From NCBI RefSeq assembly GCF_000004075.3, contig NC_026661.2, forward strand, positions 20,674,307 to 20,738,306: a DNA stretch of 64,000 nt. Reading direction: 5' to 3'. Both the position numbers and the translations under genes were made by a program. The notes beneath the pieces were generated by a model. That model worked only from the letters and a program-made list of their open reading frames with translations, did no database searches and was not told where the DNA came from. The stretch is from Cucumis sativus. Its lineage: Eukaryota > Streptophyta > Magnoliopsida > Cucurbitales > Cucurbitaceae. Position 1 is the first letter of the stretch; each line of letters opens with the position of its first letter. Positions 1 to 64,000 of this stretch are shown in pieces.

Positions 1-483
1 TGATATAAACTAATATTTGGAGAAAAGAAAGTTGGGAAACAATATAATATATATAATATATATGTGAATTACCTAAACTTATTTTATTAAATTTTCCATC
101 AATATGTATTGACATTTCCATTAATGTTTTCACAATTTCTATGGATTGAACGTTGAATATAACAATGGATAATGACAACACATTTCCATTATATTGTAAA
201 TTTACTCCATAAAACATACAAAATAACAAAATATCAATAACATAAACATGATAATAAATTATTTTAAAGAATACATATCTATTAATTTAAATAATTTCTT
301 CCAATTTTTATTTAATTTATATAACATCAACATTTACATGAACTAAACGTTACGACGTTTTCGTTAATATTGATATTTTAAATCTTCTGTCTAATGCTTC
401 TAATTTGAACATAAAACAATAAACCAAAATATCATCAAAGGTTAAAAGGCATCAGAGAGAATAATTAATAAGGTGTTTGGTTA
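1..483. other. AT-rich 5' flank of the first AOP-like gene
   Basis: No coding potential is visible. The stretch is very AT-rich, with a TA-rich run near 45-62 that is too ambiguous to call a TATA box. It presumably contains the promoter and 5' UTR of the dioxygenase gene that starts at 484. Confidence 0.5.
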
Positions 484-2629
484 ATGGGTTCAGAAACGAC
501 GGAGGAGATCAGGCTGCCGGTGATAAATTTCAGTGATGAAAAAGTGAAGGCGGAGGGCGGCGTCGAGTGGCGGAGAACGAGCAAAAATGTCCGGGAAGCC
601 ATGGAAGAGTACGGATGTTTTATAGCGAAGTATGAGGGAGTAAGTAAAGAACTTAGGGAGGAAGTGTTGAAGGCAGTGAAAGAACTTTTTGAGCTTCCAA
701 TTGAGAGGAAGAAGATGAATAAATATGAAAAGCCTTTTAATGGATACGTTGGAGAGCTTCGTACTCTTCCTCTTCATGAAAGCTTGGGAATTGATGATGC
801 TACTAACTTCAATCAAGTTCAATCCTTCTCTCATCTCATGTGGCCGCCGGAGGGAAATCACCATTTTAGGTCATTTTCTCTTCTTCTTTTACATCTTTCT
901 TTCTTTCAATTTTTCGTTTTTCAGATAGTTAGCAAATTTTACATAAGATGTTCAAATAATCTACGTCTCATGCTCGTTATGCTAAAAAAAAGTTTACGGA
1001 TAAATCTTATGCTTTTTATACGATTTGATGAACTTATTAGTAATCTTATTGTCAATTGGTATATGAACTAATGTTATTTAATATAAGATATTTTAAAAAT
1101 GATAAAATATTAAAACTAATTACAAAATATAACAAAATTCATCAAACTCTTAAATACATTTTGTAACTAATTTTAGTATTTTGCTATGGAGAACAATTTT
1201 TCTTAATATATGAACCCTAAACCCTTAATATTTTGAGGATGTGAATTGGATCACGTATCATCTGATATGTAAATATTTGTTTTAGCAAGATATAACAAAA
1301 TTTCACATACCTCAAATAGAAATATGAAATTTTGTTGTACTGTTTTTTTTTATAATTTTTTTTAACACTATTACAACAGAATGTTATTATATATATTTTT
1401 TCTGTGGGTGCTGACTTTTATAAATGAGTTGGGATTATTGGATGTTTACTTTGTGGGTTTTTGAGTACTGATCTTGGGAGCTAGCTGCTTTATTATTAGT
1501 GGGTTGGTCTCAATAAAGAATTCTTAGCTTCTTGGAGAATGTTGTTCAAATGGATCCAAACAAGAGACAAGACTAGGTAGCCTAGCTAGTTCAATAATAA
1601 TGAAAGATAAATGAAAGAATTGGACAAAGATAAAGCTTCTTATTTGGAGGGGTTTGGATACATAATTGTTTTGGTTGAAGAGAGAAGTGATAATAATGTT
1701 CTTAATTTTTGGTTTGTTTTTTCAGTGCAACTTTGCATTCATTTGCAAAGATAGCAGAAGAATTGGACAAAATGGTGACCAAAATGATATTTGAAAGCTA
1801 TGGTGTGGAAAAGTATTACAATTCTCATGCTGATTCCATTACTTATCTTCTTAGAGTTTTAAAAAGCAAAGCTCCTCAATCTCCAGACCCTACTTTATGT
1901 CTTGTGGATCACACTGATAAGAGCTTCACCACCATGGTCTATCAAGATCATATCAATGGTTTGGAGCTCAAAACCAAAAATGGCCAATGGATTCAAGTTG
2001 ACAACTCTTCACCCTCAAGCTTCCTCGTCATTGCTGGAGACGCAATCAAGGTTGAATATATCATTATACATATCATACAATTTTTGAATTTTAATGACAT
2101 TGATGAACTCAAAGTTGAAAGACTAAACTTTTAATAATTTAGTAAAATTCATTCCTACATTCTTATATTATTATCATCAAATCGACAAATAAAGAAAATA
2201 AAAATTGTAAACAATATAGAATCGATGAAAAAAGTTAATATAGTGGACTCTAACAACAGATAAATATATCTATAACGTTAAATAGATATGTAAATTCTCT
2301 GCTATTTGTCGATTTCATGATCATTATATTTTGAGAATAAACCCTAATAATTGTATACTGTTTTCTTTTTTTGTTGGGTTGAGAAGGCATGGAGCAATGA
2401 TAGAATAGAATCACCAACTCATAAAGTGACGATAAGAGGAAATGAAGATAGGTATTCTCTTGCGATGTTTGGATTCAGCAATGGAATTGTGGAAGTGCCA
2501 AAAGAACTTGTTGATCAAAATCATCCTTTGCGATATAAACCTTTTGATCATATTGGATTGCTTCATTTCTTCCGTTCTAAAGAGGGCTTCAACTCCAAAT
2601 CTCCTCTTAAAGACTATTGTGCAATCTAA
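484..2629 (+). CDS. AOP1-like 2-oxoglutarate-dependent dioxygenase, copy 1
   Basis: Three exons are inferred at 484-869, 1726-2050 and 2387-2629, all with GT-AG borders, giving about 317 residues, the usual size for the family. The first intron is phase 2 and the second phase 0. The N-terminal DIOX_N half is followed by the double-stranded beta-helix core. The Fe(II) ligands are the HTD motif (H191, D193) and H249 in SPTHKV. The 2-oxoglutarate ligand is R259 in DRYS, so the active site is complete. Exon 1 ends in the family motif around SHLMWPPEGNHHF. The family oxidises small molecules with O2 and 2-oxoglutarate, probably in the cytosol. In Brassicaceae AOP enzymes modify glucosinolates, but the substrate in other plants is unknown. 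A paralogue follows in tandem at 4868. The fold and family are well supported; the precise reaction is not. Confidence 0.9.
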
Positions 2630-2778
2630 AATATAATATAACAATGCAATAAGAGTACTCTATCCAGTTTGGTATATGTTTTATATTTGTAAGTTCCTAT
2701 TATGGGTGTGCTTGTATAAGCTTTGGGTTTTGGTTTGTTTTTCTTTGTTGTGCTTTTAGTTTAAGAACTTTCTCCCCT

Positions 2779-2784
2779 AATAAA
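2779..2784 (+). promoter_or_regulatory. Candidate polyadenylation signal of AOP-like copy 1
   Basis: A canonical AATAAA lies 150 bases after the stop codon at 2629, in a T-rich context typical of plant 3' UTRs. Plant poly(A) signals are loose, so this is only a candidate. Confidence 0.4.
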
Positions 2785-3248
2785 CTTCTTGTAACTTTTG
2801 TTCTCTTCTTAATATATATGAACAATGTATTCTCTTTTCCTACTCCTCTTACATTTGTGGTTTGTTTTTTAATTCAAAATTTCAAATTAAGAACATCTTC
2901 TAAGTACACAAGTAATTAAAGGCAGATGAAAACAATTTGGTTTAATTATTGGACTCACAATCTTAATAAAATATATATGGCTGGAACATAGCTTTAAATT
3001 TTAATGCTTTTGTCTAGACTTGTATTGTTTAGAAAAGGATACTCGATAGGTTAATAGACGCACACAAACATCCTTACTAGGTGAGCACTTTCTTAGTACC
3101 TTCATGATTCTCATATATATATTCGATAAAGCACTCGAGAAAATAATGTCAATATTACAGAAGGGCTAGAGATAAAGACAAAATGTAACAATGCATAACA
3201 TTAGCAAAAAGCATTGATATTAAGAGCAATACTAGTAGCAGAGTAAAT

Positions 3249-3600
3249 TTAGAAGAGGTTATGTTTGGGAGTAAATTTAGAAGAGCTTATGTTTGGTGGA
3301 CCATAAGGCCGTGAGTTTGGAGAGATTCTCCCACAGGTTGAATGAAGAGGTAAAGCTGTTGTTGAATAATCTGTTGTTCCTTCCAGCCAAGTAGTCCAGA
3401 TGATTACTATCAGAAGATTGAAAAGAATCAACCTCTTTTGTGATTTTGTATTTATGGAACAGATGAGGTTGTTTAAAGCTTCAAAGCTTTCAACGTTGTG
3501 CTCCCTAAATTCTTTGAGTGTTGAAGTTAAATTTAAAGCAAGATATAGTGGAGTACTCTCGGAAGTAGTCAAAGGTGTGATCCATGGTTAAATTACTTCT
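3249..3600 (-). mobile_element. Decayed LINE remnant (reverse-transcriptase zinc-binding tail)
   Basis: The minus-strand reading frame contains IVIIWTTWLEGTT, preceded by KRLILFN. This resembles the segment RGIIIFN...LWILWLERNN of the better-preserved LINE copy at 10340-11530 (also minus). The match covers only about 30 residues; the rest of the frame is not recognisable. I read it as a strongly diverged non-LTR retrotransposon piece rather than a gene. Confidence 0.4.
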
Positions 3601-3774
3601 AATATGGATAGGTAGGAAAAAATCAAACAAATTTCATAGAACTAAAAAAGTGAATGAGTTTCTGTTTTAGAATTTAGCTAAAAATAATTCATTGAGGATA
3701 AATGAATGTTATATTGTAAATTTCTTTTTAGGAAAAATCTGTTTAATATTAAAAAACAAATTGATGTTTTTTAT

Positions 3775-4300
3775 GTAAAAGACGCTTAGAGGATATTGAC
3801 CATATTTTCATAGATTGTCATACTGCCAAAATTCTATGGAACAAACTTGAAGAACTTCTGGGATGGAAAAACTAACAGTAGAAGGTTGTTTCCTTATACT
3901 CTTTCCTCTGCCAAATAAAACAACGCAAGAAAAGGAGTATCATCTTTTTTAATACTATAGCATCCGTGTTGTGGATCTTGTGGTTGGAGAGAAATAATCG
4001 CATTTTCAATGATGAAAAATCTGCCATTGATCTCTGGGAAGACATCCTTTCTCTCTCGGGACTGTGGGCTAACAAATACTCTATGTTTGTAAATTATAGT
4101 GCTTCCTCTAACGCTATCAATTTAAATGCTTTCTAACTTTTTGTTATGGACTTTGCTCTAGCCCTTTAGTTTTTGTCCCCGGCTGTAATTGTACTAATTC
4201 TTCCTATATTAATGAAAGTGGGGATGATGAGGGTGTTAAGGAGGTGTCCACTTAGTGGAGATGTCTGGGTGCACCTACTGACCCAACATATCTTTTTTTC
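3775..4300 (+). mobile_element. LINE 3'-end fragment, plus orientation
   Basis: Plus-strand translation in broken frames gives the reverse-transcriptase zinc-binding (zf-RVT) signature around EDIDHIFIDCHTAKILWN, then a stretch like ILWLERNNRIFNDEKSA, then a non-coding tail ending at an A/T-rich stretch after the bases GTGCACCTACTGACCC. It aligns over several hundred bases with the reverse complement of 10340-10700. Frameshifts and stops show it is dead. It lies between the two AOP-like genes, in their orientation. Confidence 0.75.
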
Positions 4301-4794
4301 AAAAAAATATTAAAAAACAAAAATATTACCAAAATAAACAAAACCTAACCAATTTGAAAAGTAGGATCATATGAGACATTGATGATTTTAATTATCACAA
4401 ATATGTGTACCTAATTCACTATACTCATATTAACAAATAGAATAATAACTTTACCACTAATGCATGGATATAACAACATTTTTGTCTTGATCTGTTTGTC
4501 TAAATATTCAAGAACTATATTCCATTATTTATACATACCTACATACATATATATATATATATACTCATGCATGTGTCATATTCATATTTTGGTCATATTC
4601 TTTTAATTTAATATCATTTGTCCCAAAGAAAGCTAACTTAATTCAAATTAATCAAGCATATTATCACTTAAATATTTCAAATAACCCCACACCAATTAAA
4701 TTTTACTTCTCACAGTCCAAATCCTTGACAAAAAAACACAACGAATCAGATCAATCATTCACAAATAGAGCCAAAATCAAACTCACATTTTTTT

Positions 4795-4801
4795 TATAAA
4801 A
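4795..4801 (+). promoter_or_regulatory. Candidate TATA box of AOP-like copy 2
   Basis: TATAAAA lies 67 bases upstream of the start codon at 4868 and would place transcription initiation near 4825-4835. That spacing is normal for a plant gene with a short leader. Sequence-only call. Confidence 0.45.
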
Positions 4802-4831
4802 AAATTGTTCTCTCCTACATAACGAAAAAAA

Positions 4832-4852
4832 TGGTAGCCGAGAGTTATTGAG
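4832..4852 (+). other. Possible six-codon upstream ORF in the AOP-like copy 2 leader
   Basis: An ATG at 4832 opens a frame of six codons (MVAESY) that stops at 4850-4852, 15 bases before the main ATG. If transcription starts from the TATA box at 4795, the ATG would lie very close to the cap, so whether it is used depends on the exact start site. Confidence 0.3.
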
Positions 4853-4867
4853 GTCGTAAGAAACAAA

Positions 4868-7124
4868 ATGGTTTGTGAAGCAAAATCCAAAGTGGTGATT
4901 CCCATAATAGATTTGTCAAAATTAGAGGAAGGCACAAAAGAATGGGGTTTGGCATGCAGAGAGATGAGATTTGGTTTAGAACAATTTGGTTGTTTTTCAG
5001 TGGTTTATGACAAAGTTTCTTTGGAGCTTCATAACTCCATTTTTGAAGCAACAAAAGAGCTTTTTCATCTCCCAATTGAAACGAGAATGAAGAACACAAG
5101 TGAAAAGCCTTACCATGGCTATTTTGGTGGATACTCATTTCTTCCTCTCTATGAATCCATGGCTATTGATAATCCAATTCAGCTACAACCAACTCAGAGT
5201 TTTGCCAATCTCATGTGGCCTACTACAGAAAACAATCACTTCTGGTAATTTCATTATTAACATAGATACGTACACACTATATATAGTACTTATTTTTGTT
5301 GTCCACCATCTGTATATATTTAGTAAATTCAGTTTGATTCTTATGATATTTGGAAGAGTCATTAAACTTCACCATATATGATTAATTCCTCGATGATTTA
5401 TTTAGAATATTATATCACATATGTGTGATTGAAAATTTAAGACTTCTTTTTAAACATAACTAAAATGATCAAATTCACATGTCGGTTGTGCATAAAGATG
5501 ATTTAATTGTTTAATTATTTGTTGATTTCTGAAGAAAAAAATTATTATTTTGGAAAATCACAGTGCCTAACAAATTGTGTTTATTTTCTTCTTAAACTTT
5601 AAAAAGTGTCTAATGAGTAATTAATTTTTTTTTCATATATAGGTCTGTCTAATATTTAATTCTTTTCCTTTTAATTTTATAATAATTTAGTCTCTAAATT
5701 TTGTAATTTTAATCTAACTTTTAAAACAATTCATCAAAATTAAAGGTTAATTTTTAGAAGTATAAGAATTTAGACTTTATAGCTTCTCACGTTAATAATT
5801 AGTTTATTGATCTGCCTAATGCAAGACATCTCACGTTAAAACTTAACTCTGATTTTCACTTAAATCGCAACAAATCTTTTAGAGAAACAAAAATTGTTAC
5901 TTCAATGACCAAAAGTGATTTTGAACCAATTTTAATAATACCTCAAACTTTCAATTCGGTGTCTATGTTGATGACAGTGTAGCTGTTGAACGTTTCTCGA
6001 CATTGGTGGCGAAATTGGAGCATATGGTAACAAAAATGGTGTTGGAAAGCTATGGAGTATCAAATAAGGTTGTGAGTGAACCAATAATGGAGTCCACAAA
6101 TTACCTTCTTCGACTCTTCAAATACAGAGTAGCTGAGAAAGATGAAAACGATGTTGGTTTGCATTCCCATACTGATCTAACTTTCTTATCCATAATTCAT
6201 CAGCATCTCATTTCTGGTCTTCAAATTCAATTACTTGATGATCAATGGCTCGAAGTTCACCCCTCATCTCATTGCTCCTTCACTGTCATGGCTGGCGATG
6301 CACTCATGGTAACTACACACCAATCCTTTCTTTTTGTTTTCTTTTCCCACAAAATTTAGGTCATGAACGTTAGTTATCGGATTAGAGAATATAATTATAA
6401 GTTTGTCTCGTGAAACCATATGATTGGAGGCCACAAGGTTGGATTTGCAAAAAAAATGAACTTTTAATTAAGAGGTTATACCCATATCTGTTATTTCTTA
6501 AAAACATGCATATATGAAAATATAAATTTAGTCTATCAACTTTATGATAGTTGTGTCAATCTTTTTATTTAATATCTAAGAGGTTAATATAGGTTTGGTT
6601 TTAACCATTCTATGAACTTTAAAAGTATATCTATTGTTGTCTTCTCTTATTGATCAACTCCACATGTTCAAGTTTCTGTTCTTTCATTTATGATTATTTT
6701 ACTAACCCCAACTCCGTCATATATGTTCACATTTTTTCGTTACTCAAGCTTTATCGTCTCATCCATAAATTTAACAAGAGAAGCGGCCTTCATCAGTTAC
6801 TTTCAAAGGAAAAAACTTTCAACTTTTCAAAGTTTGAGGAGTTATATAATTAACCATACATTACTTGATTGGTGGGTGTAGGCATGGAGCAACGAGAGAA
6901 TAAGGTCTTGCAGGCATAGAGTGATAATGAGAGGAGAGGAAACAAGATATTCAATTGGGATGTTTTCATTCAAGAATGGGAGAATTGAAGTACCTCAAGA
7001 GTTTGTGGACGATGCCAACCCACTACGTTACAAGCCATTTCATCATTATGATTTCCTTACTTATGACAAAGCTAATGCTTCTCATAAAACTATCTCTCGT
7101 ATCAAAGATTATTGTGGCCTTTGA
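4868..7124 (+). CDS. AOP1-like 2-oxoglutarate-dependent dioxygenase, copy 2
   Basis: Three exons at 4868-5244, 5978-6308 and 6882-7124 encode about 316 residues. Intron phases (2, then 0) match copy 1, and the last exon has the identical length of 243 bases, as expected of tandem duplicates. The Fe(II) ligands are the HTD motif (H190, D192) and H248 in CRHRV. The 2-oxoglutarate-binding arginine is R258 in TRYS. The exon 1/2 junction restores the family-typical HFC, a cysteine where copy 1 has serine. The start at 4868 is chosen because it aligns with copy 1 and gives full family length. The product should be an active soluble dioxygenase of unknown substrate. The two copies have clearly diverged in sequence, so the duplication is not recent. 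Confidence 0.9.
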
Positions 7125-8934
7125 ATTCAACAAAGCGAAGCTTCCAGCTCATGCATGCACTCAATACTCAACAATCCTATATTTGATCTTTCACAATACT
7201 CCCTGAATATTTAGTATAATTATTTACTTATCTGTTAAGGTATGGTAAATGCTACGTTTTTCTTTCTTTCTTATGCAAAGTTTACACATATGGCTTCACA
7301 TATGTAGTGTGGTTTTTCTAAATTGTTAAGGTATCATTTTGTAACAATTTGCTTTCATAGTCTAAACGTTGTTGCATATATATATAGTTGCTTCATCTTT
7401 TTTAAGGGTTAACGATTATATTGATACATTCTAATGAGCAATTCCAAAAAAAAAAAAAAAAGAAGAAATCTTTTTTTTTTTTTGAAAAACTAACTACTTC
7501 CAATTAATTTGACATAATTTTTGAGAAGTATATGGTTAGAAATTAGAATAGATAACTAAAGAAAGCGCTACTTACTCATAGGTAAATTAATAGTGATGTT
7601 TATCAACTTAATTTTTAAATTTTAAATATAAAAAATAGTTATCAAACCAAGATTAAATTATTGGGTTTGTTGATATATACCCATAATATAAAAATATAAT
7701 ATAAGATTATAAATTTTAAGTTGATCAACTTGATAGTAATTGTGAATGTATATTTTTAGTTAAAATATTATTTTGATTCATATATTGTGAAGTTATGTTT
7801 TTATTTCAACCACTTTATAAAAATCTTAAATTCAATTCTTATAGCTTGTTTTATTGTTAATCTTTTTCAAAGAAATTTTATCATTACCATTTTTTTCAAA
7901 ATTTTAAAAGTGTACGTATTCATATATTATATTTTATTGTATGAACATTATTACTATTTAGTTAATTTTGATAAAAAAAAAATAGTTTATCAATAGTACA
8001 TAGATTAAAATTAAATATTTTAAAAATACATATATTAAAAATAATGTTGAAAGAAATTTTAAAGTCAAGAGAGAAAAATGGTGTTTATCATATTTAATTA
8101 TCTTTGTTCACTATTTTCTTTTCTTCACTATTTTCTAACGTACAAATTACAAAAATACCAAAAGAGAACTATTTGTTATAGATTTTTTACTCAAACTAAT
8201 CATTTTGAGCCAAATTTAGTGAAAAAAGTTTCAAAATATAATCTTCAATCAACCAAAATGTTTACAAAAATATAGCAAAAAATAAAAATAAAAATTAGAT
8301 TGAATCCATCCATGTAAATATGAAAACTTAAATTTTGCTATAATATAAAAATAGTTATGGAAGTTTTATCCTTTACAATCATTTTTTTTATTAATAACTA
8401 TGATATTCCAATCTCAAAGAAAACAAAAGTATTTTCTTAAAAAATAAAACTAAGATTCGTGGTTTGCTTCAAAAATAATATTTGTAAGCACTTAACAAGA
8501 AATGAGCTAGAATCTTCCAAAGTTATGATTATATTTCTCACTTGTCTTCCACTCTTACACAAGAGATTGAATTTGTAATTCAAACTCTATGCTTTCTCTT
8601 AGAAAAGGACAATTGCCTAAGATATTCTCTTCTTTCAGTTTCTATTTTCTTTCCCTTTTTTGCTTTTTGAACAAGTTCTGTACACACACACATATATTCA
8701 TGAATATCTATATAGATAGATAGTACAATATATGAGTATGATGATATGATCATTGTTTCAAAAGAAACAACAAGTGTATATATATTTATGATCTCAAGTG
8801 GTAATAATGAATAATCAGAAGAAATAAGTGATGGATCCACAAAACTAATTAACATGTCTAATTCAAAGAATAATTCATATATAATATGTCAAACTTATAT
8901 GTCACACATCAAATATCATATATATATGTACTAA

Positions 8935-8940
<6 letters not shown>
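7125..8940. other. AT-rich intergenic region, no gene seen
   Basis: This holds the 3' UTR of AOP-like copy 2, an A-rich then T-rich stretch at 7447-7482, and long AT-rich sequence. Short open frames here lack any recognisable domain, splice context or codon bias. Confidence 0.6.

Positions 8941-8966
<26 letters not shown>
8941..8966. repeat. (AT)n microsatellite
   Basis: An uninterrupted alternating AT run of 26 bases. It lies at the edge of the duplicated flank block that begins at about 8985. Confidence 0.95.
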
Positions 8967-8984
8967 CTTCTTATACAAAAATTC

Positions 8985-9085
8985 AAACTCTTTGGGTTTA
9001 GATATTGTATAGATTTGAAATAACTGTTGTGGGAGGCAACATATTCCCACTATTAATATCATCACCAACAAACAAAACAAATGGC
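8985..9085. repeat. Duplicated 3'-flank block shared with 29805-29905
   Basis: Both copies contain GATATTGTATAGATTTGAAA, then a shared stretch around CTGTTGTGG and GGCAACA, then TTCCCAC and matching sequence for about 85 bases with few differences. The copies lie downstream of GA3ox-A and GA3ox-B respectively, so they mark the far edge of the duplicated unit. Confidence 0.8.
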
Positions 9086-9976
9086 CACCAACCCAAATTG
9101 ATAAGAATAATTTTCTTTTTTCTTCTTTAAAATTTTGTTATTTATCATTATTTTGGTTGGATTACTTATTATATTATTGCATAGGATAATATTAGATCTC
9201 ACAATCTAAAATTAAAAAAAAAAACATCCAAAGAAAAACAAACAAATTAAAAAGAGAATAAAGACAATAATGTTTCTTATGATCTAAGTTAATACCTTGC
9301 AATTTATCTCATTGGTTGAATAATATTGATTTTTCTATACAAATCTAAATAATAATAAATATGCCCATGACCTAGTTGCTACACGTTAATTATCATCAAT
9401 TTAATTTCAAATTTTCATAACCCTAATGATATGTATGTATATAATTCAATACTTATTTCAATCAGTCCACAAATTATTTTCAACTAATTTTATGCATGGA
9501 ATAAGTTATTTAATTATACAACACTGAGAAGCAAACAAATTTATAAGATATCAATAAATTTTGGCCTAACAAAAAATCAGTAACCTAATTTGAATAAATA
9601 ATTGATTATGTTAAGGTGATCTAAAAATGTTATTTTTCCTAAAGATTTCACACTACCATTTAAACATTTAAATTTTCCACTAACTAACACTTTATGACAA
9701 AAATGAAAAAAATCTTTTTATAGTAGGGAAAAATTAAAGAATGTATATGTATGACAATATAAATTTGGACATTATATAAGTCAAGAGTTAAGAGCATAGG
9801 CAAGGCTATTAATTTGATGTGATTGAAATGGACTGCCAAAGGTACAGTACTATCCTTCCCAAATTAATGTATGAAAAAAAGACGGGTGTTGGCTCGTCTG
9901 AACCTATTTTTGTACAATTCAATAGTTGCTCACTTGAAAACTCGTATTTTCATAAGAAAGTTTTTAGCTTTGAAAG

Positions 9977-10020
9977 TGGTTGAGGTCTCGATTGGTAGTG
10001 GTTGAGGTCTCAATTGGTAG
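9977..10020. repeat. Two-copy tandem repeat, unit about 22 bases
   Basis: The unit GTGGTTGAGGTCTCGATTGG recurs immediately with one substitution (CTCA for CTCG). No function is apparent. Confidence 0.8.
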
Positions 10021-10339
10021 TTATTTCGTTTCTCGTTTTTAGTTTTAAAATTTAAGTCACTAAACCAAAATTAGTTTTGGAAAAAAAAGTCCAAATAATT
10101 TGTGGCCTAAAACAAAATGAAATTCGATAAAAAAAAATGATGACTTAAAAGAAGCACTATATTGAGTTGTCACATTGAAAATATATAGAAAAGATATCAC
10201 ATTTGATACCTAACATTGTGTTTTTCAAATAAAAATTTACAACTTTAAATTTCTTTTTCTTTCAAACGTTGGAGACTTTAAAAGGGCCATTAAGAAAATT
10301 TATAAAATAATTAAAAATATTAAAAATTGTTGACAAAGT

Positions 10340-11530
10340 TTTTAATTTTTTTTTTTGAAAAAGATACGTTGGATCGGTAGGTGCATTCAAACATTTCCAC
10401 TAGGTTGATCAACCCCAAGAGATAAATGGTGTCTTTTGAGAGATCAATGGTAGATTTTTCCTTGCCTTTGAAAATGCTATTATTTCTCTCCAACCATAAG
10501 ATCCATAACACCAATGCAATAGTATTAAAAATGATGATACCTCTTTTGTTGCGTTGTTTTATTGAGCAAAGGAAAGAACACAAGAAAACAACATTCTGCT
10601 CTTGGTTGAAGACCTTCAAGCTTGTTCCATAGAATTTTAGCAGTATGACAATCTATGAAAATATGGTCAATCTCCTCTGAGTGTCTTTTACATAAAGAAC
10701 ACCAATTTGAACTCAGATTGAGAGTTGAAACTTTTCTCTGAAGAATGTCAGCAGTGTTAATACAACAATGTAAAAGAGACCATATGAAAAAACGACATTT
10801 CTTGGGGATTTTGGTTTTCCAAAGTTGAGAAAAGATGTTAACATCAATATTAATATCATCTCTTTGGTTCAAGCTAAAAAAGACTTTCTTAACAGAAGCA
10901 ACGAAAAATTTACCATTAATGTTCAATTTCCAAGTGGGATAGTCAATAGCTCTACTATCATTTGGGGTTTTGAAATGTCGCTTGATTTCATTCCACTGCG
11001 CATGATGTTCACAATTTCGAAGGGATCTTCTTGGTTTGAAGTCCCAATCCAAAATGCTACAATTCCACATGTCTTTTACGAAGCCATTTTGGATGGTAGA
11101 TAAGGCAAATAACCATGGTTTATGTGTATACGGGGCTGATCTCACACCAATTTCCTTTCCAAAAGGAGAGATTTTCGCCATTGTTTACCGTCCATTTGAT
11201 TTGAGCATTATACCAGTCGACACCTTTGATAATATTTCTCCAAGGAGCTATCAAAGCGAACTATATTTTCCATATGTAGACAACTCTCCAATGAATGTCT
11301 GATTATATCTAGCAGTAATAACTTTTTTCTAGAGGGGATCAGCTTCAGTATGGAATCTCCATAGCCATTTACACAAGAAGGAAAAGTTGGTATCTGCTAT
11401 TTTATGTATACCTAGACCACCATTTTCAATAGGAAGAGTGACTTTGGACCATCTATGGAGGTGGGTAAGCTTGTCTTCATTTTTGTTCTTCCATAAGAAA
11501 TTTCTTCAATATTTTTCAATTTTTTTTACA
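10340..11530 (-). mobile_element. Non-LTR retrotransposon (LINE) 3' fragment, degenerate
   Basis: This is the best-preserved retroelement piece in the window. Reading the minus strand from 11530 downward, broken frames give a reverse-transcriptase C-terminal segment (NFLWKNKNE, then WSKVTLPIENGGLGIHK and FLCKWLWRFH). A longer open frame (11181 to 10525) follows, with the zf-RVT domain: FFIWSLLHCCINTADILQRK, WCSLCKRHSEEIDHIFIDCH and ILWNKLEG. A tail frame (10619-10320) has LWILWLERNNSIFKGKEK. Stops and frame changes between these segments, and the absence of the endonuclease and main polymerase motifs, show a 5'-truncated dead copy. Related fragments lie at 3249-3600, 3775-4300 and 27945-28400. 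Confidence 0.85.
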
Positions 11531-13738
11531 GATGCCAACAACTGGAGCTTTAAAAATCGATAGTTGATATGTGGACAAGCTTATTAGAGTGGTTCTAATG
11601 AGAGTCATTTAACTTTCATTAGAGTGGAGCTTTAAAAACACATTCTTTTAACTTTTATGTAAGAAAAAAACTTGGATGCATCATTGTGTGGTTTCCATAT
11701 TTCCACCATAAAAGATAAAGTTATCAAATATCTTTTTAAACAAATATTTATATACGGTGGAGCGATGAGAAGCGTCAGACATAATTTCATTCTATAACTA
11801 GACTTATAAAATTTCTCCTTTGCTCCTATATGACTTGAGGCTTGATTGGAGGATGCATTTTTAAGTTTAATTTCATCCATTATCATTCCATTAAATTGAC
11901 ATATAACTTTTAAACACAAAAAATGATGAAGTAATTAAAAACCTATAAAAGAGATGTGAGAAATTAGGGGAAGAAACGGTAAAAACTGCCCCATCTGATG
12001 ACAAGAGGGGAAGATGATTGGTTTTGGTTTCTATGGCAGTACTCAACTTGGAAAAGCTCAAATACCAACAAACACATGGTTGCAGTCTTTTACAGGACAA
12101 TATCCCTATCCACCAACTCCAACAAAATATATCTATGATCGAATTTCAATTCAAACTTATCCATAATACAAAAAGTAATTCATGTATATACATTTTACAT
12201 ATGTTCTCTCTTGTATTTATTTTACTTGAATACTCAGTTTGAACTTCATGTGATAAGTTTTGAAACCAAATCGATCAAAGAATATGGTAAACTATTCAAA
12301 ATATATAGACACCTATTATCTTGAGGCTCTACGTGTTGATCTCTTAAGTTTTTATTAACACACGAATTACTCCTTTTACACACTACTCAATTTAGTTGGT
12401 TAGGATGAAACCTCATATATGTTGCTTCTTTGTCTTATCAAATAATTTCTATAACTATTCTAATATCTCAATGATATAACCCTAAACATCCACACAAATT
12501 CCCATGATCTCCCTTTCTTCCTTTCACCCCTTCTTAATTTTTTATTATTAAATTATCAATAATAGACCCAAAAAGAGAAGGTAAATTTAAGAATATATAA
12601 TCTAACACTCCCCTTACTTAATAGGTTTGAAATATGAAAAATAATCGAACAAGTGGAAATAAATATATTAATTAGGGTTGAAGTAAAATAATACCTCTTA
12701 TATACTACATGCTTTTAACAACTATGTCAAACTCATCTATTAACTCAAAAACTTAAGCTAATATGTGAAGTTAAATTGAATCTCTATACCATCTAACATA
12801 TTTTATCCCCATTTTTTCCTTCAATCAATTATTTTTTACTCGGGTTTTGAAGCACAATTACACACTATTTTTAAGTCTAGAAGTGTTAATGAGTACATGA
12901 ATGGTTTTTATTTTTTTAAACAACTCCTCCTAAGTGTGTAGGTGTTTGAAGGGATAGAAGTCATGCCAATACCATTAATAAAGGAAAGTGAGGTTTTGGA
13001 GGGTAGTTGTTGGAATACAAGAAGAATATTACATATCTAAAAAAAATTCATATTCTTGACAAACCTCGAGACAAACAACATGTATTCAACATCTAAACCA
13101 AATGAAATACAAAGTAACACATTTATAAAAGATTCTCATTTCTTCAATTTGCTTTAGAAACACCCATAAAAAAAAATATAGATTCCTTTTTTTTATTATT
13201 ATAAAGGCTTTGTTTCTGTCAATATATAGTACAAATTAATTATGATGATTTTAATTACCCACTTGGCATGATGTGAGAGTACACGTGGAACATAATCAAG
13301 GTCGTTATAACAATAATTAGTGGAGGTAAATCAAGATTTAAAGCGTAGTTAATGATTGAGTTAATCATTTTTCAAAAGCATTATATTAACAAGCAATCAT
13401 TAAGTTGATTTTACTCGTTGAAAAGAAAGAAAGAAAAAGAAAAGAATCTGTCATTTATTTCCATCCCATCCCTAAAATTAATCAATAACTAATAGTAATA
13501 CACAAATACAATTTTAATTTCAAAGATACATGTCCAAAAAATAAAAATCTTTTTTTTTTCTTTTTTCTATTTTCATTAAAGTTTTCTTTTTGCTTTCCAC
13601 ATAAACCTTTCTAATCCACACACTAACACACACACTGTGGATTAGATTTTACTCACTACACCCACCATGCAAAACTCTTTTTCTTCACTCTATTGAAATT
13701 AAAGAAAACATTCCTATCCCTAAATTGGCTTCAATTAC
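11531..13738. other. Intergenic region downstream of GA3ox-A, no gene seen
   Basis: The region is AT-rich sequence without a recognisable gene. Near 11940-12110 base composition is a little less AT-rich and short open frames overlap on both strands, but none carries a known motif. At 13600-13738 the sequence resembles the 3' flanks of GA3ox-B and GA3ox-D (shared CACACTGTGGAT, ACTACACCCACCA and ATTGGCTTCAATTACATT-like stretches), so it belongs to the duplicated unit. Confidence 0.55.
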
Positions 13739-13740
13739 AT

Positions 13741-13777
<37 letters not shown>

Positions 13778-13778
13778 G
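13741..13778. repeat. (TA)n microsatellite in the GA3ox-A 3' flank
   Basis: An almost pure TA run with one interruption, 31 bases beyond the GA3ox-A stop codon, probably inside its 3' UTR. Confidence 0.9.
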
Positions 13779-13808
13779 ATGTGTTTTAGGAATAGGAAGA
13801 GATGGATG

Positions 13809-15013
13809 TTAGCCTACTTTAACCTGGCTGTGATCATTAACGTCTAACAGTCCAGTGAGAGGTGCGCAAAGACGAACGGATGAAAGTGCGTTGTTGAAGT
13901 GCTCAGCTTTTTTACGAAGGTACTCAGTCCAAGTTACCGTCCGGTAAAGGGGGGGTTGGGTTGGACCCAAAAGTTTCTTAAGCGGTGAAATTTCGGCGCT
14001 TTCCGGCGGCCCAAAAACGTAAGCCACTGAGAGACGTTTCCTGGTCCGGTTCACAACAGCTTGATGAACCGGACTTGGGTACAAACCGTTTGTAAGAATA
14101 TGAAGCAAGTCTCCAACTTGGACGACTAGTGCACCGGGTACTGGCTCCACCGTCACCCATCGGTTTCCTTCTCTCAAAACTTGTAACCCTCTCGTGTTGT
14201 TTTGATACACAATGGTTAAGAGGCTAGTGTCAGTATGAGCCCCGAGTCCCATGGCTCGGTCGGGATCCGGGCAGACCGGGTAGGAGTTCAATTGAGTGGC
14301 TGCATTACTTGTCTTGAAATCCCCATTCGGGCCGGCCCAATTCACATCCTCTCGTGTTATGCCTAATTCTCCCAACGCAACCCACATCAGCCTTCCACAT
14401 AGACTCTTCATCTCTCGGTCATATTCCTCCACTATATCACTACAAATTTCAAAAATAATAAGACACCATATAAAATAAAAAATAAAAATAAAAATGATTG
14501 AAGGTGACTGTAAAAATACCAGTAACGAGTGTAGTCATGAGGCCAGAGTTTTCGGAAGTGTTCGAGAGGGGAACCGACGATAGTGAAGCCTTCCGACCAC
14601 ATACGTTTAGGGAAGAAGGAGGAAATACGGACAAGACCGTAACCAGAGATACCGTCGGAGGGACGAGCGGCCTTGAGTTTATGTGGAGGAGGAAGGGAGA
14701 AGAGGGAATTAGCAGAGGATTCAATGGAGTGAAGGAGGGAAATGGGAACACCATGGTTAATGACTTGGAATGCCCCCCAAGTACGGAAGGCATTGCCAAT
14801 GAGTTGAGGGGCATTAGGGAGAGAAAGGTCAATTAAAGGGATGGAATCAGAGAGATGATTGTTAGAAAGGGAAGAACTAGGGAAAGAATCGGGTTGAATC
14901 CAATCATAGGAATCGGGTAGTTCATGAAGAGAATCAAAGTCAAGGTTTTTGTGAATGGGAATATGAACGGGGTGAGATTTGAAGACTTCTGTTATTTTGA
15001 TATTGCTCCCCAT
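13809..15013 (-). CDS. GA3ox: Gibberellin 3-beta-dioxygenase, array member A
   Basis: Two exons at 15013-14520 and 14439-13809, with a 79-base phase 2 intron, encode about 374 residues, the normal GA3ox length. The enzyme 3-beta-hydroxylates GA9 and GA20 to the bioactive GA4 and GA1. Visible features are the N-terminal DSYDWIQP segment, IPLIDLSLP, the WSEGFT motif, NSYPVCPDP before the HTD iron ligands (H233, D235), H290 in PVHQAVV, and the 2-oxoglutarate arginine R300 in RKRLS. The start is supported by alignment with members B and D. A TATA box lies at 15089-15097. Its intron is the shortest of the four genes. Some cucurbit GA oxidases are multifunctional, so the exact regiospecificity is inferred from overall similarity. 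Confidence 0.92.
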
Positions 15014-15088
15014 ATAGACTTGGAAAGAATGTTTTTTCTTTAAGAGGAAATATAGGAAGGTTAAGGCAAGAGGTTACAATATAGTTGG

Positions 15089-15097
15089 TATTTATAG
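15089..15097 (-). promoter_or_regulatory. TATA box of GA3ox-A
   Basis: The minus strand reads CTATAAATA, 76-84 bases upstream of the ATG. The same string occurs at the matching position in GA3ox-B and GA3ox-D. A conserved GTTGTCAGCATC box lies just upstream at about 15117-15128. Confidence 0.7.
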
Positions 15098-16310
15098 AGA
15101 TCATGGCTTTGTAGATGCTGACAACTTCTCTCAACTCACACCCAAACTCATAATATGAGAGAGAAATATTTATGGAATTCCCCATTTGTACCTACCTTTT
15201 TGCAGCTTAATACAACCATATAGAAAATTGAACACATAACGTTTTTTGGACTATATTTGTTTTGATACTATCCTACGAAGATAAATTTAATATTGTATCA
15301 TTCAACAAAGATAAGTGTAGTTTGAAGTGCAAGTAGATAGATTGAAATAGACGGGAGAATAGTGACAAAAGGTGGGTGTGAAGAGGGTAGTATAATGTGT
15401 GTGTGTGTTGGAAGGAGTGGTGGTTTTTTCACCATTGTTGAGTGGTGTTGAGGGAGGAGAGTTAATGGAAGGAGACAAGAAAAGAAAGGGGAGTGAGTGT
15501 TTTGTATTGGACAATACAAAGAACAAAATATGAAAGGACCATTTTGTCCTCTCCAACAAAACTATCTTAACTACAAAACCCTCTTCTCCCTATACCTCTC
15601 TCTTATTCTTCTTCTTTTGCTTTCGTTTAATAATATTTTTGTAAATAGTATATATATATATATATATAAATGAACAAGAAGTGGCATACATATATTTCCT
15701 ATATACACATACACACACACATATATATATATATGTATTTTTTTCATTTTAAAATAAAGGATTAAAATTTCCATCAAAGTTAAGAAAACATACACTGCCC
15801 TTTCTCCATGTGCCTTTGTCTTGTCTTCAAGTAGAAAACCATCTAAATCAAACATACCCCCCCCTCTCACTCTTCCTCTCTTCCTCTCTTCCTAAAATAT
15901 ACTCACTCTAAATTACATGACAATACTCCTCTTTTCATTTTGACCATATTACCCTTCCTCTTTTATTTATATAATTTTTAATTAAATATGGGCTCCACTC
16001 ACAAGAGAAAGAAAAGTTCAAATCTTACACACATGCCTTTCAATATATATATATATATATATCTGGATACATCTTCAAGGGAAATCTTGTCTCTTCCCCC
16101 ACACAAAAAGAAAAAATGAAAAATGAAAAATGAAAATTAGAGAGATCAGTAAAATCTGTAAAGTAAAATTCAAAGAGGTGGGTTGTGCTGTGTTCGAAAT
16201 TTTGGATATTTCTTCTATATATATAAACAAAAACAATTAAAAGATTTAGGCATTAGCTATGAAAAGTAGTAAAGTTTGTTTTGGTCTTTAGCAGTTATAT
16301 TTTGAGGGGA

Positions 16311-16334
16311 GATAGATAGATAGATAGAGATAGA

Positions 16335-16369
<35 letters not shown>
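16311..16369. repeat. GATA/GA microsatellite
   Basis: GATA repeats grade into a GA run over 59 bases. The corresponding site in copy D has only a short GA-rich remnant, so the repeat expanded in copy A or contracted in D. Confidence 0.95.
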
Positions 16370-17756
16370 TTATGTATATTTTTGTTTTTTTGTCTTTGTC
16401 TCTGTCTTGTTGAGACCAATGTGGGGCTCCAAAATTTATCTACATCAACTTTGTATCCTCTCTCTCTCTTTTCCTTCTTATACTCCTACCATATTTATTA
16501 GGGCTGTCTATAAACTTTCCTTTCCTTATGTTTAACTTGATTTAAAATGTCTTTAAAAACATGTCTAAGATATGTTTTAATGATTTTATTCAAGTTTGTC
16601 ACCCTTCCTCTAATTACTGATTTCAAAATACACAACCCTAGCTCTTTATTTCTTTATTTTTTAAAAACAATATACAAGGAACATACAACCAAAACAAGAT
16701 GAAAAATGTTAGTGAATTTGATCAATAAACATGATATACATATCTTTCAAACTTTATTTTTTATTTCACTCAAAAGCTTTCATATTATTACAGATAGTTC
16801 ACATCTCTTATGTACGATCATTTCCCTTATTTTGTTACTGTGGAACTTTGATGGCATTCCAATAATTTTTCTCCTTGAACAACAAAGGATCACTAAGGTC
16901 TTTCAAATAGTCTTCTACTCTTTGAATTACGCAGTAGGTGTATTATTGCAAACTCAACCATGAAGTAGTCAACCATATGAATTGTACACTTGAAAATACA
17001 TTGTCCATTTTGAAGGTTCAACAACATACATATATACCTACCGTGACTACATCTTCCGAGGCTCCCACTTCTTTGTTTAGCACTCAAGGATTTCACCGAT
17101 ATAGCCATGTTAATTAGGAGGCATAGTTCCTATACCAATGTTTGAAGAGAGTTGATTATGTTGAATATAAAATTACCATATATAGGAATACATATACATC
17201 TTCTCAAATGTATGACCAGGAGTTGTTGCGGTTGTTGAAAGAAACATAACTCTTATCCAATGATCTCATCTATTTTAAGATTTTCTTGAATAAGATACTA
17301 GAGTTAGAAGGTGAATCTGAAATATCTTAAGTAAATTGAAAAATCAATAGCACCTCCATCCATGCCTTGTCATCAAAAGCGATTGAACAAGAATCCCATT
17401 TATTTAAGGTTGAACCATTAATTTTCTTCTCTTCTATATGATCATAACCACGACTCAAAACCCTCGTCTCTTGCATTTTGAGTGGTTATGAGAGAGGACA
17501 TAATTAAAACAAGAAGATTTTATGATGTCATTTGTTGTCATGCAATTTCATGCCATCCCTCGTTGGAATGACCATAATATATGGGACATAATTCCAACAT
17601 TGAAATACATTATACTATGGTCATTTTACATGCATATGCTTTTCACGTGGCCCAAACATCATGAGGTCGGGTCATTTCATATACCACAAATCATGCTTTA
17701 ATTTGCTACCTCCAATATATATATCCACACGAAAACAAATCAATCTATCAATCTCT

Positions 17757-17779
17757 TTCTCTCTCTCTCTCTCTCTCTT
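17757..17779. repeat. (CT)n microsatellite
   Basis: A CT run of about 22 bases in the non-coding region upstream of GA3ox-A. A second CT run lies at 20761-20777 beside a T tract. Confidence 0.9.
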
Positions 17780-20700
17780 CATATATATAATATATATGCT
17801 TATGCAATGACATTTCAAACTCTGTGTACATATGGTAACGTATAATATTTGTTATTGATCTTATTAAGAAATATGTATAGAAGAAGAATATAGAAGTTTG
17901 AAGAATATTTGTTGAAGAAAAGTGGGGATTGATATAGTAATATAAAAAACTTTTGGAATTATCGCGGCCTTCTGTTATTAGAGCTAATGATTTTGGCTAA
18001 GAATATATTGTATGATATAAAGAGAGCAAAAGATTCTTTTGGTTTGGACCTTATTGGTTTCCATCATTTTCATTTTCAACAATGTGCTCCATGTTATTCA
18101 TTTGAAGTTGACATTTTTCATATTAATTCGTTATTTTTCTTTTTAATTTCTTTCAATTATTAAAAAAAGAAAAAAAAAAACACCAAGAAAAATTAGATTT
18201 CCCAATTAGTAACTTTTACTAGTTTTTGAAGTTTTTAATGGTTGAAACAACTAATAAGACAAAAATGGCATCTGAAAAATAGTTCAACAATTTGGCTTGA
18301 CTTTGGGACAAGACCACTCGTATATATATATGAAATATATATACACAACAACAAAATGACCTATTTTTATAGCCTCTCTGATATCTCTCTCTTTCTCCAC
18401 TTCTAGCTTATTCAAATTTACTAATGTCTCTATTGAAAAAAAAGGCAATAATAGATGGAAATGAGGGGAAAAAACAACAAAATGGAAAAAAGAAGACATT
18501 AATTCATGTGTAAAAACGATGCTATATTTGCCTATTTTCAACGATCATACAACCAAAAACTATAATGCTTTAAATATGTTACTTAGTATCTTGAATGATC
18601 AAATAACATTGAACCTAAGTTGTGTTATATATAACCCTTAATTCTATTAGCTTTTTGTAATATGCATTATCTAATATGTTTCTTTCTAATAATTATAAAG
18701 TATGGATCTTCTTCATTTATTTTTTTATTCAATTACACAAATCACTATTTCAAGTTTAGTAAAGATGAAAATCCTATTTGAAAAGAAACACTCAAAAAGG
18801 AAAATCAAAACCATCACTAGAAATCAACACATATATATGTGACACCTAATCATGCGTGAAAACGGTGGAACAATAGAAAAAATAATGGATTGGTTTATTT
18901 TTCTACTTTTGATCATATATATATTAAGACATGCAAAACCTAGCTACCAAGGTTTGTATGTTGTCAAGTTTAGGGAAGAAAACAAAGTGAGCAAGAGACA
19001 ACAAAGGTATAGGGGAGTAGAATGACACTTGTCGCAGTCGAGTTGGACCGTCCTAAGTTGCCCCTAGTTAATATGTTGAGGTAAAATCAAATCCAAAGTA
19101 CATATCAGAAAACATAGGTCATGTTTTTTTTATATATATGATCAAACATAACCAAAAAATGTTTAGTTTTATACCAATTCATTGGTATTTGCTCTTTCTT
19201 TCCTGATGATTCATATTCTTGTGGAAATGTTTGTGTTGCTTCAGTGTGGGCTCTCCCCACTAAAAAATAAATCCGTACTTGAAAAAGAAAAGAAAACAAA
19301 ATCAAATCAAATGAAATTTTCTTTTCTTTTGTTTTGTTTCTCAAAATTAGCTTCATAAAGAAAAAATGACTTTATTGACATAATGGCTCATATTCATTAC
19401 ACTTTTCAAATTAAGCATGAACCAATCCTTATTCATGTATGCTTCAATTATAATTTAGAATTATTGGGAAGAATCAGAACTTTGAGAATTAGTTTATGGT
19501 AATTATAAAAAGTTTTGAAGACTAAAAATCAAATTAGTCTAGAAGAGAGTTTAGGTCTAACTCTGAATTCGCTTATAATTATAATTATGAATGATTAGTA
19601 TATATATATATATATAGTTCATAGATACAAAGCTAAAGTATATGAATTAATAAAATCGATAACAAATTAAAAAAAGAAAAAAAGAGGATGAGTATAAAAC
19701 AACAAACAGAAAACACTATAGAAAAAACTTCAATACATGGGGTGTAAAATTAAATTTTATGATGATCTAAGTAACAAATCAAAAGAAAAAAGAAAGATCT
19801 GATTTGAGTGTGAAGATATATATTTGGTTAAATGAGAATAGTACATTAGTAGAAAACACTATTTAAATAGTAATATTATAGTAACATTATTACATGAAAA
19901 TTTGTAGTGGTTTGTGACACACATTTTCCTCCCTTTTTAAGCACTTTAATGGGGAGAAAATGTCAACGAAATAATATATTTGTTAATATAATCATACTCT
20001 AATAACATATAAAATAATTAAGAGTTAGAGAGGATTGTGACAATGCTTTACTTTTAATTACAAAACTAATTAAATTAAATCATCACTCAGCGGCAGAACC
20101 CTAAAAGAAAAACCATTCTTTTTGTTGTGTTTTTATTTTATAATTATTCAAACCGCATGCAAATTTTTGGGTCAATCTCACCCTTTTTAGCCAATAAATA
20201 GATAAAGATTGATTTGAGCCTTATCTGAGAGAGACTAATAATAATTTTAAAAAAGGTGTTGGGAAAAGAAAAGAAAACCCATTAGAATAATGATATTAAA
20301 TAGATTGTGTCATTAATCTAAAAAAAGAAAGAAAAATCAAAGCATGGGGGGCAACTAGATCAAAAGAAAAGATGGTTGATTTCAAATTTCCCACTAGTTT
20401 TTTTCCCATTATTTTTTATGATTAATATTTATTTGTTTATTATTGACAAACCCAAAAACACCTTTTCCCCCTTTGTCAAACTAATCTTTCCAATTTTACA
20501 TCTAATTAGCTCAACATTATAATTACCCATTTTAGTAATCATGGAGAAAAGGGGGTTTAAACATCAAAACTTTTTGTCAATTTCCCAACTAAATGTTCAT
20601 TATCTTTTCATAATTTCCAACTATAATTTAATTGAAAGACGTTTAACCTAAAAACCATGACCCCATTAATTTGTTCATTAAGGCCTTCTTTTTTTATATA

Positions 20701-23150
20701 ACAATTTCATTTTTTTTTTATTTTAAAATTTATGTATAGTGGTTTTCTCTTTTTTTTTTTCTCTCTCTCTCTCTCTTTTAATTAAACATAGTTTAACTAA
20801 TATATAGATTTCTTACTCTTAGTTTTTAAAGGTTATAGTTGGTTTTCTTACAAAAGTTTACAAGATTATATATATAAGCATGAACTCCTCTCTCATCTCC
20901 ATGATAGTAGCTCTTGTTCTCAAACTACTTATGGGAGACAACCTAGTCTAAATGAGTATCAACCACCGTTAACCTATTTGTTTTAGCAACACATTGGGTG
21001 GATTTTCTAAACCAGTACTCTATTTCATACTATGTTACAATGATAATAATAGGTATAGTTAACCCTAAACAAAAACCATACAATCTATATATATATATAT
21101 GACACAACTTTAAGAATAGCCTTCAAAATCAAAAGAATTATCTTAGGAAATATAGTTATTGTTATTGCATTATGGTTAATTACAAAAAAAGAAGAAGAAA
21201 AAGTGGAGAATGTATTTAGACAGATTTTGCACATAGTGAAACAAGTTTCTTGGAAAACGTCAAGACAGGATGCAAAATTAGAATATTTTTCTTGTTAAAA
21301 AAATCAGCCAACCCATTGTACCATGACACTAACTAAGTGAACATTATCATATTGTTGTGTAGATATTATTAGAGGTTCATTATTCCGATTGATATTATTA
21401 TTCAAATTTTAAAATAAATTTTGAAATGCCTTGAATTTGTTATATAGTACGACAAATAATTTAATACAGGATCTCACTGACTCCTAAAAGCTCTCTTTAG
21501 TTTTTGTAATTGAGCATATGTAGTTACTTGCGATTTTAATACTAGGATTTAGAGAAGTATATTTATATAAACTCTCCAATTTTGTATAGATAATATTCTC
21601 TCTAATAATATTTATTCTCCCTCTTGCTAATACATTGTTAATGAACTACGTATATTTGTGTTCATCTTTACGTAATTTCGTAACAAAAAAACAAAGAGCG
21701 GAAATTTTAAAAACTATTTTTCTCATGTTTCAAAACCTTGCTCTAATTTTAAAAAAAAAATCCTAAAAAGATAGATAACTAAATAGAGAAATCTCAATAG
21801 GTGAAAACAAATAATATTAATCCATATATGTTTAGGAAAAGAAATGAATATAATATACATGTTAATTCCATTCTAGTGGTAGTTATTGTTCATCATCTTG
21901 ATCATAATATAATATATGGTGGATCCTCTAGGGCAAGATCTCCCCAAAGCACACAGTTGATTGCACTAGAAAGCAATATTTTTTCCCTTTTACAATTTAT
22001 ATACTAAAATAATAATAATAATATATATTCCTGCTTCCAACAAATCACATGACTATAGGCAGCAAAAAATATATAAAAGCAAAGTGACAGAAAAATGGTA
22101 ACCCTAAGAGAGAAGTGAAGGATAGAATTGAAAAGATGAGGACAAAAAGTAGGAAAGGGCATGGCTCTGATGGCAATTTTCTGACCTTACATTCTATATA
22201 TTTAAATATTAACAATCTTTATCCCATATCCATTGTTTTCAAATTAAGCTTCTCTTTTTTCTTCATCACCATTATCATCTTCTTCCTTTTTTGTTTTGTT
22301 TTGTTTCCCTTCACTCTCTTGACTGTAAAACATATATACCCCATAAACTAATATTATATTATTATTTATCAAATTATAAGTTATAAGATAATAATAAATT
22401 GTGTAGGTGGCAGACCAGAATGTGACAAATTTCACTATTTTGAAATCTAGGGCTTTATCTTTCTTTTTCTTTTCCATTTAAATTTTATATATATTATTGA
22501 TCTTTGGCAACTTATTTACATGTTGGATTATAATATAATATACATGGGGGGTATTTTGAAAGGGCAAAAGATCAGATAACTTCCAAAGGCTTGTCTGCCA
22601 AGGTAGATTTACCAATGAATATATAATTAATTATATATATATTTGTAAGCATTGAAAGGAAAAATGAAAAAGTTAGGAGAAATTCCAAATAATGTTATCA
22701 TCATTGGCAACCTAGCTAGCTAATTTTGCTTTTCTCTAGGTTTTTGCCTTTTCTTTTCCTTTTTAGTCTACTTTAATTTCTAGCTCCTAATCTAACATTC
22801 TTTTTACCTCATTTTCCTCTTGTTTTCTTAGAACAGATACAATAACACTAAAACTTCATACCTACTTATCTAATTTAGTATTACTCTCGTCCAGATACGA
22901 ATTAGTCATAGTATATCCACACCCTCTCAAGTTTTGCTTTCAAACTAATAGAAATGATTGTACAAGAATGTTTGTCTTTTTTAATTTTTCTTTTCATTCA
23001 TTGAATATAGTCTGCCCATTTAAACATCCCAATTTAAAGAATCCACTGCCCTTCATTATATTCTATATATCCTCAAATCATGGAAGAGAGAGACTATGAA
23101 AGAGATAGGAAGAAAATCTGATTTTATTTGTTTTTGGAGTTCCAAAGATT

Positions 23151-26100
23151 AGGTGAAGAGACAAGATATTAAAAAGAATAATTAAGAAACCCTAAAAGAG
23201 AGGTCATTATTATTGAATTTGGATATGTAGATATATATGATGGATATAAGAGAGAGGGCTTTATATATTGATCAAATCAATATGTTCAATAATATATAAT
23301 CATTAATCTTGTACTTAAAATTAAATACTAATAATAATCATTAAATCTTATGTTTTTTTTTTCTCTTTTTCTCTCTTTTTTTTTTTTTTTAATTTCTGAG
23401 GATTAAATAATAGTCTGCTAGAGCATTTAGTTTATTTTTCATTCAAATTTTCAATGAAATAATGAAGGGCAGTATGGCCGATAATTGCCTTTTGATTATT
23501 GTACTGAGTCCAAGAATTAAAATATTTCTTGGGGAATGTATTCAATTATTGTTACGTAAGAAACACATGTGTGGAGAATATAAAAAAAAGACTCCATTCA
23601 ATTATATTGTGTGTGAATATATATACATACATACACACACTGACACACACACACATATACATAATGTAAAATGAAAAAAAATATATAAAAGATCAAAAAG
23701 TTCATTTACCACAAGGAACTATAGATCAAGATAGACTTTATTATATGTTTAGGATATCCATCGTGAATCTATCAACTAAATAGTGATATTTTCCTACAAA
23801 TATATCCTATTCTAAATTTCATTTTCTCTTATCTAAAAATAGTATTTTACCAAAAAAAAAAAAAAGTTATTTTCATGGAATGAATAGTTATATTTAAGGA
23901 ACATTTTTTTAAATAAAAAATAAACTAAAATATTTATAATATATTAAAATTTTTGGATTCTATCAATTATTTATGAATATGACTAATAGAAACATATTAA
24001 TATCTATAAATGTCTATCTTTGATAAATTACGAAAATTTGTTATATTTTATAAATGTTGTTAACTTTGTTATTTTTGATAATTCTTCTTAATAATTAATT
24101 AATAAAAGAAAAGAATTACAATTAATTTAGATATTAACTTTAAAATTAATTTAATGTTTATCTGAGAATAAAAAGATCTTATAAAATAAATTCCTCCACC
24201 CCTCGATCACTTCCATTCATTTTCCAAGAAAAGATAAAGTTAATCTAAGCGATTGCTATCTTAAGAATAAGAAAATATCTCATCCTCATATAGTAAAATA
24301 ATGATTATACAAAATTTATGTCAAATAAAGCATTTTCATTATTCATTAATGATCAGTTACGTGTAGTTATAATAATTTGCATCTCAAACTTAACTAAAAC
24401 TATTTTTATTCTCCGTAAATATATTGTGGCAAACAAATCCTTGAAAAGTAAAATTCAATTTCTAAATTGGTAAACAATCAAATCAAGATATATGTTTTCA
24501 AATTTTATTTAATCGAGTTCTTGTTTGGAGAGTTGGAATGAAATTCAAATTACTGAAAATAAAAAAGTGTTAAAACTGTGAGTAATTGCGTGAAAACGAA
24601 ACGAAAATGAGATCATAAATCATGAAAAGAGTGAAAAAAGATGAGATTGATAACTGTTGTAACGAAACGAGTTTTAAATTATAAATCAGATTCAAAAAAT
24701 TGAATTATCTTTAAACATAGATTTTGAATTATATTACATTACAAACTCATCTTATTACGAATCCTCAAACATTTCCCGTAAAACTTTTAATTAACAACAT
24801 GAACATAGTCAATGTTAGAATAATCTATATTGTGCGTTATTTTGTTTATATTATGAGGATAATGAAATCTTGAAAAGGGCCTTAGCTTAATCTGGCTCTT
24901 TGCAGTGAAGGCTACTTTAGTTCCTCATATGTATGTATATATTTGTCTTTTTCCTTGCATTTTCTTGCCACACACACACAATCCTAATATCCATTGCTTA
25001 AATCGTTTATTGAAAGATATATAATATAACATATGTATGGTTGAAATTGATACCACCACACATACAACCCACTTGATCTAAATTATTTTATTCATACACT
25101 AAAAATAGGATACTTTTATTGCACGTATGTGAGAAACATACAAAATAACATGAAAGCAACTTAATAGCGATTAGAGCTAATAGAAGTGCCATGATAATTA
25201 GAAGAAAAAAAATTGAACTTAAAATAGGACTAAAGAGGTTGCAACAATTTATTGATTTATATAAAGAAGTAAAAGTTTGGAAGCAAATTATTTTGAAATG
25301 ATTAAAATAATTTTTGTATGGTTGAAAATCACTCCAACAAAATTAAATTGAATATTTAATTTTATATAAACAAAATTTATATTGATTTATCAAACATTTT
25401 CAAGTTGATTTTGAAAACGATGGCATAAACTCAATTCTCCTAACTGTTTTTTTTATACCCCACGGTAAAATCAGTACTAGATTTAGAGGTTGAGCTATCT
25501 TAACAAAACACTATACATAGTTAAATATCACATATTCAAATGATTGGTAAGTAATAATGTGCTAAGGCATCTCATATATACATATAGGTCCAAATATATA
25601 AAAGTTAGAGATATAGAAGTGTTTAGACAGCAAAAACACCAATAATAACGAATGAAAACTTAATTAATCTGAGCATATAGGAGAAGATCGTGATGATGAC
25701 AGGAAGGAGTTTTGGAAAGAATAGGAAGGAAGTTGACAAAGCAAGAAACAAAGAGAAACTTGGAAAGCTAGCTAAGTACTATACATATATATATGACATT
25801 TAAATAGTTTTGGGGTAGAGAAAGACAATATCAATAGTAATGTGTCTTTGTCCTTTTTACAAGATAAATAAACCCAAAACCATTTTGTATTGTTTCCAAG
25901 TGTTTCAATTTATTCCTATTTTCCAACAATCTCATTCACTCCTTTTCTAATGGATCATTGCAAAACTAGCCACCACTTATTTTTTTATGTGGGCTATATT
26001 TTTTTTCTTTTAACCAGCCCTAGTACACATTTAGGCGAAACAGACCATTCCAAACTGTGTGTTTGATATTTTGAAAAAAATTCATTAATCATAGAGGAGG

Positions 26101-27000
26101 AGCAGTACAAAAGAGGAGATAGAGAAAAGTCGAAATTAAGAAAAGTCACAGGAAAGTGGGAGAAAGCAGATAAATTCAGAGCAATGGAGGATGAACTATA
26201 TTATTATTATTTGTAAGTGTGTTTGATATATATACTATCTGGTTGTGTGTTTGTTTTACTTTGCAATCTTTGAATGGTTAGGGTTGTTGCAATATGTGCG
26301 AGTTGTGATCTTCATTTTGTTCACCTCAACCTAAAAATCGAATCAAGTTGATTGGTTATAGAAAGTTTCAGCTTCACTTGAATAGACTATTTTTCTTGTC
26401 TAATTCAACTCAACTTGTATAACGTTGAATAAATCAAACTTTTTCACTCTAACTTCTCATTCGTCTACCATAAACAACAAAATTGAAATAAATAAATAAA
26501 TAAATTGTTAGTTCTACAAAAGTAATAATTATTAATATCAAACTAAGTGGGAGTTCCATGTTATAGTCAAAAGTAAAGATCTTACATTTCCTTTGGATTT
26601 ATTATGGTCTTTAGTTTAATTTTTATATGATAGCCTTTAGGTTTTCTATTTTCTATTTGTTGAGTAAAATCAAAATAGACAGTGGGCTACTCATGCTAAA
26701 CTTTCCACCCTTCAAAATTAATAATAAACAAATAAAGTATTTTGTTTTTCTCCACTTAATTTCTAATTTATTTGTTTCGTAAGTATCTATTTATGAATGT
26801 GGTGGAAACAAAATTTGTTCAATTATCAACTCAATAATCAAAATTTTACAAAATTTTCCATTGGCATGATGAGGCACCAACAACAAAAAGCATAAATTTT
26901 TGTTAAACAATGTCATATTATTGAAGTGAATAAATAAAATTTGTATTGTCTTTATCAATAAGATTGTAACAAATAATGTAATCAAATGAGCAATAGAATA
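23151..27000. other. Distal non-coding DNA upstream of GA3ox-A, no gene seen
   Basis: This 3.8 kb stretch is AT-rich, with T and A tracts (23346-23391, 23850-23865) and many TA microsatellites. I found no exon-like frames with family motifs on either strand and no clear match elsewhere in the window. Confidence 0.55.
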
Positions 27001-27490
27001 TGAGAGTTATTTACAAGCAACAGAGAAAAAGACATCTGACATGGAATGAACAACCAGCCTAGCAAATCTATTTCTGTAATAATAATAATAGTAGTAGTAA
27101 TAATAATAAAATAAAAACAGCCTAGCAAATCACATTTCAAAATTCAAGCAGAAATAATTCTTTTTATTCTTGGAAAAAAAAGAAAGAAAAAAAGAAAAAG
27201 AAAATCCATGCACTAATACTAATGCAAAAATGAAAGAATAATAATCTTTATTGCATGCACATGCAATGGAGGCCATGGAATCCATCACACAATAGCAAGT
27301 TGGTATTTAAGTTTTGTAGGGTAATCTATAAAAGAGACAATAGAAAAAACAAAAAGAAGTGAAAAGGATAAATAAAAATAAAATAAAATGTTTTGAGTTT
27401 TATTTTGGCTTTGGCTTTAGCTTTAACTTTGGCTATGGTAGATATATAGAGATCTTCTTTGGGCACATGCACTTGTCTTCTTCTAAAATA
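27001..27490. promoter_or_regulatory. Duplicated distal element, copy upstream of GA3ox-A
   Basis: This block matches 34235-34600 (upstream of GA3ox-B) along most of its length, and its last 100 bases match 48190-48300 (upstream of GA3ox-D). Shared parts include CAGCCTAGCAAAT-like sequence, the palindrome TTGCATGCACATGCAA, AGCAAGTTGGTATTTAAGTT, TATAAAAGAGACA, a GGCTTT-rich tract, GGGCACATGCA and TTGTCTTCTTCTAAAATAT. It has no convincing ORF. It is either a retained piece of the duplicated unit or a distal regulatory or non-coding RNA element. Confidence 0.55.
27251..27266. promoter_or_regulatory. Palindromic RY-type motif, copy A
   Basis: TTGCATGCACATGCAA is an inverted repeat of TTGCATG with a two-base spacer. 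It contains CATGCA, the RY core bound by B3-domain factors such as FUSCA3 and LEC2. It is identical at 34352-34367. Binding is inferred from sequence alone. Confidence 0.45.
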
Positions 27491-27944
27491 TCGTCAAAAG
27501 TATTGTGATCGAAATTATGAAGATGCTAAGAATCTGTTTGATAACGCTCATGTTTTCTATTTTTTATTTTTCATGTTTCTCGTTTCTTCTTTTTTAAGAA
27601 CAAAAAACAGGAGTATATGTTTGATAACTATTCTTCGTTTTCTGTTTTTAAATAAACAAAAAAACATAAACATAAATTTGTTTGATAATTCTTTCTTGTT
27701 TCTCGTTTCTCCTATTATTTTTCTCTAACATTTTCCCTTCATTTTTCTTTTTATTTAGATATAATATAATGATGTAAAAAAATATATATACACAATTCAT
27801 TAAAATATGAAAAAACTAGACATTTTCAAAAGTATAAAAAAATAAAACTACTTACAAATTATAACAAAATTCATTAATCTCTAGTCCAGTTTAAGTTTTC
27901 TTTTCTAAAGAATCTAATCATATATTTAAAAAGCAGATTTTTTT
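27491..27944. other. AT-rich stretch, possibly dispersed-repeat derived
   Basis: It contains three similar phrases of the type TTTGATAA...TTTTCT...TTTC (27537, 27620 and 27680 areas), like degenerate copies of a short T-rich repeat. The open frame through it is low-complexity and rich in F and L, and is not credible as a protein. Confidence 0.35.
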
Positions 27945-28400
27945 ATCGCCCTTACCGCCCAATAAAAAAATTATTGGGTCAGCAGACGCACCCGAGCATC
28001 TCTACAAGGTGGATATTCCCTTAGCGCCCTTATCATTCCCGCTTCATTAATAATCAAGCAAAGATAGTATAGAAAGTAGGAAGAAGCTAGTATAAAAGAC
28101 TAGTGATAAGCTCGATACAAAAGACCCAAAAAAACTAAACAAAAACTTGAATATTTAAGGCAATAGAACTGACATTGTAGTTAGTAAAAAACTTTGATCT
28201 AGTAGACTAGAGGCCTCGTGAGAGCACAAGCATCGTCCCATAGCTCGCACTTGGATCTTTCTTTGCTTTCGAAGATTCTTTGGTTCCTTTCCAACCACAT
28301 TAACAACAATAATACAACAATAAAGTTGAAAGTAATGACCCCTTTTTCGTAGTACTTCTGATTTATAGAACATATCTCCTCGATGACACACAAAAGCTAA
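27945..28400 (-). mobile_element. LINE 3'-end fragment, minus orientation
   Basis: The minus-strand frame at 28393-28199 contains VLLLLMWLERNQRIFESKER, which matches the zf-RVT tail of the LINE at 10340-11530. The non-coding tail down to 27945 matches the 3' tail of the copy at 3775-4300 (GGGTGC.TCTGCTGACCCAA-like end and a GGGNNTATCCACC-like core). Only the last part of the element survives. Confidence 0.7.
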
Positions 28401-29804
28401 TGAAAAATTGCATCAAATGACAAAAATATTTAAAAGAAAAATATCTCATAACTAATTTTTTTTACATATTACAAATATGATAAAATTAGTGAATATCAAA
28501 CGACTATCAGATAGTAATCATAGGGCTATCAAAATGTCATGATCACTTTTAAATTTGCTATTTTTACAAATTTAAAAAATATTGTAACATACGTTCTATT
28601 ATCATAATTTTTTTTTCTATTTTTGGAAAAGTATCAAACTTAATACATTTAATTAAGTCATACATACAACTAATAGATAAGTATATATGTGAAAGGCTTT
28701 ACATCAGTCCAAAATTGAACACATTATTCTTCTTCTTTTACTCAATTTTCCATTTTTCTCATTGGAGTCAAAATAATAAAAGATGATGTAGTGTGATAAT
28801 AGAAAAAATGAATGTGATTATTTAATATATATGTATGTATGTGTATAATATATATAAAATATGAAATTCCCAATTTATAGATAAAAGTTGTGCGTACGAA
28901 ATTACTGATTAGAATGGAATATTCTATCAAGAAATAAAAAATGAAAAACTTTTTTGAACAAGTTTAAAACTAAAGTAAAAATTACAAGTTGGAGTAATAC
29001 AAAATTAGTCAACTATATAATCTTTGTATGAACAATAATAGACCTCAAAGCCAGTCAAAAAGTTTTTCAACTACACCTTCCAATCAATTTATTGTCAATA
29101 TTCTTTTTCAAATTAAGTTAAAGATTCCATTTAATAACTATTCTTTTTCTAAAAATTAAATTTATTCACTCCATGTTTTACAATAGTTTGTATCCTCCTA
29201 AACAAAATAGTTGAATTAATCTTAACCAAATTCTAATATCAAAAGTATTTATTTTGTTCCGTTTCGAAAACGTTGATAAAAAATACATAATGAAAATAAA
29301 AAAGAAATTTAGAGACAAAAGAGATGTTTTATAAAGGCCTTAATTAACGGTAAACACTAGAAATAAAAAATATTATAGTTATCAAATGTGGTCTAAGTTT
29401 TTCATGTGCATAAAGTTTTTTAAGTTAATTTTGAATTTGGTTAGTTTTGTTGTGACACTAGTTGTATAGATACCAAAAGTTTAAATCGATATAGGCTAAT
29501 TAGAGCAAAATGACGACACAAATAAACCTTAGGAATATCATATATATAGTTTACTAGGCTTGATGAATCAGAGATAGAATCAAAGAGATGCTAAAAAAGA
29601 CATACAAAGAACATTAAGGTGCTTGATAGTGCACTAGGCTTGACGTTAGAAACCCCTCAGAAAATAGTCATGGCATTTGTATACCAAATATTTCTATGGT
29701 TTATATTACATGTAGAAGTACAGCATGAATATAATTAATGTTATGATCACTAACAATGTATATATTTAGATCCGAAACTTATGCAAGGAATTGATTTTAT
29801 AGTT
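28401..29804. other. Intergenic AT-rich DNA, no gene seen
   Basis: It lies between the LINE fragment and the duplicated flank block of GA3ox-B. Only short frames without motifs are present. Confidence 0.55.
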
Positions 29805-29905
29805 CAAACCCTTTTGTGTAGATATTGTATAGATTTGAAAAAAACTGTTGTGGAAGGCAACAAATTCCCACCATTGATATCATGACCAATGAACACAACA
29901 AATAA
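29805..29905. repeat. Duplicated 3'-flank block shared with 8985-9085
   Basis: This is the GA3ox-B side copy of the block described at 8985. It lies 1.0 kb beyond the B stop codon, whereas the A copy lies 4.7 kb beyond the A stop. The LINE fragment at 10340-11530 accounts for part of the difference. A further short match follows (GATTGAAATGGAC at about 9824 and 30409). Confidence 0.8.
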
Positions 29906-30946
29906 ATGGTTTATATTGAAAAAATTATAAAGACTAATTTAGATGTGTTTAGAAGTAGAAATAATAGGGGATAAATATGGAAAAATGATGATATTATGAA
30001 CTTATGTCAAGATTCACATAAACATATATTGTGAATCTTGCTTAAATTAAAAAAAAAAAACACATTGTGAATATGAAACTTCTTTACACATCTAGAATAT
30101 AATAAATATATTTTACAAAGTTAAGTAATATTTCTTGTTGCATTGCATGATAAGTTGCTAGCCCATCATTCATTTTTTTTTTAATATTCACAAGATAAGA
30201 AGTATCAAATAGATGCACCGAGACATTATTTCAACTAAAATTTAAAATAAAGTTTTAAATTTAATTTGTGTATATATGTCTTACAACTAATGATGAAATT
30301 ATATAAACTTTATTTTATCATGAGGGATGATATTAGGGTACTTTGAACTAACAAAGTCAATGTCTATATTTACAAAGTCATTGACGTACTATTTAATTTA
30401 ATTTGATATGATTGAAATGGACCTTAACAGGTACTAGGGTTGGGCAGATTAAATGCACATTTCTACCATATGATATATGTGAAGGATAAAAAAAAAAGGA
30501 CATGCTTCTATTATAACTTGTGAAGAATGCTGTTATATACACTTTTATTTTTTCTATTCTTCGTCTTCGTTCTTTTTCCTTTTATGGATCTTGGAAGTGT
30601 TACCTTTCTTTATTACGTTTTTGAAATATATCTTACATGATTGTAATTAAAGATATGTATATATATAATAATTGTGTTAAGATATTTATGTATATACACA
30701 AACATACATTCAAACTCAAAGATGATAATTGAAGATATGTATATAAATATATAATTCAACAATTTACTATGCCACCTTTTACTTAGGCAGAATAGTAATC
30801 ATCTCTCTTTCTAATTTCTTCAAACTGTATCATCTTTAATTTCAGACACACTGTGGATATATTAGATATTACTACTGACTACACCCACCAACCATGCAAA
30901 AACCTCCCCTGTGATTCAAAATTATTAATTAAAGAAACCCTAAACT

Positions 30947-32560
30947 TCAATTGGCTTTAGTTACATTAATATTTATGCAGTTGGCCAAAATGGGGAAGAT
31001 CTGTATTTTTTCTTTAATTTTCACCTGGCTGTGATCGTTGACATCTGACGATTCAGTAGGAGGAGTGGATAGACGGATAGATGGAAGTGTGTCGTTAAAA
31101 AGCTCAGCTTTTTTACAAAGGTACTCAGCCCAAGTTACCGTAGGGTAAAGTAATGGTTGAGTTGGGTTCACTAATTTCTTAATCGGTGAAATTTCGGCGT
31201 GTACTGGCGGTCCAAAAAAGTACGCCACCGAGAGCCGTTTTCGGTCCCGATTCACTACGGCCTGATGGAATGGACTCGAGTACAACCCATTTGTAAGAAT
31301 CTGTAGCAAGTCTGCTACTTGAACCACCAGTGCACCGGGTACAGGATCGACAGTCACCCACCGTTTCCCTTCTCTCAACACTTGTAACCCACTAGCGTTG
31401 TTTTGATACAAAAGGGTTAAGAAGCAAGAGTCGGTGTGAACTCCAATCCCCATCGCCCTGTCTGGGTCCGGGCACACTGGGTAAGAGTTTAAATTCATCA
31501 CTCCACTACTGGTCGGGAAATCCCCATTCGGTCCGGCCCAATTCACATCCTCCCGGGTTATGCCTAATTCCCCCAACGCAAGCCACACCACCCTTCCACA
31601 TAGACCCTTCATCTCTCGGTCGTATTCTTCAATTATATCACTGCAACAAATTATACATTCTCACTTCTTTGTATATATGTATATAGTTTTAACCATAAAC
31701 TTAAATAAGGCGTATTCCAGTTATCGTTAAATAAATTATCTTATGCATTTGATGAGTTGTAGAACATATGTTATGAAGTTAGGTAGTAACTTTTTCTTAA
31801 AAATATAACCTTAGAGGTTTTTTATTTTGTCTCAACTAAATTCATTCATACATCCTTACCACCTTCGTCATCTAATCATTTGTGCATTCGTCTAAACTTA
31901 TTTGTGTACAAATTTTTAATGTATATATTAAAATTGTTTGGTTTTTGAAAATAATGATAAAATAGTTGATAAAACAAAAGATTGAAAGGGAGAATGTTTG
32001 TGAACCGGAGACAAAATGATTGTCAAACGAAGAAGAGTAATAGACTAATAGTTATACCAATATTTGGTGCAGTCATGAGGCCAGAGTATTTGAAAGTGTT
32101 CGAGAGGGGAACCACTGACGGTGAAGCCTTCAGACCACATACTTTTAGGGAAGAAGGTGGAGATACGAAAGCGACCATAGCCATTGACGCCATCGCGGGA
32201 GCGAGCGGCCTTAAGCTTTTGGGGAGTGGGAAGATCAAAGAGATCATTAAGCAAGGATTCCATAGAGTTGAGGACAGAAATGGGGACGCCGTGGTTAATG
32301 GCCTGGAATACCCCCCAAGTTCGTAAGGCATTGCCGATGAGCTTGGGGGCATTAGGGAGAGATAGATCAATTAAAGGGACAGAGTCGGTGTCGGACGAAA
32401 GATCAGAAATATTGGATTGATCTGTAAAGGAAGGGAAAGAGTTGGGTTGTACCCAATCATGAGAGTCGGGGATTTGTTCAAAAGAGTCAAGGTTTTTGTT
32501 GGTGAGAGCGTGGACAGGGTCGGTTTTGTAGGCCTCGATCATTTTGGGGATGGTGGCCAT
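30947..32560 (-). CDS. GA3ox: Gibberellin 3-beta-dioxygenase, array member B, extended C terminus
   Basis: Exons at 32560-32058 and 31640-30947, with a 417-base phase 2 intron, encode about 398 residues. The core is complete: WSEGFT, NSYPVCPDP, HTD (H236, D238), H293 in PFHQAVV and R303 in RKRLS. The protein is about 24 residues longer than A and D. Where A and D end after HSQVKV or HNQVKV, B reads on as VKIKEKIQIF and further. The DNA of this extension aligns with the 3' UTR of GA3ox-D, so the ancestral stop codon has been lost and UTR is now coding. The catalytic domain is intact, so activity is expected unless the tail destabilises the protein. The start is supported by the conserved ATxPK-like N terminus and by a TATA box at 32648-32656. 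Confidence 0.9.
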
Positions 32561-32647
32561 GTTTGAAAATATGAAGATAAGTACTTGGGATGACTGTAAA
32601 ATAGGGAAGATAAAAGAGGTGAGAGATTTACAATGTTTAACTTTCTT

Positions 32648-32656
32648 TATTTATAG
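32648..32656 (-). promoter_or_regulatory. TATA box of GA3ox-B
   Basis: The minus strand reads CTATAAATA, 88-96 bases upstream of the ATG, embedded in CCTCTATAAATA as in GA3ox-D. GAAGTTGTGAGC lies immediately upstream and resembles the GTTGTCAGC box of GA3ox-A. Confidence 0.7.
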
Positions 32657-34234
32657 AGGCTCACAACTTCTCTTGCTATCATACCTAAACTTGTCATGAG
32701 GTTTCCTTTAAGATTGTTCTAACTTTTAATATAAATTGCTCCAAGTTTTATTTTTTGAAAAACCGATTGTGAAATAAAGTAAAGTTTGGTTGATGAATTT
32801 TAAATTTTAATACAATCCAATACAATTTAATTTTATGCTTTGTATACATCCCATTTGTAAACATAAAAACAAAAATGAATCACAAACCAAATAGAGGCTA
32901 AAATATTTAATACAATCTAAGTTATCCTCGTCAATATGCATGCATCCTACCAAATTATCCAAAAGAAAAAAAAAATTAATTAAGCGAATTCCTAGCTATC
33001 AAAACTATCGTTGTACATCTTACCAAATTGTTTAATTTTTTTTCTAAAATATTTTAATTTACTTTTTATGTTGTAATATGGCGGGATGACGGGTACATGA
33101 TGATCTTAAGAATTGTTCGTCAGTCGCCAAATCATAGTTTTTCAGGTCACAAACTGTGGTTAATATTGTTTTGCTCATTTTCCTTATTTCTCTCATCAGT
33201 GTCCATTTTTTCAGAGCATGCAGAGCCACCTATGAACAAAAGATCAGTTACATGCAAATAGAAACGAACAATTAACATTTATTCATATCTAAATGATATT
33301 CTCAAAAGGTGATGAAGGTTAAACGTCGGGCAGTTACATGCAAGACTTCAAAGAGAGAACACGACAAGGTCTTACGTGTGAGATGCATTAACGATATAAA
33401 TATTAGAGATAGAGAGAACAGAGAGTACCGCCATGCATGGGATATCCCTCCTGCCTTGTGACGATCATTATTGTTCAAAAGTATAGGTTTTTCTTTATCT
33501 CCATGCAATTACGGTATTATACTCATGTATATTGACATATTTCCATCTTATAATTTCTTTATTTGCATGGTTCAATGTTGACAACAGGAATGGATCAATA
33601 TTTCTTTTGTATTGTACAATAATCATGAGCTACTAATTTGAGAGTATGATAGTACTAATAATATATACCAACTTAATTGAAATGTGTTAGTGTACCTATT
33701 GATCTCATTTTTGTTCAGTATCTTATCGAAAGAAATTATGATAAATAATATAATGTCACTAATCAAGTTAATATAAATAATAAATATTTCAATATTTTCA
33801 AAAAAGTATAAAATATTTATATTAATTTAAATAATTTAGAAACATTCATTAACAATTGTTTTATTGGTATTTTCATCACTATTTTTTTTTTTTTTTTTTT
33901 GTTGATATCGGCGTTTTAAACTTCAAATGTAAACAAAGTTAAAAGGATATTTTGACTTGTGAGCTTTGTTTATTGGCATATTTTGTTGTTTAGATACAAA
34001 ATTAATAAAATCTCAATTCATAATATATAAATGAAAACTACTAACTTTATTGTATCCGACTTCCGACTAACGAATAAGAAAGAATTATATTCAAAATAGA
34101 TAATATTTTATATAATAATATATCCGGCTAACAAAATAAATCATTAAAATTTTATATGTAAAATAAACAGTATTATATTATTTGTATAAGAATATACAAA
34201 CGTTGTGTTATGTTAGACGTCATAAATAAAATAT
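32657..34234. other. Upstream region of GA3ox-B, no gene seen
   Basis: This non-coding DNA is AT-rich with a T19 tract at 33882-33900. It lacks the dozen blocks shared by the A and D upstream regions; only the distal element at 34235-34600 is present. B has therefore either lost the intervening several kilobases or was copied without them. Confidence 0.6.
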
Positions 34235-34600
34235 AGAATATGGGAGTTACATGCAAAAGAATGACACGTCATATGGAAATAAATAGCCAGCCTAAGCAAA
34301 TTAAATGTCCCATATCAAAATTCAAACAAAACAAAACCCCTTTCTATTTATTTGCATGCACATGCAATGGAAACCATGGAGTAATAGTACATCACACAAA
34401 GGCAAGTTGGTATTTAAGTTTTATAGGTGTCACATAAAAGAGACAAAACAGAAAAAGAAAGTAAAAATGTCCAATTGAAAAAAATAGAGAAAAAGAAATG
34501 TTTGAGACTTTTGTTTTGGCTTTGATTATGCTTATGGTGGATATAGAAATCTTGGCCACATGCAATTGTCTTCTTCTGAAATATGGTCAAAGGCATAGAT
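34235..34600. promoter_or_regulatory. Duplicated distal element, copy upstream of GA3ox-B
   Basis: It aligns with 27001-27490, including the RY palindrome, GCAAGTTGGTATTTAAGTTT, CATAAAAGAGACAAAACAGA and the final TTGTCTTCTTCTGAAATAT segment. It is 1.7 kb upstream of the B start codon, compared with 12 kb for copy A. Confidence 0.55.
34352..34367. promoter_or_regulatory. Palindromic RY-type motif, copy B
   Basis: TTGCATGCACATGCAA is identical to the motif at 27251-27266. It lies 1.8 kb upstream of GA3ox-B on the promoter side. Confidence 0.45.
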
Positions 34601-35816
34601 AGGACTAAACCTTGATGATTCATCGTCACCCTACTTTCTTTTACAAATTACTCAACCACACTGCTACAATGTAGAAGGTGAGAGATACGTTATTTTATAT
34701 AGTTAAATATATGTAAGAAATTATAAAAAAGTATCTTCATTTTATATTTCTATTATTATTAGAGATTAACGAATTCTAGAATTCATATTTCATTAAACGA
34801 TCTTATAACATGCTTTATAATTGAAATAAAAAATTTTTAGGTCATATTTTGTAATCATTGTTAGATCGTATTTATTTAAAAAGTATTTGTTTTTATTTTA
34901 AATTTTTAAACTTAGAATCTATCTTGTACTTGTTGAAGAATGTAAACTAGGATAAGAAAACCATATAAAAATAGACTTAAATTTTCTCGAAACAACTTAT
35001 ACTTTATATTTGCAGAGATACTTAACCCTATTGATTCTTCAACTAATATTTAAATTATATAGTTATTATATTTGTACTTTTTTGTCTCTTTTATTCTTGG
35101 GGCATTATTTAATTTAATGCATTATTGAATTTTCACGAAATTAGAAAGACAAAATTACATAATATATTTTAGGACCATGGTTATAAATAGCACAAAAATA
35201 AAATTATTTACAAGATTTAAAAAAAATTCAAATAGGCTACAAGTTTGATGAATTTTACAATATTTTGTAATATTTCTTAAAATGTCCCTATTTTTTACTT
35301 CAACAATTTTAAATGAATAAAAAAACTTTAACAATCGACCATATTAGTTCAAAAGAGTTAACTCCTATGTTTATAATTTTATAAAAAGTTTTTACTAAAG
35401 GTTAAAACTTTAAATTTAATAGTTATATTTGTAACTATTAGTTGGAAAAAAAAAAAGTAGTAACTCAACTATAAGTACATAATTCATTCTTCCACGTTGA
35501 AATTCAGCTTTTCCATTATTGTATTTCTTAGAGAAACAAATAATTAACGATTGAGTTAAACATTTTGGAAAACCCTTTTACGTAAGGATTAAGATGATTA
35601 AACATTGAAAAAAAGAAGACATATACCATAATTTCATTAATTCATTATGTGTCCTTTCATACAGACATATGATAACGTAAACATCTCTTCCTTTGATTGA
35701 AAAGAAAGAAAAAACGAAAACCCTAATTAACTCCAAATTGGCTTTAATTACTTTAGTTCTAGAAATGTGTTTTATTTTATGGGTGGGAGGAAGTACACAG
35801 ATGAAGATTATATTAA
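34601..35816. other. Intergenic region downstream of GA3ox-C, no gene seen
   Basis: AT-rich sequence without recognisable coding content. The last 130 bases contain ACCCTAATTAACTCCAAATTGGCTTTAATTAC-like sequence, in pieces matching the 3' flanks of B and D, and so form part of the duplicated unit. Confidence 0.55.
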
Positions 35817-37666
35817 TTAGCCCACTTTCACCAAGTTCTGATCGTTCCCATTTGACAGACCAGTAGGAGCTGGAGCGGAAAGACGGATAGATGGAAGTGC
35901 TTTCTCATAAAGAACATATTTCTTACGGAGGTAGTCAGCCCACGTTACCGTGGGGTAACGTAATGGTTGAGTTGGGGTAACAAGTTTCTTAAGCGGTGAA
36001 ACTTCGCCCTTTGGCGGCGGTCCAAAAAAGTACGCCGTCGAGATACGATCACTGGTCTGGTTCACTACGGCCTGATGGACCGAAGGAGGGTACATCCCGT
36101 TTGTAAGAATATGAAGCATGTCTCCGACTTGAACCACCAGTGCACCGTTTATCGGCTCCACATCCACCCACCCTTTCCCTTCCATCGAAACTTGTAACCC
36201 TTTTGTCGTTTGGTACAGAATGGTTAAGGCGCTGGTGTCGGAGTGAGGCGGGAGCCCGATTAGGTCGTCCGGTTCTGGGCAGACCGGGTAAGAGTTCATT
36301 CGTATGGCTTGATTATTGGTCTTGAAATCCCCATCCGGTCCGGCCCAATATATATCCTCTGGAGTTATGCCTAATTCTCCCAATGTAAGCCACAACAGCT
36401 TTCCACATAGACTCTTCATCTCTTTGTTGTATTCTTCCACTAAATCACTACAAGTTATACAGTTCATTCATCAATTTTTTAAGAATTTGTTCCACAATTA
36501 AAGAAGTTTTCAAATTATAATTTTTTCTTATAAAAGTTATTTTTAAATATAAAAAAATAAACTAAAATATAGCAAAAATATGATCATAAAAATTGATCGT
36601 GATGACAAAAATATTGATTGTAGTCTATCTTCCAGCTTGATTGTATTCTAATAGATTATAATATTTTATTACATTTTTAGATATTATTAAAAAAAAATTA
36701 TTAGTTAAAATTTACGAATATTTGAGAATAGTTTCAATCATTTAATTTGTGCACCTTCAAATTTCTTGTGTACGAAACTGAATTTTTATTAAAATTAATA
36801 ATTTTAGAATGAATTTTAAATTGTTTTTCTTCTTTTCTTTCTCTTTAGATTGTGGATGAATTAGGTCAAATTAAATCAAAACGGATGAAATTGAAAGTTT
36901 TATGATTCAAATGAATACAATGTGAAAAATGTAGAATCAATATTTCTTTCCCTTATTTTATTATTGTATATGTGACCCTGCTCTATTCATTATATATAGT
37001 TGGATTATTATAGCTCAATTTGGTAACATTGTTTTCTGTTTTTACATCTTGAAAATTAAATCTATTTTCTTTTGAATTTATTACCATAATTAACATGCAA
37101 TAAGAATCTTTATCCAAATTCTAAATTAAAAAATGGCACCTTTTTTTAAAAAAATATATTATAAAAAGAAGATAATATATATACAGAAAACAATATTTTA
37201 GGACTTAACCACATTATCATAATATTTGGCCATGATAGTAATAGTAATACCAGTATTTTTTGCAGTCTTGAGGCCAGAGTTTTTGCAAATGGTCGACAGG
37301 GTTACCGATGATGGTGAAGCCCTCACCCCATGGACGCTTAGGGTATATTTTGGAGAGAGGAACGAGTCCGAAGCCAGAGATGGATTCGGGGGAACGAACG
37401 ACCTTAAGCTTCTGTGAAGTGGGAAGATCGAAGAGATCATTGATGAAGGATTCCATGGATTTGAGTAGGGAAAGGGGGACGCCGTGGTTAAGGACTTGGA
37501 ATGCCCCACAAGTTTTAAAGGCATTGTTCATGAGCGCGGGAGCATTAGGGAGAGAAAGGTCAATTACAGGGATAGAGTCGGAATCAGAGTCGAGGCTTTT
37601 GTTGGTGGGAATGTTGAGAGGGTCATGAGTTTTGAAGACGTCGCTCATGTTGGGGATGCTGGTCAT
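35817..37666 (-). CDS. GA3ox: Gibberellin 3-beta-dioxygenase-like, array member C, shortened N terminus
   Basis: Exons at 37666-37251 and 36447-35817, with an 803-base phase 2 intron (the longest in the array), encode about 348 residues. The Fe(II) ligands are HSD (H207, D209) and H263 in SVHQAVV; R273 in DRIS binds 2-oxoglutarate. NSYPVCPEP is present. The protein is about 26 residues shorter than A and D because the N-terminal segment containing DSYDWIQP is missing: NKSLDSDS runs straight into DSIPVIDLS. It is also the most divergent member (WGEGFT for WSEGFT, PHSD for AHTD, QTTKGL for QNNTRGL). No frameshift or stop is seen, so it may be expressed. Whether it remains a GA 3-oxidase or has changed substrate cannot be told from sequence. 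Confidence 0.85.
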
Positions 37667-37730
37667 ATTATAAAATATGTTGTGGTTGAGAATATGAGGA
37701 AGAGAGGCAATTAAGATATAGGATGATGAG

Positions 37731-37738
37731 TTTAAATA
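37731..37738 (-). promoter_or_regulatory. Candidate TATA box of GA3ox-C
   Basis: The minus strand reads TATTTAAA, 65-72 bases upstream of the ATG. This differs from the CTATAAATA shared by A, B and D. A GTTGTCATCATCTAT box, resembling the one upstream of GA3ox-A, lies at about 37791-37805. Confidence 0.5.
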
Positions 37739-37809
37739 GAGAAGAATATGAGAGATAGGTGTAAGAAGATTACCATAATGTGTAGCCCTATAGATGATGA
37801 CAACTTACA

Positions 37810-38958
37810 CACATGCACTCAAAAGTTAATATAATCAATACTCTACTTAATTATCCATCCTAAAACTACTTTATCTATCTTATCTTTTCAAGACTCGTTA
37901 TTTTATAATTTAAGAAAAGAAATCGAAGAAAATAATTCTATACGGTAAAATACTTTGCTAATTCATCTTTGAATTGCACTCAATTTTGTGGTGTGGCAAA
38001 ATTTTCTTTTTCTAAAATATACCTTTTTGTTTCTTAGTGATTTGAAGAGGATGCATGCATGGATTGATTTAATATGTTAGGAGGGAGGGTTGGATTTTTC
38101 ACCAAACAATATATATTTTAGTAGAACAACATTTGGAACTTATTTCTCACTTCCATTAATAATTTTTTTCAGTACACATCTTGATACAATCCAATTAAGT
38201 TTGATTCAATTATATAAAGATTAAGTACGATCTAACATGCATCAGGAAAAGTATATATATATTAATAGCAGAAGAAGAAGAGAGAGATAATGGCAGGAGA
38301 AGAAAGTGATTGTATTATACAACATAACAATATATATGTTAATTTTCTAAAAGTTACATTTTGAAAATTACACTTGTAAACCCCTTTAACCTCTAAGTTT
38401 CTTGATTTGCTTTTATTTATATCAATGTTTTAAACAAACTAAATTAAAACTTGAAAACAAAGAAAACCAAAAAACGCAAAAAGAAAAATAGTGGTTAAAC
38501 AAAGCTACGTTTGCTAAACTACAACAAAAATTGGTGCAATTGAAATAAAACTCTATTATGAATGACTCATATAATAGGTTTGGATTATTAAATACAATTA
38601 GATTATTTTTTATCACGTTTACTTTAAACCTACAAATTTGTCATATTTTACTGTTATTGCATCGTTTGACCTTAACAATAACAAATATTATTAATAATAG
38701 AAACAATATCTATAACGATAAAGATAAATGTAATAATAAAATATAGTGAATCTCACGTAATTTTCAGCTAGAATCTAATTAAACACATTTTATTCATCAA
38801 TCAAATTAAAAAATTTGATAGTAGAAAAAAAGATGTAAGATCCACTTTTTAAATGCATTTATTTAAAAGTAACTTTTGAATATTTTGAAAGTAACGATGT
38901 ACTAAATTTTTATTCCCAAAGGAAAATAAAAACAAAAAGTGAAAAAATTATAATAAAT
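37810..38958. other. Intergenic region upstream of GA3ox-C, no gene seen
   Basis: AT-rich sequence between the C promoter and the tRNA gene. No coding frame with a recognisable motif is present and no block shared with the A/D upstream regions was noticed. Confidence 0.55.
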
Positions 38959-39030
38959 CGCCGTTGCCGGGGATCGAACCCGGGTCACCCGCGTGACAGG
39001 CGGGAATACTTACCACTATACTACAACGAC
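38959..39030 (-). tRNA. tRNA-Asp (anticodon GTC)
   Basis: The minus strand reads GTCGTTGTAGTATAGTGGTA at the 5' end, continues with the anticodon arm CCCGCCTGTCACGCGGG, and ends with the T arm around GGGTTCGATCCC and the acceptor strand CAACGGC plus a G discriminator. The acceptor stem, D, anticodon and T arms all fold; the 72-base length is standard and no intron is present. Both internal Pol III promoter boxes are intact (A box in the D arm, B box GGTTCGATCC). A run of six T residues about 13-18 bases after the 3' end on the minus strand is a suitable Pol III terminator. It looks functional. Confidence 0.97.
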
Positions 39031-39620
39031 TTGTTGATATTCCATTAATATATGGGTATTTATTTTTTTTATCTTTTAAGAAAGCAATATCTAATATTAA
39101 AAAATATTTTATAATACAAAATTACATCCATATATATATGTTTAAATTTAGTCTATGTATTTTCAAATACATATTCAAATTTAGTCATGGTACACTTTGA
39201 GTGAATCTTAAATTTACTCTTTATAATAGAACTCATTATTTGATATAAAACTTATTAGTATTAGTAATATTTTATCAATTACACTCAAATAAATTAAACA
39301 CATCATAGAACAAATGATTAGTGGATGTACATGGAGTTTTAAAGAGAGTTTTAACTGAATAATAATAATAGTAAAAATACATGCATACATATACATATAT
39401 AAAATTCATTTATTAATTTATTGTGTGTCCTCTTACACAACATAAATATCCCTTTTTCTTTTTTTTATTCCATTTACTTTTACATTCTCAAACAAAGCCA
39501 TGCAAAAATTTAAAATAATAATAATAATAGTAAAACCCTAAACTCCAAATTGGCTTTAATTACATTATTGTAATTTAAATAGTTAGCCAAAATGGGGAAG
39601 AGTTGGTATGTCTCGTTACA
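39031..39620. other. Region between tRNA-Asp and GA3ox-D, including the D 3' flank
   Basis: AT-rich. The 3' flank of GA3ox-D (about 39490-39620) includes TTAGCCAAAATGGGGAAGA, which matches the sequence that has become coding at the end of GA3ox-B. Confidence 0.6.
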
Positions 39621-40901
39621 CTATACCTTCACCTGGTTGTGATCGTTGATGTCTAACGCACCAGTAAGAGGAGCGGAAAGGCGGATAGATGAAAGTGTAT
39701 TGTTAAAAAGCTGAGCTTTTTTACGGAGATATTCAGTCCAAGTCACCGTGGGATAAAGTAATGGTTGAGTTGGGGTCACAAGTTTGTTAAGCGGTGAAAT
39801 TTCGGCACTTTCCGATGGTCCAAAAAAGTACGCTATCGATATACGTTTTCGGTTTTGGTTCACGACGGCCTGATGGGCTGAACTCGGGTACAACCCGTTT
39901 GTAAGAATATGTAGCAAGTCTCCGACTTGAACCACCAGTGCACCGGTTACCGGCTCCACCATCACCCACCGGTTCCCTTCTCTCAAAACTTGTAACCCTC
40001 TTGTGTTGTTTTGATACAGAATGGTTAAGAGGCTGGTGTCTGTGTGAGCCCCAAGTCCCATCGCCCGGTCTGGGTCCGGGCAGACTGGGTAAGAGTTCAA
40101 TTGAATGACTGCATTACTGGTCTTGAAATCCCCATTCGCCTCGGCCCAATTCACATCTTCTCGAGTTATGCCTAATTCTCCCAATGCAAGCCATATCACC
40201 CTTCCACATAGACTCTTCATCTCTCGGCTGTATTCTTCCGTTATATCACTACAACCCAAATTGTAAAAAAGATTATTCTAACCGTCAACTTAATTAAATT
40301 AGAGGTGCAATCTTAATCATCTAATAACTTCTAACTAAACTATTATTAAAGAAATTTTTTAATACATTTGAACGTGTCAAATAAATTGAAAAAAGTAAAA
40401 ATACCAGTATTTGGAATACTCATTTGGCCAGAGTTTTTGAAAGTGTTCAAGAGGCGAACCAACGATAGTGAAGCCCTCAGACCACATACGTTTAGGGAAG
40501 AAGGTGGAGATACGAGGGAGGCCATAGCCCGTTACGCCGTCGGGAGTACGAGCAGCCTTAAGTTTGTGGGGAGAAGGAAGATCAAAGAGAGTATTGGTGA
40601 AGGATTCCATGGAGTTGAGAAGAGAAATGGGGACACCATGGTTAATGACCTGAAATACCCCCCAAGTCTTCAAGGCATTGCCAATGAGATGAGGGGCATT
40701 AGGGAGAGAAAGGTCAATCAAAGGGACAGAATCTGATAGAGAAATGTTTGGGTCTCTAAATGAAGGGAAAGCATCAGGTTGAATCCAATCATAGGTGTCG
40801 GGAAGTTGTTGGAGAGAGTCGAGGTTTAATTTGTTGGTGGGAATATCGAGAGGATGAGTTTTGTAAATATCAGTTAATTTGGGGATGGTAGTGGTAGTCA
40901 T
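39621..40901 (-). CDS. GA3ox: Gibberellin 3-beta-dioxygenase, array member D
   Basis: Exons at 40901-40405 and 40248-39621, with a 156-base phase 2 intron, encode about 374 residues. It is closest to member A throughout, including DTYDWIQP, RMWSEGFT and LGAHTDTSLLTI. The Fe(II) ligands are H234, D236 and H291; R301 in RKRIS binds 2-oxoglutarate. NSYPVCPDP is present. One difference from A and B is NWAEANGDF where they have NWAGPNGDF. The start is set by alignment and by a TATA box at 40985-40993. It should catalyse the final activation of gibberellins. The upstream 5 kb is collinear with that of A, so A and D appear to be the products of the more complete duplication. Confidence 0.92.
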
Positions 40902-40984
40902 ATATTAATATTTAGATGTTATGTTATATATTGTGTTGTTCAGAAATGAGGAATTTAAATAAACAACACCATTGTCTTCTAGTC

Positions 40985-40993
40985 TATTTATAG
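40985..40993 (-). promoter_or_regulatory. TATA box of GA3ox-D
   Basis: The minus strand reads CTATAAATA within CCTCTATAAATAG, 84-92 bases upstream of the ATG, as in B. GTTGCCAACATCCTATAA lies further upstream near 41014-41031 and resembles the boxes in A and C. Confidence 0.7.
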
Positions 40994-40999
40994 AGGTTA

Positions 41000-41898
41000 A
41001 TTATATGGTGCCTTATAGGATGTTGGCAACTAATTAAACTATATTATTACACATTTAGTAATATTCGGTTCCTCGTGTTCTAGATTTTTACAGCTTATTA
41101 GTTTCATAAAATTGAAGACAGTAACAAGAAAGAAACTAATTTTAAGTGAAAATATAAATAATAATTGGGTGTGCTTCGGTGGGTTGCAACTATGCATGTT
41201 AGAATTAAACTTTTTGTTCTTAATAAATATGTTCCTATATGTATTTCTTTTTCCTTTGTGATTCGCAAGGGCACATAGATTGAAGAGTGCTACCTAAATT
41301 GTGGGAAGAATCCATGTATAATATAAACTGTTCTTTTTATAAAAAAAAAAAATTGTGTTTAGTTGTGTTTAGTGGTACGTTGGAAGAGGAGAGTTAATAG
41401 GTAAGGAGACAAGACAAGAAAGGAGGAGGTAATGTATTGTATTGTACAATTAGAAAGGGCAATATATATATATATATAATAAACAAAAACAATTGTTGAT
41501 TTAGACAATCAAAATAGTAAAGTTTGTTTTGGTGTGTAAGATTTTGAAGAAGAGATGTAAGAGGAGGTAGTTGTGTGTTTTTGTCATTGTCTTTGTGTTG
41601 TTATTGAGACCAATGTGGGGCTCCAAATTTACATACCATCAACTTAGCTCTCTCTTCCCTCTCATACTCTCACCATATTTATTAGGATTGTCTATCAACT
41701 TTCTTTTCTGTTTAACTTGATTTGAAAACTTCTTAAAACATGTCCAAGAGATGTTTCTTACATTATTATACGAGAGTAATTAATCATTTCTATATATTAT
41801 ATTTCCAATACACTAACAATAATAATTTATTATAATTATATGCATGGTATAATATATGGTCATTTTACATGCATAAATATATATACGTATTAGAAGAG

Positions 41899-41930
<32 letters not shown>

Positions 41931-44900
41931 GGATTATTACAAGCAAACCTTGACTTAATTAAACTAGCTAGTTTAATCATTTAGAGGCTTTCCCATTTTT
42001 TATTATATATAATTATATTAAGAATTATATATGGAAGAAGGAACGTGGAAGTTTGAAGAAAGTGGTGTTGAAGAATTTTATTAAAAGTGGGGACTGATAG
42101 TAATATCCAAAATTTAGGAATTGTGGCATTCCTTTTGTTGTAGGACTAATGATTTTGGTTAAGAATATTGTATGATATAGATTAAAGAGAGTAAAATATG
42201 CTTTTTTGGTTTGGACCTTATTGGTTCTGTCATTTTCATTTACAACAATGTGCTCCATCCTATTAATTGGAAGTTGACATCCCCTTCATATTCCTTTTAT
42301 TTTTCTTTGAGTTTAAAAATAACTCACCAAACTATAATTTCCATTCTAATTATTTTATATTAGTTTTTAAGTTTTTAATGGTAAAAAAATTGCATCTGGA
42401 AAAACATGACAAAGTGTTTTCTTTTATTATTGATTTGGTGAGAAAATTACTTTGAATGCATAAAGATTGATGGAGTCCGAATAAAAATTAAGTATTTCTT
42501 TCATTCAACAATATTTAGTTTTACATAAATTTTTTAGTGTTGCTCTTTGTTTCGTTATTTATAATTATTTAGATTAACATTTTAAGTTTGTTCAATTTTG
42601 AAAATAAGCTATTTTAGATTTTCTAAATAGCTTTCAAAACCATTTCGAATGTATTTTAATTTTTTTTTTTTACAAAATGAAATTAAATCTTGTAATAATA
42701 ATAATAATAATGTTTTTTTTTCTCCTTTGGGAAATGCATGGTTTCATAAAGTAAAATAATGTTCTTGACATGGTTCACGTTCATCACTCTTTCAAAATTA
42801 AGCATAAACAACACCAACCCATATTCATGATATAGTACATGAATATGTACATAAGATCCATGAACATTATTTACATCAATCTATCCAATTTTTTAATGTT
42901 AAAGTTTGTAATCTAAGTAAATCCCAATAACAACAAAATATCTTATTTGATTGTGAAGAGTTTGATTAATGAATCAACAAAGACCAAAAATAATATATCA
43001 GTGAAAAATACTGATTAAATTTTAAATAGTTATAACAAATAATAGTAATTAATGTCATTATTTTCTGTACGTTTAGCTCGTTAATAATGGAGAAAACAAA
43101 ATGTCAATTGACATATGATGTTGATATAATCACTGAAATTGTTAAAGACTTTAGAGGTTGACAATGATCATCAGTTTAATTCCAAATCTATTAGTTATTC
43201 ACATGGCGGCAGACCCTAGATTTTATATGAAAAAAAATATACCTTAAAGAATAGAATATTTATTTGCTTAAAAAATTTCATAAACATAAATCATTTTATA
43301 TTTATTCCTAGTAATATTTTGATTTCTTAAAAATTAAGTCTATTACATCATAATTTTGTTTGTAAAAGGTTGAAATTTTAGCTAAATTCTAAAAATAGAA
43401 ACAATTTTTTAAAAACTACCTTTAGTTTGATTGATGTAATAACTAATAAAAAAAAAACATAATAGAGATTTGAGATGGCCATTTATATGTTTAGTTTTCG
43501 AAATTTTAAAATAAAAAGTTTAGTTGATACAATTATCAACCTCTATTTCTCTAAACAGAAAATAAAAATTGATATAATTAAAACTTTTAATTGAAATAAC
43601 TCCTCCTAAAATTGGAAGGGTATAACTTAGATATCTCCTTTTGAAACAAAATCATATATTCTTTTTGTTGGGTTTCTTTTTTCAAACGCATGCAACTTTG
43701 GGGTCAATCTCTCCCTTTTCAGTCATAATGAATTAATAGAGAGATTATATATTGATTTGAGTTAAGTTTGAGAGGGACAAAATTAAAATAATAATAATAA
43801 CAACAAACAAACAATAATAGTATAGGGGCAATTAGAAAAGACCACTTGATTTCCAAAATTTCCCACTTGTTGTCTATCATATCATTGTGATTTAAAAAAA
43901 GAACTTTTTTTCCCCAAACCCTTTTCCCCTTTTGTCAAAATTCTTTCTATTTTTACATCTAATTTAGCTCATGGGGTTTCAGCATTATTATTATTAGTAG
44001 TATTGTAATTTCATTAAGCTAAATAATGCACCATACCTTCTCCTATTTTCCTTCTTTTGATAATGCACTTAAGTGAGCTATTTCTAGGACTTTTGATTTT
44101 GTCCATATTTCCTATATTACACTCATCACTCACCACACAGTTAAATTAATTATATATAAGTAAAATTTAGGAACGTTATAATCTAGAAAATAAATTAATA
44201 TATCATTTGATATAACACGTCAAATTAGGATCGAATAATATATTTTATATTGTTAGTAGTACTAGAACTTTTTCAATATAAGTTAAAGTTAACACCCTTC
44301 TAGTCATAGTTATTTCTTATTCACCTTCAACAATGTATGGTGTGGTTTCCCTCTAGGGCAAGATTTGTTTTCCCAAGAGGCACACTTTGTTGCATTAAAA
44401 CGAAAAGTCTATTTTCTCCTTAATAATAGTAATAATACAACCAAATGATAGAAGGGGTAGCCCTAAATGAAATGATAAGGACAGAAGGTAAGAAAGGCAT
44501 GCCTTTGATGGCAATTTCCTGCCCTTGCATTAACATTTTAATAATAACCAATCTTTATCTTCATATTCAATTCATAATTTAAAAAAAAAAAAACTTAAAA
44601 AAAAAACATTTTCTTTAAATTATCATCATAATCATTTCTCTTCTTCTTCTTTTTATTGAGTATTTGACTATAAACATACCCCCCCCCCCCCCACCCCCCA
44701 AATAATTTAATATATGTATTTATATGTTTGTTCATCAAATAAGTAATAACAATAAAAAGAAGAAAAAGAACAAATTCGTGTGGGTGTTGCAGAGCAGAAT
44801 GTGACAAGTTTCACTATTTTGAAATCTAGGGTTTTAGATTATTCATTATCTTTAAATATTATATATATTTTGGCAACTATATATATGTTAATGGGGTACG

Positions 44901-45720
44901 TATATATTATATATTGAAGGGGCAAATCTTAGGTAGAGATATATACTAGATAGCTTCCAAGTGTTTGTCTGCCAACAAAGATTTAATTTACCAGTATGTG
45001 TGTGTGTGTGTGTGTATAAATTAAAAAGAAAATAGCATAGTTGTAGGTGTGTTAATTTGTAAGCATTGAAAAGAAAATTGAAAAAGTTAAGAGAAAATCC
45101 AAATGTTATCATCATTGGGAACCTTTTTTCTTTTTGCCTATTATTTTAATTCTATAGTCAGAACAATCATATGAGTATGTTTCTCACATTCTTTTTCTTT
45201 TAATATACAGCATAGTTTAAACCTTAAATTTTTATGGGTATATTAATTTACCCTCTCTAATATTTCAAATTAACGTTCTTTGAAACTTACAATTCTATCT
45301 ATTAATTAGATTCCTAAAATTTTTACAATTTATAGCATATATATATATTGCCTTTGAAAATCATTGATCGTATCCATCAATTTTTACATTGGGTGTAGGT
45401 TTTTTCAAATGTTGGGTTGATAAAATTTGATGCATTTTGATCCATACATATAATTGAGATTGAGAGAAAACCGTGAGAAAGACGAAATTTAAATTGATAT
45501 ATTAATTAATGAGAGCAATCTCTTGTTTAAGATATAAGTTAATTAATTTCCCTTTCAATGAATGTAGTCTGCACATTTAATCATCTCCCTTTAAAGAATC
45601 TGCTGCCCTTCATTACATTCTATATATATACTCAAATCATACAGTTTTCAAAGAAAAAAAAAAGCCCAAATCATGGAAGAGAGAGACTTGTAAAAGATAT
45701 AGGAAGAAATTTTTTATTTC
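41000..45720. repeat. Upstream half of a segmental duplication, copy D
   Basis: This is the shorter partner of 15100-23150 (pairs listed there). No credible gene is visible. The retained blocks are separated by AT-rich sequence and microsatellites, including an AT run at about 41908-41931 and a TG run at 44997-45015. Blocks at 44335-45135 are the densest, with many matches over 800 bases. Confidence 0.85.
44679..44699. repeat. Poly(C) tract
   Basis: Fourteen C residues, an A, then six C residues, in DNA that is otherwise very AT-rich. The tract is either real or a sequencing/assembly slippage site. Confidence 0.9.
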
Positions 45721-48149
45721 ATTTGAAAGTTCCAAAAATTAATTGAAGGGACAAAGTAGAGAAAAACAAAAAAGGTTTGTGTTCAAATCTATCGCTTTCA
45801 TTTATCCTTGCACAGTTTCTCTCAACTTTAATGCTTTGTTAGACTAACCGCTATGTACTTTTGGGCTTAGCTCTGGTTCTCTTTGGATCTCTAGCTAACT
45901 ATCATGTAATCCTTTCATATTAATAAATCATTTGGAAAGGTATATGGAGGAATATGATCCATGCGTCTGAATGCACTGTATATATGTATGTATATATTAG
46001 ACAAAATTTAAGTATTGCATACATGCATTGAACCTTGAGAAAGGAAAAAAGATGGGGGTTTTAATGTCAGTTTTTGAGTAGTATGTGTCCTGTGTTCCTG
46101 ATATATGGATACTGCATGTAACTCACACTAGCTCTATTTTGTTCATATTCCATATGTTCAAATTTTCAGTTTTCATGATCTTTGTCACTTTCTATATTTG
46201 AACCTAAACTTTCATTTTTTTCCTTCCCAACACTTTGTTACCCAAATTAAAAACTAAAAACCTATTTTTCTTTAAAATAAATAATGATATTATGTGTCTT
46301 CACTGCGTAGTGGAAAAATGAGAGCACACTGAGAGGAATAAGCAAACCAGTGGAGAGGGAAAATCAATAATAATAATGAGGAGGATGCTATGGAGTATCA
46401 ACATGTTCGGATTTGATTTAACTATCTCCAAAATTTTAAAAATAAGTTTAAAAAAATCTATCAATTATAATTTATTGTAACTATATGATATGAACTAATT
46501 TTTTAAAAACTCTCTCTTCTCTTTAAAAACTATTTTTCTAATTTTAGCTAGGATCCTCGTAAGTGTGAGAATATATATTGGTGAAACAATCACTTAGACT
46601 CTCTCTTAACTTCTATCTTTTCATCTTTCAATGAAGACCACCCCAGTTGATGAATTTAATTTGGCTCCACTTAAATTTGAGAATTTAATCTTTTCTCACT
46701 TAAAGAATGAACAAGTTTTACAACTATCTAGAGGAACACCTCAAGATCGATCTACAACAATAAACTTTCAAAATTCTATGGATTAACACACTTGTGATTT
46801 TAAGTACACACAAGTCAAACGACTCAAATATTCTTCAAAGTAATCAACCCTCAAATTGGAAGGAAAAAAAAAACCACAAGTTGTATGAGAGAAAATCTTC
46901 AAGGGAAGAATAAATCATCTCTCTCTACAATGGAAAAAGAACAACATGCCAAGAAATTTGCAAAATCTAATAGAGAGAATAAGAAAAGAAAATTTTTTCT
47001 TGAATATACTGCATTACATGTTAGAAAACATCAAGCAAATATGTACTACACATATATATCAACATATAAGAAGCCGATCTCAAGGAAAAATCAGCACGAC
47101 GTGGAACATATGTGTTTGAAGTGATTATGAAGATGGGAAAAAAAATTAACTAAGTCATAAACACAAACTTAAAACTTTTAAAATGGTAGGAACCAAATTG
47201 AATACGTTGGATCAAATAATAATTATAAACCCCAACAAAAAAAAAAATGTGAGGTTGATTGATTCTTGTACAAAAGAAAATTTTTATTTATTTATTTATT
47301 TTCCTTTTACACTTTTATTCGATGGAATCAAAGTGAATAAAACTTTTCAAAAATAAGTTTTATTATTTTTATTATTTCAACATGATTGAAAATAACATAC
47401 TTGTTTTTCAATTTGGGTTATTATTCCTCTTGTGTTAATGATGCCATGAGGGGCCTTTTAGAAGGGAAAAATTAGAAACGTTGTGATTTGTACTATAAAG
47501 TTTACAATATTTTGTTTATAGTAAACAACTAATACTTATAGAATGAAAATGTAGATCATGTTTCTTTTTTCTAGCAAGTAAAATGAACATTAAATAAGAA
47601 TTACAACACACAGGAGGAGAAGATGAAGATCAAAACATGTAACAAATAATGTTGTATAAGTATATATATAATTGGAAGAGAGAATGTATAAATCATGAAA
47701 TAAATTAAAAGGAGTAGTTTTGGTGGGAGAGAAGAATTGTTACGTTTTATTTTCATTTATGGTATTGAATTTCCATCAATATGGCTACATTTTTATTAAT
47801 ATTATTCAATATAAAATTTGATTTTGCTATCACTATTTTGTAATTATTTTGTATAGTAAACAATTAATAAAGATAGAATAAAAATAATTCTAACCAAATC
47901 AAGATATTTTCCTGTCTAATTCATGAGGTTGTTTGTAACGAATAAACAAAATATTAAATGAGAGTTACAACACATACAACAAAATATGAAGAAAGCATGT
48001 AAGGAAGAACGTGTGTGTAACTGGAAGAAAGAGTGTATTTGTGTTAACTTTTGATTTTCCATTTTTATAATTTTTCAAAAAATACCTTTCCAAATCAACA
48101 TTTTTTGAAGGATATATATTTCTATTGAAAACCTCAATGAATTAAGCTC
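45721..48149. other. Distal non-coding DNA upstream of GA3ox-D, no gene seen
   Basis: AT-rich. The frame at 46885-47124 (about 79 codons) has no recognisable domain and a composition like its surroundings. No match to 23151-27000 was obvious. Confidence 0.5.
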
Positions 48150-48310
48150 ACACGTAAGGAAGGGCATGAAACTAAAAGCAAGTTGGAAAAAGAGAAGTGT
48201 TTTTGAGTTTTGGTTTGGCTTTAAACTTTGGCTACGGTGGATGCATAGAGATATTCTTTGGGCACACTTCCACTTGTCTTCTTCTTCTAAAATATCACCA
48301 ATAAATGGTG
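48150..48310. promoter_or_regulatory. Duplicated distal element, truncated copy upstream of GA3ox-D
   Basis: It retains AAGCAAGTTGG, the GGCTTTAAACTTTGGCTACGG tract in shorter form, CATAGAGATATTCTTTGGGC and CTTGTCTTCTTCTTCTAAAA, matching the end of 27001-27490. The part with the RY palindrome is missing. Confidence 0.5.
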
Positions 48311-49133
48311 AGAAACAAACGTTAGTTGTTCTATTTAAAAAAGATAAATAAAAATCAGAAGTTCTAATTTTATTATTCTTTAAAGAAATCTAATTCTTGG
48401 GAGCAATCCATTCAGATCCAACAACACAACCCTTGGGAGTAAAAGATGTCTCCAAGGGTCAAGAACTATATAGAGATAGACCTAAAATCTAATCTAAAAT
48501 TTTAAGATTTATTAGATATTTTTTTTTAAGATCAGTAAGCTAATGCAACATTCAATTTTGAAAGGCTTTCAGAAACTTGTACCTAAACCTAAAATTTTTA
48601 GATTAAGAAATGTATACTATTGGAATATCAATAGGTCACTTTATAAAAAAAATATTCTTTCAAGTGTTTGCATTCATCGTTCTTTTACAAGTATTAACAT
48701 ACAGTCTTTCTTATATATGTATCAACATATTGTCGAGATAAATTTGACTCAACTGTAATTGGCATTACCTTCATCTCCATAAAACCAATGTTTGATTTCT
48801 CGTCCCATAGCTATTGGACTACTTATTGAAAATGAGAAAATTTTGAAAAACAAAATTAGCATGCAACAGAAATATATATACATATATATAGGTATGAGGT
48901 GTGCATGCGTGTGTGTGTGGGCATGTCAAGATGAAACAACTGGAAATATATACATAGAGAGAGAGAGAGAGAAAATGTAGGCATTTCATGTTCACTATTG
49001 TGTGGAACTTTCAAAGGCATGTTAAGATGGCAACACGTTTGCATGTCAAAGGGAGGGAGACTCCAGCACTTCAGTTTGTTGCCCCCATCCTAAATCACAA
49101 TCTAAATCTTAGCATTAAGAATGCTCAGAAAAT

Positions 49134-49178
<45 letters not shown>

Positions 49179-49540
49179 TCTCTCAAGAAAAGAACTAGCA
49201 GGGAGTTTTTAGAAGAGAAAAAGCTTGATACTGTATGTGCATATATTATTGATTCTTTATTCTTTAATTCAAGATGTAGAGGGGGAAATTCAAACCTCAT
49301 ACCAAAGCTAGCTGAACTATGTTCAAATATTAATGATTTATAGACATGTATAATAGGTAAGTGATGCATTCTTATGAAATTAACCACACCATCTAACTAA
49401 ATAATAATTATTATCTAAGACTAAAAGTGGGTAGGCATACCTCAATTAATTAATTGAGCTGACATGTATTCCATTCTTTTTTCTCTTTGAGGTTAGAGGT
49501 TCCAATAGTGGGGAGGGCTACAAAAGAAAAGAAAAGGGAG
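48311..49540. other. Intergenic region, no gene seen, with a 33-base poly(A) tract
   Basis: AT-rich sequence with a GA microsatellite (48957-48972) and T8A33 at 49133-49173. The long A tract could be the tail of a retroposed sequence, but nothing recognisable precedes it. Confidence 0.5.
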
Positions 49541-50162
49541 GTCTAAAAAATGTGTATTCAAATATTATCATTTGTTGACGCAGGCATTAGCATTACCTAC
49601 AAATATTGATATAAAATGAAAGAGAAATGATAAAGCATAAATGTAAACGATACTATAGAAGAGAGAAGCTTACCAATGTTTTGCACAATTGAAGCCGAAG
49701 CACACTTCTATGGGGAGATGCAGTACAATGACAATCTTCTCCAAAATAGCCTGTAAGAACAAGTCGAAGCATAATAAATGATTGATCAAACACAAAATGG
49801 CCATCCATAACAAGACAGTCAAACCAAAACCTTAAGAGAGCCCCGACTAATGTAAACGTTGAACATGTTTTAATTATTTTGGTTATGATTAATCGTATTT
49901 AATTGAGATGTCCAAAAAAATAATAATAACACTGAGCACACAGCAGTTCCTGCAAATCAAATCAGCAGAGCTTTAAAATAGAATCAAACTTACCAAACCA
50001 ACCAAAGGAAGTGAACGATAAAAGCAAAAGCTGTAGACCCGGCCAGAAAAAGGATTTCAATTGCTACCTTGTTATGAGTTTGAAGAGTTCAGAATTCCGC
50101 TTCGCAAGAAAGAATTGAAAAGAAATGGGGATGAGGAGGCAGAGACTGAAGCCTTCTTCCAT
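49540..50162 (-). other. Possible spliced transcript of unknown function
   Basis: Several good splice sites appear on the minus strand. An exon would end at 49994 (donor GTAAGT). An internal exon at 49750-49674 has acceptor TTCTTACAG and donor GTAAGC. A further exon would begin at 49596 after ATTTGTAG. Base composition is less AT-rich here. An ATG at 50162 opens only about 32 codons (MEEGFSLCLLIP...) before a stop, and another frame over the first exon reads EILFLAGSTAFAFIVHF, a hydrophobic segment without an ATG. I could not assemble a recognisable protein. It may be a non-coding transcript, a small hypothetical gene or a pseudogene. It lies 0.55 kb downstream of the katanin stop codon and could also be part of an alternative 3' end. 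Confidence 0.3.
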
Positions 50163-50716
50163 GATGTTTCCTGCTAAATGACTACAAAGAGCAATTGAAC
50201 TATTTAAAAATGAGCCCTACCCATTTTCATACTAATTTTTCTGTCAATGACAAGGATTGGTGATGTGACGAAAAATGAAAATCTCTAGTACAAAACTCAT
50301 TTAAAATTACATTTTTTATCCAAAAAAAAAAAGAGAGAGAGAGAAGAAGAAGAAGAAAAAAAATTGAATTAAGCATAAACCAGCAAACACAAAAATCAAA
50401 TTCGAGGCTGGTTTCCAAAAAGTCTACAAAATTAATTTCATATCACGAGTAACCAATGAGGTAAAAGATAAAGAAAACAATACATTTCCTTGGTGCAGAA
50501 TTGAATGGATCGAAACTTCAATTTCTTCGTAAATGATAAAGTTACATGGAATCAGTGGTTAAAGGAAGCAAAAGTTTACAAGATGTATAGAAGGCTGCAG
50601 ATATTAATCACACCGTGACAACACAATGATTGTCATAAAAACAAAATTAATAAACAAATCACTTGGCAGAAGGGAAAGTGATGAATTCGTTGCTGATCTT
50701 CGTAATAGTGTGTAAT

Positions 50717-54255
<3,539 letters not shown>

Positions 54256-55606
54256 TCTCGCACAATCAGACACAATCTCACTCACTAACTGGCAATTCTT
54301 AACGAAAAGAGTTCAACTCATGTAAATGTAGAAGAAAGAAAGCTCCAGAGTTCGTCTCTCTCTCTGTAGAAGTCGATGAGAAGCGAACAATGACAGAGAT
54401 GTATGAGCTTTCAGAGTCCAAGGAATGAGAAATCGGGGAAGAAGATATAAAATTACTGAAATAACCTTGGGCTTCCTTTGGGAGAGAAAGGTCCATTATT
54501 CGCTTTTGCCTTTTGGGAAAGGTTTGTTAGAACCGTTACAAACCGTAGAGCCGCGCAATGAATTTCGAAGTTTAAAGTTGGGCCAAAACGGGCTCGCTTT
54601 AATTTGAAGTTTAAAAGTTGGGCCAACATGGGCCCACTTTCATTAATTAGCTTTTTCTTTTTTGTAAAAGTAAATTAAATTATTTTTACTTTCATTTCAT
54701 TATGCATTAAATTTTGAAAAATAAACTTTGATGTAGGTTTAAATGGGATAAATATTGCAATTAAACATTCTATAAGTATTTAAACTATTTAAAAAGACAT
54801 CGTAGTTGGTAAGGTCACATGTTGAATATATGATCTTCTTAAATAAAAGAAAAAAAATACTTCTACTATTAAAAGGAATTGACTATTACTAAATCATTAC
54901 TTGTTATTGTGACCTTATGAGAAAATAGATGGTCATAGCGTGAAGTAGAAAAAAGAAAAAGTAGTGAGCGTTTATTTCGATTTTCTTCGCAATACATCTA
55001 ACCTTACTTTTTACTTTCCAATTTTTCTTAAAACAAATGCTTTCTTTTTCGTTTCTTGGAATGACTTTTCTAATGAGATCTCGTTTTCAATGTTCGACTT
55101 TCTTAAAATCTACTATATTATATTTCTTTAAATTGTTTGAAAGAGTGACAAGGAAGTAGGTGGCAATGACAAGAGTGAGGGTTAAAAGTCTTCATGAATC
55201 ATTAAAGCCTTGATTTCTAAACTAAGATTTCAAGGTATAGTGAAGAGTTAACCTTTCAAATCTTCAAACTCATCCAAAAGACTGTACTGAAATGTTGCAA
55301 CTCTTTCCTATAACTTAAAAACTTAAACTTGGAAGTAAACGTGGATGCTTCAGACTTTTAACTTTGGCTCTTGACCTTTGCCACTCGTTTTATATATTTT
55401 TATAAAAACTTCTCAATTTTATAATATTAAAAAAAATAAAAAGTCCATTTTCAATGTATTACTGAAGTAACAAAGAAAAGCAATGGAAAGAAAACAAATT
55501 TATATAAACAAGAGTCATGAAAATGTGATTAATGTTTTGTGTCACATTTTCAATAAATATTATTACCCGATTCTAACTTCTTTCTTTGTGGGGAAGACTA
55601 AAAGGT
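54256..55606. other. Katanin 5' region and spacer to the aminotransferase gene
   Basis: The first 200 bases should hold the katanin 5' UTR (CT-rich on the sense strand near 54350-54370). A 65-codon minus-strand frame at 54496-54299 ends 43 bases before the katanin ATG and could be an upstream ORF if transcription starts far enough away. From about 54620 to 55600 only AT-rich spacer is seen. Confidence 0.5.
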
Positions 55607-55612
55607 TTTATT
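55607..55612 (-). promoter_or_regulatory. Candidate polyadenylation signal of the aminotransferase gene
   Basis: AATAAA on the minus strand, 36 bases beyond the stop codon at 55648. Confidence 0.4.
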
Positions 55613-55647
55613 CAAATCACAGCAAGTTGAATCTCCCATCAACTCTT

Positions 55648-58600
55648 TCATGAATCTTCACACTGTACCATTCCAGCACTGCACAACTCTTCCAAACCTT
55701 TCCTCAACCTCTCTGCAGCAGCTCGGCAATCGTCTTCCACAAGTCCTCCGAATGAGATCCGGATATTGCCTGGTGACCCACACGCAGATCCAGGGATCAC
55801 AACTATCCCGTGTCGACGAGCGAGCCAAAGAACAACTTGATGATCATCAGCGAACTCGTCTGGGAGCTTGGCCCACAGATATATGGCACCCTCCCCTCCT
55901 TTTACAGCATCTAGTCCAAGAGGTGAGAGTGCTTGTAGAATGATATCTCTACACTTCACCAGGTCTTTTACTTGCTCAGTGACCCACTCTGGGCCTAGCT
56001 TCAGTGAGTTGAGAGCAAGATGCTGTGACAATATAGCAGCACAAATGGGAATGTTGTCTTGAACTTTTAGAAGTTGGTCTCCAAAGCCTTTAACTTCTGT
56101 AGGGTATGCTATCTGCTTGCATATTTCAATCGTCAGTTACGACAACACGTAAATAACGACAAACAGATACAAGAGAGAGAGACATAACTTACATATCCAA
56201 TTCTCCATCCCATCATTCCATAGGCTTTTGAAAAGGAGAATATATTGACAATATGATTCCCTTCCACACAACAGTGTTTTAAGCCATCAAACATGAAGTA
56301 CCTGCAACAACAAATTTCAACAACTCAAAAACTTATTGTTTTCCTTTGTCCTCCAATCCAAAACAAGTTTTAAAACCAACAATTTTCTGACAGAATTTAT
56401 TTTAAATCTATTTATAAATCTGAATTGCCTTGTGGGTCAAGGTTCACACACACAAAATGTCTTATCATGAAATTGTAAGGAACTGCAAACTTTAATAAAC
56501 TTACTCATAGGTATTATCCACAACAAGCCAAGATCCAGCCTGCTCGCAAATATTTGCTAATCTCTATGCAAGTCCATAAAAAAGTAGCAAAAAGTTGATT
56601 CAGGTAACAAATAAATGAGAAAAAAAAAGGAAAGGAAAATTTAAGGCATGTGAAAACATATTGACAGCAGGAGTAACAGGGAGACAAGAGTCGGAAACCT
56701 TAAGAAGAGGTTGCGGAATATAGGTACCAGATGGATTCCCAGGATTAACAACAGTAACGAGTTTAGGGGTCGGTTTGACTTCAGACAGTGTTTTCTCTAA
56801 CCAGTCTGAAAATTGTAAAATGATAACAAGCTATGAGTCAAACTGCTGATAAATCGCCACAAAAGTATGCTTTAGAATATGATTATGTTAAAAGCGACAC
56901 AAAGTAATGTCCTCGACAATAATAGATGATTCGTATGTAGAATCAAAACTAGTACATGGGCACATTTCACCAATAATTAGCAATTCATAGAACGGTGTAA
57001 ATTCAAGTGAAGTGTTCCCCTCTATAGTTAATGACAACTTAAATATGTGATAGAAGATTATCAATTAACAGTAATGAGTGAATGATAAATATATTTATTT
57101 GTGTAAGCACATAAGACAGTTTTATTTGTGCAGAATTCTGATCAGGCAAGGACTATGGTCTTAATTCTCACATTCCAAATAGAAGAATGTTCTTTCTTCT
57201 AGAATTAGTTCTGAGCTATTTATAACTATACACATAACACTACATCAGCTAAAGACACTTTCTATAGAACTTTCATTTGCACAGAGCATCTAAAAAAGAA
57301 TTAAAACTAACATCTACCAAGTCTACAGCTGAACTAAAGATCTCTTTTGTAATAATACTATAGATGTTTTAAACTTTTGCTGAAGCATATATGCAGAAGC
57401 TTGACTTTCTAGTTCCAGTCCTAAATTATACATCATAATAAGACCAGAAGTTGCTAGTAGTTTTTTCATCATTATATCCACATGTTTTTCTAAAATAATA
57501 AGAGCAATGAAAGAACAAAAGCAAGGATCATAATGGACGAGCTAAAGACATAATGCTTAAGGATTGAATAAAGTAACATGGCTATGTAAAATCAACCTGT
57601 AATACTAACCTGGATCAGGATGAAGTGTTTTTGGGTCACCGGGACCAACCAATATATTAGTGACACCAGTCATTTGAAAAGACATGTAGGCATTGAAGTA
57701 ATACGGAGCAAACATAACCACGGAATCCCCAGCATCACACAATGTAAGAACAAGGTTAACGAATGCCTGCAGTAAAATCAGCACTACATTTTACCATAAG
57801 AAGAAAATCAACATAAGGAAGTGTTCCAAAACGAAAGCTGATAATATATGCAAGCAGATACTGCATTTGTGTTCGTTAACCGAGTTTTTCCTTTGTACTT
57901 CTAAGCCAATGAATGGTAGGATATTTAATAGATAAGTAATCTGCAACTTAAGCTGCCGATTCTTGCCAGTTTTGATTCATTATTATAAACAATTCCAATG
58001 ATTTACACTGTCTGACCTGATTTGCACCGGCTGTAACCATCACAGAGGACTTGTACAGTTTATTTTCCTCATTCAACTGCAAAACAAAAAAACAATGATT
58101 TAGTAATTCCATGACTGTCTGGCTCCATAATATAAACAAGAACACAATTTCAGAGAGAGAACAATCCTGTCATGTTAAAGAATGAGAATTCAATATCTTA
58201 CTTGTGCACCCTTCAAGAGGGTCTTTTGTACATCCTCGGATATCTCATTTATTCAATGAAATTGTTTCTTATCCAAAAAAATAAAGGAACAAGAAAGATC
58301 GATGTGAAATATAGACAAGAATCAATCATTTCAAGATTTCAGAAACCAAGCAAAATGATAAGTTGAGCAGAGCAATACAAAGAAAAATGACTTCGGGTAG
58401 CAAACTCGCAGATACAGGATATGATGCAGTCAAATAGAGAGCTATAAAAGACAAGGAGAATTTCAGTTATGTCATGCATTTCAGTTAACTGGGGAACCTA
58501 GACCCTATAACCTTGAACATATTACGAATGAGAGATGTGAAATTAATATCACTGTATGTTGTACTGGGGAACTGAAACGGACCAGGAGTCTACAATGGTG

Positions 58601-60505
58601 ATCATTTTTACATAGCAAAAGAAATTTGAACCCTCTTCTGTATATTCCCTCTATAATATCACAAGGAAGTTAAGTATGTGACATTCATACATATCATGAG
58701 AACCATTGAAAATTTAAATAGATTGGAAGTAAATTTCTGCAAAGAGCTCAACAAAATATTCATCAAAAAGCAATTAACTGTTGTCAACTTTGTAAAAGTA
58801 GAAAGACTAATTAAAGAGACTAAATGACTTCGAGTGACCCAATAAACTGTTAAGTACTGGATTGTTGATTAATATATTCAGCATTCAGCACTTAATTCTC
58901 CTTCACTGGTACAATCTTCTTTGTATCCAATAAAAAATTTGCATCACCTCTTTTAGCATTAACATCAACTTTATTTTTTTTTTGATAAAAAGCATTAACA
59001 TCAACTTCCAATGATGCACTCTGGGAAGATACCAACTACCAAAACCTTGAAATGATTCATCAACATTAACTAGAGCAGAGTCCAAATGCATATTCTCCCC
59101 CTGTAGAGAGAGTACAAAAATAAAGATAAAAATGTATATACCTTTCTTGTCAGCGCCTCTCTCAGCTCAGGTATACCTTCATCAGCCCCATAGCGACTGA
59201 TTGAAGGCTCCCAAACAAGCTCTGCAGCCTTCTTCAATGCCTGTTGTGGAGGTTGCCAATAGACCACTCCCTGCAGCATGTTATAATAATGAGGAACTTT
59301 AAGTACCAGATAAACTCATAAAAGCAGCTAGAACTTGAAGATTGCACCTGTAAGAACCGTTAATTTGGGTTCAAAGACCATAACAGTGTAATAGTTCAGT
59401 TCAAAGCTTTTTATTCCAGCTTGATGGATAACTAAACTAAAGTCTTGTTTGGTAAACATTTGGTTTTTAAAAATTAAGCCTATAAGTATTCCGTCCACCT
59501 CTAGCTATCAACACTTCGTTATCTACCTTTTACAAATATTGTAAAAAACAAGGACAAGTTTTGAAAATTAAAAAGAAAAAAAAAAAGAGTAGTTCTTATG
59601 TTTTTCTTTTATGAATTTTATTAAGAATTCAACTCTTTTATGTAGGAAACATGAAAACCACTGTAGAGAAACATAATTTTCAAAAACTAAAAAACGAAAG
59701 AAAAAACACAAACAGGGGACTCAACTATTGCTCAAAAGCAGAAGAAACATGAGACAAAAGGAAAAAACGGAGAAATGCAGAGATTATTTATTTAATATAG
59801 AAGAAAAAGGAAACCTGTATCCGTTTCTACGAGAATAAAGTTTCCAGAAACCATTTTTAATGACCTTACCAAAAACACATTTTCGTTAAAGTTCACCCCT
59901 GTATCAAAATCTGCATCCAAAAACTTTCCAACCCCAATAAATAAAAAGAAGATTCTCCTTGTACAACACAAAAAAATAAATAAATAAATAAATAAAAATA
60001 CATTATACATGGCCACTAGCACCATGGCAGCATTGAAAGACCAAAACACATCCTTTTAACTCGTTTTAAGAAACTCCCTCATTATCATAACTCATAACAA
60101 ATAAAAAAAAAAAACAAAAAACAAAACCATGTAACAACTCTAACCTGAGCAAGTGACAAAACATTTTTACTTCCCCGGACTATTTCTTGAATCTGCAAAA
60201 GATTTCACCATCAATTATTCAATAAGAATCCATAACTCTAACCAAAAAGTAATAACGCATGCACATTAGACGAATCAACACCCGTGAAAAATGTCAATCC
60301 AAGCAGAATGACGCTACTAGTTATCATCCCAACTATCAATGGTTCGATTCCACAAACAATTGTTGAGCAAAAGAACATAGACACCAAAAGAGAAGTGGGA
60401 TTGAAACAACAATCTGATTATAGAAAGACAAGGCTCGAATACCTTAACCATGATAGGCATCTCGGTTTCCAATGCCCTTCTTGCAAGTCTTCCATAGGAA
60501 CCCAT
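55648..60505 (-). CDS. ISS1: Aromatic aminotransferase, ISS1/VAS1 type (PLP-dependent, fold type I)
   Basis: Nine exons are assembled: 60505-60443, 60192-60145, 59270-59142, 58076-58017, 57766-57610, 56805-56699, 56563-56505, 56301-56193 and 56112-55648. They encode about 398 residues, matching Arabidopsis ISS1/VAS1. Class I/II aminotransferase signatures are in order: VVYWQPP, SRYGADEGIPELR, TAGANQ, NPGNPSG (173-179), VVDNTYE with D204 and Y207, the PLP-binding lysine K233 in FSFSKAYGMMGWR, and the substrate-carboxylate arginine R362 in NIRISFGG. In Arabidopsis the enzyme transfers the amino group from methionine to indole-3-pyruvate, lowering both auxin and ethylene precursors; it lacks an obvious targeting peptide and is thought cytosolic. 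All introns are GT-AG with matching phases. The second intron contains a MITE-like repeat at 59447-59713. Confidence 0.95.
58957..59008. repeat. Short direct repeat in aminotransferase intron 3
   Basis: AGCATTAACATCAACTT occurs twice, separated by a T-rich insert TTATTTTTTTTTTGATAAAA. This pattern suggests a small insertion with a target duplication, or slippage repair. Confidence 0.6.
59447..59713. mobile_element. MITE-like dispersed repeat in aminotransferase intron 2
   Basis: The left end reads GTTTGGTAAACATTTGGTTT followed by TTAAAAATTAAG. The right end is its imperfect inverted complement: on the minus strand it begins GTTTGTG, then TTTTTTAGTTTTTGAAAATT. The body contains GTTTTTGAAAATTAAGCC-type phrases that I associate with abundant non-autonomous repeats of cucurbit genomes. 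No coding capacity. A clear target-site duplication was not found. Confidence 0.5.
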
Positions 60506-63500
60506 TTCCCAATTATCCTTCCCACACCAATCCCAAACAGCTTCAATCCCCCAAAAAAGACTCCTTGAGTTAAAAGTTACACTACTTTACCAACCGATCT
60601 CGAACCCCTAAAAACCCAGATTCTGAAGCTTTCCTAGAAACTTAAACAAATTTAAAAATTGATGATTAGCAGCCCTTTTTCCTCAAGACCCACCAACCCA
60701 AAATCGATTTTGGGGGAAAAGAAGACTGTTTTTAATATATGAAGGTATCGAGATAGGCACGCGTTGAAGGACGCCAATGTAGTAATAATAACAAATGATT
60801 CTCGTCAAAGATAAGGCAAAATAAAGCCAAATGACTTTTGATCTGCCTCCTTTTTATTCTGCTTTGGAGAGTGAAGTGGGGGACGTTTTTTGGCTACATT
60901 ACACGCTACTACGAACTTTTGTGCGTTACTTTGACTTCTCTGGCTCGTTGGCTCACTGCCTTTGTCCGTTTTCACCTCAGAATATTGTTAAATTTCGTCC
61001 TCTAAGCTCAAGATTTTACACGCGCCAATTAGGAGAACCCCATGTGAAGAAAGATCCACTTCCACCGATGAGAATGAAAATCCAGTAAAATGAGAGAAAG
61101 GAGAAAAAACCCTTTTGGTTAAAATAATAAACCCACAAAAAGGAATTGCTATCCTCTTTCTACGTAACGAAACCATCCAAACCCAAGTTTTGTTGTGCTA
61201 TTTTGACCATGGAAAGCTTGTTTTCCCCATTGGTTACTATGATAACTTTCCGAGAAATGAGAGAAATTTGGGCATTATAATATTGGGTTCCTTTTAAATT
61301 GCCAATTTCTTGGACAGCACAGACAAAAAGTTCTGCTTTGGCTGGCCGCTGGACCCAAACTGAAAAATGAAAACCTTTTTCTTTTTCTTTGTCAGTGTCT
61401 GAGAGATGACAAAGGAGTACTGGTATTCTCTTCTCGCCCTGCCTTCCTTGCATCCCTCACTTTGATAAATTCATGGAGCCGAAAATGGACCACTCATCTC
61501 TTTTTTCATCATTATGTTTTCTTTCACACTTTCTAAGAGAAGTATTCAAACCTCAAAGTACTAAGTACTAATCCTTTTGGTGTACACATTTTACATTCAT
61601 TTTGAGCTAATTTTATGAACTTTTTTTGGGTTAAATCAGCCAAATTTTCATACTTGTGATTCACTTGTCAACTATCTCTTTTCAATTTCATTTTTGTTTA
61701 AGACAAATTTAGAGCTCCCTGTCAAGTTCAAGCCCATCAAGTAGTGAAAAGAGGCGTAGGAGAATGATTGTCTCGTAAGGACAAAGTTAGTGCCTCGAGA
61801 TTTAGATTGTATATATCAAATGGAAAGTAATAAAGATACACTCAAACTAACACCATACATTCACAACAACTCTGACATTATTGACTGGGTACACATAACT
61901 CAAGGAAACCATCATAGATTGTTCTAGAAGTAAAAATATCAATAACCCTTACACCTAGACGTTGTAGGGGAAAACATATAAAAGAAAGCACAATTCTTAA
62001 GTAATCTTCCAAGTAGATCTCTAACCTTACTTCTTATGTGAATTTTGTACTTTTTATAGTAACTAAAGTGTGATAGGCTCACCACCACATTAATGTAGCT
62101 CGAAATAACTTGAGATAAAATTGGAAGACCCAAGTTAAAGGTCTGAAACATTAGTCAACGGGATGATTTAAAATTTTGAAAATTATTTATTTGGTAGTAT
62201 ACATTGACACCATCAATTATTTATTAAAAATATCAATTAGTCTTCTGAAAATATTAATTAATTAAGGACATTACTTGATGATTTAAAATCAATTAGTTTA
62301 TATCAATTTCTTTTGAATATATAGAAGGCTTAGAAAATGAACATTAATCAATTAGTTAATTAACTCTTTACTCAACATAACTACACAAAGATTAATGAAG
62401 ATATTTTTTATAACTATCATTTAGTAAAAAAAAAAAGAAAATAGAAGAAATTAAGACAACCATGAATTAGTGAGGATAGGTATAGTAACCCATGAAGATT
62501 GCATCCTACATTCTTATTTATGCTTTAGAAAAAGTTGAAATTTTTCATAATTCTCTTGCAAAATATTCTAATTTTATTTGGTTCCCTTCTAATAGTTTTG
62601 GTTATTTATATTATTTCATAGAAAAGTTGTTATTGAAAAGAAAGAAAAAATTAAAACCATTTTCATATATACAACAAAGACAAAATTATGGACTAATAAG
62701 AATTTAATAGGTCATTACTCTTCGTGGGTTTACTTTCTGAGTAGTGTTGATTATTACTAATAAGATTCTATCACAAATAAACGTTGTTGTGTTCGTAATT
62801 TAAAGTTAATATAGATTTTTTTAATCAAACTTTCGATTTTTATCCTGTTTAAAAGAATATTTTGTTAATAAATCCAATAACTTTTTGCCTAAAAGAAATG
62901 TATCCCAAACAAAACCAAAGCATTTAAAAAAAAGAAGAAGAAGAAGAAGAAGAGGAGGAGGAGGTTATACACCAACTATGTCCAAACTAAATCACCTCTA
63001 ATGCATCTTTTTTGTGAAATTATATTAATTTCACACTAGAGATATGCTATGTAATTAATTAACTAAACACATGAGAGAGTACTTTTAATAATTATTTGAA
63101 AATAAAAATAGCAACATTCTTCAAGTTTAAACTAAATATTGCCTATACTTATCTAAGATAAAATTTAGTGAAATTAACACATTTTGCCAAGTTTAGGATA
63201 TGTGAAGTGTTTATATTTAGAATCATTAGATTGTTATTATTATTATTTTAGATTTTGGGTATAGCAATGGATGTTGCTTTCAGGGCTAATATTTAGATTT
63301 ATAAATTTTGAAGTTGATATAAATTTTGATATATTTGTATTTTATTTTCTTTTGCATTATGTTATATTTATTAATACTATAGACATAATTGCTATATTTG
63401 TAAATGTCTTTTAAATTTTAGTATCATCATTTTTTAAAAATTCAACTACATACACTTAATTATATATGTTATGTTTGAATTAAATATCAATTTCATATAT

Positions 63501-64000
63501 TAAAATAAAAAAGAAAGACATTTCATTTCATTCAATGAATGAAATGAAAAAATCTACCAAAAAAGTGGGTTATGAGAAGGAATTTCGTTTAACAAAATAG
63601 AAAGACCATAAATTGTCTTAGACTTTTATGTATATTTATTGATAAAAGATTTGGTGAAGAGAATTGATGTTGGCAATATGCCAAACAACGATGCATCATG
63701 AAACAAATTTTCCCTCAACACCAAACAATAAACATACAAAGTACTTATCACGTCTCAAGTCAAAGGTGACCAAATAAACCTAATTGATTTGAACCAAGTA
63801 ACCAAGCCAAGAATCAATATCCTTCTAATTTGAATGTCAGGACTAGCACTTCTGTAATGAAACAATGTCATATGCAACCAAAATAAACACTTATTGGTTT
63901 AGCTTAATAGGCCATTCTTGCCTAATGGTAAAGCCAACACGATGGTTTTACCCATCTAGATTTGGCAAAGCTAGGTGGAGATTACTCATTGGCTCATCTA
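60506..64000. other. Aminotransferase 5' region and distal spacer, no gene recognised
   Basis: Up to about 60740 this should be the 5' UTR and proximal promoter of the aminotransferase. Near 60830-61450 the DNA is less AT-rich and open frames overlap on both strands, but none has a recognisable motif or splice context. A GAA/GAG microsatellite lies at 62932-62964. From 61500 to the end I see only AT-rich sequence. The last 100 bases are somewhat GC-richer and could belong to a gene or repeat that continues beyond the window. Confidence 0.5.
62932..62964. repeat. (GAA)n(GAG)n microsatellite
   Basis: Trinucleotide repeats AAG followed by AGG over 33 bases in non-coding DNA. Confidence 0.95.

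Follow-up and report, generated by a model that had tools for sequence, protein, structure and literature searches.

Conserved non-coding blocks upstream of two tandem GA3ox genes in cucumber as putative cis-regulatory modules

The enzyme GA3ox makes active gibberellin, a growth hormone. In the 64,000-nucleotide stretch of Cucumis sativus DNA analysed here (the window, with positions counted from its first letter), four GA3ox genes form an array beside two 2-oxoglutarate dioxygenase genes, with GA3ox-B and GA3ox-C positioned between GA3ox-A and GA3ox-D. The original prediction, made from this DNA, was that the upstream regions of A and D share a dozen collinear non-coding blocks, owing either to a fairly young duplication or to retention as long-range regulatory sequence or an unannotated non-coding transcript. 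Which explanation do the blocks favour?

The block row shared by GA3ox-A and GA3ox-D

The predicted dozen was borne out, with 12 blocks by blastn and 14 after realignment. A permissive blastn comparison of the two upstream regions (E ≤ 1e-3) aligned 12 blocks in a single collinear chain, and realignment of the gaps supplied two extra blocks (4 and 9 in Table 1). The total for A and D is 14, of which 13 (A 15436-23181, a span of 7.7 kb; D 41366-45772, 4.4 kb) lie inside the region originally considered and one, distal block 14, beyond it. TATA-like boxes adjoin the start codons of A, B and D and the blocks are therefore placed upstream of the core promoter.

Table 1. Genes, conserved blocks and RY cluster in the window (identities over ungapped columns)
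Feature	Position (A side for blocks)	Partner position	Strand	Details
GA3ox-A	13809-15013		-	exon 1 15013-14520, exon 2 14439-13809; spliced ORF 374 aa; 2OG-FeII_Oxy domain
GA3ox-B	30947-32560		-	C-terminal extension
GA3ox-C	35817-37666		-	N-terminal stretch lost
GA3ox-D	39621-40901		-	exon 1 40901-40405, exon 2 40248-39621 with stop; spliced ORF 374 aa
Block 1	15436-15531	D 41366-41467		84% over 96 columns
Block 2	16216-16290	D 41471-41538		90% over 67 columns
Block 3	16377-16837	D 41568-42005		75% over 424 columns; contains GAGACCAATGTGGGGCTCCA; well-conserved portion 16377-16577 (stricter HSP)
Block 4	17609-17636	D 41849-41875		21-bp exact match including RY site (17629); overlaps weak end of block 3 on D side
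Block 5	17848-18247	D 41999-42387		85% over 363 columns; contains TGGTTTGGACCTTATTGGTT; top-scoring
Block 6	19155-19207	D 42507-42558		77% over 52 columns; E 5.6e-4
Block 7	19288-19437	D 42674-42829		73% over 146 columns
Block 8	19745-20103	D 42894-43218		74% over 311 columns, 62 gap columns; alternative overlapping pairing 19956-20193 with 43500-43725
Block 9	20115-20253	D 43658-43797		66.8 bits, local realignment; RY site 20156/43689
Block 10	20322-20513	D 43799-43971		79% over 168 columns
Block 11	21810-21939	D 44234-44364		76% over 124 columns
Block 12	22100-22713	D 44439-45124		79% over 585 columns; contains CACTATTTTGAAATCTAGGG; longest
Block 13	22981-23181	D 45539-45772		82% over 196 columns
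Distal block 14, A-D	27403-27508	D 48201-48311		85% over 105 columns; E 9e-17 (genome-wide search)
Distal block 14, A-B	27247-27503	B 34347-34596		E 8e-33 (genome-wide search); B copy 1.8 kb upstream of GA3ox-B
RY cluster (CATGCA/TGCATG) upstream of GA3ox-B	32937-34366		.	10 sites at least 8 bp apart; last two adjoin

Three strings quoted in the original prediction as keeping their order do so as exact pairs: GAGACCAATGTGGGGCTCCA (starting at 16412 in A and 41606 in D), TGGTTTGGACCTTATTGGTT (18040 and 42207) and CACTATTTTGAAATCTAGGG (22433 and 44812) each occur exactly twice in the window, both copies on the same strand. Between the upstream regions there are 15 exact complex plus-strand matches of at least 15 bp, 13 of them collinear and two off the chain, against one in the minus-strand control. 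The collinear matches fall within seven in-region blocks and are absent from the remaining six, and blocks 6, 7 and 8 are weak. The chain scores 1165 bits, compared with 109.5 for the minus strand. Across 42 comparisons that had other regions of the genome as one partner or as both, the best chain reached 378 and came from a stray, partial copy of one fragment of A; the runner-up reached 117.

Between A and D the spacing of the blocks varies by a factor of almost two. The largest gap inside the D row is 440 bp, and the A row has one gap of 1.3 kb (20513-21810). The expectation that the row would be densest at 21905-22760 against 44335-45135 stood in part: the longest block lies there, but the top score belongs to block 5.

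Age of the duplication and the neutral expectation

A young duplication is not borne out. The A-D dS is 0.72, 0.65 or 0.59 by three methods (bootstrap interval 0.57-0.91 for NG86), and identity at fourfold sites is 57%, a comparison that rests on few sites (82 of 144; 95% interval 48-65%); the duplication is thus not young. GA3ox-A is moreover the outgroup of B, C and D in a rooted tree. An older GA3ox-like pair on C2 matches exon 2 of D at 48% and 45% identity, and its flanks gave only shared matches that we judged to be AT-rich noise.

The original prediction held that block identity equal to the synonymous level, together with a lack of conservation in outgroups, would mark simple leftovers of duplication. 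Block and synonymous identity are not equal: 12 blocks have 79% identity over 2637 ungapped columns, against the 57% at fourfold sites. In neutral simulations of the A-D divergence (100 replicates per setting), the chain score at d ≥ 0.59 never exceeded 735, and exact complex matches of at least 20 bp numbered two or fewer in every replicate, where five are observed. Together, the excess identity and the simulations support retention as putative long-range regulatory sequence. The blocks would accordingly qualify as conserved non-coding sequences (CNS), having diverged less than DNA of equal age that has no function, a comparison that depends on the neutral rate.

That dependence matters since, at d=0.40, neutral simulations do reach the observed chain score, and the argument for selection holds only if neutral non-coding DNA changes at a rate not much lower than dS. 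The blocks could then be neutral leftovers in a region mutating well below the synonymous rate, their clumping the work of chance and indels, and the spacers of A and D do differ by insertions, some of them repetitive (16307-16390, 21483-21680). We regard this as improbable: it requires a rate of about 0.6 of dS, and even at d=0.40 the five exact complex matches of at least 20 bp exceed every one of 200 replicates (maximum four). Selection, and not a locally low mutation rate, probably lies behind the conservation.

Gene conversion between A and D, in place of selection on each copy, might also have kept the blocks alike. The two are tandem paralogs, and exon 2 is more similar than exon 1 (dS for exons 1 and 2: 0.82 and 0.66 for A-D, 0.65 and 0.39 for B-D, 0.58 and 0.29 for C-D); because the exons differ, the dates may have been made less sharp by conversion in exon 2. 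For the blocks, however, conversion would have to have acted in 14 separate islands, sparing the spacers and the synonymous sites, and to have left a nearly twofold difference in spacing, which makes it very unlikely.

Coding, repeat and RNA content of the blocks

Within the genome the blocks are nearly single-copy. Apart from the two stray matches given below, no further copies were reported among the 40 of 139 candidates scored in one search or the 34 of 34 in another, and distal block 14 has no copy beyond A, B and D in a genome-wide search. For 19 bases of GAGACCAATGTGGGGCTCCA, genome-wide matches at zero to two mismatches fall only at the A and D sites, and the other 30 matches all have three. 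The notion that the blocks descend from a protein-coding gene or a transposable element could draw on two stray copies, namely of the A fragment 19394-19910 at C7:13.668 Mb and of 56 bases of block 12 (22106-22161), matched at 95% on C5. We find it scarcely credible. A transposable element common to A and D was rejected because the blocks do not recur, on the candidates scored, while the repeats between them do (in A the two insertions given above, in D 43318-43428). A protein-coding remnant was rejected as well: there is no ORF of at least 110 aa at 15074-30946 or 40905-51809, gap lengths ignore the reading frame (20 of 147 are multiples of three, in 11 blocks) and the best translated match occurs in overlapping frames.

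The missing long ORFs would also suit an unannotated long non-coding RNA duplicated with the gene, of which the blocks would be exons or promoter parts; they are scattered, in kept order, over several kilobases of gene-poor DNA. Rfam gave no match in the blocks, the sole match in the window being a tRNA outside them, and in 16 fold tests (eight stretches on both strands; z -0.93 to 2.81) none was markedly stabler than shuffles. Such a transcript is unlikely on these grounds, and a known RNA or hairpin was rejected. The blocks thus appear to encode neither protein nor known RNA.

Candidate regulatory modules in a four-gene array

We consider it likely that the blocks are CNS, the cis-regulatory modules of an ancestral GA3ox gene, kept by purifying selection before both A and D. 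An old tandem duplication, separating A from the ancestor of B, C and D, would have copied the modules along with the gene; selection would then have retained them at A and D while the intervening DNA diverged and gained insertions. They would most likely be docking sites for transcription factors, distributed across about 8 kb at A and 4.5 kb at D together with the distal module, presumably with enhancer or silencer function, and would set the place and time of bioactive gibberellin production by the A and D enzymes.

The kind of arrangement is known. A 'Bigfoot' gene is defined by at least four CNS across a non-coding space of 4 kb or more (PMC3708275), and A and D, each with 13 blocks over the spans given above, have that count and extent, as short ordered conserved islands around paralogs. 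An exact match of 15 bases, mentioned in that account as a standard, occurs in the seven blocks noted above and not in the other six. Its CNS pairs derive from whole-genome duplication or speciation, and from each tandem cluster it keeps only the copy richest in CNS, whereas here tandem copies are compared. By that account transcription factors and response genes are over-represented among Bigfoot genes, few CNS are found at metabolic genes, and GA3ox is a metabolic enzyme. Our searches of the open-licence PMC literature brought up no prior account of conserved non-coding DNA upstream of GA3ox, the hits concerning flowering-time engineering and seed longevity, which is weak evidence of novelty; as far as these searches show, the GA3ox-A/D case is new.

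The watermelon Cldf locus is similarly laid out, with adjacent GA3ox genes (Cla015407, Cla015408) beside two 2-oxoglutarate dioxygenase genes, although two GA3ox genes are described there against four in cucumber (PMC6885051). Judged from layout, Cla015407, a mutation in which gives a GA-deficient dwarf (PMC6885051), would correspond to GA3ox-A. The main text of that paper does not use the word 'promoter'. For dwarf watermelon (PMC6885051) and dwarf sponge gourd (PMC8440308), a GA3ox defect has been reported as the cause or the likeliest cause, and a map of likely far-upstream control modules offers targets for tuning stem, seed and fruit growth in cucurbits with the enzyme untouched. A published cucumber survey took 1.5 kb as the upstream region (PMC6213227); on the D side nine blocks out of 14 start farther than that from the start codon, and on the A side 11 out of 14 start beyond 2.5 kb.

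With its four tandem copies the array also amounts to a natural experiment. Two have the module row; upstream of GA3ox-B blocks 1-13 were not found and the distal module alone is present; upstream of GA3ox-C no block was detected. We infer loss in B and C rather than a shorter original duplication. The B and C proteins evolve faster than A and D (branches of 0.23 and 0.41 against 0.083 and 0.093), recalling the Arabidopsis paralogs that have fewer CNS with more coding change (PMC4906602), although those are alpha-duplicates with expression data and the cucumber copies are known from their sequence.

The commonest conserved 6-mer across the blocks is the RY/B3 site CATGCA. None of the 12 main aligned blocks contains an instance; conserved ones appear only once blocks 4 and 9 and the A-B pairing of block 14 are added, and the RY site is therefore a post-hoc lead. 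On the A side they lie at 17629, 20156 and 27252-27466, the last within distal block 14 (27247-27508; sites at 27252-27265 and 27466). GA3ox-B has 10 RY sites in 2 kb, where 0.95 would be expected. GA3ox-D has four upstream, GA3ox-C four before D is reached, and the nearest 2 kb of the A promoter none. RY sites likewise lie upstream of Arabidopsis GA3ox2 (AtGA3ox2), which is reported to be under FUS3/LEC2 control and a direct target of the RY-binding factor FUS3 (PMC8701892, PMC3296646, PMC3813988); the cucumber case differs in its RY-free proximal A promoter and in being drawn from sequence. Binding by B3-domain factors of the FUS3, LEC2, ABI3 or VAL kind is accordingly a prediction, offered as a suggestion.

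A regulatory swap within the array may be entertained tentatively, with the odds against it. A and D would keep the ancestral long-range row, broad control and slow evolution, and B and C, having lost the row, would have specialised, B through its dense RY/B3 cluster around the distal module. The result would be a split between vegetative and seed gibberellin, with a distributed enhancer exchanged for a B3/Polycomb-type switch. Among 19 motif cores scored for presence, TTGAC, CCAAT, GAGAGAG, GGNCC and others also have conserved instances in the blocks.

The GA3ox array and its upstream blocks

The genome searched comprises 226.6 Mb in 88 contigs, and the window occupies C7:20674307-20738306. 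The species is probably cucumber (Cucumis sativus): one copper-protein fragment of the genome agrees with the PDB entry 'cucumber basic protein' in 61 of 65 aligned residues. The window carries four tandem genes, A, B, C and D, whose exons were set by splicing at a junction common to all copies; their naming in the original prediction, the domain and the gene layout identify them as putative GA3ox enzymes. Together with the two dioxygenase genes near A, this layout resembles the one reported for watermelon around the dwarf gene Cla015407, in the Cldf interval (PMC6885051). In a 2018 cucumber survey the sole tandem GA-oxidase pair given is a GA7ox pair (PMC6213227); if the window is from cucumber, the annotation used there may lack some of the four copies.

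Features of the window
Feature	Position	Strand	Remark
Two tandem dioxygenase genes	472-6359	plus	near GA3ox-A
zf-RVT (reverse-transcriptase zinc-binding) frame	10525-11184		
GA3ox-A	13809-15013	minus	
GA3ox-B	30947-32560	minus	
GA3ox-C	35817-37666	minus	
GA3ox-D	39621-40901	minus	
tRNA-Asp (GTC) gene	38959-39030	minus	between GA3ox-C and GA3ox-D
Row of blocks upstream of A	15436-23181		
Row of blocks upstream of D	41366-45772		
Distal block, A-D match	27403-27508 / 48201-48311		
Distal block, A-B match	27247-27503 / 34347-34596		A copy longer than in the A-D match
RY cluster upstream of GA3ox-B	32937-34366		window's densest

The proposal that A and D share collinear non-coding blocks upstream is confirmed. 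A sensitive comparison (E<=1e-3) of the two regions yielded a single chain of 12 blocks, and each of the three strings originally quoted occurs exactly twice in the window, with the order kept. Realignment of the gaps in the chain added two blocks; 13 blocks lie inside the region first described and one, the distal block, lies beyond it. The chain scores 1165 bits, against 109.5 for a minus-strand control. In 42 control comparisons with or among other genome regions one reached 378 and the others at most 117. The score of 378 arises from a stray partial copy of the A upstream sequence (19394-19910) about 7 Mb away (positions 3538-3997 of locus L021, C7:13.668 Mb). We take the DNA around this copy, from its open frames, to be chloroplast-like and transposon-like.

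The upstream distance of the distal block from its gene is 12.2 kb for A and 7.3 kb for D but only 1.8 kb for B. D aligns well over about 110 bases only, and forcing all three copies into one alignment over the full stretch gives modest identities (A-B 71%, A-D 60%, B-D 56%).

Block conservation and the age of the duplication

For A and D, dS is 0.72 (NG86), 0.65 (YN00) or 0.59 (ML), and pairs among B, C and D give 0.32-0.49. In the protein tree, which includes the two nearest C2 relatives, A falls outside B, C and D with support of 98/95, the order within these three being open. The tree and the higher A-D dS together indicate that the split of A is the oldest in the array. Values for exon 1 and exon 2 differ (A-D 0.82/0.66, B-D 0.65/0.39, C-D 0.58/0.29), an unevenness to which gene conversion within exon 2 may have contributed.

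The original prediction called for block identity to be set against synonymous divergence. Across the 12 blocks, counted without the two gap-fill blocks, identity is 79% in 2637 ungapped columns, compared with 57% (82 of 144) at A-D fourfold sites. Since blocks are selected for their similarity, neutral evolution was simulated from a 6-kb ancestor (the D sequence compared is 4.9 kb), using five distances and two indel rates with 100 replicates each. At d>=0.59 the chain score peaked at 735, so that no replicate reached the observed 1165, and exact complex matches of at least 20 bp numbered at most two per replicate against five observed. The maximum score was 1143 at d=0.50. At d=0.40 the observed score was reached, with exact matches still at most four against five; the result therefore depends on a non-coding neutral rate not much below dS. 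Under looser scoring, where the observed value was 1092 bits, all 60 replicates fell short of it at d=0.65 and 0.75, but some did not at d<=0.55. This version is less telling because the whole simulated sequence aligns at low d.

Nature and distribution of the blocks

On our best reading the blocks are conserved non-coding sequences (CNS) that belong to a putative multi-module control region of GA3ox, which two of the four tandem copies have retained. Sequences of this kind are already known from intragenomic CNS and Bigfoot genes (PMC3708275). Our literature search returned no published case in which such a row is absent to a graded extent among the tandem copies of a metabolic gene.

The blocks are nearly unique in the genome, in searches that scored 40 of 139 candidates in one case and 34 of 34 in another. 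The exceptions are the stray L021 fragment and a 56-base match on C5, in which window 22106-22161, overlapping block 12, is 95% identical to L022 1616-1671 (C5:13643115-13643170), closer than to the D copy. A coding signature is absent, with gap lengths a multiple of three in 20 of 147 cases (11 blocks), and the best translated match reappears in an overlapping frame. Open frames of at least 110 codons are absent from the two gene-poor stretches. The sole Rfam match in the window is the tRNA, outside the blocks, and 16 RNA fold tests (eight stretches, both strands) were unremarkable. In A, B and D a TATA-like sequence adjoins the start codon, so the blocks are not core promoter.

B carries the distal block only, and no block was detected upstream of C. 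With A as outgroup, a row common to A and D is ancestral to all four copies; its absence from B and C reflects either later loss or duplication events that did not include it. These two proteins have branch lengths of 0.23 and 0.41, respectively, against 0.083 for A and 0.093 for D, and pairwise dN/dS runs from about 0.2 (A-D) up to 0.7-0.9 (B-C). The C-terminus of GA3ox-B is changed, extending about 23 residues past the usual end (window 30947-31640), and GA3ox-C is missing about 30 residues near the N-terminus. In Arabidopsis paralogs, CNS loss is reported to go together with changes in the coding sequence and with expression that is lower and more specific (PMC4906602).

RY elements as a lead

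CATGCA, which forms the core of the RY element to which B3 factors bind (PMC3296646), ranks top of 180 words of the same composition when only 6-mers shared unchanged by the two copies are counted: it has six conserved occurrences, where the mean is 0.18. These represent four independent places: two A-D sites (17629/41868 and 20156/43689), a count tied by three other words there, and four within the distal block shared by A and B, of which three overlap. One paper (PMC3813988), with reference to Curaba et al. (2004), describes Arabidopsis GA3ox2 as a downstream gene that FUS3 targets directly.

Upstream of B, a stretch of 2 kb holds 10 RY sites where 0.95 would be expected (Poisson 7e-8, uncorrected for having looked), and three sites in the cluster (33251, 33337 and 34250) share the longer form GTTACATGCAA. 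The maximum is six in 121 two-kb windows of sampled loci, some from the GA3ox cluster, and three in five further 8-kb regions. Checking ruled out that the cluster is one tandem repeat. The nearest 2 kb upstream of A contains no RY site. As a lead, RY control of B is plausible, and a role of the blocks in RY control of A and D is uncertain. Mild enrichment is seen upstream of D and C (four sites each, P ~0.01-0.02).

Separately, two stretches of about 300 bases, at window 3757-4060 and 10414-10709, are inverted copies of each other with 82% identity.
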